Origin: Ceratodon purpureus
Taxonomy: Eukaryota > Streptophyta > Bryopsida > Pseudoditrichales > Ditrichaceae
Direction of reading: 5' to 3'
NCBI GenBank assembly: GCA_014871385.1
Contig: CM026421.1
Coordinates: 18,623,981-18,687,980 of the forward strand
DNA length: 64,000 bases
The position numbers were made by a program, and so were the translations under genes. Below, in pieces: positions 1 to 64,000 of this stretch (its first letter is position 1; the number at the start of each line of letters is the position of its first letter). The notes beneath the pieces are model-generated. The model worked only from the letters and a program-made list of their open reading frames with translations, did not search any database and had not been told where the DNA came from.

Positions 1-3000
1 CCGATCCCAATCCGTCTTATGAGCCGAGACCATCTTGTTCAGAATCTTTCCGACGATGCCATTAGCTCGTTCCGTCAGTCCATTCGCTTTCGGATTATAA
101 GGGGTCGTCTTCCGGTGCTTGATGAGATACCGTTCCGTGATATTGATGATGACATCGTTCAGGAAATGTTTTCCCCGGTCACTCACCAGTTCCAACGGAT
201 GTCCAAATCTCATCATTATTTCTTCAAAGAGAAATGTGGCTGCGGCTGCGGCGTCATTCTTCACCGTTGCTCTTGCCTCTACCCATCTGGTCGCATAATC
301 CGTAGCCAGGATAATGTATCTCCTCTTCCGGGCTGTGACCGGATTGATCGGTCCGATAAAGTCTATCCTCCATTTTTCAAACGGAGCCAAGGGTATAATG
401 GGAATCAGGGGCCAGTGGTTCCGGAACGAGGGTGCCCCGGTTCTTTGACATTGGTCACACTGCCCTACAAATTCCTTCACGTCCCGGGAGAGGTAAGGCC
501 ACCAATATCCGGCTGATCGGATCCGCTTGATGGTTGTCTCCGAGGCGAAATGGCCGCCCGAGGGTCCGGCGTGTAAGGCCCTCATGACCTGCCTTCGTTC
601 GGACTCCTCGAGGCACCTCCGTAATACATCATCCGGTCCCATCCGGAAAAGTACTCCTCGGATCAGTGTGAAAGGAGCTACTGTATTCTGAAACACCATC
701 TTTTCCTCCCGCGTAAATCCCTCCGGGTACCTCCGTTGTGTTAAATACTGGATAATCTCCGAATAATCGGATTCCTCCGTTCCGGAAATGTGAAATACCT
801 CCGCCTCTTCCGGAAACTCATCCGGAAACGTGGCGGTGATATCCGAGACTGCTTCCGGGCCTCGCATCCTTGACAGGTAGTCAGCGTTGGCATTGGCCTT
901 ACCCGGTTTCACTACTACCTCGTAGTTAAATTCCTGGAGCAGCAAGATCCATCGTGCAATACGCCCTGAGAGATCCGGTTTGTTCACCAAATACTTCAGG
1001 GAGTCATGATCCGTGTGGAATACGATCTTGTATCCGAGAAGGTAGTGTCGGAACTTCTTGCAGGCGTATACTACCGCCAAGGCTTCCCGTTCAGTGGTAG
1101 TATATTTCCGTTTCGCAAGGCTCATCTGCCTGCTAGCATAATAGATCGGATGCTCCTTCCGATCCTCCCCTTGCTGCCACAGAATCGCCCCTAGGCACCA
1201 CCCGGAAGCGTCGATTGTCACATGGAATTCCTTCGACCAATCCGGTGCTGATAGGATCGGAGCTGTGGTCAAGGCCTTCTTCAGTTCCTCGAACGCCTGC
1301 TGTCTCCGTTCCGTCCACAAAAACTCTTCTTCCTTCTTCAACAGTTCAGTTAATGGGGCTGCCAATTTGGCATACGCAATAATAAACCTCCTATAGTATC
1401 CGACGCATCCTAGGAATCCCCGGACCTCTCGGACGTTGGTGGGAGACACTAGAATAAGGATAGCTCGTACCTTATCCGAATCGACTTCCAACCCGTTCCG
1501 ACTTACGATGTGCCCGAGAAGAATTCCGGAAATCATCCCCATAAAACATTTTCCGGGGTGTAATTTCAGTCCGGTTTCCCTGCACCTCTGGAAGGTCCTT
1601 CGGAGGTACTCGAGATGTTCCTTCCACTTACTAAACACCGCGAAGTCATCGATGAAGACTTCTAGAAAATGCCTCAAGAAATCTCGGAAAATATCCACCA
1701 TCAGCCTTTGGAATGTTCCGGGAGCGTTACACAGTCCGAAGGGCATTCTGTTGAAGGCGAACGTCCCCCATTCCGTGGTGAAGGTCGTTTTCAGCTGATC
1801 TTCTTCCCGGATCGACACCTGGTTGTAACCGGAAAATCCATCAAGAAAGCTGTAGCACTCCTGCCCTGCCACGTGATCGAGGATAATGTCCGTAAAAGGT
1901 AACGGAAAGTAATCCTTCTTTGTGGCCGCATTCAGTTTCCGAAAATCTTGACAAACTCGGATCTTGACTTTCCCATCCGAGCCAACTTTCTTCGGAACGA
2001 CGACTATGGGCGATACCCACTCGGAATTATTTACTGGATAAATGAATCCGGCTTTCAGGAGGCTATCGATCTCTTCCTTCACCATCAGAGAATACTTCAG
2101 ATTGAGCCTGTACTGGCGTTGTCTGACCGGAACTGATCCGTCAACCAAGTCTATATGATGTTGGCCGAGTTCCGGAGGTATTCCCTTGAGGTCGGATGGG
2201 GACCAAGCGAATACGTCTAAATATTCCTTTAGTAAATCCACATACTCCTTTCTCTGCTCCTTGCTCATGCTTCGCCCTAGCAGAAATGTCTTTCCGGGGG
2301 CTACTTCCACCTTCTCATAGTCGGATGGTTTCACAACGTTCTTGACTCGTTCCGATTCCTGTTCCTCTCCCTGATCCGTCCATGCGCTCCATACCCGGAC
2401 AGGGGTGTCCGGATCAAGACCCATGGCGGGCAGGTTTCCCTCCTCGACCTGTTGTCGGAACCATTCAGCTGAGAGTGGAACACTTCCTTCTCCGAGAGAG
2501 CAATCCTCTAGTACCGGGAATTTCACGCGCTCCGGTGCTGGTGGGGGTTGCTCACTGATCGGATTATGAAATCGGAAGTCATCCTCGGTAACTTCCGAGA
2601 ACTGGTTCACGAAATAACTAAATACTTCGTCATCCTCCTCTTCCGGGTCGGACCAATCAGACGTATATCCCTCCGAGCCAGTGGTCTCCCCTAGATATCC
2701 ATCCATCTTCCACGGAATCCGTTGATTGGTCTTTCCGAGCACGAACTCCTTTGCTCCCCAGTCAACGAGGACTCGCGCCATGTATAGCCAGGGTCTTCCC
2801 AACAACAACGGGAAGGGACGGCCCGTACTAACTCGGATTATCACGTAATTCAAGAGGTAGGTTACCTCTCCGATCGTGGTCGGAACTTGGGACAACCTTC
2901 CCACGGGTTTAACCCTAGATTGATCTGCCATTCGTAACACCTGATCGGTGGATTCGAACGAGGTGTATCCGAGTTCAAAGGCCGTATCCTCCAACATCAG

Positions 3001-3622
3001 GTTCACACCGGATCCTCCATCTACCGGAACTTTCGGGATAGCACATCCTTCTATTAGCACCGTCAGTTCCGGGGCTCCGTGATCCTCAACCTGTAAGAAA
3101 TTAGTAGCTACAGACGGAAGTTTCACCCCTCGGCGCCTCCGCTTCGTCCATGCCTCTCGGATTACCTTCTGGTAATTCACATTGTCATGGAGCAACTGTC
3201 CAATCGACGATCGTGACATTTGCCTTGAGGGATTTGATGTCCCCAAGAATATCATACTCGTCCACTCTAGGATCGGCAGGAATAACCACCGGAACGTCAT
3301 CAAACCGGACCGAAGGCTTGGTGATCTTCCGGGCAGGGGGATCCGTGAGCTCTTTCCGAACTTCCTCGCTGATATCTTCCGGAAGGTTCCCTCCTTCCAC
3401 CCCATTTTCCGCTCTTGGACGGTCATTTTCTTCTGGTAAAGCTCAGGTTACCGTAGAGGGTTCGGATCCCGAATCCGAATCCACTCTCCTGGATCTCACC
3501 CTCCTTCTGGTCTTCCGGGATTTCGGAAGATCCGGTTCCTGGGCACGTTCTCTAGCGGAACTACGGGTTGATACTCTGTGTACTAATACTTCCGCGCCCT
3601 CCTGTAGTTCCGTCACGAACCG
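1..3622 (-). pseudogene. Family E pol, partial (protease, RT, RNase H, start of integrase)
   Basis: Partial pol fossil on the minus strand. Reading leftward, there is a basic linker, a retropepsin-like region around 2.9-3.1 kb, reverse transcriptase around 1.4-2.2 kb with the F-I-D-D active-site box, RNase H around 0.9-1.3 kb, and the integrase zinc-binding region and core up to the window edge. The closest relative in the window is the pol at 11208-14168, followed by the more distant family A pol. The frame is interrupted, so it is not expected to make a full polyprotein. Confidence 0.8.
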
Positions 3623-4633
3623 TCATTTGTCCGGATTCTCTATCCCACCCGAGTGACCATAGTTTAGCCCAGTCATCTCTCTCGGAGGGACCTCCACCTG
3701 TTTGAAAGTCGGGCGGGGTTGTGCCGGTTTGGCACACTGAGGAGCCGTATGACCGTACTCTCCGCAATTTTGGCACGGAAGGATCCGCGGTGCTCCTTGC
3801 CCCTGTCGCTCAAACGGACAATTAGGTGCGTAATGATCCGGGCTCCCACAGTTAAAGCAGTACCCGTGGGTCGGCTTCTGGTACATCGGCCTACCCGGAA
3901 CGTTCTGTGGGATCCGGTACCCGGCGGGAGGACGGGCTATCTGGATCGGAGCCTTCCCTCGTCCGTAAGTGGTCTGAACCTGATACACAGGTTGGTATTC
4001 CTCCATCTGAAACTCTTCCTCTTCCGGATAGGCAAAGTATACTTCTTCTTCCGGATGGACGTAGTGAATTCGTTTCTGGCGGGGTTCAGTACAGTCCGGA
4101 GGATAATGTCCTTGCTTTCCGCAGTTAGCACACCACACATTAGCTCTGCTGGTGGGAATCATCTTACGAGGTTTCCGATTCTCGGAAAGATGGACGTTGA
4201 GTTCGGCAATCGATTCTCGGATCTCCTTCATCTCCTTCATTACCTTCCGAGAATCGTCATCCTCCACCTTCACCTTGATCAACTCTCGGTTCCGTCTAGG
4301 CCGGGAGTCTCTACTGGAACCGCCTCGGCGTTTCGAGGCTCCCCTGGAATCCTCTTCCGACTGATCGGAACTAGATGAAGTGGAATCGCTCTTACTGGTA
4401 GAGTCGGAATCTTCCGAGGAGGACTCGTGCCTCCGCCGACGCTCTCTCTCCTTCCGGATCTTCTTACCCCGCTTCTCGGTATGCTTCAGAGACTTCCGTA
4501 GAGATTGGGCTGAGTTCTCATAGTTCTGAGCCGCTTCCACGGCTTCCTGAAGTGTGGCGGGACGGGTTTGTCGGATCTGAAACCCCATCTCCTCTGGAAA
4601 TCCGGCGACAAACCATTCCACTTGTACACTCGG
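3623..4633 (-). pseudogene. Family E gag, 5'-truncated, three CCHC knuckles
   Basis: Gag C-terminal part. It holds the end of the Retrotrans_gag domain (short motif QTRPATLQEAVEAAQNYENS), a Ser/Asp/Glu-rich charged stretch, then three CX2CX4HX4C zinc knuckles (CANCGKQGHYPPDC, CFNCGSPDHYAPNC, CQNCGEYGHTAPQC). The same layout is seen in the 521-residue family A gag at 32603-34168, so roughly the first 190 residues are missing. It ends at a UGA followed by CGG, the same stop context as in family A, where pol continues in frame. The capsid and nucleocapsid role is inferred from the family. Confidence 0.8.
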
Positions 4634-5298
4634 AGCTAGTGGCTGTTGCAGACTGGAGGGCGTAGGTGCTGCGACGTTTTTTTTGAGGCAGAATTTTCAT
4701 CACCCACCACAGTGAACTGAGGGCAGTTCCCAGATCGAAAAAGGGGATACAGGCTGATCTGCAACCTCATCACGGGAGAGGAGGTGAAGGTAAGTCACTG
4801 TAACCCTAGTATTTTAGATTCAAAGTTACAGATCCAGAAAAACTGCTGTTAAGGAATTTGAATTTTGAATTTGGGTATATCAATTGGCACCTCAGTCAGC
4901 CTTGCGGATCTCAAAATTGGGACCTGGACAGACTGTAGGATAGTGTGGAGTACTTGAGTCTGCAATTGAATTGTATTTTAGGTAAAACTGTAAGGGATAG
5001 TTAACCACAGGATTAAAAATCTGTAGGAGTTAATACACTGTGAAAAAGGGGATAGCAAACAGCTGGGGAAGTATACCCCAGAACATGTTCAGTAAAAATT
5101 TTCATTAAGGAAAAAGATGGTACTACTAACCGGGCCACACAGCTAGGGGGCTGCGGTCTGTGAGTGTTGTATTGACAAGAAGACTCAGGACAGTGAACAG
5201 TCGACTGACTGTGAAGGGAGAAGTGAAATCAGCCAACAGCAGAGGCAAGTAACACCATACAAGCAGCAGAACAACTCAACAGTCAACAACCAACATCC
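4634..5298 (+). other. Untranslated leader of family B element
   Basis: No long reading frame is present. The 12-mer AAAAAGGGGATA occurs here at about 4738 and 5042 and again inside the gag-like frame at about 5543. A strong splice-donor-like AAGGTAAGT lies at about 4788. The start context of the following gag frame (CATCCATGG at 5299) is good. I see no TG...CA LTR ends or tRNA primer match. Confidence 0.4.
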
Positions 5299-6988
5299 AT
5301 GGAGGAGGGGGACCAAAATGACCTACGAGCAGAAAGGCAGGCCAGGGAACGATTCAGACGCTACATGCAACGGGATGAACGGGCGACAGAGCCAACTCCA
5401 GCGGAAGGACATGGCCGACTTAGCTCGCAGGGCAGTGCGGCTAAGCAGGTAGGAGAACTCATTGACATGGAGGTAGAAAACGACCTGTCATCATCAGATG
5501 GGAGAACCAGAGAGAGCAGATTTGGAGGGGAGACGCAGTTCAAAAAAGGGGATAGGCTGAGCCGCCAGCCTGACCCAACTAGTACACCCTGGAAGTATCA
5601 AGACATGAAGAAGACATCATCATTCAGGAGGGATTTTTCCACTACTGCAGATGATTACAACACCTTCAGAGAAGAACGCAGACAGACGCAGGAGGTCTTT
5701 GCAGAACCAACCCAGTGGCCCAGTATAGTCACTGGCAGAGCCGACGCGGGCACAAAGCCGACTCGGGGGCGCAGCCGACCAGTCTCTCCTGTACACCTGC
5801 CACAAACCCCAGAAACCTTACCTGCTGCTTTTCAGAGTTTGAAGCAGAAGCTGGAAGAGACCAAGAGTCGATCAATCCAGGAACATGGACTTGCAAATCC
5901 CACAGAAGGTGGACCCAGCAAGAATGTTCATTTTTTGGACGAATTCAGACTCCGGGCTGAGTGGGAGCAAGAAGAGGAGGACAGGCGGGCTGTGGAAGCA
6001 TTCAAAGCAGACTTACAAGCTAGAAGAGAGAGGGCCAAACAATATTCTACGACCCACACTCACAGCAGGCCTGATCCAGGTAAATACCTCCAGCAATTGG
6101 AAGCTTTACAGCAGGCGGCACCCTCGGGCGAGGCGTCGTTACATCACTGGCATACTGAGCCACAGTGGCCGCCAGAACCGTCTCAGACTGCATGGGAGCT
6201 TGAGTTCAACCGACGGGTCCAGGAGACAGCTCAGAGGTTAGCCACCCAGCAGTTAGCGGCACAACAAAGAGAGCAACAAAGGGTGGAAAGAGAAAGGCAA
6301 GAGCTAGCGCAGCTGTACGATCTATGGGAGGAACAGAGACGGGAGCGCGAACAGGAATAGACTGAGGAGATTCCAGTCAGGACTCACTACTTAACCGACC
6401 CAACTCCGGAGGTGCTGGGGGATAGAAAGGTACCTGGACCCCTTCCAACTGTAGCTCCTTCGGCAGTCCATCGACCGCTTGCTTATGTGGATCACCTTAC
6501 AGGTGACACCTATAACTCTGCCCAGCCGACTCAGCACACAGAAATTCCTGTCAGAATAGCAAAACCCACCTTTGGGGAATCTGTCCCTGAAGTGATTTAT
6601 GGGGGGAGGTGTGGAAAGTGATTTCCACGGTTGACACACCGGAATACTAATCCCGGTAGGAAAATGATAAAAATTTAAAATTTTTATGTTAGAAATATGG
6701 AAGTACTAAGCCGATAAGTGTAACGACCGGTTAAGCCGGTTGGCTGAATAAATAAGAGACCGGAAGGTCAGCCGGGTGAGATCCGGTCGTCTGCGGTGGA
6801 GGAGAGAGGGGTACAGTCCATATGACAGAACCCTGACCGGGCAGACTTAAGGATAACCACCAAAAGGTACAACGCACACAGGGATAATGGCTGCAACCAT
6901 TAAAACGCCGCCGGTCGCGACCGTCCAATGATGAAGGGCTACGACCGTCCGTCATGATGAGCTACGAACGGGTGGGCGCAAGGGTAGG

Positions 6989-6995
6989 TATAAAA
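6989..6995 (+). promoter_or_regulatory. TATA box of the solo A LTR
   Basis: TATAAAA in the context GGTATAAAAGGAGG, about 200 bp upstream of the LTR reading frame at 7196. The same box sits at the same distance in the two LTRs of the complete family A element. It is probably the LTR core promoter, driving the LTR-borne frame first. Confidence 0.6.
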
Positions 6996-8457
6996 GGAGG
7001 AAGAATCGCTGTGCTCCTCCTTTCTCTTTGTCATCTTGTGGCGCCGGGTCCTTGCGTTCTAAGGCGGAGGGCGTAGTTAGGGTTAGACGGTAGGGGAGAG
7101 ACGGTGAGACGGAAGTGTTTCCGTTAGGCGAGAGATTGTGGTGAGGATCGTGCGTGCAGGTGTTACCGGAGTGACGGAGAGGAGGACTTAGCAGAATGGG
7201 TAGGAAAGGGAAGGAACCGGCGGCGGAAGGACAGTCGTTCAGGGTACAACGGGTAATGCCGTTGATGCCGGCAGACGAGAGGGAGAGGGAGCTCCTCCGG
7301 ACCGCCTTAGAATCTATGAGTTGTGAGGTCCTACTGGACAAGGCATGGGGTTGGAAGCATGCCCTTCCGGCCCAGGAGATCTTCGTCAAGAATCCCGAGA
7401 ATCGAGGAACCATCCGGGGAGAGCCGGATAAGTGGACGGCACAACTCTGGAGGGAGACGTATGGTTTCAAGAACTCTGGAGAGGTCTCGACACCGGAGAC
7501 CCGGGACTTTGTACACCGGTGTCGAAACACGGAAACGCAACTAACATCCGTATAGCGCTCTAATTGAGCGTAAACTTCCGTACTGTCACTAGGTTCCAAG
7601 TATCGTCCAGGGATTCAATAGTGTTTCACCAAGTAGTTACTTCTAATCGTTCCGAGCCTTGCCACTGCTCGGATAGTGTCTTCGGAACGTAACTCCTTAA
7701 CTATCTCTTTCTCTATTCTTCTCTCTCATTAGGTGTTTTCGTCCACAAACCCCAACGTCTCGGATCAGTTACCGTCTCACAACTGTCCTAGAGTACTCTG
7801 GCCAGCAGGTCACACAAACGATCCTCTCCGATTCGTGGGACTACAACGACAAACCAATCCGGATCTGGGAGAACCAGGATCCGATTATCCCTAGGCGACC
7901 CGTACCACGTTCCGACTCCCCCTCTCACTGTGCACGGAACCTCTTCAGAAGTTCAGGGAGCCCGACCAAGTAGTTCTTGATCCGCTTCGACCCTAGCGAC
8001 GGCTATTCCGTATGAGGTTGATTTGGGGACGGAACAGTGAGGCGTCACTCCTACGACAATCCGCTAAATCTTTCCGCTCAATCCCATTTCCTTTCCGGTT
8101 CGGGTCTCGTCGCAACTCCCATCACCTTCCTATCCGAGCTACAGCGGAACTCTCATATCCTTCCCGGATCATTCACACTTAGCGGGAAATCACGCACAGT
8201 ACTTACAAAACACAAATACTTTACTGATAAGGAATATAGGGGGAAAACATGCAAAAACGAAGACCCGGACCGCATCGCCTGCCTGGTTTAAGTAAGCAGG
8301 GGCTTCCACAAAAGCGGCGGCGCCGGCAGTTCAATCAAAACCCTAATCCCTAACTATCTGCCTAGAATTCTACTTTACTACTAGAACGGATCTCCCGATC
8401 CGGAATCTACTCCTATAAATCCGGAAAGTTACGACAAGTGGCAGTGAGAGGAATCTA

Positions 8458-10647
8458 TCACTTCTTTGGCTTCTTGTGGCTCTCCTGCTCGCGATCCTTC
8501 AACCTGGTCACCCGCGGCTCTGATCCGCCCGCCTCTGCTGCTCGTGCCGCCTTGCGCCTAGCACTCCGTTCCGCCTTTGACTCCCTTTCCTGAGCCTCCA
8601 AGGACAACCGGGTAACGATCCGGGGCTTGGGAGACTTGGGCGATTTCGGGATCATATGTGCGGGAGGGGTTCCGGACGTCGGAGTCCGAGTTTCAGTTCC
8701 GGTGGGCGTCTCTGAGTCGGACTCTGAAATCGTAATCGGACCCTTCTCTGTCGGCTCCTTCCTTTTCCGCAATCTCCGGTAAGCACCGACACTGTTCGGA
8801 GGGGAATTCGCTGTTGGCGTTCCGGTGGGAGTAGGCGTCACCGTTCCGGTCTTGGCTGTGGGTGAAGGGGTCAATCCCCCCTCCTGAGTCACTCGGGTCC
8901 GTCCGGGTGGTGAAATAGGTCGTCCCCATTCCGGTCCCGCTATCTCCCCTCGGTAATTCGCAATGATCACCTCCTCTCCGAGTCGTGGAAGAACATCCGG
9001 CTGCACGGTCCGAGTCACCTGTTCCGAAACCGTCCTCTCCTCGATCCGCCTCTCGGTGACTGTCGTTCCGGTCACCTCCACCTGACCTGTGGGGATCGCG
9101 CAGCTCTACTGGACTGTACTGGTTCCGGGTGACGCCACTTGTGCTTGGTGTTCCCGGAGCACCTCCGCAATCGTCCGATTTGTCATGGCGGCCTCTTCGA
9201 CTGTCATCCGCTCCTCGACTTGGAGGTTACTCCCTATCGGGGTTCGGAACCCCACTCCGCGAGATTCTCCTACCACGGCACGAGAGGGCGATCCGGGGAG
9301 CGGAAGGCTCCGACCAGCGACTCCGAGACTAGGACTTCCGGTACTCGGATTGAGCAGCTGCCGGACCTTCTTCAGGATCATGTTCATCGAGTGCTCGCAT
9401 TTGGAGAGGATCATGATGATCCTCTGCTTGTCCTCGAAATCGGCCGGCTGCACTACGTTCTCATCAAACAGCCGGGCCTTGTTGATTACCGCTCCCGAAC
9501 TTCCCACCAACTTCCGAAGCTCCCCCAAAGTCTCCTCCTGTTCGGCGTGGAACTTACGGATCTCATCACTCTTTGCAGCCAGCTCCTTCGTCAGCTCCTG
9601 CAACTGAAGCTCTAGCCGCTTCTTCTCACTCCGGAGATTTGGGGCGTCCTTCAACAACTCCACTTCTCGGATCACCTCTTCCGGTAAGCACCCTCCCAGT
9701 GATGTACAGACCCTCCGGAACAGGGTTTCGATCCGATCATAAGAAGCTTGCGCCCGGTGAGTTTCCTCCCGAATCCCCCGAAATAGGTCCACCGGAAATC
9801 CCCGATCGGAACTGACCTCTCTCCGTTCCGGATCTCCCCGGGCCGTAGACGGCTCCGCGTGTCGTGACGCAGCCTGCTCCGATCGCGACCTGGACTGAGC
9901 CCTAGTAGCGCCAGGGTTCGGAACCTCCTTCGTATCGTCCTCATCTTCCGAGGACGTTGTATCCGAGAGCTCACCTCGCGGATTGGGTTCCATTCCGGGC
10001 GGAATCTCCGAGAATTTGAGGCAGTTCTTCGCGTGCGTATACGTCTCGTCCTCCTTATCGTTCAGCAAGTCATACGCATGGTAAAGGTGAAAGAGGAAAG
10101 GGGAGAGTGGGGTCGGCTTCTTTCCGATCGTCGGCACCATCTTCTGCACCACTTTCGCCATGAGTGCGGCCCAATTCACCGGACGTTCTCCTGAATACGC
10201 TCCGAGGATGGTATTCCCGACCGTAATGGTAACTTGTGCCGGTTTTTGCGGGTACAGGATCGGAACGAGGAAAGCTAAGACCTGCCTCTGCCTCCTATCC
10301 TTGCAGGCGTCTATCTCGTATCCGTTGTTCCTATGGATCTTCCCGTGGAACCTATCCTGCACGTATTTATCCGTCCGGGTCGCCCAAAGGAGTCCTTTCT
10401 GCTCGAAACCGTAAGCTTCTGCCCACTGTTCCGCATTCCACAGCGTGGGCTTGCCTCGGATCGTATTATCCCACCGGTTGTCCGGACCTTCTAGGACCTC
10501 CCTCACCATCACCTCACTTTTCAGTAACCACGGCCGTGCCAACAATCCCTCACACCTCATCCGAGTGAGGTCGGTGATCAGTTCCTCCATATCCGATTCC
10601 TTCACTGGAGTTCCGGGGCTAAGGATGCTACACTGCACGTGCGCCAT
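8458..10647 (-). pseudogene. LTR-borne reading frame of family E
   Basis: It starts at an ATG (10647, GAGATGGCG) about 150 bp downstream of a TATA box. The first 170 residues match the family A and C LTR proteins in an ordered set of blocks: LLARPW, TIRGKP..W.AEQWAEAYGF, RQVLAFLVPILYPQKPAQVT, TILGAYSGERPVNWAALMAKVVQK and LFHLYHAYDLL. The middle is Glu/Lys/Leu-rich and likely coiled-coil. The tail is Ser/Pro/Thr-rich and ends in a basic lysine cluster. It looks broken about once but otherwise well preserved. The function is unknown; the conserved block vaguely recalls the 'putative plant transposon protein' domain (from memory). Confidence 0.65.
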
Positions 10648-10799
10648 CTCTACTCCTTACTTCTCTCCCTCTACGACCCGACAGCAAGAAACCCGGCAAT
10701 CCAACTGCCGGTGAATCGGAAAAGACAAAAACACCTCACCGCTCTTTCACTCTCTACTCACGGTTCGCAAAAAGGAACTCCAAACCCTAACACCCTCGC

Positions 10800-10806
10800 T
10801 TATATA
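10800..10806 (-). promoter_or_regulatory. TATA box of family E LTR
   Basis: TATATAA on the minus strand (context GGGTATATAAGCG), about 155 bp upstream of the ATG of the LTR-borne frame and about 365 bp inside the LTR 5' end. The spacing from the LTR end is close to that of family A (about 380 bp). Confidence 0.55.
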
Positions 10807-11171
10807 CCCCAGGCATAATAAACGCTGTGGCGGCCCGTAATTGCAGCCGCCAACGTACCGGGTTAAACGCCTATCCGGGTCATGATGACTTCCGCGTCGC
10901 TTCGGATCCTTGACGCGGTTACAGTAACGGTCAGTACTCGGATCGTCCACCCGTTCCGTGTTTTATCTTCCGAGTTTCCGGAATCCAGGTTCCGGGTACA
11001 CTTCCTGCGTTAACTGTTTTAACGTTTCTGGAGTATCCGATTTGCGTTAACTACTAATGCTGCTAGTGTCTGGCCAGTTTTTACCTAATTAACCAAAAAA
11101 ATGAAAGATTAATGGAATACTTACGCCGGCTGGGGCTCTTCCGGGTTATTCTGAGTTTCTCGGATCCCACA

Positions 11172-11184
11172 TTACCCCATTTTC
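11172..11184 (-). other. Polypurine tract of family E
   Basis: GAAAATGGGGTAA on the minus strand, directly abutting the LTR 5' end TGTGGGATCC and just after the pol stop. It would prime plus-strand DNA synthesis. The equivalent tract in family A is GAAAAAGGGGTAA. Confidence 0.7.
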
Positions 11185-11207
11185 AAATGTGAGAGTCCCC
11201 GCGAACA

Positions 11208-14168
11208 CTATTCTTCTTCCTCCCCTTCCGGGCCTTCGCTTTCTTCGGTGTCTGTGAACTCCTCAGGGTTGTAATTCTTCACTCGGGATCCGTTCACCCG
11301 GGTTTCGAAGCTATTTCCCTGGAGGTCCGCCAGTTGTAATGATCCGTTCTCAAAGATCCGCGTAACCCGGTAAGGTCCCATCCATCTCGTGTGCAACTTC
11401 CCCGGAAACTTTTGGTGCCGATTATCGTATAAGAGCACCAGGCCTCCTTCTACCACCTTATTGTCCTTAGGAATTCTTTTGTCGTACGTCTCCTTACGTT
11501 TTGCCTGGACATCTACAGCCTGCTGGAGAGCGCCTCTCCTGACTTCCTCCAGATCCTGTAATGCCACGATCCGGTACCCCGGGTCCTCGACTCTCGTCCC
11601 GTGACGGGCAGCCATAACCCGTAAGGTTTCTACCTCCAGCTCCACTCCGTGAACTGCGGATTGTCCAAAGACTAGGAAGAACGGACTCTTACCCATGGTT
11701 TTCTTCTCGCTGGTATTGTAGGCGTGTACAGCTGAGGGGAGCTTCCGATCCCAATCCGTCTTATGAGCCGAGACCATCTTGTTCAGAATCTTTCCGACGA
11801 TGCCATTAGCTCGTTCCGTCAGCCCATTCGCTTTCGGATTATAAGGGGTCGTCTTCCGGTGCTTGATGAGATACCGTTCCGTGATATTGATGATGACATC
11901 GTTTAGGAAATGTTTTCCCCGGTCACTCACCAGTTCTAACGGATGTCCAAATCTCATCATTATTTCTTCAAAGAGAAATGTGGCTGCGGCTGCGGCGTCA
12001 TTCTTCACCGTTGCTCTTGCCTCTACCCATCTGGTCGCATAATCCGTAGCCAGGATAATGTATCTCCTCTTCCGGGCTGTGACCGGATTGATCGGTCCGA
12101 TAAAGTCTATCCTCCATTTTTCAAACGGAGCCAAGGGTATAATGGGAATCAGGGGCCAGTGGTTCCGGAACGAGGGTGCCCCGGTTCTTTGACATTGGTC
12201 ACACTGCCCTACAAATTCCTTCACGTCCCGGGAGAGGTAAGGCCACCAATATCCGGCTGATCGGATCCGCTTGATGGTTGTCTCCGAGGCGAAATGGCCG
12301 CCCGAGGGTCCGGCGTGTAAGGCCCTCATGACCTGCCTTCGTTCGGACTCCTCGAGGCACCTCCGTAATACATCATCCGGTCCCATCCGGAAAAGTACTC
12401 CTCGGATCAGTGTGAAAGGAGCTACTGTATTCTGAAACACCATCTTTTCCTCCCGCGTAAATCCCTCCGGGTACCTCCGTTGTGTTAAATACTGGATAAT
12501 CTCCGAATAATCGGATTCCTCCGTTCCGGAAATGTGAAATACCTCCGCCTCTTCCGGAAACTCATCCGGAAACGTGGCGGTGATATCCGAGACTGCTTCC
12601 GGGCCTCGCATCCTTGACAGGTAGTCAGCGTTGGCATTGGCCTTACCCGGTTTCACTACTACCTCGTAGTTAAATTCCTGGAGCAGCAAGATCCATCGTG
12701 CAATACGCCCTGAGAGATCCGGTTTGTTCACCAAATACTTCAGGGAGTCATGATCCGTGTGGAACACGATCTTGTATCCGAGAAGGTAGTGTCGGAACTT
12801 CTTGCAGGCGTATACTACCGCCAAGGCTTCCCGTTCAGTGGTAGTATATTTCCGTTCCGCAAGGCTCATCTGCCTGCTAGCATAATAGATCGGATGCTCC
12901 TTCCGATCCTCCCCTTGCTGCCACAGAATCGCCCCTAGGCACCACCCGGAAGCGTCGATTGTCACATGGAATTCCTTCGACCAATCCGGTGCTGATAGGA
13001 TCGGAGCTGTGGTCAAGGCCTTCTTCAGTTCCTCGAACGCCTGCTGTCTCCGTTCCGTCCACAAAAACTCTTCTTCCTTCTTCAACAGTTCAGTTAATGG
13101 GGCTGCCAATTTGGCATACGCAATAATAAACCTCCTATAGTATCCGACGCATCCTAGGAATCCCCGGACCTCTCGGACGTTGGTGGGAGACACTAGAATA
13201 AGGATAGCTCGTACCTTATCCGAATCGACTTCCAACCCGTTCCGACTTACGATGTGCCCGAGAAGAATTCCGGAAATCATCCCCATAAAACATTTTCCGG
13301 GGTGTAATTTCAGTCCGGTTTCCCTGCACCTCTGGAAGGTCCTTCGGAGGTACTCGAGATGTTCCTTCCACTTACTAAACACCGCGAAGTCATCGATGAA
13401 GACTTCTAGAAAATGCCTCAAGAAATCTCGGAAAATATCCACCATCAGCCTTTGGAATGTTCCGGGAGCGTTACACAGTCCGAAGGGCATTCTGTTGAAG
13501 GCGAACGTCCCCCATTCCGTGGTGAAGGTCGTTTTCAGCTGATCTTCTTCCCGGATCGACACCTGGTTGTAACCGGAAAATCCATCAAGAAAGCTGTAGC
13601 ACTCCTGCCCTGCCACGTGATCGAGGATAATGTCCGTAAAAGGTAACGGAAAGTAATCCTTCTTTGTGGCCGCATTCAGTTTCCGAAAATCTTGACAAAC
13701 TCGGATCTTGACTTTCCCATCCGAGCCAACTTTCTTCGGAACGACGACTATGGGCGATACCCACTCGGAATTATTTACTGGATAAATGAATCCGGCTTTC
13801 AGGAGGCTATCGATCTCTTCCTTCACCATCAGAGAATACTTCAGATTGAGCCTGTACTGGCGTTGTCTGACCGGAACTGATCCGTCAACCAAGTCTATAT
13901 GATGTTGGCCGAGTTCCGGAGGTATTCCCTTGAGGTCGGATGGGGACCAAGCGAATACGTCTAAATATTCCTTTAGTAAATCCACATACTCCTTTCTCTG
14001 CTCCTTGCTCATGCTTCGCCCTAGCAGAAATGTCTTTCCGGGGGCTACTTCCACCTTCTCATAGTCGGATGGTTTCACAACGTTCTTGACTCGTTCCGAT
14101 TCCTGTTCCTCTCCCTGATCCGTCCATGCGCTCCATACCCGGACAGGGGTGTCCGGATCAAGACCCAT
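11208..14168 (-). pseudogene. Family E pol, 5'-truncated (RT, RNase H, integrase)
   Basis: An open minus-strand frame of roughly 985 pol codons; the first part of the longer open frame, beyond about 14168, is antisense host LTR and not pol. In order it holds reverse transcriptase (VPVRQRQYRLNLKYS, YPVNNSEWVSPIVVVPKK, active-site FIDDFAVF), RNase H (FHVTIDASGWCLGAILWQ, TDHDSLKYL), integrase HHCC finger (LHAGPSGGHF...CDQCQR), the DDE core (DFIGP, SDRG, LTERANG), and a C-terminal domain ending in an acidic tail. The protease and its upstream part are absent. The lineage is non-chromovirus Ty3 (Tat/Athila side), by similarity to family A and its tRNA-Asp primer site. Confidence 0.85.
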
Positions 14169-17100
14169 GGAGCTGGATGACATCGTGAATCCGGAGGCCC
14201 GGAGAGTCGTAGGGTTTATGAACCCTATTTTCCATCCGGAAAAGCCCAAACGGATCACCATCAAGTGGGCGTCCGTTTTCATTGGGGCCATGATCGGTGA
14301 ATACACAGTAGACTGGGGTGTCATGATGAAGACGATAATCGACCGGCAGGTAGCCAATCTCCGGAAGACCAAGAAGCAGGCCACCTGCCTTCCGTCTTTC
14401 CTCATTCACCTCTACCGTACTAAGGGGCTGTTGGGTCCTGAGGAGGTCCGGGAGTACGATGAGCTCTTAAGCTATCAGCAGTTCGCTGAGCCGGAAGAAG
14501 TGTCCGATCAGGACGATGATGATGATGTTATCGAGGTCTCCCCCACGCCGGCTAAGAGACCCCGTCCCAGCCCGGAAAAGGGACAGCCATCCGGATCACC
14601 TCGGACTCCCACACCGGCCAAGCGAACCGTGAACACGGAGATCCAACAGCCCACCGGGCCACCGGAGCACACCGGAGATCCGTACCAGGACTTAGTTAAC
14701 CTATCGGAGCAGGCGACGACGTATGCCCGGTTCTTACAGTCGACTAGGCAGGCGGAGGGCCGGTTGGCTAGGGAAGTAATGATCATTACGGAAACAGACC
14801 GGTTGGAGGATTGCCTGAGTATTCTTCGCAAGCACCGGGACTTGGCCAGTCTCCAGGACAAGCACATGGACCGGCTAGCGAAGTACCGGGAGAGGAATCA
14901 GAAGCTCGAGCAGGAGGTGCTTGATGCCCGGAAGGATTTCAGTGACGCCCGTGACCGGGCACTCGAGGCCATCCGGTCGGTCGCCGAGATCAAGGCCACT
15001 TTAGCTCTTCCGGTAGATGTGGGAAATCAGTGCGCCGTTTACCAAGCCTTCTTAACCCGTCAACCGGATCCGACTGTCAAGAAGATTATAAAGTTCATGC
15101 ACGACCGGACGCAGGTGATGAAGGACACTTGGATGCAGATGAAGAACCTGGTGGAGATCCTCGGTTACGCAGAGGCCGGTCCGTCATCAGGACCACCGGC
15201 AGATCGAGAGGAGCCCAGACCACCGTCCCCAACCAGGGAACCGGCACCGGTGCCACCTCCAGCCTCTCCGATACGGTCGGCCATCCGGCCAGCCCAACGG
15301 GAGGTAGGACACCCGCTGGAGGATCCTATCCCGGATACCTTGAGCAGTCTGCACACTCTACCCAATTTGGATGGAGTCGAGACTGTCAACCCCGGAAACA
15401 TTCCTTTGGGACCGGACCAGAGACCACCACCGGAAGGTTTTATGCCGGTACAGGGATCTCCGGAAACGCTCCAGGTGGATCTTAGCGCAGTTCCGGTGGC
15501 GGCACGATCTCCATCCCCGGCGGTTCAAGCAGAACGATCCCGGAAGTCCAGTGAACCGTCGGCATCTGAGGCTCCGGAGGAAGGCCCCTCGTTGAAGAAA
15601 CTGAAGCGGGTACAGAAGAAGGAACGGTTGGACGGAACCCGACACAGTCCCCGGCTCGATAAGCACAAGGAGTAGGGTTAGGATAAGGACCGGATAAAAT
15701 GGCAGCGACTAACGATGGGGCTCCAGTGCACCCGGCTGCCAGTCCGGATAGATAGCGGCAGTAACTAGGAATAGAAGGCGGCCACCGGTCCGGGATTCCC
15801 GGATCCAAGATCCGGAATTTCTGGATCTCGGTGGGCCACTTGGTCGCTTTAGGAATCGATAGGTTTTAGTATTTAAGTTGGACGTTTTTCCAAGGCCGGG
15901 GCCTTGTTTTTGTACGCCGTTTTGTTGTTGCAATTGAGAATATACTTTTGGATTTGTTGTGTCAACCGGCTGCTGACGGGTCCGTTTCTGTATGGTCTGT
16001 GGTACTATTGTCTTCAGTAGTGTTCCGGAGGAGTGTTGAACGGTAGGAAGGTCTGGAGAGCGCCCGGAGAGACTGGGGAGGTGTCAAGCGTCGAGTGTTG
16101 ACGGTTTCCAGTCCCGGAAGGAGTCCGTAGGGAAAGAGAGACGTATTGCAGCAGGGCTGGTAGTCTCAAGGACACGGAGAGCCGTGTGTACACCGGGATC
16201 CGGAAACGGACCGGTCGCTTCCTGTAGATGGGATAAAAGCCGGATGTCCTACTGCGAACCAATCCGGAAGGGAGATGATATAGTTAGGATACCGTACAAC
16301 CGTAAGGTGATGTCATTGTAGTATGATTTCCGTATCCATAACCGGCACTGAGTAGTTATCCGGACCGGTCCCTAGCCATACGGAAGGATTATTACTCCAC
16401 TTCTCGGGTGGTAGATAGGAACAGTGGGGTGTCCAGCCACTTTAAGTCACGGGACGGTGGAAAATCCAGCCACTTGAAAGGATAGACGGATCAGTGGGAA
16501 CCGGCCACTAGTCTAAAAAGCCGGAAAATAGGAACGAGGCAAAAACTACCGGAGTCGGCCAACCGTCTGTAAGACGGAGTACGGTCGGACACTGGTGGTG
16601 ATTTCCGTTAAAATCTAAAAGGAAGAAAACTATAGGTCTTCGTGGGAACGAACACGGAGTGGTTCACTTTGGGGGGTATTTAGTGTCAAATAAGTGCCTT
16701 CCGGAGGAATACGGATACCACGTCGTGCTACAGGAGGCCTACAGCTCACACCTCATCCTCTGCCCTAGTAGGCTACAGCCCAGCTGCTGTCCCCGGAGGA
16801 CCCGACAGTGCTGCACCTACTCCACACCCTCTGAGGCATCCCACAGTGACGTCAGTAGTGCGACCTCCTGCTGTGCCCACAGCCCGCACCACCGACTTCA
16901 CCTCTGCGCCTCCTCGACCTCCTGTCAGTACTCAACGGAAGCAGTTGCCGTACAGAGCCTACAAGGAAGGTAGTGATCCAGATGCCCATCTCCGCTACTT
17001 TGATAAATGTGCCTGGTTCAATGGGGAAACTGATGAACAAGTGATTATCAGTGACACTGTTCGGGACGACTCTTGTGGATAAAGCCCAGAGATGGTTTGA

Positions 17101-17570
17101 TGATTGGCTGGATCACCATCTTTACTGCACGTGGGAAGAGGCTAAGGAAGCTTTCAAACTGCGATATCGAGAGCAGAATTCAGATGAGCAGGTCTACATG
17201 ACTCTCAGAACCTTCAAACAGGGTGAGGGAGAGAAGGTACAAGACTACTACGAACGTTTTATGAAGTTGATCAAGTGCCTGCAGACAGAAGTGGGAGAAG
17301 GGTTCAAGCTTACATATTTCAGGGCAGGTCTGCTTGATTACTTGAAGGTGACTACCAGTGGGTCTATAGCAAACACCCTTACCGAACTGAAGGAGTTGGC
17401 TAGGCGCTGTGAGACTAATTGTACTGATGCTTCGGGGAAGAAGTTATACTTTCAGGCCAAGAGGACAGAGCCGACTAATAGTCGGGCTAGTACTGCAAAT
17501 GCCCAGGCAGATCAGGTGGAGACAGTCAACCGCAGGTTCTGCACGGTATGCAAGAAATTTGGGCATGAAG

Positions 17571-20500
17571 TGTCGTAGCACGGTGGTAACGTATTCAGTT
17601 AAATAACCTAAATAACGCGTAACACGCTAAAACCGCGCCAAGTTCGTTCCCACGAAGAACCTGCGGTTGTAAACACAACTGAGAGAAGAGATAATCTAAA
17701 AGAAACACATAAAAATCCCAAACACAAACCCAAGAAACACCCAAGGCCACAAAATCTAAGGGATAGAGAAATCCCGGATACTACTTATCACGGAAAATCC
17801 CACTATCCAAAGGTGGAAAGTGGAACACTATCTACCCCCAAAGACTACAAGAAACCTATCTTATCTCTACAGGTCCAGAATTCCGACCCTAGAGCCCATC
17901 ACTATGTACATAGAAACATCCCAGAAAACCCATCGTAGTTAGCTACTCTATGACAGCATCTCTGGGATTACTAGTGGAATCTTTACTGCTATTCCACTTT
18001 TCCGTCACCAACCGACTTCCGTAACGGGAATAATTCTAGCGGTTTAAGCTAGAATGCTCCAAGAGGCTTTGTAGTTATTTCCGGGGATTTCGCCCACTGA
18101 TTTGTCAGGGTTTTCTCCCTACTTCACGTACTCCTACACTAATACTCCCTCCGCCTGGTGTTTCGATGGGGGCAGCCTTCTCGCGGAAAACTGTCCCACT
18201 CAAGTCTCGTACCACTCCCCCAGAAGGGGTGGAAATGCGGAAATGGGCCACTACCCTCACAACGGGTACAAATGCTGTTTTCCGCAGGTCACACAGAGTA
18301 GGGCCACGTTTCCACGTTTCCGATGTTGGGGTGGATCGTGGAAATGGTGAAGCTCAAATCCTTGTACCAAAGTACCCCCTTCGAATCCCCAAGTATCCTC
18401 GAGCCGGAGTACACCCTCCGCACCCAAGTCTGGTATCTGCCACTTCCACTTTCCGCCCTCTCCTCCTTTCCGCCCTTAATGTTCCTCCGTCTAACACCTT
18501 CCGCACAGGGGGTGATACCGAACCGATTAAGCAAGTACACCAATCCTAAACAGGGGCGGTTGCTAGCTCACCAAGTACCCCCTTGCATGATAGCAAGGGC
18601 TTGAATTAGGGATGTTTAAAACTTGCTTAATAGAGGCTCACAGCCCGAACTGACCTAACACGGAATACTAGCCTAACTAACCTACACAGCGTTTATGGGG
18701 ACCGGTGCAAACTCGGAAACAACAAGAATGGGAAGGAGGGACCACTCACTTTGCTCATGCACTCAAGAAAACAACTCAAGACAAATGTGGAGTAAAACAT
18801 AAAGCCTGAATTGAACAAAAGAACACAAACATCGCAAAATGGTGAGAGAAAACCCCAAGGGTTCTCCCTTTTAAACTACTGAGCCACGGGCCGCGTGATC
18901 AGAATCACGGGCCACGTGGCAGCCGACTGACTCTCCGCTACCCGAAGAGCCAAGGCCCGAAACTAGCAAAAAGACAAAAACAATAAAGCCTAACTATTCT
19001 GATCTACCTGGATCTATCTACCACGACTTCGTGCATCTGAAGCTTCCTACCAAAATTAACTCCTAGAATCTACCCACTGCCCCTCTTCTTCCTCTCCTTG
19101 GCCTCCATCTTCTTCAGCTTCCGCTTTTCCTTGCGGCCCAGCTTATCTTTCGCGGCCACTGAGGCTAGTGGCGGTCCAACTGTCGCATCGTGGCCAAGTG
19201 GGCCTGAGATCTCGGCGGCGCGCTCCTTCAGATCCGAGGAATCCGGCGCAAGTGGGGCTGCCAGCTGACTGACTTCCGGCTGCCGTGAACCACGTGGCTG
19301 AGTGGCCGGTGTCACTTGCTCCTTCTCCGAGAAAAGTGGCGGCGGGTTTCTGGAAACTACCTGGAAAGTCACTGAAGGGCTGGCCGGTGATGCCTCTGCC
19401 ACGTGGCCGCTTCTCAGGGTCTCCTTATCGCCGGCGGAAATAGCCGGGGTGGAATTCAGATCCACTGTCACAGGGGCGGAAACAGGGTCCGGGGTAGTAA
19501 TGTCCGTAATATACTCTTCTTCTCCCGCTGCTTCGGTTTCCGCTTCGGCCCTTGTGCCTCCCGGGGTCTTCTCAGCTGAACTCGAGGAAGTCTCCTCATC
19601 CTCCGAAGACTCATCTGATGACGGGAACAGCTGATCCAAAGTAGCCACCAGAGTCCTCATTGCTCTTAGGGCCGCGTCCATCTTGCTCCCCTGATCCATA
19701 ACAAAGGGAACCAACTTGGTCCCGGAGACGTGGCCCGCGTTCTTCAAATCTGCATCGAACATCTTGGCCTTGAGCCATACATCTCCGGGGACTCCCACCG
19801 TATCCATGACCTTCCTTGTGACGCTGGCTGCCTCCCTCATCTGTTTCTGGAGCTCCTTCTTCTCTGCCCCTACCTTCGCAAGCTTCTCCAAGACCTTCCG
19901 ATTTTCCGCCGTGAGTTGGTCCACCTTCCCTTCCAGCTTCCGTTGGTGGCGCGGATCCTGTACCGCTTCCCGGACTGCTGTCACTAAGGTATCCCGCGGA
20001 GGGTTCCCTACTATTGCTCCCAACTGCTGGAGCTGAACCTCATTAACCCTCCACCTATCTCTTACCCCCTCCAGGTCGCGGATGATGGCATCCAGTGACA
20101 CTTCCCTTCTGGGCTGACTGTCCGTTCCAGCTTCCACTACTCGGGTGGCGGACCTGGTCCGCGTTGCAGGTGTCCCTTCCGTCGTTTTCCTCTTCTTTGC
20201 CGCTGGCTGCTCCTCGGTACTGACCTCTATAACCTCCTCTTCCTTTGATTCGTCCGGGCCGAGGTCGGGTTCCGAGTCAGTGGTCTGCAATTCCCTCATG
20301 ATCTGGTGGCCCGCCCACTGGACCGTCTCCTCTTCCGTGAGCAGGTTTCCATGCTCGTACAGGTGGTAAAGGAATGGCCCAATGTATGAGGGCTGCCCAC
20401 GCTTGGTAGCCGTGGCCAGCTTGTGTACCACCTCCCCTATGATACTCCCCCAGTCCACTACCCTCTCCCCCGAGAAGGAGAGAAGAATAGTAGTGGCTAG

Positions 20501-21960
20501 GGTGAGAGTTACATTGTAAGGCTTCTCAGGGCTTAGTATCGGCACTAGAAATGCCAAGACCCTCCTCTCCCTCTTGTCCTTACAGTCCTTCACATAATAC
20601 CCATACTTCGCATCCAACTTCTGGGCAAACTTACCTCTGGTACAGTCGTCCTTCTTGGATGCCATGCCCTCACCTCCGGTTGGAAACCCGTAAACTCCTG
20701 TCCAGAGCTCCGCACTCCAGCGATCGGGCCGCCCCCGCACAGTAGTCGCGTACCGCGGATCCACCTTCCCGGTAGTTAGTTCCTTCACCATAGCCTCGCT
20801 TCGCACCCTCCAGGACTTCTTCAATAAACCACCGCAGCCCATCCTCTTAAGGTCCTCCTCTAGGTCACGGCCCTCCTCTGCATTGCTGGGGATACCCACG
20901 TGGATCTTTCGGAGACCCACTGTCCCGTCTTGGCTTCGCTTCTTGGGCTGTGCGGCCATGGCGTCCCACTGTCGGTGCGTACTTCTAACCCTCCGGCCCC
21001 TCAGTCGCGGTCGGCGCTCCCAATCCTCCGCTGTCTGCTTGGTGACTGCTCCGCAGTGCCGCGATCCCACTGTCGGTGCTGTCCACTTTGCTTGGGTGGC
21101 GCCGCGGTTAGGGTTTCCCACCTCAGGCTGCTACCGACTACCACTAACCCGAGCTCCCTTCTAACACTGTGCTGCGACCTAGGGTTTCTCCACACGACGT
21201 GCTGCCCACTGTGGCTGCGTCCCGACTACCACCGCCCCTCTAAGAGATGTCTCAATTCGGCGCTGTCCGCTGTCGGTGCTTCCCGCCTCCAGCGTTATCC
21301 GCTACCTGCCAAAAGTTATTTCTACAGTGCGCTCCGCCTCTCTCGGATCCCACTAGTTCTATCCCTCACCCTAGACGGCCGCTACCGACTACTACTCACA
21401 TCTCTCCTCTAAACCCTCACCTCAGAAAGATGGAAAGAGAGAACTCCTCTCTCGAAGGAGGGGCTTCTAACCCTAGCCGCCGGTCCGATATCCGGGTCGA
21501 AACCCGGGATGGGTGAGATCCGGCTTCTGCATGGGCCGGGTATCGCCTTTCCGCTTTCTACCTCTAAGTTTCCACCAAAAGGGCGGAAATCTAACTATCT
21601 CTAATTACTACTTTTTAACATATTTAACTATTTTTATTTTTCCTTAATTTCTATTTCTATCATTCTAATCTAATGTCTACAATTAATTCTAACTAACTAT
21701 AACTTCTATCCTTTTTAACACTTTTAATCTAAAAACATAGACAAAACAATAATTCATGGAAAGTCGTGACACGACACTCCATGACTCAAGCGAAAGGGAA
21801 ACGGAGGCGAAGCAAGGGATACTGGGAGTACAAGTGGAAAGAAGAATCGGTGAGCAGAAACAACAAAGGAAAGGGGGAGGACGAAGATCAACTCTCCTCA
21901 GGAATTTATAGAGAGCTGGAGCGGAATTCCCAAGGAAGGAAGGACGGGACAACATGATCA
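17571..21960 (-). mobile_element. Probable solo LTR of family C (about 4.39 kb)
   Basis: The left end TGTCGTAGCACGG interrupts the family B gag frame just after GGGCATGAAG. At 21960 the sequence reads ATGATCA followed by tgaag, a copy of the 5 bp preceding the left end (17566-17570), and a gag-like B sequence seems to resume. TG...CA ends plus the 5-bp duplication support one LTR insertion without an internal region. The right end is less sure than the left, because it rests on a 7-bp match. The LTR carries a minus-strand 683-codon open frame related to the LTR proteins of families A and E. Confidence 0.6.
19070..21121 (-). CDS. LTR-borne reading frame of family C
   Basis: Open frame of 683 codons. 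The likely start is the ATG at 20959 (GCCATGGCC, protein start MAAQPKKRSQDG), which aligns with the family E protein start and gives about 629 residues; upstream sequence is only open, not clearly coding. Conserved N-terminal blocks shared with families A and E: CGGLLKKSW, TVRGRPDRWSAELWTGVYGF, RRVLAFLVPILSPEKPYNVT, GERVVDWGSIIGEVVHK and PFLYHLYEHGNLLTEEE. A predicted coiled-coil follows (VDQLTAENRKVLEKLAKVGA), then a Ser/Glu/Thr/Pro-rich region and a basic Lys/Arg C-terminus (possible nuclear signal). No catalytic motif is recognised. It looks whole despite lying in an apparent solo LTR. Confidence 0.65.
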   Translation of the reverse strand: MGNPNRGATQAKWTAPTVGSRHCGAVTKQTAEDWERRPRLRGRRVRSTHRQWDAMAAQPKKRSQDGTVGLRKIHVGIPSNAEEGRDLEEDLKRMGCGGLLKKSWRVRSEAMVKELTTGKVDPRYATTVRGRPDRWSAELWTGVYGFPTGGEGMASKKDDCTRGKFAQKLDAKYGYYVKDCKDKRERRVLAFLVPILSPEKPYNVTLTLATTILLSFSGERVVDWGSIIGEVVHKLATATKRGQPSYIGPFLYHLYEHGNLLTEEETVQWAGHQIMRELQTTDSEPDLGPDESKEEEVIEVSTEEQPAAKKRKTTEGTPATRTRSATRVVEAGTDSQPRREVSLDAIIRDLEGVRDRWRVNEVQLQQLGAIVGNPPRDTLVTAVREAVQDPRHQRKLEGKVDQLTAENRKVLEKLAKVGAEKKELQKQMREAASVTRKVMDTVGVPGDVWLKAKMFDADLKNAGHVSGTKLVPFVMDQGSKMDAALRAMRTLVATLDQLFPSSDESSEDEETSSSSAEKTPGGTRAEAETEAAGEEEYITDITTPDPVSAPVTVDLNSTPAISAGDKETLRSGHVAEASPASPSVTFQVVSRNPPPLFSEKEQVTPATQPRGSRQPEVSQLAAPLAPDSSDLKERAAEISGPLGHDATVGPPLASVAAKDKLGRKEKRKLKKMEAKERKKRGSG

Positions 21961-22758
21961 TGAAGCCGAGAGAAGGAGATTTGAGGCGAGAGGATTGTGC
22001 AGGATTGAGAAAGATTGGATATCCATAGGGCAACCGAATTATGAGACAGCCAAGTGGGGAGACGGATTTGACAATGATTTCTCCCATCATGACCATCGGA
22101 TCAGGGGATTACAACAATTATGATAGCCCCAAACAGCACCACATCAGAACAGAGAGTGAAGTGACACTATGTCACAAGTCGAAGGAAGGGCACAACATCA
22201 CAACCGGAAGGTGCAGAGGATGACCGGCACACACAGGAAGCAGGAATGGATAGAGGCGCTTCCAGCAACAACAGCAACGGCAAAAGAAGGGGAGTGGTTA
22301 CGGACAGACAGATGGGAACCCTAATTGAGGAAGGGAAGAGAAGATGAGAAGAGAATGCAATAGTCTCTTGCCTGTCAGTTTGGTGCGGAGGGGGGCGAGG
22401 AGGGCTTCTGGAGCAGAGCTTGAAGGTCTTACGGAGGGCGCGTGCAAGGAGGCAACACACGGTGACGATAAGGGATTTGATCGGGAGGAGGGGGTGGAAG
22501 GGAAGAATCCCAGGCAGTCCTCGGGAGCGGGAGCTGGCAGAGCACTACGGCGCCGGAAGGGGTGCGGAGAGAGAGATCTCTGCGAATGAGATAACGAAGG
22601 AGCATATCGAAACGAGCCCAAGACATCAACTCCTCATCATTTGATTTTATTTCCCCTGTATTTAGTTCTGCTTGTTGCTTTTATTAGGGCACTTGAGTAG
22701 GATTGATAAGAGTACTTGCTTGGTTTAAGTGATAGTACAGCACTATGATTTCAAAACA
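21961..22758. other. Spacer, possibly residual family B
   Basis: The first about 160 bp read as a gag-like plus-strand stretch in register with the interrupted CCHC region of family B. After that nothing is recognisable. A TATAAA-like box lies just inside the C LTR at about 21904 (minus). Short open frames here have no protein-like character. Confidence 0.35.
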
Positions 22759-22937
22759 GGGGCCATTAAGGCTCCCCAGCAGGTAGTATACGTGTAGACA
22801 GGGATGGGGAAACCCGTCCCGGCCGGACCAGGGGAGGGCTAACGCCTCCCCAAAAAGTAAAAAGTAAACTTTTTACGCGGGCTGGGTAACCCCCAGCCCG
22901 GTTTTGTACCCATGATTTTATTTTAACCCCGGAGGGG
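22759..22937. repeat. Run of six small hairpins
   Basis: Successive inverted repeats: GGGGCC/GG..CCCC (22759-22777), GGGATGGG-GAAA-CCCGTCCC (22801-22820), GGGGAGG/CCTCCCC (22831-22851), AAAAAGT-AA-ACTTTTT (22859-22874), GGGCTGGG/CCCAGCCC (22879-22899) and CCCC-GGA-GGGG (22927-22937). Stems are 4-8 bp with 2-7 nt loops, packed head to tail in about 180 bp. No reading frame is seen. The role is unknown; such palindrome runs could be part of an LTR 3' region, a structured RNA or a palindromic mobile element. Confidence 0.6.
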
Positions 22938-22947
22938 TATTCACGGT

Positions 22948-23237
22948 CTAGTTGAGAGCATGGACCACTTGTTAGTTTGCAAAGTAAGACGTTTGCAAAA
23001 GATTTTTCTTTTGGATGGTTTAGTTGAGAGCATGGACCACTTGTTATTTTGCAAAGTAAGACGTTTGCAAAAGATTTTTCTTTTGGATGGTTTAGTTGAG
23101 AGCATGGACCACTTGTTATTTTGCAAAGTAAGACGTTTGCAAAAGATTTTTCTTTTGGATGGTTTAGTTGAGAGCATGGACCATTTGTTATTTTGCAAAG
23201 TAAAACGTTTGCAAAAGATTTTTCTTTGCAAGGAAGA
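22948..23237. repeat. 72-bp tandem repeat, four copies
   Basis: Unit starting AGTTGAGAGCATGGACCAC, at 22950, 23022, 23094 and 23166 with an exact 72-bp period and only a few substitutions. Because 72 is a multiple of three, open frames of 24-residue repeats appear on both strands (for example LLFCKVRRLQKIFLLDG). I read these as a by-product, because both strands are open equally. Confidence 0.85.
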
Positions 23238-24881
23238 GGCTGAAGATATGGCTAAAGGCGAGTTTTAACGTCGGTTCAGTTGCGCGAGTTCAATGACATT
23301 GTCTTGTTCCAAATCTTGGGGGACCGATGAGAGCGCCACCTCCATGAGCTCGAAGATATAGCATTGAATTTGACTTAAAATTCTCCAATCTCCCCCATAC
23401 TCTACAAACCATCAAATAAAATCGACAAGCTGTATACGGTATCCAATAGCAAGCATGCACTTCCATGCAGATTTTGCAAGTATATCACCTGTTGTTGCAT
23501 CTCAAAGAGCTGACGTTCCAAAGTCCATCCTTTGGAATACATGACAAGCATAAAATGTGATGAAAATCTTTAGGCTAGTACCCAATTAACTCAGAGACAA
23601 CGGTACTTGGATCTCCATAGCCGTGACCAACACAAATACCGAGCATCTCATATGGATGCTTGCTTCTCGATAGATACTTTGAGTCTGTACATCATATCAG
23701 TTTAGCTTAAAACGTGGATAACTTCCTTCTAAGATGTATCCTCTTAGTAGCTTACGTCTGTTTGCTGTGGATTCTGCAATTGTCTTTGAGGTCAACTGAG
23801 AACATGAAACTGTAGCTGAAATAAATCTTTGTGATCTGCACGTCAAGCGTATATGCATATACAATCTCACCACATCATTTACTAACACCTTACATATCAT
23901 GTCTAAAATACTACTGCTGGAAGATATTCCTGTGAATGCCTCCGCATTTGTACATAATATGAACTCTTGTGAATGGTAATCTTGAACGACAGTACACGAA
24001 TCACATCTGCAATTGCTGAAGGTGCTTTTTGTAGAACTCTACTCCTTCAATATGCTTTTGACAGACTTGGCTTTGTAGCATATGAATGATTTCTGAAAAA
24101 TCACTTCCTACATTTTTGTTGCAACACTTTGAATTTGTAGCTCCCAGCTATTACGAAGTTCCATCATGTGAGCATTCAATCGTCTTCATACGCCCACGTG
24201 CAGAGCCCCAGCAAACTATAGTATGCTCGTTTTTTCCAAAAGGATTGACTATTTAATGAATTTGTGTTGTCTCTATTTACTAAAATTTTGATCTAAGTTG
24301 TGTGACCCGCTGATTATCAGACCATTCAGCAGCTTACAACATATAACATTTGAAAAGTACAAAAAATAATTGAAGAGAATACTGCCTTCCATCCACGGAT
24401 CTCTGCCTGAAAAGCACTGTGGAGTATCATATTCGAGGGACTCAACATCTAGAATTAAACAATGGGGTACATAGTAATATTATTTTTTAACAGTAGCATT
24501 CACTCTTAATGACACAAGGTTGGCTGTGGCCCCAACATACAAGATGATCGGCGGCAAATTCTGACATAAGAAGGAATAAGGCCTTGTTAAAGAAATCTTG
24601 TGCTGCACAGTCCAAGATTTTACACATGACAAAGGTTTTTTTTTTTGGGGGGAGAAAATTAAGAAAATTCATTGCAAAAATAGATTATAACAAAGGTTTA
24701 ACAATGTCACTTTAAATAAGAAAATTCCCCCTTCAAGCTCCTTAGAAGCTGCTCATTCAAAGAAAGGCTCTTTCATTGATGTGAACTAAAATATGGTAGT
24801 TCAAGCCTTTAAGCCTCAAGATTATCAGAGCATGACGAGCTTCAAGGTGGTTGGAGTATCACCAGCTTTTAAGGTAGCAGC
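23238..24881. other. Spacer with no recognised gene
   Basis: AT-rich sequence without a convincing frame on either strand. It ends at the 5-bp target duplication gcagc (24877-24881) of the family A element. A poly-T/poly-G tract lies at about 24638-24652. Nothing else is seen. Confidence 0.5.
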
Positions 24882-25938
24882 TGTAGCACGACGTGGTATA
24901 CGTATTCCTCCGGAAGGCACTTAATTGACACTAAACACCCTCCAAAGTGAACCACTCCGTGTTCGTTCCCACGAAGACCTATAGTTTTCTTTCTTTTAGA
25001 CTTTAACGGAAATCACCACCAGTGTCCGACCGTACACCGTCTTACAGACGGTTGGACGAATCCGGTAGTTTTTGCCTCGTTCCTATTTTCCGGCTTTTTA
25101 GACTAGTGGCCGGTTCCCACTGATCCGTCTATCCTTTCAAGTGGCTGGATTTTCCACCGTCCCGTAACTTATAGTGGCTGGACACCCCACTGTTCCTATC
25201 TACCACCCGAGAAGTGGAGTAATAATCCTTCCGTACGGCTAGGGACCGGTCCGGATAACTACTCAGTGCCGGTTACGGATACGGAAATCATACTACAATG
25301 ACATCACCTTACGGCTGCGCAGTATTCTACTATACTATCTCCCTTCCGGATTGGTTCGCAGTAGGACATCCGGCTTTTATCCCATCTACAGGAAGCGACC
25401 GGTCCGTTTCCGGATCCCGGTGTACACACGACTCTCCGTGTCCTTGAGACTACCAGCCCTGCTGCAATACGTCTCTCCTTCCCTACGGGCTCCTTCCGGG
25501 ACTGGAAACCGTCAACACTCGACGCTTGACACCTCCCCAGTCTCTCCGGGCGCTCTCCCGACCTTCCTACTGTTCAACACTCCTCCGGAACACTACTGAA
25601 GACAATAGAACCACAAACCATACGGCAACGGACCCGTCAGCAGCCGGTTGACACAACAAATCCAAAAGTATATTCTAAATTGCAACAACAAAACGGCGTA
25701 CAAAAACAAGGCCCCGGCCTTGGAAAAACGTCTATCTTAAATACTAAAACCTATCGGTTCCTAAAGCGACCAAGTGGCCCACCGAGATCCAGAAATTCCG
25801 GATCTTGGATCCGGGAATCCCGGACCGGTGGCCGCCTTCTATTCCTAGTTACTGCCGTTATCTATCCGGATTGGCAGCCGGGTGCACTGGAGCCCCATCG
25901 TTAGTCGCTGCCATTTTATCCGGTCCTTATCCTAAACC

Positions 25939-27807
25939 CTACTCCTTGTGCTTATCGAGCCGGGGACTGTGCCGGGTTCCGTCCAACCGTTCCTTCCGCT
26001 GTACCCGCTTCAGTTTCTTCAACGGGGGGTCTTCTTCCGGAGCCGCAGATGCTGACGGTTCGCTGGACTTCCGGGATCGTTCTGTTTGAGCTGCCGGGGA
26101 TGGAGATCGTGCCGCCACCGGAACTGCGCTGAGATCCACCTGGAGCGTTTCCGGAGATCCCTGTACCGGTATAAAATCTAACGGTGGTGATCTCTGTTCC
26201 GGTTCCAAGGGAATGTTTCCGGGGTTAACAGTCTCGACTCCATCCAAGTTGGGTAGAGTGTGCAGACTGCTCAAGGTGTCCGGAATAGGATCCTCCAGCG
26301 GGTGTCCTATCTCCTGTTGGGCGGGCCGGATGGCCGACCGTATCGGAGAGGCTGGAGGTGGCACCGGTGCCGGTTCCCTGGTTGGGGACGGTGGTCTGGG
26401 ATCCTCTTGATTTGCCGGTGGCCCTGATGACGGACCGGCCTCTGCGTAACCGAGGATTTCCACCAGGTTCTTCATCATCGTCCATGTGTCCCTCATCACC
26501 TGCGTCCGGTCGTGCATGAACTTTATAATATTCTTCGTAGTCGGATCCGGTTGACGGGTCAGGAAAGCTTGGTAAACGGCACACTGATTGGCCACATCTA
26601 CCGGAAGAGCTAAAGTGGCTTTGATCTCGGCGACCGACCGGATGGCCTCGACTGCCCGCTCACGGGCGTCATTGAAATCCTTCCGGGCATCACGCACCTC
26701 CTCCTCGAGCTTCCGATTCGTCTCCCGGAACTTCGCCAGCCGGTCCATGTGCTTCTCCTGGAGACCGGCCAAGTCCCGCTGCTTGCGAAGAATGTTCAGG
26801 CAATCCTCCAACCGGTCCGAACCCGTAAGGATCATTACCTCCCTAGCCAACCGGCCCTCCGCCTTCCTGGTCGACTGTAAGAACCGGGCATATGTCGTTG
26901 CCTGCTCCGATAGGTTAACTAAGTCCTGGTACGGATCTCCGGTGTGCTCCGGTGGTCCGGTGGGCTGTTGGATCTCCGTGTTCAGGGTTCGCTTGGCCGG
27001 TGCGGGAGTCCGAGGTGATCCGGATGGCTGTCCTTTTTCCGGGCTAGGACGGGGTCTCTTAGCCGGCGTGGGGGAGACCTCAATAACATCATCCTCGTCG
27101 TCCTGGTCGGACACTTCTTCCGGCTCAGCGAACTGCTGATAGCTTAAGAGCATATCGTACTCCCGGACCTCTTCAGCAGTCAACAGTCCCTTAGTACGGT
27201 AGAGGTGAATGAGGAAAGACGGAAGGCAGGTGGCCTGCTTCTTGGTCTTCCGGAGATTGGCCACCTGTCGGTCGACTATCGTCTTCATCATGACCCCCCA
27301 GTCCACCGTGAATTCCCCGATCATGGCCCCAATGAAAACGGACGCCCACTTGTTGGTGATCCGTTTGGGCTTTTCCGGATGGAAGATAGGGTTCATAAAC
27401 CCTACTACTCTCCGGGCCTCCGGATCCGCAATGTCATCCACCACCCATCCTTCTCTCGGGTCTCCGGTCCCCTTGAGATACTGATGTACGAAGTCCCGGG
27501 GCTCCGGCGTCGAGACCTCGCCGCCGGAGTTCTTGAAACCATACGTCTCCCTCCAGAGTTGTGCCGACCACTTATCCGGCTCTCCCCGGATGGTTCCTCG
27601 ATTCTCAGGATCCTTGACGAGGATCTCCTGGGCCGGAAGGGCAAACTTCCAACCCCATGCCTTGTCCAGTAGGACCTCACAACCCATAGACTCTAAGGCG
27701 GTCCGGAGGAGCTCCTTCTCCTTCTCTCCGGCCGGTATCAACGGCATCACCCGTTGTACCCTGAACGACTGTCCTTCCGCCGCCGGTTCCTTCCCTTTCC
27801 TACCCAT
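25939..27807 (-). CDS. LTR-borne 622-aa protein of family A (3' LTR copy)
   Basis: Identical in predicted protein to the copy at 35320-37188 (described there). Being in the 3' LTR, it has its own upstream TATA box at 28010-28016 and would be transcribed toward the flanking spacer at 24.9 kb. Confidence 0.75.
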   Translation of the reverse strand: MGRKGKEPAAEGQSFRVQRVMPLIPAGEKEKELLRTALESMGCEVLLDKAWGWKFALPAQEILVKDPENRGTIRGEPDKWSAQLWRETYGFKNSGGEVSTPEPRDFVHQYLKGTGDPREGWVVDDIADPEARRVVGFMNPIFHPEKPKRITNKWASVFIGAMIGEFTVDWGVMMKTIVDRQVANLRKTKKQATCLPSFLIHLYRTKGLLTAEEVREYDMLLSYQQFAEPEEVSDQDDEDDVIEVSPTPAKRPRPSPEKGQPSGSPRTPAPAKRTLNTEIQQPTGPPEHTGDPYQDLVNLSEQATTYARFLQSTRKAEGRLAREVMILTGSDRLEDCLNILRKQRDLAGLQEKHMDRLAKFRETNRKLEEEVRDARKDFNDARERAVEAIRSVAEIKATLALPVDVANQCAVYQAFLTRQPDPTTKNIIKFMHDRTQVMRDTWTMMKNLVEILGYAEAGPSSGPPANQEDPRPPSPTREPAPVPPPASPIRSAIRPAQQEIGHPLEDPIPDTLSSLHTLPNLDGVETVNPGNIPLEPEQRSPPLDFIPVQGSPETLQVDLSAVPVAARSPSPAAQTERSRKSSEPSASAAPEEDPPLKKLKRVQRKERLDGTRHSPRLDKHKE

Positions 27808-28009
27808 CCTGCTAAATCCTCCTCTCCGTCACTCCGGTAACACCTGCACGCACGATCCTCACCACAATCTCTCGCCTAACGGAAACACTTCCGTCTCACC
27901 GTCTCTCTCCTACCGTCTAACCCTAACTGCGCTCACCGCCTTGGAGCGCAAGGACCCGTCGTGCCACAAAATGACAAAGAGAAAGGAAGAGCATGGCGGT
28001 CCTTCCTCC

Positions 28010-28016
28010 TTTTATA
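28010..28016 (-). promoter_or_regulatory. TATA box, 3' LTR of family A
   Basis: TATAAAA on the minus strand (context GGTATAAAAGGAGG), about 205 bp upstream of the LTR-borne ATG at 27807 and about 385 bp from the LTR end. Confidence 0.6.
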
Positions 28017-28397
28017 CCTGCCCTCGCGCCCACCCGTTCGTAGCTCATCATGACGGACGGTCGTAGCCCCTCATCATTGGACGGTCGCGACCGGCGGCGC
28101 TTTAATGGTTGCAGCCATTACCCCCGTGTGCGTTGTACCGTTTGGCGGCTATCCTTAAGTCTGCCGGGTCAGGGCTCTGACATATGGGCTGTACCCGTCT
28201 CTCCTCCACCGCAGACGACCGGATCTCTCCCGGCTGACCTTCCGGTCACTGATTTATCCAACCGACCGGCTTAACCGGTTGTTTTACTTATAGGCTTAGT
28301 ACTTCCGTATTTCTAACATAAAATTTTTAATTTTTTTTATCATTTTCCTACCGGAATTAGTATTCCGGTGTGTCAACCGTGGAAATCACTTTCCACA

Positions 28398-28410
28398 TTA
28401 CCCCTTTTTC
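28398..28410 (-). other. Polypurine tract of family A
   Basis: GAAAAAGGGGTAA on the minus strand, immediately upstream of the 3' LTR (TGTGGAAAGTG). It overlaps the very end of pol. It is the expected plus-strand primer. Confidence 0.85.
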
Positions 28411-31400
28411 ACCCGTGAGCGTCCTCGCGAACGCCATCCGGTCTGTATAGTTTGACCCGGGATCCATTCACCCTAGTATCCATTGGATATCCTTCTAGGT
28501 CTGAAAGTTGTAATGACCCATTGGAATAAATCTTATCAACCCGGAACGGTCCCATCCAGCGAGTATGTAACTTACCCGGGAAATTCTTGTACCGGCTGTC
28601 ATAGACTAGAACCAATCCTCCTTCTTCGATTCCTTTATCCGTTGTGATTCGCCTGTCATACACTTCCTTCCTTTTGGCTTGGACCTCCTTTGTCCGTTCC
28701 AATGCCTCCATCCGGTCTTCCTCCATCCGGTCGATGACCTGTAGACGGTCGTCGAGTGCATCCGTTTTATCTCCGTGGTTGGCTGCGAGTACCCTCAACG
28801 TCTCTACTTCCGTCTCGATGGACTGAAGTACCTCCTGTCCGTATACCAGATAATACGGAGTCCGTCCGGTTGTACTCTTGTGTGCCGTGTTGTACGCATA
28901 GACCGCCGATGTCAGTTTCCGGTCCCAGTCTGTCTTATGTGAGGTCACCACCTTGGTCAGAATCTTACAGATTATTCCGTTGGCACGTTCCGTCAATCCG
29001 TTCGCCTTAGGATTGTACGGTGTGGTCTTCCGGTGTTTGACCTCGTACTGGTTGGTCAAACCGGCCACCACTTCGTTCAGGAAATGTGTTCCCCGGTCGC
29101 TCACTATCTCCAACGGATGGCCAAATCGCATCATTATCCTTTCGAATATGAACCGGGCGGATGTCTCGGCATCATTCTTCCGGGTGGCTCTGGCTTCTAC
29201 CCACTTCGTGGCGTAGTCCGTCGCCAAAATGATGTACCGGTGCCTCTGAGTGCCTACCGGTTGAATTGGCCCAATAAAATCCACTCCCCATTTCTCAAAC
29301 GGTGCTAGGGGAACAATGGGAGTTAACGGCCAGTGATGCCGTACGGCCGGAGCTCCTATCCGTTGGCAGGGATCGCATTCTTTTATAAATTGATGAACGT
29401 CCCGGTGAAGGTGTGGCCACCAGTATCCGGCCTCGCGAATCTTCTGTACGGTGATGACGGATGCATAGTGTCCTCCGGCCGGTCCATCATGCAAAGCCCG
29501 GATGACCTTCCGTCGATAGATGGGTTCTAGGCAGCGTCGGAGTTTTTCATCCGCCCCTAGTTTGAAAAGCAATTCTCCGACGAGGAAGTACGGTGCCACC
29601 CGGTGCTGAAACACACTCTTCTCCTCCCTACTCAGTCCTTCCGGATACCTCTGAGTCTGGAGATAGTTCTTAATCCGCTGAAGATCCTGGTCCTCCCCTT
29701 CGTCCTCTTGAATTCGGTAGACGGAAGACGTACCTTCTACGACCGGAAGGTCGCGGGGGTCCGGTATATCCTGTATACTGGTACCAACCGGGTATTCTTC
29801 CGGGAATTCATCCGGAAACTCTGAAGATATCTCCTCCTTGCTCTCCTTTCCCCGTTGTCGCGACAAATAATCTGCATTGAGGTTAGACTTCCCGGATTTG
29901 ACAATAACTTCGTAGTTGAACTCCTGAAGAAGTAATATCCACCGGGCCAACCTTCCGGACAGATCCGGTTTGTTGACTAGATACTTCAGCGAGTCATGAT
30001 CCGTATGGAAGATGACTTTGTACCCTAATAGGTAATGGCGAAATTTCTTGCACGCATAAATGACGGCTAGAGCCTCCCGTTCGGTTGTCGTGTAATTCTT
30101 CTCGGCCGGATTCATCTGCCGGCTGGCATAATAGATGGGTCGTTCCCGGCCCTCGTCATCCAATTGCCATAGGATAGCTCCCACACACCAACCGGATGCA
30201 TCCAAAGTGACATGAAAAGATTTCGACCAATCCGGTGGGGCTAGTATAGGGGCTGTGACCAACCGTCTCTTCAGTTCTTCAAAAGCCTGTTGACGGATTT
30301 CCGTCCAGAGGTACTCTTCTTCCTTCTTGAGTAGCTCCGTTAGTGGCATTGCCAACCGGGCATAATTCTCAATGAACCTCCGGTAGTATCCCACACACCC
30401 CAGGAATCCTCTGAGTTCCCGGAGGTTGGTGGGGGCAAGAAGGGCCAACATGACTATTACTTTTGCTACATCCACTGCTATTCCCTTCCGGCTGACTATG
30501 TGTCCGAGCAATAGTCCGGCTAACATACCGAAAAAACACTTGCCCGGATGGAGCTTGAGTTTAGTCTCCCGGCATCGCTGGAACGTTTTCCGGAGGTAGT
30601 CCAGATGTTCCACCCACCGGCTGAACACCGCAAAGTCGTCAATGAAAACTTCCAGGAAATGTTTTAAGAAATCCTGAAATATGTCCATCATCAACCGTTG
30701 AAACGTTCCGGGAGCATTGCACAATCCGAAAGGCATCCGGTTGAAAGCGTAGGTACCCCAATCAGTGGTAAAAGTAGTTTTCAGTTGGTCCTCCTTCCGG
30801 ATGGACACCTGATTGTATCCGGAAAACCCATCTAGAAAACTGAAGCATTCCTGACCGGCCACGTGATCGAGCACCATGTCGATGAAGGGTAAAGGGAAAT
30901 GATCCTTCTTCGTGGCTGCATTCAGCTTCCGGAAATCCTGACATACCCGGATTTTGACTTTACCATCCGGACCCGTTTTCTTTGGTACTACTACAATCGG
31001 TGACACCCACTCGGAGTTATTCACTGGATAAATAAAACCGGCTTCCAGCAGTTTATCTAGTTCCTCCTTCACCATCATGGAGTACTTTGGGTTGAGCCGG
31101 TACTGCCTTTGGCGAACCGGAACCGCTCCCTCCATTAGGTCGATGTGATGTTCGCCCAATTCCGGCGGTATACCCACCAGATCCGATGGAAGCCAGGCGA
31201 AGACATCATCATATTCCGTAAGCAGTTCCAAATACTGTGCCCGCTCCCGGTCCGTCAGTCCTTTTCCCAAATAGAAGGTCCTACCGGTTTCCGTCTTCAC
31301 TGCTTCGTAATCTCCCGGTGCTACCACATTCTTGACCGGTTCGCTAGCATCCGTTTCTACGGACCCCGGAAGGGCTGACCAGGGTAATTCACTGGTCTTT

Positions 31401-32593
31401 GACCCGGATATCCCTGTTTTGATTATCCCATCTGCGAACTGTCCTTTAATCCATTCGGAGGTCAACGGAACGCTTGCTTCTCCTAAGGCCCGATCATCGT
31501 CCTTCCTGCCTTCCGGTGGTCGGTTCGGTACTTCGGTTCCATCCGGCTTCTGTTCAGGTACCGGGTTACGGAATCCCAGATCTTCTTCTGATACCTCCCG
31601 GAATTCTTGTACATGATATGACTGCAGGGAATCCGAGTTTTCTGAACTTGTCCAATCGGAAGTGTAACCATCCGTCTCACTTGTTTCCCCCAGATGGAGC
31701 TCCGGTTTCCACGATAGCAAAACAGCCGGATCCCCGAAAGTAAAAGCCTTCTTCGCCCAATTTACCTTGACTCCGGCTAGATATAGCCACGGCCGTCCGA
31801 GTAACAGTGGAAACGGATTTCCTTCCTCCACCCGGATAACCAAATAGTTGAGCGGGTAAGTGAGTCCGGAAATCTTTGTCGGTACTGCCGACAGTTTCCC
31901 CACTGGTACTACTCGAGACTGGTCTGCCATCCGTAGAGTCTGATTGGTAGGCTCAAAGACAGTGTACCCTAAATCATTGGCCGTACTCTCTAGTAGTAGA
32001 TTTACTCCGGATCCTCCATCTACCGGTACCTTCTGGATAAGGCATCCGTCGATCTCCACAGCTATTTCCGGAGCCCCGAAATCCTCCATCTCGGCAAAAT
32101 TAACTGCGACGGAAGGCAGCTTAATCTTCCGTTTACGGGTCCGGATTAAGCCGGACTTAACCTGCTTCTGATAATTAGGATTATCATGTAACAGTTGTCC
32201 TATGGTGACATTGGCCGGCTGGGCCTGAATATCCTGGAGGATGTCGTACCTGTCGGCTTTCGCCCGGACCTCCGGTTGGATAATTTCCGGAATCTCGCTG
32301 AATGTCACCTTCCGGCCCTCCTGTACTTGAGGTAACCCAGCAACTACCTCCGGTCCAATGTCCGGCATAGTTGGTAGGGTCTTGACCCCTTTTTCAACCG
32401 GGACCGTCTCCGGGGGCACCTCCTTCTCTGATTCCCCGGAAGTTTCTGAAGATTCCGGTCGGCTACTCTCTTTCCTCTGTGACCTGGTCCGAACCCCAGA
32501 CTTCCTCCTTTTCTTTTCTGAATCCTGTCTCCGGGTGGAACTACGCGAACTGACCTGATGGATACCCACGCCGGTCTCTCCTCGTGGTTCCAC
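28409..32593 (-). CDS. Family A pol polyprotein
   Basis: 1394 open codons in the same frame as gag, beginning three codons after the gag stop. Approximate residues: basic linker 1-60; retropepsin with V-D-G-G-S-G-V-N at about 191-198 and LLGRPWL; reverse transcriptase about 490-700 with active-site F-I-D-D at 650-653; RNase H about 790-900 (DASGWCVGAILWQ, TDHDSLKYL); integrase HHCC finger about 1034-1076; catalytic D, D and E at about 1105, 1166 and 1202; then a C-terminal region with NGSLQLSDLEG and VNGSRVK. There is no chromodomain and no second RNase H. Expression is probably by stop read-through from gag. It looks whole. Confidence 0.92.
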   Translation of the reverse strand: MEPRGETGVGIHQVSSRSSTRRQDSEKKRRKSGVRTRSQRKESSRPESSETSGESEKEVPPETVPVEKGVKTLPTMPDIGPEVVAGLPQVQEGRKVTFSEIPEIIQPEVRAKADRYDILQDIQAQPANVTIGQLLHDNPNYQKQVKSGLIRTRKRKIKLPSVAVNFAEMEDFGAPEIAVEIDGCLIQKVPVDGGSGVNLLLESTANDLGYTVFEPTNQTLRMADQSRVVPVGKLSAVPTKISGLTYPLNYLVIRVEEGNPFPLLLGRPWLYLAGVKVNWAKKAFTFGDPAVLLSWKPELHLGETSETDGYTSDWTSSENSDSLQSYHVQEFREVSEEDLGFRNPVPEQKPDGTEVPNRPPEGRKDDDRALGEASVPLTSEWIKGQFADGIIKTGISGSKTSELPWSALPGSVETDASEPVKNVVAPGDYEAVKTETGRTFYLGKGLTDRERAQYLELLTEYDDVFAWLPSDLVGIPPELGEHHIDLMEGAVPVRQRQYRLNPKYSMMVKEELDKLLEAGFIYPVNNSEWVSPIVVVPKKTGPDGKVKIRVCQDFRKLNAATKKDHFPLPFIDMVLDHVAGQECFSFLDGFSGYNQVSIRKEDQLKTTFTTDWGTYAFNRMPFGLCNAPGTFQRLMMDIFQDFLKHFLEVFIDDFAVFSRWVEHLDYLRKTFQRCRETKLKLHPGKCFFGMLAGLLLGHIVSRKGIAVDVAKVIVMLALLAPTNLRELRGFLGCVGYYRRFIENYARLAMPLTELLKKEEEYLWTEIRQQAFEELKRRLVTAPILAPPDWSKSFHVTLDASGWCVGAILWQLDDEGRERPIYYASRQMNPAEKNYTTTEREALAVIYACKKFRHYLLGYKVIFHTDHDSLKYLVNKPDLSGRLARWILLLQEFNYEVIVKSGKSNLNADYLSRQRGKESKEEISSEFPDEFPEEYPVGTSIQDIPDPRDLPVVEGTSSVYRIQEDEGEDQDLQRIKNYLQTQRYPEGLSREEKSVFQHRVAPYFLVGELLFKLGADEKLRRCLEPIYRRKVIRALHDGPAGGHYASVITVQKIREAGYWWPHLHRDVHQFIKECDPCQRIGAPAVRHHWPLTPIVPLAPFEKWGVDFIGPIQPVGTQRHRYIILATDYATKWVEARATRKNDAETSARFIFERIMMRFGHPLEIVSDRGTHFLNEVVAGLTNQYEVKHRKTTPYNPKANGLTERANGIICKILTKVVTSHKTDWDRKLTSAVYAYNTAHKSTTGRTPYYLVYGQEVLQSIETEVETLRVLAANHGDKTDALDDRLQVIDRMEEDRMEALERTKEVQAKRKEVYDRRITTDKGIEEGGLVLVYDSRYKNFPGKLHTRWMGPFRVDKIYSNGSLQLSDLEGYPMDTRVNGSRVKLYRPDGVREDAHG

Positions 32594-32602
32594 CGGTAAC
32601 CG

Positions 32603-34168
32603 TCAATTTGGCGGATTCTCTACCCCGTCTTTGTGACCGTAGTTGAGTCCGGTACGCTCCCGGGGAGGTTCTTCCACTTGCTTATAGATAGCCCTAGGCC
32701 TAACCGGTTGTTGACATTGGGGTGACTTATGGCCGTACTGACCACAGTTTTGACACGGAAGTTCCAACGGTGCGCCTTGACCTCCTCGGTGTGGACAATT
32801 GTTAGCATAATGACCGGCTTCTCCACAAATATAACAGCATCCAAACTGCCGTTCCACCGAGACGGGTGGTCGAGCCGGCGGGGCCGGATGTCCACCGGAT
32901 GGATAGCCCATTCCGGGTCGCGGTCTGATAACCGGCTGCATCATCCGTCCACGGCCATAGGCCGGGTTTACCTGGTAAACCGGTAGCATCTCCACTTCTT
33001 CCTCTTCATAAGCAGGTTCCGCAAAGAATACTGACCCCTCTTCGTCCACAAACTGCACTCTCTTGGGCGCTCCGTGTGGGCATTCCCGGTTGTAATGTCC
33101 CGGCTTTCCGCAGTTGGTGCACCACACATTGTTCCGGACGGTGGGCAGCGCTTTCCGTGCTTTCTTCTCTTCCGCCATCTGGACTTTGAGTTCTTCAATG
33201 CTGTTCACCAGATCTTTGATCATCCGTTTCTCCGATGGGTATTCCTCCTTTACTCGGACTATCGTCCGTTCTTTGTCCTTCCGGTAGCCCTTGCTACCTG
33301 ACGCCTTCCGTCGTGAGCGGTCCTCCTCACTGCTGCTGCTTCCGGTTTCCGAGCTGTCTTCGGAGCTGGATCCACTGGATTCTGAACTAGAATCCCGGCT
33401 CCTCCGGACCTTTCGGAGACGTCTAGAGGTCTTCCCCGCCTTACGATACTGCCGTATGGACTGCTTGGAGTTTTCATAGTTCTGGGCGGCCTCCATGGCC
33501 TCCGGTAAAGTCTGTGGCCGGGTCTGCCTTACTTGGAACCCCATCCGGTCGGGTAACCCAGCAACGTACCATTCTACCTGGATACTGTTTGCAATTCCGG
33601 GACTTAGTTTATGAATTAAACTCCTAACCCTCTGTCCGTACCGGCGGACCGACTCTTCCGGCTCCATCCGGATTTTACTAAGTTTTCCCAATGTGCGGGC
33701 TTCTCCTCCTACCTCCCGGAAGGCCCTCCGGAAGGCATCGGATAGCAAACCCCAACTCCTTCGCACGTTGTCCGGTTCCTCTTGGTACCACTGGAGTGCC
33801 TCCTTCTTGAGTAATCCCTGGAACAACCGTAACTTAATTGCTTCGTCCTCTTGGTTGGCAGCAGCCGTGGCGTTGAACTCGCTTAGCCATTCGTCCACGT
33901 CCTCCCGGCCATCGCCCCTGAACTTCCGATACTTCAGTCTGGAGAACGTCCGGGCCATAGGAAGACCCGCTACCGGTCCCCCGGTCACCGGCCCGGGTGG
34001 TACTGTCCCACCCTGACCTCCGGATCCGGAAGTCCCGGCTATCTCTTGATCTGTGTCTTCAATGGATTCTGCTCTAGTAGTGACGAATGGTCTGGCTTCC
34101 GTCTCCTGATCACCCTTCTTCTTTCTACTAGACCTCCGTACTCCTTCCGGCTCAGAATTCGGATTCAT
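32603..34168 (-). CDS. Family A gag polyprotein, 521 aa
   Basis: The ATG at 34168 lies about 70 nt after the primer site. A Retrotrans_gag-type capsid domain occupies about residues 75-225 (FRGDGREDVDEWLSEFNATA, LQWYQEEPDN). A Ser/Glu/Arg-rich spacer (about 250-300) follows, then three CX2CX4HX4C knuckles at about 350-363, 445-458 and 472-485 for RNA binding. Three knuckles is more than the usual one or two in plant Ty3 gag. It terminates at UGA followed by CGGUUA with pol in the same frame, a context known to promote read-through. It looks whole. Confidence 0.92.
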   Translation of the reverse strand: MNPNSEPEGVRRSSRKKKGDQETEARPFVTTRAESIEDTDQEIAGTSGSGGQGGTVPPGPVTGGPVAGLPMARTFSRLKYRKFRGDGREDVDEWLSEFNATAAANQEDEAIKLRLFQGLLKKEALQWYQEEPDNVRRSWGLLSDAFRRAFREVGGEARTLGKLSKIRMEPEESVRRYGQRVRSLIHKLSPGIANSIQVEWYVAGLPDRMGFQVRQTRPQTLPEAMEAAQNYENSKQSIRQYRKAGKTSRRLRKVRRSRDSSSESSGSSSEDSSETGSSSSEEDRSRRKASGSKGYRKDKERTIVRVKEEYPSEKRMIKDLVNSIEELKVQMAEEKKARKALPTVRNNVWCTNCGKPGHYNRECPHGAPKRVQFVDEEGSVFFAEPAYEEEEVEMLPVYQVNPAYGRGRMMQPVIRPRPGMGYPSGGHPAPPARPPVSVERQFGCCYICGEAGHYANNCPHRGGQGAPLELPCQNCGQYGHKSPQCQQPVRPRAIYKQVEEPPRERTGLNYGHKDGVENPPN

Positions 34169-34235
34169 GCGTTTTCTACAACCTGACTTGGGTTAGTGAC
34201 AACCGTAGAAATCCGGAGAAAGAAAATCATATAAA

Positions 34236-34253
34236 TCCCCGGCAGCGGCGCCA
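34236..34253 (-). other. Primer binding site, tRNA-Asp type
   Basis: TGGCGCCGCTGCCGGGGA on the minus strand, 9 nt inside the 5' LTR boundary. From memory it matches the plant tRNA-Asp primer site used by Tat/Athila elements (TGGCGCCGTTGCCGGGGA) at 17 of 18 positions. Confidence 0.88.
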
Positions 34254-35319
34254 AAAATCACATGTAGCACGACGTGGTATACGTATTCCTCCGGAAGGCA
34301 CTTAATTGACACTAAACACCCTCCAAAGTGAACCACTCCGTGTTCGTTCCCACGAAGACCTATAGTTTTCTTTCTTTTAGACTTTAACGGAAATCACCAC
34401 CAGTGTCCGACCGTACACCGTCTTACAGACGGTTGGACGAATCCGGTAGTTTTTGCCTCGTTCCTATTTTCCGGCTTTTTAGACTAGTGGCCGGTTCCCA
34501 CTGATCCGTCTATCCTTTCAAGTGGCTGGATTTTCCACCGTCCCGTAACTTATAGTGGCTGGACACCCCACTGTTCCTATCTACCACCCGAGAAGTGGAG
34601 TAATAATCCTTCCGTACGGCTAGGGACCGGTCCGGATAACTACTCAGTGCCGGTTACGGATACGGAAATCATACTACAATGACATCACCTTACGGCTGCG
34701 CAGTATTCTACTATACTATCTCCCTTCCGGATTGGTTCGCAGTAGGACATCCGGCTTTTATCCCATCTACAGGAAGCGACCGGTCCGTTTCCGGATCCCG
34801 GTGTACACACGACTCTCCGTGTCCTTGAGACTACCAGCCCTGCTGCAATACGTCTCTCCTTCCCTACGGGCTCCTTCCGGGACTGGAAACCGTCAACACT
34901 CGACGCTTGACACCTCCCCAGTCTCTCCGGGCGCTCTCCCGACCTTCCTACTGTTCAACACTCCTCCGGAACACTACTGAAGACAATAGAACCACAAACC
35001 ATACGGCAACGGACCCGTCAGCAGCCGGTTGACACAACAAATCCAAAAGTATATTCTAAATTGCAACAACAAAACGGCGTACAAAAACAAGGCCCCGGCC
35101 TTGGAAAAACGTCTATCTTAAATACTAAAACCTATCGGTTCCTAAAGCGACCAAGTGGCCCACCGAGATCCAGAAATTCCGGATCTTGGATCCGGGAATC
35201 CCGGACCGGTGGCCGCCTTCTATTCCTAGTTACTGCCGTTATCTATCCGGATTGGCAGCCGGGTGCACTGGAGCCCCATCGTTAGTCGCTGCCATTTTAT
35301 CCGGTCCTTATCCTAAACC

Positions 35320-37188
35320 CTACTCCTTGTGCTTATCGAGCCGGGGACTGTGCCGGGTTCCGTCCAACCGTTCCTTCCGCTGTACCCGCTTCAGTTTCTT
35401 CAACGGGGGGTCTTCTTCCGGAGCCGCAGATGCTGACGGTTCGCTGGACTTCCGGGATCGTTCTGTTTGAGCTGCCGGGGATGGAGATCGTGCCGCCACC
35501 GGAACTGCGCTGAGATCCACCTGGAGCGTTTCCGGAGATCCCTGTACCGGTATAAAATCTAACGGTGGTGATCTCTGTTCCGGTTCCAAGGGAATGTTTC
35601 CGGGGTTAACAGTCTCGACTCCATCCAAGTTGGGTAGAGTGTGCAGACTGCTCAAGGTGTCCGGAATAGGATCCTCCAGCGGGTGTCCTATCTCCTGTTG
35701 GGCGGGCCGGATGGCCGACCGTATCGGAGAGGCTGGAGGTGGCACCGGTGCCGGTTCCCTGGTTGGGGACGGTGGTCTGGGATCCTCTTGATTTGCCGGT
35801 GGCCCTGATGACGGACCGGCCTCTGCGTAACCGAGGATTTCCACCAGGTTCTTCATCATCGTCCATGTGTCCCTCATCACCTGCGTCCGGTCGTGCATGA
35901 ACTTTATAATATTCTTCGTAGTCGGATCCGGTTGACGGGTCAGGAAAGCTTGGTAAACGGCACACTGATTGGCCACATCTACCGGAAGAGCTAAAGTGGC
36001 TTTGATCTCGGCGACCGACCGGATGGCCTCGACTGCCCGCTCACGGGCGTCATTGAAATCCTTCCGGGCATCACGCACCTCCTCCTCGAGCTTCCGATTC
36101 GTCTCCCGGAACTTCGCCAGCCGGTCCATGTGCTTCTCCTGGAGACCGGCCAAGTCCCGCTGCTTGCGAAGAATGTTCAGGCAATCCTCCAACCGGTCCG
36201 AACCCGTAAGGATCATTACCTCCCTAGCCAACCGGCCCTCCGCCTTCCTGGTCGACTGTAAGAACCGGGCATATGTCGTTGCCTGCTCCGATAGGTTAAC
36301 TAAGTCCTGGTACGGATCTCCGGTGTGCTCCGGTGGTCCGGTGGGCTGTTGGATCTCCGTGTTCAGGGTTCGCTTGGCCGGTGCGGGAGTCCGAGGTGAT
36401 CCGGATGGCTGTCCTTTTTCCGGGCTAGGACGGGGTCTCTTAGCCGGCGTGGGGGAGACCTCAATAACATCATCCTCGTCGTCCTGGTCGGACACTTCTT
36501 CCGGCTCAGCGAACTGCTGATAGCTTAAGAGCATATCGTACTCCCGGACCTCTTCAGCAGTCAACAGTCCCTTAGTACGGTAGAGGTGAATGAGGAAAGA
36601 CGGAAGGCAGGTGGCCTGCTTCTTGGTCTTCCGGAGATTGGCCACCTGTCGGTCGACTATCGTCTTCATCATGACCCCCCAGTCCACCGTGAATTCCCCG
36701 ATCATGGCCCCAATGAAAACGGACGCCCACTTGTTGGTGATCCGTTTGGGCTTTTCCGGATGGAAGATAGGGTTCATAAACCCTACTACTCTCCGGGCCT
36801 CCGGATCCGCAATGTCATCCACCACCCATCCTTCTCTCGGGTCTCCGGTCCCCTTGAGATACTGATGTACGAAGTCCCGGGGCTCCGGCGTCGAGACCTC
36901 GCCGCCGGAGTTCTTGAAACCATACGTCTCCCTCCAGAGTTGTGCCGACCACTTATCCGGCTCTCCCCGGATGGTTCCTCGATTCTCAGGATCCTTGACG
37001 AGGATCTCCTGGGCCGGAAGGGCAAACTTCCAACCCCATGCCTTGTCCAGTAGGACCTCACAACCCATAGACTCTAAGGCGGTCCGGAGGAGCTCCTTCT
37101 CCTTCTCTCCGGCCGGTATCAACGGCATCACCCGTTGTACCCTGAACGACTGTCCTTCCGCCGCCGGTTCCTTCCCTTTCCTACCCAT
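35320..37188 (-). CDS. LTR-borne 622-aa protein of family A (5' LTR copy)
   Basis: ATG at 37188 (GGATGGGTAGG), 622 residues, uninterrupted. Residues about 20-230 carry the blocks shared with families E and C (LLDKAWGWK; TIRG-P--W-A-LW-E-YGF; RRVVGFMNPIFHPEKPKRIT; FIGAMIGEFTVDWGVMMKTI; LPSFLIHLYRTKGLL). An acidic stretch (EVSDQDDEDDVIEV), a likely coiled-coil (about 330-400) and a Pro-rich segment (PSPTREPAPVPPPASPIRSA) follow, with a basic C-terminus KKLKRVQRKERLDG. No signal peptide, membrane segment or catalytic motif is visible. The fold of residues 120-230 distantly recalls the 'putative plant transposon protein' domain; this is from memory and unverified. A nuclear or RNA/DNA-binding role is only a guess. 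Confidence 0.78.
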   Translation of the reverse strand: MGRKGKEPAAEGQSFRVQRVMPLIPAGEKEKELLRTALESMGCEVLLDKAWGWKFALPAQEILVKDPENRGTIRGEPDKWSAQLWRETYGFKNSGGEVSTPEPRDFVHQYLKGTGDPREGWVVDDIADPEARRVVGFMNPIFHPEKPKRITNKWASVFIGAMIGEFTVDWGVMMKTIVDRQVANLRKTKKQATCLPSFLIHLYRTKGLLTAEEVREYDMLLSYQQFAEPEEVSDQDDEDDVIEVSPTPAKRPRPSPEKGQPSGSPRTPAPAKRTLNTEIQQPTGPPEHTGDPYQDLVNLSEQATTYARFLQSTRKAEGRLAREVMILTGSDRLEDCLNILRKQRDLAGLQEKHMDRLAKFRETNRKLEEEVRDARKDFNDARERAVEAIRSVAEIKATLALPVDVANQCAVYQAFLTRQPDPTTKNIIKFMHDRTQVMRDTWTMMKNLVEILGYAEAGPSSGPPANQEDPRPPSPTREPAPVPPPASPIRSAIRPAQQEIGHPLEDPIPDTLSSLHTLPNLDGVETVNPGNIPLEPEQRSPPLDFIPVQGSPETLQVDLSAVPVAARSPSPAAQTERSRKSSEPSASAAPEEDPPLKKLKRVQRKERLDGTRHSPRLDKHKE

Positions 37189-37390
37189 CCTGCTAAATCC
37201 TCCTCTCCGTCACTCCGGTAACACCTGCACGCACGATCCTCACCACAATCTCTCGCCTAACGGAAACACTTCCGTCTCACCGTCTCTCTCCTACCGTCTA
37301 ACCCTAACTGCGCTCACCGCCTTGGAGCGCAAGGACCCGTCGTGCCACAAAATGACAAAGAGAAAGGAAGAGCATGGCGGTCCTTCCTCC

Positions 37391-37397
37391 TTTTATA
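37391..37397 (-). promoter_or_regulatory. TATA box, 5' LTR of family A
   Basis: TATAAAA on the minus strand (GGTATAAAAGGAGG), conserved in position in all three family A LTRs in the window. The probable transcription start is about 30 bp further, near 37365. Confidence 0.65.
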
Positions 37398-37778
37398 CCT
37401 GCCCTCGCGCCCACCCGTTCGTAGCTCATCATGACGGACGGTCGTAGCCCCTCATCATTGGACGGTCGCGACCGGCGGCGCTTTAATGGTTGCAGCCATT
37501 ACCCCCGTGTGCGTTGTACCGTTTGGCGGCTATCCTTAAGTCTGCCGGGTCAGGGCTCTGACATATGGGCTGTACCCGTCTCTCCTCCACCGCAGACGAC
37601 CGGATCTCTCCCGGCTGACCTTCCGGTCACTGATTTATCCAACCGACCGGCTTAACCGGTTGTTTTACTTATAGGCTTAGTACTTCCGTATTTCTAACAT
37701 AAAATTTTTAATTTTTTTTATCATTTTCCTACCGGAATTAGTATTCCGGTGTGTCAACCGTGGAAATCACTTTCCACA

Positions 37779-38880
37779 GCAGCACTAGAAACCATCTCAA
37801 CTTTCTGAGCCTTTTTGCTGGTTGAATGGCACAGTTGGTGTGGAAAAATACACAAAGGTTGGATAATCATAGAGAATATGGTTTTTAGAAATTTAATTTT
37901 TTGTGAATTTTACCAATCTAAAATCAAAGGTTCTAATAAATGGTGATAGGAGGGTGCTAGAATTATTTCTAAGTGAACCAAGAACCAAGAAAGAGTCTTG
38001 TTGATTAAAGCTACTTACATACATCCATTTGTTGCTTTAGGTTACTTCCATTTATTAGTGCACCTACGTTGACCAGTTGGTCCTTTTGGATTATTGGTAC
38101 TCTTATCTAATGCACCATAACCACATCATTAGATAAGTCGTTATACTAGCTACCCTCCAAGAATAATTTGTCTTTTCTTTTTGGGAAATAAAAGGTTCAT
38201 TCTTCAAAAACAAACTTGATTTTGAAACGATTGAATATTTTCAAAATAAGTAGATCACTAAATTACATGTCATTAATATGGGTTCCACTCACCTAAGCAA
38301 TGGCCTTCATTGACACACCAAACTGAAAATGATATGAAAGAAATGAAGAAAATAAAGTGAAAGTAATATGAAAGATAAAATTAAATGAAAGAACTCTTTT
38401 GACTCAATTAACAATTTAGATAGAATAAAGGAAGTTAATAAAAAATACAAGATAATTATATAAAAAAATAAAAAGAAAAGATGAAAGGCATGTAGACGAG
38501 AATAGATGAATTCTAGTAATATTAAGAAAATGTTACGATATTAAATGTTACTTGATCCTTCTTAAGAGCTTCAATACCAATACATTTTAAGTAGTAATTT
38601 GCATATAAATGTGAGGAGATAAGGGGAATTAATGTATGCCTGAACCAGTTAGAAGGAGCTAGAGCATAGTAATTGGTGCACGTCAAAAAATTAATCACCA
38701 AGAAAAGAGAAAACGAACTACAAATTCAATGAAAATACTGTAATTAGTCCACGGTTATAGGGTCAATAAAATTACTAAATTAAGATTATTTCTAAAAATA
38801 TACATAGAATATTCGAATTTTCTAATTTTATATTTTATTTTTAGAAAAAAAAGTGCTATTTTAAGGTTCTGTCCCCCATT
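37779..38880. other. AT-rich spacer right of the family A element
   Basis: Starts with the right-hand target duplication gcagc (37779-37783). It is A/T-rich sequence with no supported gene on either strand. Confidence 0.6.
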
Positions 38881-38940
38881 CTGTGCTCTCCGCTCTCCAA
38901 ATCTCCACTCACCGCTCTCCGCTCTCCGCTCTCCGCTCAC
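38881..38940. repeat. Heptamer array CCGCTCT/CCGCTCA
   Basis: About seven near-perfect copies of a 7-bp unit (CTCTCCG family; GAGCGGA on the minus strand), some interrupted. A T-rich and A-rich stretch adjoins it on the left. A sister array with unit GAGCGGT lies at 43641-43675 on the other strand. Confidence 0.75.
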
Positions 38941-40807
38941 GTACAAGCTACCCCCGCTGTGGATCTATTGCATGGTTGTAGTCAGAATAGAGCAAAATGG
39001 CAGGAGAAAAGTAAAGAGACATAGAAGACATGGATTCAACTAGCACTGATTGGTCTTATAACTACTCGTGATTTGAACTCTTATAGTATTACCAGAATTA
39101 CTTTCTAGACAGAGATGAAGCCCAGATTTCAATTGCTCAAGCTATCCTAGGACATTGTATTCAATTTCGACATTGTGAACTTCGTATTTTACGCAAGAGG
39201 GGTTCTTCGGGATATGAAGTCTGTAGCTGCAAAGCTTCTTCACGGAATTCACTCTACAGACTCTGTCACAAGTATGTGTTTTGCATTTATTTGTACAGGA
39301 ATGTTCAACTCGAATTGTAGGCCTGTCCATAATGTATGGAGGTTATCATCGTGGTTGTTAAATGCTCGAAGCGCATTGTGCACATTTCATGCCCTTGTCA
39401 GCATGTAGAATATCCACTAAATGAGAGAAGTGTTCCTGTATATTGTTCTTCAGAGACGGGGATTCCAGACGGTGCACAGCTCGCAGAAAGCCGACCAATT
39501 TCTGAAGGACGCTAAAGTGTATGCAATCCTCGAAGGTTTATATAAAATCCTGAATTGAGTTAATGTTTTCGACATATGTACTGAAGCATGGCTGCGTATA
39601 GGATGGTTTTACAGCACATAATGAGATTGGATGTATTGTAGAGAAAGTGGATGTCCCACTCCTCGAAATACAGCTAACGTTTTAGGCTTTGTGTCCTAAT
39701 CATGCTGACAAGGCAGTCACTAATTTCATTTTCTGTACTGAAATGCCAGGTGGACGACAAGACAGCTTGGTGAGACTTACCTGTCAAGTCGAACATTAAT
39801 TCCTCATTATGGTAATTGATGCAAACCCACCATGGCGATCTCAGGATCCTACATCCGCGAAAAGAAAGTCCTCTTTAATACGCAATTAAGAACAGTCACC
39901 AATAATCGTTCAGCGGGACCCATGACCGAGGAAGGGAGGGGAGGACGATGCCGTGAGCATAAGGCGAGTTCTTCCCTTCAATAGCTCTTCAAATTGGAGT
40001 TTCGTAATGCTCTTCGCCGATTTTTCTTTTAGCGACGGACACAAGTGATTTCTCAGGGCATGGACAGAACAACCATGGAGAACTAAAATGGTACGTAACA
40101 AATGCGCCAGTTCGTTTAATTAGGGACGAGTAGGGGGAAGTCCGGTCCACTGATCGTCTATTGTCACATGTGGCGAGGTTCATTCGAGATATTCGTCACA
40201 TGAGGGGCTACTGCGGTTCTGACATACATGCTTGCTCCAGAGTGACCGCATGTGAGGAGCGATATCCATTTGCATGTGCGTTTTTGAGTCTTTCTGTATG
40301 CGGTACTTGTACATGATGTGGTGCGTATAGTTCGAATAAATGTGGCCCCGCATGGAAGTGAAGTAGTCGTCTTCTGAGAAGTGTGAAGTGAAAGAGATTC
40401 CGCGTTGTCAATTGTTGCTATGGATAAGACACTCGCGTATATGACAGTCTCTCCCTCGCGAAGGTGAGTGGATGTTAATGCACTCACATGTAAGAGAACT
40501 AACTACTGCTTGCATTGGTTGTGCAGTTTGGAATCGCCGGTCCAGATACTCGTACGTTGAGGACTGCACTACGCAGGTGAACTTAGATATCATCGTTCCA
40601 AGTTCTTCTCGAAGCACTTATTCCCACGGATAATCATAGGCGACCGAGTCAGTCGATATATGCATCATTGAATTACTGGACAGGTAATATCCACGCCTTC
40701 CTTATGTGCAGAAATTGCTGATACTTTGCAAGGCACATGAATTTCGGGGCGTTTGTATTTTAATGCATTGCTGATGTTGGGGAAAATAACTCCGAAGATC
40801 ATAAACT
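38941..40807. other. Spacer with weak coding traces
   Basis: Several short plus-strand stretches look mildly protein-like (around 39175-39330 and 39425-39540), but none has clean splice sites or a recognised domain. No function is assigned. Confidence 0.35.
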
Positions 40808-42715
40808 GTGATTTCTGTGCATTCTACAGAACTCTGTAAGATCACCATGCCGCGATACCTGCTTTCATCAAGGAAGGGCCCTTACGAGGGGTCTGAGAAA
40901 TGGTTCTTCGAAGAGAAGGGACTCAATAACTGTGGGTATATTCCAGGGATACGAAAGAGCGAGAGCTGGTACATGGCGGATAGTATTGTCTCAAAGGCTC
41001 ATTGCGAGAATCAGTGAAGGAAGATGGTTGGTGGAAAATTCTGCTACATTTGAGAGGATGCCTGCGAGAGTCCAAGCATGCAGCAGAAGATAGAGATTCT
41101 ATTTGAGCTCACACATCAGAGTCCAATTGGTCCCACTAAGAGCTTTGGCGTTGCATTCGCAAGAGGGCTAATTGCCGAGAAACTAGGATACCCTGTGAAC
41201 TGGGCAGCCTTCGCGTACAAAATGTGTCATCGCGGTGGGAAGGCATTTGAGTCTTTCGAAGACTTCAAAAAACAATGTGCCCATAGGGAGGGTACGTGGC
41301 CAGAGAACAAAGTTCAGCCAGACGGTGACGAGCCCCTCCAATGCGCACTTGATGACTAGGAGATCAACCGCCGCACATGGGACCCGAAGTCATCACTCGG
41401 TATTCGCAGCAGCATCCCCGCACTTCCTCCGTGAACTGTCTCGAAACCTTTGTTTTCAGTGACGATGAAAATCGACGAAGGTAACATGAACAGCCAATCC
41501 CGATGCTTGCTCCAGGGGTACTTTATAGATTTTCCGTATCATCCACTATGAAGAAATTCTAACTTTGTATGATTCTTTTCCCCTAAACAGAGGAGGACGA
41601 AGACGATATGGAAAACTATGAAAACCCTCGCTGTAGGAAGAGGAAGTCGATGGAGGACTGTTGACTACGGCAGCATGGAGTTCATCAGAGCGACAGTGAT
41701 GACTGGTTCAAGTCTGCATTCGGTGAGTGGTACTCACTCATATGTTTAAAATTGTCACTGTGTATTTGCTGAAGAGAATCCGTTGTGGCACTTCAGAAGT
41801 ATGCATTGCATATTGTAATTGTATTAAATCCGGTGTTGTAACAACCTCCATGGTATGTCGGGCCCAGGGATTGGGGCCAAGGGGGGGAGATTGAAATTGG
41901 TGCAGACGTCCGATGGCAAATGGATATATCGCGAGGTCTAGGGGAGCAAAGACGAGGTGGAGAAACGAACAAGCTCCGACAATGGTACGGGTCATAAACC
42001 GAGTAAAATGGGCAGAGTCCGCGGACAGGGACAAAAAACTGAAAGACAAAGTAATAACCCTTCAGATTACACTCTCGGAGCTTCTCCTAGTACTTTCACA
42101 TCGCCTTCATATTTATGGTTTTGCTGCAGCGTTGTTTGACATGGGAGTCACTGACATGTGCAGATACCGAGAACTTGGATGTGGAAGCCTGCGTCTCGGG
42201 GAAAGCAGTGAAGGTGCCTCTCTGGAAACGTAATCACTGCCGAACTCATACATCCTGTCAGCCGGTGGGAGCTACGACTACAACGACTATCATGAAGCAC
42301 CTAGCAAAGAAGACAGTCAATGCACTGAAGACGTCAACCAAGACAGCAGGGGAGAGCTCCAAACGTCAGTCGGGTCCACCATGTCTTCGTCGACTACAGA
42401 CAGGTAAGGCCATCACCAACTAAATTTAAATAGTCCACCACAGTGTGAACTTTTCAGCAATTCCTTCATTCCAACGTATTGTATTGTATCCTAATGCCAA
42501 CGTTTGGAACATTGCAGAAGTGGTTAGAGGATTGTCGGGGCAGAGGGAGAAATTGCTATTTGATGCACAGCGTACTGCCTACGGGAGGAAACGTCGGGAA
42601 CATCGTGAGCCCTCTCCTACCACAGACTCCAACTTTGTCGAATCCTCCGACAAAGACACCTCCACAGTATCAGGAAAAGCGGCAGTTGGAAATCCGGTAT
42701 GTTATATCCAGGTAT
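40808..42715 (+). pseudogene. Unrecognised, apparently decayed multi-exon coding region
   Basis: Protein-like plus-strand segments: 40838-41017 (MPRYLLSSRKGPYEG), 41078-41359 (LFELTHQSPIGPTKSFGVAF, then NWAAFAYKMCHRGG and FEDFKKQCAHREGTWPENK), with same-frame continuation after the stop; a serine/acidic stretch near 41430-41460 followed by GTAACA; CTAAACAG at about 41590 followed by an acidic, basic stretch (EEDEDDMENYENP, CRKRKSME); and 41950-42420 and 42480-42715 with a GTAAGG donor at about 42403. In-frame stops between the pieces suggest decay of a host or transposon gene, though they could be unrecognised introns. No domain is recognised. Confidence 0.35.
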
Positions 42716-43114
42716 AAAGTGGATCCTCACTAATGTCTTTGAATATAACAAATTTTTAAAAATGAATGGCATTTGGAGAATGTAATTAAAATGCATCAAG
42801 TGCTGAAATATAGTATGTACATATCATATATCTATGCTCTATAGCAGAATATGAAAAATTTGTAGAAGTCAAGATTTAGTTCAATAAGGAAGGCGACAGA
42901 AGCAAATAAAATTCGTGCAGGAGGGGAAAACATTCGAATACTGAAACTAACTTTCGGAATTACATAGACTGTAGTTCAACATTCAGTGTTCATCAAAAAC
43001 GTATGTTGAAAACTCTTACTTCGGCTTGGAGTAAGGTGCTGAGGCTGTTCCGTCAATATACTTCGTTGATGTCGTAGGCACTACGAACTCGGTATCCAGG
43101 ACCGAATGTTTGAG

Positions 43115-43351
43115 TCAGTCGTTGACTGAGCAGTTGGATCCTTGGCTGCTACCAGCATTGCCAGAAGTGGATGGTTTGTCTTCTGTCCATGCAAAGTCCC
43201 TGACGAACGTCTTGGAGTAGCCATCGGAGTCGTCGTCACCAATAACAAGTGGATGAGACGCGCAAGCTCCGGGAACGCTTAAACGACACCCCATCTTTAC
43301 AAAGTAGTCAGAAAGATGAAGTCCTGCTGCATCACCTAGGGCAAGAACTTC
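43115..43351 (-). CDS. Orphan terminal exon of an unknown gene
   Basis: A minus-strand stretch of 78 codons ending in TGA, preceded by a convincing acceptor (pyrimidine-rich tract then CAACAG at 43352-43357). The peptide begins EVLALGDAAGLHLSDYFVKM, continues with GCRLSVPGACASHPLVIGDD and ends in a Ser/Gly/Asn-rich tail. Codon-like character is good and the frame is clean. No upstream exon is found: only about 130 bp separate it from the family A LTR fragment at 43484. It could be the 3' end of a gene cut by a rearrangement, or a duplicated exon of a gene elsewhere. No family is recognised. Confidence 0.45.
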   Translation of the reverse strand, partial: EVLALGDAAGLHLSDYFVKMGCRLSVPGACASHPLVIGDDDSDGYSKTFVRDFAWTEDKPSTSGNAGSSQGSNCSVND

Positions 43352-43483
43352 CTGTTGACAAGATTCAGTAAAACAAAAGTCATTTGAAAATCGAAGGAAA
43401 TCACCAAGCGAGGGGACATTAGGGAACTGTAAGTGAAGTGTGTATTGCCGGCGATGTATCTCCGCAAACTAGCACAGAATGAG

Positions 43484-43623
43484 TGTGGAAAGTGATTTCC
43501 ACGCTTGGCACACCGGAATACTAATTCCGGTAGAAAAATGATAAAAATTTAAAAAATTTTGTGTTAGAGACACGGAAGTACTACTTAGATAAATGAAACA
43601 ACCGGTTAAGACGGTTGGCTGAA
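43484..43623 (+). mobile_element. Fragment of a family A LTR
   Basis: TGTGGAAAGTGATTTCCACG followed by CACACCGGAATACTAATTCC and ending at ACCGGTTAAGACGGTTGGCT. This corresponds to the first 140 bp of the A LTR with some divergence, then stops abruptly next to the heptamer array. It is a truncated relic. Confidence 0.85.
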
Positions 43624-43640
43624 GGGAAATGCTATTCTGC

Positions 43641-43675
43641 GAGCGATGAGCGGTGAGCGGTGAGCGGTGAGCGGT
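43641..43675. repeat. Heptamer array GAGCGGT
   Basis: Five consecutive copies of GAGCGRT (the first is GAGCGAT) directly after the LTR fragment, followed within about 60 bp by a T-rich tract. It is related to the array at 38881-38940 on the opposite strand. Confidence 0.8.
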
Positions 43676-44070
43676 AACTTTGTGGAAATTTTGATGTTTT
43701 TGGTGAAGTTTCTCACTCTATAACTGCAGCATGTTGGTTTTTTTTTTATTTTTATTTTCAAAAAGTATGACCTTAAAAACACCTATCACCGTGCGTGCCT
43801 ATTCCCGTGCATGCATGGATACGGATTTAGGTAATGAAGACTATTAGATCATTTAGGAATCTTTTATGAATATAGTCTTGTCCGATACTTAATATCTAAG
43901 TCTATTATCAATATAAAGTAAGACTAATATGAATATAAAGTTTAGCCAAGTAAGAGAAATAAAGGAACAACTTGGTGATCAGTATTAGACTATTTGGAAT
44001 TTTTTCCATTAATAGATTGTATTTTAATTTAGCCGCTGAGTCTATTATTATTATAAGGTCTAGGCAGAGA
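43676..44070. other. Spacer
   Basis: A/T-rich, with no frame and no recognised element. Confidence 0.5.
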
Positions 44071-45790
44071 GCGAGATAAAAAGACTGCTCAGCAACTGCA
44101 GATTTTTCATTTATCAGATTTTTCTTTTATCCGATTTGAGTTTGTTTATGTCAGTTTGGGAATGGCTCCAGCGATTATCCTTTGCGAGGTACGACGTCCA
44201 TTGCTTTCTCTCGAGAAGTATAACTCACCGAAGGCACTGCCCAAGTGACAGAATTATAATGTTGGTGGTTTGGTTATATCGAGGTAATTTTTGATCAGGC
44301 CAATGATTATGGGATAATTTGGTTTGATAATGTATTGCGGTCTCGAGGTAATGTCTGATTAGGCCAGCGTGTTAATAATGTATTGCGGTCTCGAACTGCT
44401 GTGATCTCGAGAGTCCTTATGTGCTAACTTCGTGAACCGAAAATTAGTGTGATTGCATTAATTAGTGTGACTGCATGGATTATAAATAAGAAAAAATTAC
44501 TGTAAGGGCATTAATTAGTGTGACTGCATGGGTTACAAATAAAAATAATTACTGTGATTGCGAATGAGATTACTTGATGTCAGGACTGCATGGATATAAT
44601 TAAGCAACTTCATCTTAAATCTACCCTGAAAAGAACAAACTTAAATTATAGAGCAGACCTGTGAGAATGGAGATTTTCTGATTCGAACGTAGGAGATGGC
44701 TTAGTGGGTTTCCTCTCCCAACAAAAAAAAAAAAAAAAAAGAAGGTCGTAGACCATTTAATATAAAAAAGAAAGGGAATTAAAATAAAAATTAAATAAAC
44801 ATGAAGAGAAAGGCAATTTAAGAAAGAAATGGAATAAGTTTTATAACATTTACGAAAAAGGAGAAAAAGAACTAAAGAAAAGAATAAGCATGAAAAAAAG
44901 AAAAGAGAAGCATAGAGTAAAATTCCGGAGCGAGATAAAAAGACTGCTCAGCAACTGCAGATTTTTCATTTATCAGATTTTTTTTTTATCCGATTTGAGT
45001 TTGTTTATGTCAGTTTGGGAATGGCTCCAGCGATTATCCTTTGCGAGGTACGACGTCCATTGCTTTCTCTCGAGAAGTATAACTCACCGAAGGCACTGCC
45101 CAAGTGACAGAATTATAATGTTGGTGGTTTGGTTATATCGAGGTAATTTTTGATCAGGCCAATGATTATGGGATAATTTGGTTTGATAATGTATTGCGGT
45201 CTCGAGGTAATGTCTGATTAGGCCAGCGTGTTAATAATGTATTGCGGTCTCGAACTGCTGTGATCTCGAGAGTCCTTATGTGCTAACTTCGTGAACCGAA
45301 AATTAGTGTGATTGCATTAATTAGTGTGACTGCATGGATTATAAATAAGAAAAAATTACTGTAAGGGCATTAATTAGTGTGACTGCATGGGTTACAAATA
45401 AAAATAATTACTGTGATTGCGAATGAGATTACTTGATGTCAGGACTGCATGGATATAATTAAGCAACTTCATCTTAAATCTACCCTGAAAAAGAACAAAC
45501 TTAAATTATAGAGCAGACCTGTGAGAATGGAGATTTTCTGATTCGAACGTAGGAGATGGCTTAGTGGGTTTCCTCTCCCAACAAAAAAAAAAAAAAAAAA
45601 AAGAAGGTCGTAGACCATTTAATATAAAAAAGAAAGGGAATTAAAATAAAAATTAAATAAACATGAAGAGAAAGGCAATTTAAGAAAGAAATGGAATAAG
45701 TTTTATAACATTTACGAAAAAGGAGAAAAAGAACTAAAGAAAAGAATAAGCATGAAAAAAAGAAAAGAGAAGCATAGAGTAAAATTCCGG
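44071..45790. repeat. Tandem duplication of an 860-bp unit
   Basis: Unit 1 is 44071-44929 and unit 2 is 44930-45790. Both start GCGAGATAAAAAGACTGCTC and end AAAATTCCGGA. Differences are almost confined to homopolymer lengths (the A tract after CTCTCCCAAC is a little longer in unit 2, and there is one T/C change in a T run). The duplication is therefore very recent. Each unit holds its own internal near-repeats (TAATTAGTGTGACTGCATGG; TGTATTGCGGTCTCGA) and no gene. Confidence 0.92.
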
Positions 45791-45912
45791 AGCAGAGTTG
45801 TATAAGTTCTATAGAGGGAGGGAGGCCTGGATTTTGGGCTGTAATGAGGACTTTAACAATGCAATTCAAGAGTGGTCCGGGCCGAGCAGAGTCCTGTGGG
45901 TGGCCACTGGAA

Positions 45913-47555
45913 GGTGCCAGTGGAAGGGATAAATGGAAAAAAGGAAAAGGATACGGGAAAAAGGAAAAAGAATGAAAACGAGGATGGGAGTGAGGATGAA
46001 CTTGGGAGTGGAAGGGATAAATGGGAACATAAGATGGAATGAATAAAAGAAAAAAAAAAAAAAAAAAAAAGGAAACCAATGGAGGTGTTAATATAGAAGA
46101 AAGGTGCCAGTGGAAGGGATAAATGGAAAAAAGGAAAAGGATACGGGAAAAAGGAAAAAGAATGAAAACGAGGATGGGAGTGAGGATGAACTTGGGAGTG
46201 GAAGGGATAAATGGGAACATAAGATGGAATGAATAAAAGAAAAAGAAAAAAAAGAAAAGGAAACCAATGGAGGTGTTAATATAGAAGAAAGGTGCCAGTG
46301 GAAGGGATAAAACGAAAAAAGGAAAAGGATACGGGAAAAAGGAAAAAGAATGAAAACGAGGATGGGAGTGAGGATGAACTTGGGAGTGGAAGAGATAATT
46401 GGGAACATAAGATGGAATGAATAAAAAAAAAAGAAAAAAAAGAAAAGGAAACCAATGGAGGTGTTAATATAGAAGAAAGGTGCCAGTGGAAGGGATAAAA
46501 GGAAAAAAGGAAAAGGATACGGGAAAAAGGAAAAAGAATGAAAACGAGGACGGGAGTGAGGATGAACTTGGGAGTGGAAGGGATAAATGGGAACATAAGA
46601 TGGAATGAATAAAAGAAAAAGAAAAAAAAAAAAAAGGAAACCAATGGAGGTGTTAATATAGAAGAAAGGTGCCAGTGGAAGGGATAAATGGAAAAAAGGA
46701 AAAGGATACGGGAAAAAGGAAAAAGAATGAAAACGAGGATGGGAGTGAGGATGAACTTGGGAGTGGAAGAGATAATTGGGAACATAAGATGGAATGAATA
46801 AAAAAAAAAGAAAAAAAAGAAAAGGAAACCAATGGAGGTGTTAATATAGAAGAAAGGTGCCAGTGGAAGGGATAAAAGGAAAAAAGGAAAAGGATACGGG
46901 AAAAAGGAAAAAGAATGAAAACGAGGATGGGAGTGAGGATGAACTTGGGAGTGGAAGGGATAAATGGGAACATAAGATGGAATGAATAAAAGAAAAAGAA
47001 AAAAAAAAAAAAGGAAACCAATGGAGGTGTTAATATAGAAGAAAGGTGCCAGTGGAAGGGATAAATGGAAAAAAGGAAAAGGATACGGGAAAAAGGAAAA
47101 AGAATGAAAACGAGGATGGGAGTGAGGATGAACTTGGGAGTGGAAGGGATAAATGGGAACATAAGATGGAATGAATAAAAGAAAAAGAAAAAAAAAAAAA
47201 AGGAAACCAATGGAGGTGTTAATATAGAAGAAAGGTGCCAGTGGAAGGGATAAATGGAAAAAAGGAAAAGGATACGGGAAAAAGGAAAAAGAATGAAAAC
47301 GAGGATGGGAGTGAGGATGAACTTGGGAGTGGAAGGGATAAATGGGAACATAAGATGGAATGAATAAAAGAAAAAGAAAAAAAAAAAAAAGGAAACCAAT
47401 GGAGGTGTTAATATAGAAGAAAGGTGCCAGTGGAAGGGATAAATGGAAAAAAGGAAAAGGATACGGGAAAAAGGAAAAAGAATGAAAACGAGGATGGGAG
47501 TGAGGATGAACTTGGGAGTGGAAGGGATAAATGGGAACATAAGATGGAATGAATT
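45913..47555. repeat. Purine-rich 188-190 bp satellite, nine copies
   Basis: Units start GGTGCCAGTGGAAGGGATA at 45913, 46103, 46291, 46479, 46668, 46856, 47045, 47234 and 47423 (the last incomplete). The plus strand is strongly purine-biased, with runs such as GGAAAAAGGAAAAAGAATG and an A-rich tract of variable length. Units 3 and 5 share the variant GAGATAATTGGGAAC, hinting at two-unit higher-order amplification. The near multiple-of-three period gives long meaningless Phe/Ile/Pro open frames on the minus strand. Confidence 0.93.
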
Positions 47556-48069
47556 AGTAAAAAGAGACCCCACTAATCTTGGTCATTAGTCCATCTACTT
47601 TTGGATCCTACTGTGCTCGGTCCTACACAGTCCATTTCAGGACTTCAAAATTGCTTTGTTATGTAATTGTTCTAATGCATGCTATCATTCACTACGTAAT
47701 GGTATAGGATATTTATGTCGTAATGCGTCAGACATTTATTAAGGGCTGAGCATACTCGGTGTTGAGTTCAATCAAGTAGAATGATTTACACACTAATTGC
47801 ATCACTTACTCTTATTGGGTGAGAAATAAGGTTTCGAACATAGAGCTCATTATCAGAACATTGACGAAGTTGGTTGACGAATGCTGAGAGGTGTATCACA
47901 CTCTGAAGCGCATGACACGTTCAAATTTGGACACTTTGAAGCTACTAAAATGAACATCAAAAATGGAAGGAGATGTTAATAAAGTAGAAAGGTACATAAA
48001 ACTTCTCTATCTACTCGCTACTGCCTCTAACTCATATATCCAAAATATCCTCCAATAGACTCCTGTAAG
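47556..48069. other. Spacer between satellite and methyltransferase-like gene
   Basis: No coding sequence. It presumably includes the 3' untranslated region of the minus-strand gene that ends at 48070. Confidence 0.5.
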
Positions 48070-51000
48070 TCACATATCCAAAATATCCTCCAATGTACTC
48101 AAAGAGCGCACGATACAGCGCTCTTCTTCGCAGTCTTCTTCGTCTTCAGAAGATGATAAAGTGATAGTGGATGGCTCTTCTTCGTCTTCTGCCTCCTCTG
48201 ACTCATCTGCTTCAATATCAACATACTCCAATGATCTATTTGGTGCATTTTCAGATCTATAGTAACGATAAGAACCACGAGCCAGTTCGATAGCAGCATT
48301 GTTCGCATAAGATGGAAGATGCCATGATGGTGGAGGGCTAGGGTAGAAATTAGCATCAGAAAAGAAAGGACGATGCACGGGATAGCCCATATTATCGCAT
48401 CTGCAAATGTAAATGGCACATTGTTTATAAATCCACTCCACATTCAATGCGAGTACATAAAACGTAACTCTAGAGAAAAAGTATCTAAACTCACTTCAGG
48501 AATCGAGATCTCTTAAGGATCTTAGCAACTGGAACTTCACCCTCAGGATCATCAACGTTGACATGCTCAGTAGAGCTGGATTGAGGAACTGTGGAAGTCC
48601 GAATTAACGGCTGCAACAAAGCCTTGAAAATGTCTGCATCAGCCTCCAAGGCCACGATGTGGCGGTCAACGTTGCGGCAAGCGTGGATTGACGGACCTGA
48701 AGTACAATCCACTTCATTTTATTAGCAGTACTCAAAAACATTAAAGAATAGACAAGTTCTGAGGCAGAAGGTAAAACATAAATTTTAGAGAAACCAAGAA
48801 ATATACCAGTTGCTGCTGTACAGTCAAACACAACGTTCCCAGGATCGGAGCATGCTTCAATCAACATTTCCATCAGAACCACGGATTTCTCCCGGGGGCC
48901 TCTCCATGGCTTCGGACCATTGCACATCTGGTTCTCTGGCAGAACTATATTCTGTAAGCAATCGTCACGACCCACGTCTACACCGTGACGGCTCAGCAGC
49001 TTAGGAACAGGGCGGAAAGCAAACTTTGAAGCAGGAGGTCCGGTCTTCACCAGCAGTGTAATCCCAAACCGAAGCGTCTACAATCCAAGAAAGCCAGCAA
49101 GGAAGTTAGCAGACATGACTACTCCACGACTCGAGGTTCCAATTCGCAGGCCATGCCAAGTCGCTGCAGATGCCATGCATGGGCCATAACCTCAAGGAAA
49201 AATGCAATAATAAATTCAAAGTCCATAGGAAGCCTAGGCCGTGGGCACGCCACACATGCAAATTCTGAGTGCCAGGCCATACGTACACTTCCTGTGTGGC
49301 CAGAAGGGGATTGGGAATACAGAACTCAAGTACTGGTAACAGTAGCGAAATCATCAAATTCGAGGTAAGTTAAGACTTAATTTTCAATGGATAGCATACA
49401 GTCACAAAGGCGAGACGTGACAATCAGTCCATGGTCCAGATGATACATGAAGAAAATGAACTGATTATAAATTGCATTTGAAAATTTGAAACTTACAGTA
49501 AGTGAAGGATCGAAGGGTGATGCCAGGTGAAGTCGATTCATTGCCCACCATTCCTTGCGAACTCTGAAATTGAATGCATCGCAGTAACCTAAGATATTTG
49601 ATTTTGTTGCTGCATGATACGGATGAAACAAAATCATGGCTCCGTCATCATGCAGGTGGTTCTCGGCAAAGTCGAAAGTGTTCTGCCAGAAATCACTAGA
49701 GTCTTCATTCCAAGCAGGGATGGATGTAGGTGGGTCTGAAACGCCGGGGACAGGAAGGCCCTCAGGTACATCTGCAATAATAAGGTCGACGAAGTGATGC
49801 TTCACCTGTTTCCCACTCATGAAGAGGCTTCTCCCATCGGTGACCTGTACAGGTATTTAATTTCAAGGAAAGTCAGTGGTATGGTAAAAAGACAAAACTA
49901 CGAGCATGATTCTAAATAAATCGAGTCGCAAATACCCGCATCACTTCAAAAGGCCAACTCAGATTGCCTGCGGTGTCATTGCTCTACACTCTGCTCGGGC
50001 CAGACCACCAGGTTACAGGGACAAAATAAAGAACGAAAACTAGGAGAGAAAGCACAAAACCTGACAAACAAATATCATCTGAACAGGCTCGTCAAGAGGA
50101 AGCTGGCGAGTAATTAATTAGCAAGCTGGTGCAGAGGCCCTTACCCGCCACGACCATGGCATCATGGCACATCATGGGATGCCCATGGCATCATGGCATG
50201 AGCAAATTCCTCCAAAAATTATTACAAGTTCAAAATGCATGTGATCTGGATTACCTTAAGCAGGGTACGCTTGACCTCCAGGTACATGGGAGTGAATTCA
50301 TTGCCACTGCCTGCGAGGACATCTATGAGGGATGAGTTCAAGATTAACTCGGAATTTTGGCCACACTCCCCAGCATCGTTGAATTCCAGGAGTTGATTGA
50401 GCTGATCATAGGAGGACCCTCTTTTTGTACCCCTGGAGATGTTTTTCTCTTTCAGGCCAGAATTGCCAGAAGGACTATTCTTATCATCCTCACCAGGGGT
50501 GTTAATTTTCTTCTTGCCCTTTCTGCTCGATTTTTCCTTTGCTTTCAGCTCCTTCTCCAGCTCCTTCTGCTCCGCCCTCTCCTCGGCTTCTCTTACTTTC
50601 TGGGCCTTCTTCCGGTCCTCCTCGATCCTTCTCTTCAGAGCCTTGGCCCGCTCAGTTTCATCCTCTATCCCTTGAAGATCCACCATTTCAATACCGGACT
50701 CACCGATGGCATCCCTCGACTTCCGTAGCTCGATTTCGAAGGATGGAGTAAAACTTGGCACACAATCCAAGTACCATGCTCCAGCAGTAAGATGAGAAGT
50801 TGTCCATGTCCGCTGCTGCGAAGCTGAGAACATGCATGCATCACTTGATCTGTCGACCCATGCGTTAAGAAAAATAGGGAGATTCTCTTTTTTGATTGCC
50901 TGCTTGGCCAAGAGCTCGTACTTGAAATATCTGCATGAATTTCATCATCAGTTTCATGAGGACCCTGAACCAGTCCCTTTACAGCATGTCATGCGTAGCA

Positions 51001-54000
51001 TGGTAAACATGATGAGCATAGAAGGGTCATCGACAGCATTGTAAGCAGAGGCATCGCGGGCATGGCAGGTGATTAGTCTCCTAGCACGGTCAGAATGTGC
51101 AAGGCAAATAGAGCCTTTCTGGTCACCATGTATAATAACAAGTATGATAAGTGCACTCGAAACCATTTGACTGCCACAAATGACTACCACAGCTGCCGGG
51201 AAATTCTAGAGAGTTCCAAACACGAACCACTAACCAATGGAATTTAATCACCCAAGGACTGTGCAAACCAATGGAACTTAAGAATAAACCTGAATAGAAG
51301 TCGCCTGACTACGAGATCTGTTCCCTTGAACTCCCGAAATTCGTGTTGTTTCTGGAATCCTTCTGTTCCTCGGAAGTAAGAATTAAAAACGTGGTCCCAG
51401 AGCTTCATTCGACAGTCTTCCACGTAAGCAACCAGGGTCATCGGCTCGGAGGAGACGGTCATGTCAATACTGACTTGGTCCTGTCGCACAATTTCATCGA
51501 AACTTGCAGACGCCTGCTCTGATAGCTGATATGTGCAATATCAAACACCAGTAGTTAGCTAAATTCTAATTCGTATGCATTCAAGTCATCACATTTGAAA
51601 TGCTAAATACATAGCAATATACCTCTGCCCAGAAAGTTGCCCTGGCGAGCCATGATGTTAGCCTGTCTTCGTTAACGGGCTTCGGTGGGATCTTTCGGGC
51701 CTCTCGGGTGGCTGCTGAGGAGTTGAAGAATTGAAGCCATCTAATTTTTGCCGTGGAGGAAGCCTTCGCCGTGACTATGAGTTGCAGCTTCTCCATGGAT
51801 AGCTCTGTGTTGGTGGTGTTACTTGAATAATGCCGCTCCACCTGCATATCAACACGAAAATACGACTGTTAGAATCCAAGTGGGAGTCTGCTTTGTGCCG
51901 AACAGACTCCAATGTGGTCCAATAATTAAGGTCAAACCTACTCCAGCACTCTTTAATTCGACTTTGCATAGCACCGAATAAATGAAGAGTTCAAGATTAC
52001 AGCAATGTCTACAGTGTAACATTAGTCGTCTCAAGGTCAAGCTCACAATTAGAAAACTTAAACATCTCCAATAATAAGCCAAGCATAGCCACGTACATGA
52101 CGAATAGCAACTTCACAGAGATTAATGAGTTCTAGTTCTCCTAGTATTAAGCACTCCAGTCAGTACACGAAGGTAAACGAGCTGTGTATTACCTATCACT
52201 TACATAGTGTCCTCTAAAATGAGCAAAGAATGCATCAAATTAAAGCAATTCTTATCAACTGAAAAACTAAAATGGAAACAGCAATTCAAATTCACCTTTG
52301 AACCAAGATAGCCACCAGAGATGTGAACATTATTTAACAACAAGCGATAAATTCGACAGACACTCCAATGGCATCAACAGACATCTCACCGCACTCCCCC
52401 CAATCTCCCAAACCGCCCTCAAACTAACACAGACCAAACTTCACAACAGCAATTGCAATGATGACATCTGATATGGCTATGATGAGATTTCGAAGGGCTA
52501 TGATTACTTTGAATATGCTGTAATTTCAAACAAACCAAGGAAGTTGACAAGCCCGGGTACGCATCGAAGGTTGACCCAAGAAAAGGATATTCAAATGCCT
52601 CAGCCTTATGAGCAACTTACTTAGACGAGGCTGCTGAAACAAACTACATATGGACCGTGACAGAAACAAATAACATGGTCAATTTGAAACCCGACAACAA
52701 GAAAAGTAATAGACCGGGACTTTCATCTGAGAGAATGCAAGGACGAAGAGTATGTTTCCAAAAGAAATGAAAAGTCCAGCCACCGTTGACCTCAGAGTTC
52801 AGACTGCTCGGAGCCTTGCACAGTTGGACACAGCAGCAGAATCACCGCGTGCAAAGCCTAGGCAGTGCCAGAGCAAGTGTGCTCGGAGCCGAGCACAGTT
52901 GGAATGGGACGCGGACGGACAGAAGTTTTCAGTCTTTTCATTCGTCACTTCGAGATGAAAAACCACGATGGGATGGGAGTGCCCAACTCTGCTCGGCTCC
53001 GAGCACACTTGCTCTGGCTCTGCCTGGGCAGCTTCGACCTACGTGGGATTAGCTTGCACTGCGTTTAGATTATTCAGTCCTTCTTTACTACATATCATTC
53101 AAGAATTAATCACAGGTGACCACAATTCTATACTCCTACTCCACATCTTCCTGAAAGCCGATTCTTATTGCCTCCATGTAGAAAAGATTATGAGACCGCA
53201 TAGTCAAAGTTGGGCCTAAGGAGTAACGTTATAAGGCTTGACACATATTCTAGGGTGACTTGCAAAAACAGCACTGGCCTGTGCCACAGAAAAACTAGAA
53301 GTAATGATCTGGATTCTCTCAATCAACTGTTAGGGATTATGTGAATTATTAAACTATCAAGGATGATGCGAGCTTCTGGCACATGAAGAGAAATCGAGAA
53401 TTCATTAAATAAATCAATCATATCGACTCTGAGGTAATCCTTAGAAGAAAGTAGTGAAAAAAAAAACACAGACAAATACTGATACAACAATCACGTGCTA
53501 CTTCTTACCACATTCAGATCAAAGTTTCTGATTATGCCACCAACGCACAATTCTTTCAATGAATTGATCCCTTAAATACAGTCTTAAGAATTGCCATGAT
53601 AAGAGCTACCCTAAACCGAGAAGGCCAAGCATAGCAGAGAGTTGTCATCTACTGGTTTTCTGATTAAGCCGTGAAGCTAAAACGAAAGTTAACAAATTGG
53701 ATACCAGTTTTGGTTAGGGATAAGCACGAAATACTTACCTCTCGGAGCCACGCTGGTGTGAGTTCAGGATTCGCCACGGCAATAAACTTACTCATCTTTG
53801 AGCGTAGTTTTCGTGTTTCAATCTTCACAGCGGCCTTCATGGCCCTGATCTTATCAGCTTCTGTGACCTCGCCATCGTTGTGCTCCAGGTAGCCTCGAAG
53901 ACCTTCATCAGCAGCACGACTTATCTCATGCTGCAGTTCCCATCCGATCCCCACAGTGTCAAATACCCATGTCAAATATAATTCAGTAAAGCCAATCTAG

Positions 54001-57000
54001 GTAAGATCCGACGATGCTGCGATAGGGCGTTTACCATAGACTACGAGGTATTATGATGGATCAAGGTGACTAACGCTGCATAGACAGTGGGGGACCATGA
54101 TCATGATCCGCTGATCATGCCAGGGCATTCGGCATAGACCTGCTTAAGATCTTCGTTATTACTGAAATCATTACCCAGTCAACCATGCAGACTAATCAAG
54201 TAACAATGAGATAAGGTTATTCAAATATACCTGGAAGATGAAACTCGTAAAGACATTAACAGGCAAGGTTTGCCAAGTACTGTGCTTTGTTTTCTTGCAC
54301 CTCTTCAAATCAGTACTTGACAAAATATCAGTGAATTGCTCCAGTGGCATAAGGCCGTATTTCTGCACCCTGAAGAGGGTGTGAACTGGATTTGTCTTAA
54401 CATGCGCATCCTCCGTGTTCCTGCAACACAATACTTTAGCACAAGAATAACATTAAAGAATATTGTCCCAAGCAGCTCAGAATACTGGTACGGTTTAGAG
54501 GTAGTACTCACTTGTTGATGTTATGCATCACCTGCATTACAAGGCCAATTCTACCCTTAGTGTCCAGGAGTATAGAATCAACCGAGTAGTGCCATGACTC
54601 ATCCGTCTTGTGCAGGCGCTCAATGTGATTCCACCAGGCCTGGTACCGATGGTTACCGTCGCAAATGAAGAACATCATATTAGTAAGGGGAGCCAACTCG
54701 GGAACGGAGAGGAGGAAGTCGTTGAATTCATCGTTCTTCTGGTTCCATATAGGTCCCCACTTGGCCTTGTCAGTTTCAGATATCTCTCTGGTTTTCCCCT
54801 CCTCGTCCGTGGTTGACAAGTAGAATACTGAGGCACCCTCGCGATAGCCATGCACAAATTCCTGCTCAAGCTTTGACAGGTCACTGTGTAACGTGGGCCG
54901 CACCATCGGCATTGCAAGCATACGGCAGAGAGGAACCTCAAATCTCGAGGCATAATGAGGCTGCATTCGGAGCTCTGCAATCGTTGAAACAGAGTTTATC
55001 TTCTGACGGTTCCGAATTTCGTCTTCATTTCCCACAAAGGTATCACCAGTTGAGTCCCCTTCCCCATCCGAATCTCCCTCCTGGCCGTCTGATTTTTGGG
55101 TGAGGGCAAGCGGTGACTCATTGAGGCTGCCTTCGACTTCTGGTTGCTGCTCCTACAATCACACGCATTACCACATTACCACATTATGAAAGGGGTATAC
55201 AAATATATTTTTTAAGACAATGCAGCCTAGAAAGTACCAGGTAATGCATGATGAAGGTCATGTGATAGATTGTTCAGGACCTTGCACAATATGTGCAACA
55301 CGCAGAAAGAGTAATCACCGGTAGTAATCAGTCTAACGTGCCTAATTTTCGAGTGGGCATACGGCGAGAACCAATAAAAAATGCACCTCATTCTGAACAC
55401 AACTTCGTAGCCATGAGGTTTGGAACTCCAGGTCACACCCGACTATCCTCTGTGATCTGATAAATTCAATATGTTAAAATAAGAAATTAAGTCTGCTCGG
55501 GCCGAACCAATCCTTCCACACCACCTGGTAGAGAAATGATACAGTCAAAAGAACGATGCTGCAAGTGTGCTCGGAGACCACCATACCAACACCACATCTT
55601 CCTAACCTGTAAACCTAGTCCTGCTGCGACTCAGCTCGGGGCCTTGCAGCTTGTTTGACTACCTCTTTCTAATTTAAAAAAAACCCCCTGCTGCGAGACT
55701 CCTCGGACCTTTTGACATCATTACAGTACCTAATTCCATTAACCAGAAGTGCCTGCAACAAGTCTGCTCGGACCCCGTCAAATGGTTACACTACCTCAGT
55801 CGGATTTTTTAATGGCCTGGTGCAAGTGTGCTCGGGCCCTTTCACCAGGTTACAGTACCTAATTCCATTAACCTGAAATGCCTGCAACAAGTCTGCTCGG
55901 ACCTTTTAACCTCATTACACTACCTAATTTTATTAACCTGAAGTGCCTGCAACAAGTCTGCTCGGACCCCCGTTAACTGGTTACACTACCTCAAGAGGAA
56001 CATTTTAAATGCCTGCTCTAAGTCTGCTGGGGACGTTGCACCCGGTTACACTACCTCAGTCCGAATTCGTTTCTGGGAAATACAAGGAAATAAGCTCCTA
56101 GATGTGGTTATCCAGCCCGAGCAGACTTGTGAACCAACAAATGAGCTGTGGATCTACGTAATCTTGATAGTTAGAAGAACAAAAATGACTATGCTCCTCC
56201 TTGATGTCTACTCTCGCTATTATTTACACTTAATTCGTCAAAGACTTAGTCAGTAGTGAACGTTCTAGCACTCTCATCGGCCACGTGGAATCTTATGAAT
56301 GGAGGTCATGATATGGAATCGTACCGCAAACTACTTCACAAAGGAAGGCTGTATTAGAGAGGTCAGCCCCGAGCACACCTACGAGGAAGGCCTGCTGAGA
56401 CTACTCCGACTTTCACGGTGTCAAGATAGAGGGCCAGAATACCTTGGTCAACCCCGAGCACACTTCGTACAGGTGGACAGGTGAATGAATATGGCCCATC
56501 AAAATGATAAAAGAGAAGACCCTATGACAAGGGTCAGCCCCGAGCAATGTACTGGACTACTTAATTCGGATGCTATGTCTGACTAATCGGCCCGGAACGG
56601 TGCTCAAGACTTTGCTAGATGTAACCCAGGATCAATTCACGGACTTGCTTCTCGAAGTGTGCTCGGAGCATACCATTGCCTTCAGGTTCATTTGACTTGT
56701 CGCCCAGTTCAATATACCTGGTTACTTTCATTAAAATTCGCATTCTAATTTGTGTCCAAAGAAAGAAAGACATGCAATGTGATGCAATATTCCAACAAGT
56801 TGACTCAAATAGGCCACGTGGAATCTAAGAATGCAGGTGACGAAGAAGAGGACTACCACAAACTACTTCATCTTAGAGGGCTGTTTCATTGAGCCTAACC
56901 CCCCTCATTCATTTGAATAAATCCTAGTGAGGGAACTTGAGTATGGACGGTTATAAAATAAGAGGGCAGGAGACCCTGGTGACCCCCGAGCACACTACGT

Positions 57001-58528
57001 ACTGGTGGACAGCTGAATCAACATGGCCAACGAAGAGGACAAAAGAGAACACCATGAACAAAGGGTCAGCCCCAAGCAATGTACTGGAGAACTCAATTCA
57101 GGCCAGCTGCTGGCAGGACAGGATGCGAGGTTTCTCTAATCGGCTTGAAGCAGTGCTAAAAACTTAGGTAGACGTCACCCAAAATCAGTTCATGACCTAG
57201 CTTCTTGAAGTGTGCTCGGAGCATACCATAGTTTTGAGGTCCATTTAGTTTGTCTACCATTCATTTCTACCTAATTATCATCATTAAATTCTGCACCCAG
57301 ATTCGAATCAGAGCAGAGGATGGGAGAATGTTCGGAAGTTAGCCTGGAATTGGACTAAGGAACAAAGACATATAATGCCGAACAAGAACCCTACAAATGG
57401 TACAGCTGTCGACATCAATGGACCGGATCACGTAATGAGTACCAGTATGTTCCTCTCCGAGCACACCTAATCTCTGTCTCATTTTCGAGGTCAGCGCTTG
57501 AAAAAAGTACCCACTGGACCAACTATCACGAACGCATTCTGGGTTCTACTTATGCATGATCAAGAGCTAAGTGAAGGGAAAGCAGGAAACAAATCCTTGC
57601 TGGTCAAAATACCTGGGGTACATCGAGTGGAATCTCTTCACGTCCTTCGCTTGAGGGGCCTGCGTCCACCATCATTTGAGACTGCCTAGGGCAGGAGGAA
57701 TGCGAATCCGACTTCTGAATCTGGGGTTCACGCAGCCCCTGTCGATATTGCAGAGCTCCTTCTTGCCGAGCCCCTTCCTGCGAATCCCCTTCCTGCGAAG
57801 CCTCTTCCTGCGAATTCCCTTCCTGCAAAAGAATTCCACTTTATTAGAACATATTCAGTGATTGCGATATTAGAAGCTGGCAATTTCCAGATCTTGCAGG
57901 AAAGTGGAAGCCTCGCGGCCGAGCATTACCTAGTGAACCAGGGTTTCGGAATGCAGCCTCGATGGGCTCATGTGCCTTCTATACCGACTGCTTAAGGTCC
58001 CTTTACCCTAGATCAAGTTCTCTAAATACTAGGTACTCGATTAGTACTCGTGAGTCTACTCGGAATAAAATGCAAGAAATGACTGGAATATTGACAGCGG
58101 TAAACATTCAAGCTGGAACAAGTCTCTTTCTAACGTGAACTACTAATCAGTAAATAATGTATGAAACCAATTACGTGACTTGAATGTGAGTTACAAATCA
58201 ACGTAACATACCTTCCCAGTCTCCATTACTTGAATGTGAGTTACAAATCAACGTAACATACCTTCCCAGTCTCCATTAAAGGTGAACAAGCGCCGTCGGC
58301 AAGAAACTGAAGTTTCTTTGGCTGGACCTCGGCTTCATCAAACGCATCGCCGTGAACCCCTTGTTCTTGAGCAACAACCTTACTAGAGTTTCCCCCCTTC
58401 CTCCCCATGGTTGAACGCAAATTGTACGGGGTAGCAATGCCTTCTGTAAGCGCTAACTTCTGTAACCTCTGTATACGTCGCTCTCTTCTAGATTCTAGCT
58501 TAGCTTTTGCACCCGATCTGGTTATCAT
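48070..58528 (-). CDS. ParB-like / beta-class DNA methyltransferase-like protein, 14 exons
   Basis: Model (minus strand), all junctions GT-AG and phase-compatible: 58528-58262, 57822-57613, 55152-54512, 54420-54231, 53996-53739, 51841-51623, 51525-51290, 51170-about 50964, 50930-50255, 49983-49936, 49844-49497, 49077-48807, 48696-48495, 48400-48070; 4104 nt, about 1367 residues. The N-terminus is basic; exon 2 is Gln/Glu/Gly-rich repeats. A ParB/sulfiredoxin-like segment holds ICDGNHRYQAW (D-G-N-H-R about 324-328). Exon 9 has a charged coiled-coil (about residue 820-880). The C-terminal domain has the beta-class order: motif IV-like DLIIADVPEG (about 1005-1014), then motif X EKSVVLMEMLIEACSDPG, then motif I VVFDCTAATG (about 1182-1191). 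The tail is acidic and Ser-rich. Motif IV lacks DPPY/SPPY, so methyl transfer is doubtful. The exon 8 donor is weak. A phase-0 cassette near 49.1-49.3 kb was left out. Confidence 0.7.
52861..53024. repeat. Foldback element with 42-bp inverted arms in an intron
   Basis: The left arm 52861-52902 and right arm 52983-53024 are inverted copies differing at only a few positions, with an 80-bp loop. Each arm contains the near-perfect palindrome GTGCTCGGAGCCGAGCAC. It lies in the 1.9-kb intron between exons 5 and 6 of the methyltransferase-like gene, so its transcript could fold into a long hairpin. It may be a foldback MITE or a hairpin RNA source. Confidence 0.8.
55560..56065. repeat. Diverged 65-bp tandem array with TGCTCGG core
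   Basis: About eight degenerate units with period 64-66 bp inside intron 2 of the methyltransferase-like gene. Shared core: TGCCTGCAACAAGTCTGCTCGG at its best, followed by ACC, a variable T/C stretch, GGTTACACTACCT and a short A/T tail. Core positions: 55566, about 55630, 55697, 55761, 55827, 55891, 55956 and 56022. Confidence 0.8.
56279..57300. repeat. Diverged tandem duplication, about 533 bp unit
   Basis: GGCCACGTGGAATCT begins both units (56279 and 56812). Shared landmarks in the same order include CAAACTACTTCA, CCCCGAGCACAC, GGTGGACAG, GGGTCAGCCCC, AGCAATGTACTGG and AAGTGTGCTCGGAGCATACCAT. The units are clearly diverged. They lie in intron 2 and carry the TGCTCGG motif on both strands. 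Confidence 0.75.
58178..58277. repeat. 50-bp tandem duplication spanning a splice donor
   Basis: Two exact copies of a 50-bp unit starting ACTTGAATGTGAGTTACAAA (58178-58227 and 58228-58277). On the minus strand each copy contains the end of exon 1 and its donor, GGAGACTGGGAAG|GTATGT. The gene therefore has two identical 5' splice sites 50 nt apart. Confidence 0.85.
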
Positions 58529-58735
58529 CTCTGCTTGTATGCTAAAATAAGACTTGCTCTTTTATCCATGACATTGCTCTGCTTGAACAATCTATGAACA
58601 GACCAAATGTTCATATGTACTCGAGTGCTTCATAACATTATAGCGCATGTCATGGTTAATATCTTGTAACTAAGACTTAATCACAGTTGTACAAACAAAG
58701 TTAGTTCAACTTTCATACTGTCAGCTGTTTACTGC

Positions 58736-59269
58736 ATGTTAAGAAGAATATCTTCAAAGCCGCCGTCTTTGATATGCCGCTTGCTTTTACTAATAACCCT
58801 TTATTTAAACCCGCTGAAATTCAGAACAAAAATGCCTTCATCCAATGACAAGTTCTGTCAATCTCTATATAAGATATGCAAACGCCACATTCAGTATCGG
58901 ACTTCTCACATGATTTTTTCTCCTGACGTGATGGACCCGCATCAGTCCCCTCCTCATTCAGTTCCAGTTACGCAGCAGGAGAGAGAGGAGAGCATGTCCT
59001 TAGGTAATTTTGACGGGCCTTTTGAACCAATTGAGGAGTCCAAGTTGCCTGATTGCTGCCAGTGCAAGGCCCCGATCATACAGTCGGATGTGATGACCTT
59101 AGATGCAAAGGAGTGTGACCGGTTGTTGCCAGCACCCACTGTTGAAGTTCAGGAGTCCATGGGCAATTCTAGTAATGCTTCCCATGCGTACGCAAATGTA
59201 GGGGTCATCAAGCCTGGAACATATTCCAGACTTCTTTTAAGAAGTACCCCCGCGGCCCAGAGGACGTAA
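58736..59269 (+). CDS. Hypothetical protein, divergent neighbour
   Basis: A 177-codon frame from ATG at 58736; a more natural start may be the ATG at 58831 (AAAATGCCTTC). The peptide is hydrophilic with two Cys pairs (CCQCKAP) and no recognised domain. A Glu/Ser/Lys-rich stretch ending KRRRQM follows in another frame just after it, so the frame may be shifted or spliced near 59265. It starts only about 210 bp from the ATG of the minus-strand methyltransferase-like gene, so the two could share a promoter region. It may be the first exon of the transposase gene downstream. Confidence 0.4.
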   Translation: MLRRISSKPPSLICRLLLLITLYLNPLKFRTKMPSSNDKFCQSLYKICKRHIQYRTSHMIFSPDVMDPHQSPPHSVPVTQQEREESMSLGNFDGPFEPIEESKLPDCCQCKAPIIQSDVMTLDAKECDRLLPAPTVEVQESMGNSSNASHAYANVGVIKPGTYSRLLLRSTPAAQRT

Positions 59270-59808
59270 GCTACAGAGTAGAGGATGCCGAGCAGTTCAT
59301 AGCACAGAAGGAGGAGAAGAAGATAGTAATAATGATTCGGCTGCCGCTCAGGGATCTATGAAACGCAGACGTCAAATGTGATTTAGGTCCCATGAAGGGT
59401 AGCTTTTATTAGTTACTTCTAGGCCATTATGAATTGAGTGGTTCCAATGTAACACTGAACTATTTCATCCAATTTTTGAGAATAATATTTTAGGAAGTTG
59501 CTGTCATAATCAGTCACGACTGTCGTATCTTACCTCTGAATTAATTCTGCTGATTAGGGCGGGTACGAGTACTATCCCTATGTAATAAATTACAGTTGCC
59601 AAACTAAGTACGTACAAAGCCTCTCATTAACATTACAGAGCTATAGAAGGCAAATTTGGTTTCCTTCGTATTCCACCACTCGTAGATAACCACTTGATGA
59701 TTGAATTTGCCGTCATACTTAAGCACTGGAGAATTCTTATGCGTCCCTCTTTGTTTTTATTCCTCTTTCCAGATCTAATTGTTGCTGGTGCCCCTTAATC
59801 TGAACACG

Positions 59809-62800
59809 ATGGCCTATCTTTGTGCGGATTCGCATTCCGTTCCGATTACCTTTCCTCTAGGGGTAGATGGCCGCGCTATGATCAGTTCCACCACTCTGAG
59901 TCTTCGATTTCGTTTTCGTGAGGACTCACTGCATGTAGAAGAGGAGTTCTTTGACGACATCACTGGTGCTCTCTCGCATGCCGTAGGTCAGCTGTCAACT
60001 CAGAATGAGATCGGAATGTTCTGGATGCTCAAACCTGGAAAGTATAAGTTTACGGAGTTACCGAGTCTGTACTAGCTGCCTCTACTGAATTGCTCACTCC
60101 CCGATCGTCAACAACTGTGTGCCTTGAGTCTGAACCGTTGTTGAGGAAGGTCAAGACCGAGCCAGGTCTTCAGACCATCTATGAGCTGAGTGATGACTCC
60201 GATAGTGAAAACGCAGAAGAAATTCCTGTGACCCATGAGAGCAAGGAGAAGACTCTGCCAGTTGCAGATGATAACGTGAGGAGGTGGTTGTCCCTGTGGA
60301 GTCCTCGGTTCCTTCTAGTGTTGCAGTTGATAATTGTGAGGAGGTGGTTGTCCCTGTGAAGTCCTCGGTTCCATGCAGTGTTGCAGTCCCCCCTTCAGAA
60401 AGTGTCGTTCAGTGCCTCATGAAGCTTAGCGCTCGTAAGAGGTCAAAGAGTGTTCTCTCGCGCATCAATTTTAATGCAATTAGAATGCAGGAAGTTCAGT
60501 ACCTTCCACCTCAGTACAACGGCGATGTCATTTTCGAGTTCCCACCCCTAGGTGCTCACGGCCATCACTCTGCTGCAAAGCAGTTACGGGGAATGGATAG
60601 GAAATACGATGGACACCCTTGGACTCGCACAGTTACTTCGAATATTCAAAACGACCTGAAGTTGGTCTTTCGTTCTTCGTCGTGCCTTGGCCATCTCCGT
60701 TGTGACAATGTCAAATGTGAGTATCTGACACGTGGAAACAGGACTTCGGTAGTGAACGAGACTGAATGGGATGGGATATCTGAGAGACTGTTTGAAGTTG
60801 GGTGTAACCCGCCGCAGAGTTCCACTGTAGTTTGTAAGTCTTGCAATACACCACCGACCTGCGTTGCGCTTTGCCCTGCAAGGATATATTACGTCCACTG
60901 CGGGACCTCACATGACGGAGAGCATGCGTTCATCTGGGAACTCACGACCATCCGTGAAGTCAGGCGAGAACCGGGACTTCGTCGAACATACGGAGAACTT
61001 GATCAAGGAGCAGGTGGAGCGTACTCCGTCCGCCACCAATTCGGCCATCATCCTCGAAACTGCGAAGGAGCTGCTTGGGCCATTACTTCTGGCCAAGGAA
61101 GGTGAAAGCGCAGAAGATTCTGGAATTGGAGGAGCTCGAACCAATCTTCGACCGCTGTAAGCACCTTTCTTCCCCAAACATCAGAAATTGCATACCTCGT
61201 TCAAGGCTGTTAGGCGCTTTGGGGACCATGGACAGCATCAGAATGCTGCGAGGCTTCAGCAACTGGAAGTTTATCCAAAACAACTTGTTTCCGGGGCAAG
61301 GCGATGATGCTGCGAAGGTGTATGTCTTCAAGATGTCTGAGGTAGGGCCGGGTAGTGGAGTCGATTTAGTTCGGCGTATGCAGACCGGCGGTGACTTGGA
61401 AAATGCGTGGATCATGTTTGACCACGTGAGGCGAGTCAGGGACTGGGTGACGATGGCCTGCCACGTCTATGACCCCACCTACTGTCGGATAATGACAATC
61501 GCAGCGTGCGACATGCAGTCGGAGGACACAGCGGCCCAGTCCGTCCTCTGGAAGAATCTGAATGCTATCATGGGGACTCACGGGTCGAGAGAGTTAACTT
61601 TAAGGGCTTTATGGCGGATGGTGCCCAAGCGAACTTCAATGCAGTTCGCATTATCTATGGAAGCGGTAACGCCTCCGAGATGATGATTGATAGGGAGAGG
61701 ACATGCCTATTCCATTGGAGGCAGTCTCTGGAGCAACATACAAAGGCTCACATTCGACCGGACCTACGAGCGCAGCACATCAAACTCTGCCAGCAGTACA
61801 AGAACGCCACGACTATGGCGGAAGCTGAAACAAAGTTTTTGGGCAATCCGAGCATGGTGGATGTCATCCGGCGCTGCAAAGAGAAAGGGCTATCAGATCT
61901 GGAAACGTGGCTTTCGTTCTGGCAGTACCGGTATCGCCAATGGGGAGGTTTCATGGAATTGGTAAGTAAACCCTATCCTTTTAATCTCAGTCGCATCTAA
62001 AGATTGGTGCCTTACAGTCAGTTATTGGACCTTCAGCTATCTGACCTAACCTCCAATGTTTGCAGAATCACAGTGAAGAGGAGCTCGCAGAGATGCCATC
62101 CTGCAACCTTGCTGAATCAATCCACAACCGGTGGAAGCAGCAGTCCGGAGATCGTGGCAGTGACTTGTATGTCGCAGCTGTGGACGACTTTGTAAGGGCC
62201 TTCATGCAATGCGTTGCCTACTTCCAGTTTCTGAAGGGGGAGCGTCCTGGGAAAGGTCCGTCAAAAGAGGAGCTCAAGCTCCGACGTGCACAGAGATCTG
62301 CAGCAAGGACAGGAAATCCGAAAGTCCTTCACGAAGCGATTATGAACATGCCGGGAGCAAACGAATGGTGCACCCGGGACCCGCATCTTGAAGGGGAGGA
62401 GGTCTGTGTCTCTCTGAAACGCAAACCGGATGTTGCCTTCGGAGATGAACGAGAGTCTCATAGGCCAGACAAGATCAGCGTCCAGACCTCGTGTCCAGAC
62501 TAGAGCTGCACGCCGGAGAGCGACTATGCTCCGACGGTGGTAATAGCAGACTCTCCTACAAGCAGCGAAGAGGACCAAGACGACCTTCAACCTGACTCTT
62601 CCCCACCTCCAGTCGGCTACCATCACGTCACTTCAGTTGAAGAAACCGCCTGCAACCCTTCCGAGTGGCACATTGCACGACTTCCTAAGACATCCGCCAA
62701 GGCCTGCTTCGCCCAACATGCCGTGACAATGAAGAAATGCGTGGCACGGATCGTGCAGCACGGGAAGAGCACTCCGGCGCCGACATACACTGGCCCCATG

Positions 62801-63513
62801 AAGAACTACAAGAAAGACAGAATAGAGACTCATCAGTTCTTTTTCTGCAATGACGACATTGACAGGTGCGTCAAGGGTAGCAAACGGAAGTGGGTCCTAT
62901 CGGTGCCAAAGGTACCTGAGGTGTGGCCTGTGAAGCTTGGGACGAAGTTGACGAAGAAAGAGATCCTCTCTCTAGAGAATGCTGGCTTTAGACTCCCGCA
63001 GCAGAAGGAGATGTCACCAAGAAGACTCTTTCAAGACCAGGCAGCGGCAGTAGACTTCTCGGCCTACCCTACGCCGGCATACCCGGACGAGTTCCCTACC
63101 CGGCGATCAGGAAAGCTCATCCGACGGAACAAGAAGGCCCCGTCGACCAAGCATAGCAATAATTGTGCCTCTGCCTTATCGTTGCACGCGAAGGTTAGCA
63201 AGTTGTGCATGCTGCCTGCCCAGCCCTGGGATGCATCGTCACATTGGACTCTGGGAAGCTTCCAAAGGTACAGCAATATTACTTGACCATATCGCAGTAC
63301 CCTGCGTGCACTTGCCCGAATTTCAAGGAGATGGCAATTACGGCACTTGGGAAGCGAGGTCAATGGGCTAATTGTAAGCATCTGTATTACCTGTTCACTG
63401 TAGTTTGCGGTCTTGAATCAGAGTCGGATACATTCATCCATGCAGCTAGTTTTAGCTTCAACGAAGTGAAGCGAGCCCTACAGAGCGGCCTTCTGAAATA
63501 CTTGGAGAACTAG
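59809..63513 (+). pseudogene. Mutator-like (MULE) transposase, frameshifted
   Basis: Plus-strand coding in several frames. N-terminal part from ATG 59809; an acidic linker with a duplicated 66-bp unit near 60275-60405; a WRKY-GCM1/FLYWCH-like zinc region with clustered Cys and a GTHDHP-type His pair (about 60700-60960); a MULE DDE core (CRIMTIAACDMQSEDTAAQS; FKGFMADGAQANFNAVRIIY; ERTCLFHWRQSLEQHTK) at about 61470-61960; an intron with donor GTAAGT at about 61960 and acceptor TTTGCAG at about 62065; then a SWIM finger (CTCPNF...CKHLYYLF) at about 63320-63400, ending at 63513. Frames change near 60055, 60270, 60930-60960, 61125, 61590 and 63195, so it is inactive as it stands. Terminal inverted repeats were not found. 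Confidence 0.75.
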
Positions 63514-63739
63514 TGTTATGTGAGTTGGTGTTTGCACATGTGTAGCCTGTATTATTTTAATTGTGAAGTAGTGAGACTAAAAGGGCCACTACCAAAAATT
63601 TGCAGTAGCACTGGATTCCATTTTGTCAAATTCGTGTAAGTCTCGCTCTGAATATACACAAACTCTGTAAAGAACTATTTACCACTAAGCAATGTAAGGA
63701 ATTATGTAATTCCCAATGAGGCTATGATTAGAACGTTTA

Positions 63740-63940
63740 GAATGGAGTCACATAAGTGTGCTCGACCCAAACCAACATTTTTCAGGATTTAGGGAGGGGC
63801 CACATAAGTGTGTTCGGGACCGAGCAAACGTTTTCCAGGGTTTAGGAGGGAGTCACGAAAGTGTGCTCGGGACCGAACAAACCTTTTGCAGTGTTTATGA
63901 GAGAGTCACGTAAGCGTTTGGGCATTCCCAATCCCTTTTC
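63740..63940. repeat. 52-54 bp tandem array with TGCTCGG core
   Basis: Four diverged units, each with GTCACATAAGTGTGCTCGGGAC or a close variant, then AAAC(A/C)TTTT and an AGGGTTTAGGAGGG-like stretch. Cores are at about 63750, 63801, 63855 and 63908. It follows the transposase gene and uses the same core motif as the intron arrays of the neighbouring gene. Confidence 0.75.
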
Positions 63941-64000
63941 AGACTCCTAGAACGCAGAGGACTCTGTTCCAAAGGGTGGTATACCAGTGGCCCAGCTTTG

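Follow-up and report, generated by a model that had tools for sequence, protein, structure and literature searches.

The window, which is the whole stretch of 64,000 nucleotides of Ceratodon purpureus DNA analysed here (contig CM026421.1, positions 18,623,981 to 18,687,980), contains an LTR retrotransposon, element A, that carries a protein gene within its LTRs. The features of element A are as follows:

34263..37778 (-): 5' LTR, 3516 bp, 100% identical to 24882-28397, with TG..CA ends
24882..28397 (-): 3' LTR, with the identical gene inside it at 25939-27807
37779-37783 and 24877-24881: target repeat GCAGC, flanking the element outside both LTRs
35320..37188 (-): LTR protein gene, 622 aa from ATG, LTR nt 591-2459
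37390..37397 (-): TATA box, TATAAAAG, LTR nt 382, upstream of the LTR gene
35118..35124 (-): TATA-like box TATTTAA, a putative second promoter, LTR nt 2655, 196 nt past the stop codon
34236..34253 (-): primer-binding-site-like sequence TGGCGCCGCTGCCGGGGA, which recurs after the 5' LTRs of one C and one G element
32603..34168 (-): gag, with Retrotrans_gag, Ty3_capsid and zinc knuckles
28409..32593 (-): pol, with RT, RNase H and integrase, in the frame of gag past a TGA
28398..28409 (-): polypurine tract, AAAAAGGGGTAA, exact in G before the 3' LTR and a close variant in C

Because the frame lies inside the LTR, the gene is present at both ends of the element. Identical LTRs, a target repeat, a primer site, a polypurine tract, gag, RT, RNase H and integrase identify element A as a young Ty3/gypsy-type element. 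A single TGA at 32603-32605 (-) divides the same-frame gag and pol, suggesting read-through. A Pfam search of A pol with E values up to 1 gave no chromodomain, by which chromoviruses are recognized, and at the same threshold no second archaeal-type RNase H, by which Tat elements are recognized, but RT-linked RNase H models only. The Phygy lineage is described, in the available part of the source, as preferring NCGN for insertion (PMC6317226); five-bp target repeats were read in nine copies (A and copies elsewhere), none of the nine containing CG, and no such repeat was found at the E copy of the window.

Two further LTR families, C and E, and a second A LTR lie in the window:

7520..11171 (-): LTR of family C, 3652 bp, the 3' LTR of a 5'-truncated copy within an A LTR
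9106..10647 (-): LTR protein gene of C, truncated by a stop at 513 aa, with the frame going on at 8458-9105
17571..21776 (-): LTR of family E, 4206 bp, with no internal part found adjoining
19070..20959 (-): LTR protein gene of E, 629 aa
6610..7523 (+): first part of the second A LTR, in opposite orientation, 92% identical to the A LTR
14174..16733 (+): remainder of the second A LTR, past the interposed C copy, 94.5% identical, where a frame at 14149-15675 overlaps the LTR-protein part

The labels A, C and E refer here to 24882-37778, 7520-11171 and 17571-21776; an earlier reading of the sequence alone, referred to below as the sequence-only reading, had named its families E and C without coordinates. 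The boundaries of the C and E LTRs were set from copies elsewhere in the genome, and the E frame common with family F starts at the ATG at 20959, not at the GTG at 21121. The sequence-only reading had given frames of 600-700 codons. The C copy of the window stops at 513 aa; in other C copies, the frame runs for 731-737 codons from the ATG (five of five compared), and the relative C' (L038) has a stop near the same place as the window's copy. The C copy at 7520-14170 is truncated on its 5' side, has replaced approximately 36 bp of the A LTR, and shares 2426 pol bases with window 1-2426 at 99.8% identity. It may be a break-repair copy rather than a normal insertion.

The LTR proteins are homologous. 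BLASTP scores were 110 bits for A-E, 111 for A-C, and 176 for E-C, against best scores of 25.0, 27.3, and 28.9 in 500 shuffles each, and the N-domains share 32-45% identity between A, C/C', and E/F; the sequence-only reading was thus right that LTRs of 3.5-4.4 kb hold homologous long frames. It had also called the LTR families unrelated, which is contradicted by the rest of the elements. Among A, C, and G, pol is 64-66% and gag 49-53% identical, and all three have the same primer site, showing that the families are related and that conservation of the LTR protein is below that of gag and pol; E is joined to them through its LTR 3' module, which is 95-97% identical to that of F and G. In protein databases, five matches to A and seven to the family alignment correspond to eight distinct proteins, ranging from P0001 (78%, full length) to P0007 and P0008, whose contigs measure 186 and 260 kb. 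No relatives of the LTR protein were found in the viral contigs searched, and an Rfam search gave no match.

The LTR gene has been under purifying selection in its past. Whole-frame dN/dS was 0.24-0.32 in seven of seven comparisons within the C group, the 75%-identical C' included, and 0.14-0.36 in four of four F/G comparisons; as the F-G values past residue 230 take in a shifted frame, residues 1-230 were also taken alone and gave 0.18-0.19. E against F gave 0.17 twice, at dS above 2, and wrong-frame controls on the same codons gave 1.15-1.71 in six of six cases. The comparison among A, C, and E, which the sequence-only reading had proposed as a check, is at or near saturation at synonymous sites, and its dN/dS is not interpretable. 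The matched stretch was free of stops in 58 of 71 scored A copies and 76 of 84 scored C copies, and 48 of the 71 and 26 of the 84 were paired at element spacing; these lists score the best candidates only, which biases the intact fractions upward. The low ratios beside controls above 1, the stop-free copies, and the relatives in other sequence sets all speak against a passenger frame held open by chance or base composition, which we regard as highly improbable, and agree with the earlier view of a real, selected protein family in LTRs.

What a passenger frame would accommodate is the loss of the gene in some subfamilies. In subfamily G (L027-L030), whose LTR pairs are 99.9% identical, the coil carries a frameshifting deletion that leaves 326 aa, so that the N-domain only is kept. 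In subfamily H (L039-L041; C6:84119144, C6:87479897, C11:15752542), the start and last part of the LTR are kept, and the N-domain and coil are gone; L039 adjoins an open pol frame. G and H each include full-length copies whose paired LTRs are at element spacing, as is one of the three H LTRs named above. Among the LTR modules that are gene-less or unassigned, three pairs are separated by 8290-8291 bp. In the E group, to which the LTR-based survey for gene-less copies was confined, a listed frame lies within 4 kb in 14 of 40 LTR 3' modules. Among the remainder, a nested C element (L024) appears to separate C1:28031767 from its frame, and 25 are unassigned, the three read being without the gene. 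The LTR gene is therefore not obligatory: it was selected but can be lost. The sequence-only reading had taken it for a stable part of the elements, which is not supported, and had proposed that absence from most LTRs of a family would mark chance or passenger sequence; the frame is indeed absent from most modules of the E group, though selection indicates a past function.

Comparison of the E LTR with those of F and G revealed a mosaic. The LTRs are 50-58% alike over nt 1-2600 (rising to approximately 80% within the first 120 nt) and 95-97% alike from nt 2760, and a short segment that encodes the basic C end is approximately 90% alike; the switch lies approximately 80-95 nt past the stop codon and approximately 100-115 nt before the TTTAAAAG box. 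LTR 17571-21776 and L025-L030 thus combine a diverged 5' module, which holds the gene, with a near-identical 3' module.

The promoter layout bears on which transcript carries the gene. A TATA box precedes the ATG of the gene by 209 nt in A and by 159 nt in C (LTR 7520-11171), at LTR nt 366-382. A TATA box 155-210 bp upstream had been claimed for A and E; in LTR 17571-21776, this word search gave no TATA box before the gene. There is no ATG from 25 nt past the TATA box to the gene in A, C, and C', and the leader bin is 94% identical between C and C', compared with 57-86% for the 100-nt bins that span nt 501-2700. Further along, TATA-like boxes lie 166-196 nt past the stop codon in A, C, E, and F; among 500 shuffles per family, 21-37 had a box in that 70-nt slot, the slot having been chosen after looking. 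On our reading of this arrangement, the gene would be transcribed from the upstream promoter and the genomic RNA from the downstream one, and the second box and the recombination junction past the gene would favour a location of the gene in U3.

The sequence-only reading had instead suggested that the gene would be the first frame of the genomic RNA. On this view, the upstream TATA box would start the genomic RNA, and the gene would lie in R or U5, as the primer site is downstream of it. It would be an extra pre-gag frame like that of Retrosat2, which a displaced primer site had brought within the LTR. The TATA box with its ATG-free leader in A and C would suit this arrangement, and elements of grasses are known, from the available part of PMC3485330, to have extra frames before gag-pol. 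However, both the box past the stop codon in four families and the junction past the gene favour a second, downstream start, and the nine ATGs that lie between the LTR gene and gag in A would demand reinitiation, shunting, or splicing. We consider a first frame of the genomic RNA to be on the unlikely side.

The LTR protein is predicted to begin with a helical N-domain, followed by a coiled coil and a tail that is disordered and has a basic end. In the AlphaFold2 model of the A protein, the N-domain extends to approximately residue 227 and long helices occupy residues 292-455, followed by the disordered tail; 10-residue pLDDT means in the N-domain are 65-93, mostly above 80 from residue 21, with an overall pLDDT of 62.7 and a pTM of 0.41. 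A, C, E, and F all carry basic clusters at the C end; a basic patch close to residue 250 is seen in A, E, F, and G and is absent from C. No 19-residue window exceeded a KD value of 1.6 in seven proteins, and an Env-like protein was ruled out by this absence of a membrane segment. Pfam gave no family above the cut-off for the LTR proteins. The distant kinship that had been proposed with the 'putative plant transposon protein' domain (PF20167), whose motif order we take by eye to be similar, was not recovered, as hmmscan of nine distinct LTR proteins at E up to 10 gave no match to it. DUF1985 was absent from the Pfam listings of the scanned proteins; a genome search for it found none here nor in 14 controls, so that this search shows little. 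A sequence search of the PDB gave 16 matches, all with E of 0.12 or worse and on residues in or near the coil, and structure comparison with the PDB, with the whole 622-residue model rather than the N-domain alone as the query, gave no useful match.

This architecture would also fit a cytoplasmic or particle-associated helper, acting in assembly or as an RNA chaperone and recognizing no DNA. A coiled coil with a disordered charged tail is common in such helpers, and the positions of the PDB sequence matches count for this role as well. The basic C-end clusters and the CGGA words described below count against it, and we hold such a helper to be rather unlikely.

A new observation of this analysis is the density of CGGA words in the elements, with flanks that are specific to each family:

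24882-37778, 7520-14170, and 1-4646 of the window, and L027, L031, L034, L038, and L039: excess of CGGA-type words

Counted on both strands, CGGA occurs 29.3 times per kb in A, 32.5 and 34.7 in C, 15.9 in G, and 15.0 in E, compared with 4.7 in a host stretch and 1.0-10.1 across 15 neighbouring stretches. Codon-preserving shuffles, which keep the protein and its codon usage, gave CGGA z values in pol of 6.6 (A), 10.2 (C), 5.0 (G), and 3.3 (H), in the LTR gene of 5.3 (A) and 7.2 (C), with weak values of 2.6 in E and 2.7 in F, and in gag of 3.9 (A) and 5.1 (C), with no excess in G (0.2). CCGG and CCGGA are in excess in every examined part of A, coding or not, and the noncoding parts of the A and C LTRs are also enriched in CGGA; the spacing of CCGG sites in A has no clear periodicity. 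The flanks differ by family: in A the word is preceded by C; in C it is preceded by C or T and followed by A or T; in G and E it is preceded by G and followed by AA. Family-specific 6-mers were found in the elements. In pol, A has 75 CCGGA against 31-33 expected (codon phases 28, 26, 21), C has 44 TCGGA against 19 (21, 9, 14), and G has 28 CGGAA against 9.8 and 23 GCGGA against 11, the latter mostly in one codon phase (17, 4, 2). Between C and C', which are 75% identical, CGGA is kept in place in 62% of cases, second among 113 4-mers with a median of 41%.

Among control open frames in neighbouring stretches, some of which overlap, 47 of 48 were within 2 sd of expectation; the exceptional one, of 157 aa at 48-56 kb, has six CGGA against 2.2 expected (sd 1.1). 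L021 holds pol-like stretches of another element, without a CGGA excess. At L034:5296-9857 (-) lies a neighbouring element with frames of 1010 and 486 aa and no Pfam match; the two largest control frames come from this flank. The large frame in this flank has an enriched word of its own, GTGACA/CGTGAC (GTGACA 13 against 3.3). Given this flank and the one control frame, word enrichment may be a wider habit. The link between word and protein is correlational and spans three groups that are related to one another.

The CGGA words may alternatively serve the RNA or the particle, through packaging, export, or gag binding, independently of the LTR protein. In A and C they also run throughout gag and pol, and A has an excess on the sense strand (CCGGA 102, TCCGG 69), which leaves room for a role in RNA. 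Enrichment on both strands and in the noncoding parts of the A and C LTRs tells against such a role, which we judge doubtful.

The reading that we tentatively favour, at somewhat less than an even chance, combines an LTR gene with its own promoter in U3 and a putative nuclear anti-silencing regulator that would recognize CGGA and act in trans. The upstream TATA box (LTR nt 366-382, in A and C) would be the gene's own promoter; the gene with a terminator further along the LTR would make a complete gene of every LTR that retains it, solo LTRs included; and the genomic RNA would begin at the second box past the gene, which would place the gene in U3. The protein would then enter the nucleus, pair through its coiled coil, recognize CGGA words, and favour the expression of its own family's DNA against silencing. 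Action in trans would allow derivatives that have lost the gene (G in part, and H) to amplify while keeping the words, and the LTR pairs at element spacing in H and G, where the gene is lost or truncated, count in its favour; the loss in H also fits plain dispensability. Against this combination count the lack of the basic patch near residue 250 in C, the weak excess in the E and F LTR genes and its absence from G gag, the single prevailing codon phase of GCGGA in G pol, and the lack of a TATA word upstream of the E gene. A further step, which we regard as unlikely, is that the recognition word would be spread through the whole element, gag and pol codons included, with flanks changing with the protein, so that each LTR keeping the gene would be a putative anti-silencing gene.

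LTR-located protein genes have rarely been described. The sag gene of mouse mammary tumour virus is a protein gene in an LTR, and its product has a membrane anchor. Likened by description, both genes are LTR-borne, whereas the LTR protein has no membrane segment and its host belongs to another kingdom. A sag-like gene would lie in U3, the location that the second box and the junction would favour here. The titles and abstract openings of the open-licence papers listed describe no plant element whose LTR contains a protein gene. The extra frames of plant LTR retrotransposons are placed, in the available parts of the sources, in the internal region upstream or downstream of the polyprotein (PMC6317226, PMC7264820). 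Like the LTR gene, they are accessory beside gag-pol, and long LTRs occur in such non-chromovirus elements; unlike them, the frame described here lies in both LTRs, upstream of the primer site, and so outside the position by which an eORF is defined in these accounts. Retrosat2 ORF0 lies upstream of ORF1 and, according to the available part of its description, has not been found outside grasses (PMC3485330). As that description goes, Retrosat2 shares with the elements studied here LTRs longer than 3 kb and a frame upstream of gag-pol that is less conserved than gag-pol, and its position before ORF1 and its confinement to grasses set ORF0 apart from the LTR gene (PMC3485330). On the accounts available, Retrosat2 ORF0 would be the nearest analogue in position and VANC the nearest in logic.

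VANDALs are DNA transposons, unlike the elements with the LTR gene. As far as the available part of the source describes them, the words of VANC are found mostly in noncoding DNA, in tandem repeats (PMC5735166). On the same partial account, VANC resembles the LTR protein as an accessory protein that is less conserved than the transposase, with dense family-specific words in its own element, as are found here; in contrast to VANC words, those of A and C run through gag, pol, and the LTR gene. The DUF1985 domain of VANC has no match in the LTR proteins. We largely infer that the putative regulator would resemble the VANC anti-silencing proteins in its logic. If the words are sites of the protein, the system would be an LTR-retrotransposon counterpart of VANC with its sites written into coding sequence, and the co-evolution of protein and word would be testable between families that coexist in a single genome. 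Solo LTRs would be expressible genes rather than dead remnants if every LTR contains the complete gene. The arrangement is real and unusual, and the word pattern gives the LTR gene a testable function.

Two other repeats lie in the window. A strongly strand-skewed stretch at 45857-47666 is a nine-copy array with a period of approximately 189 bp, and direct repeats approximately 860 bp apart at 44069-45793 are 100% identical over 209-300 bp.
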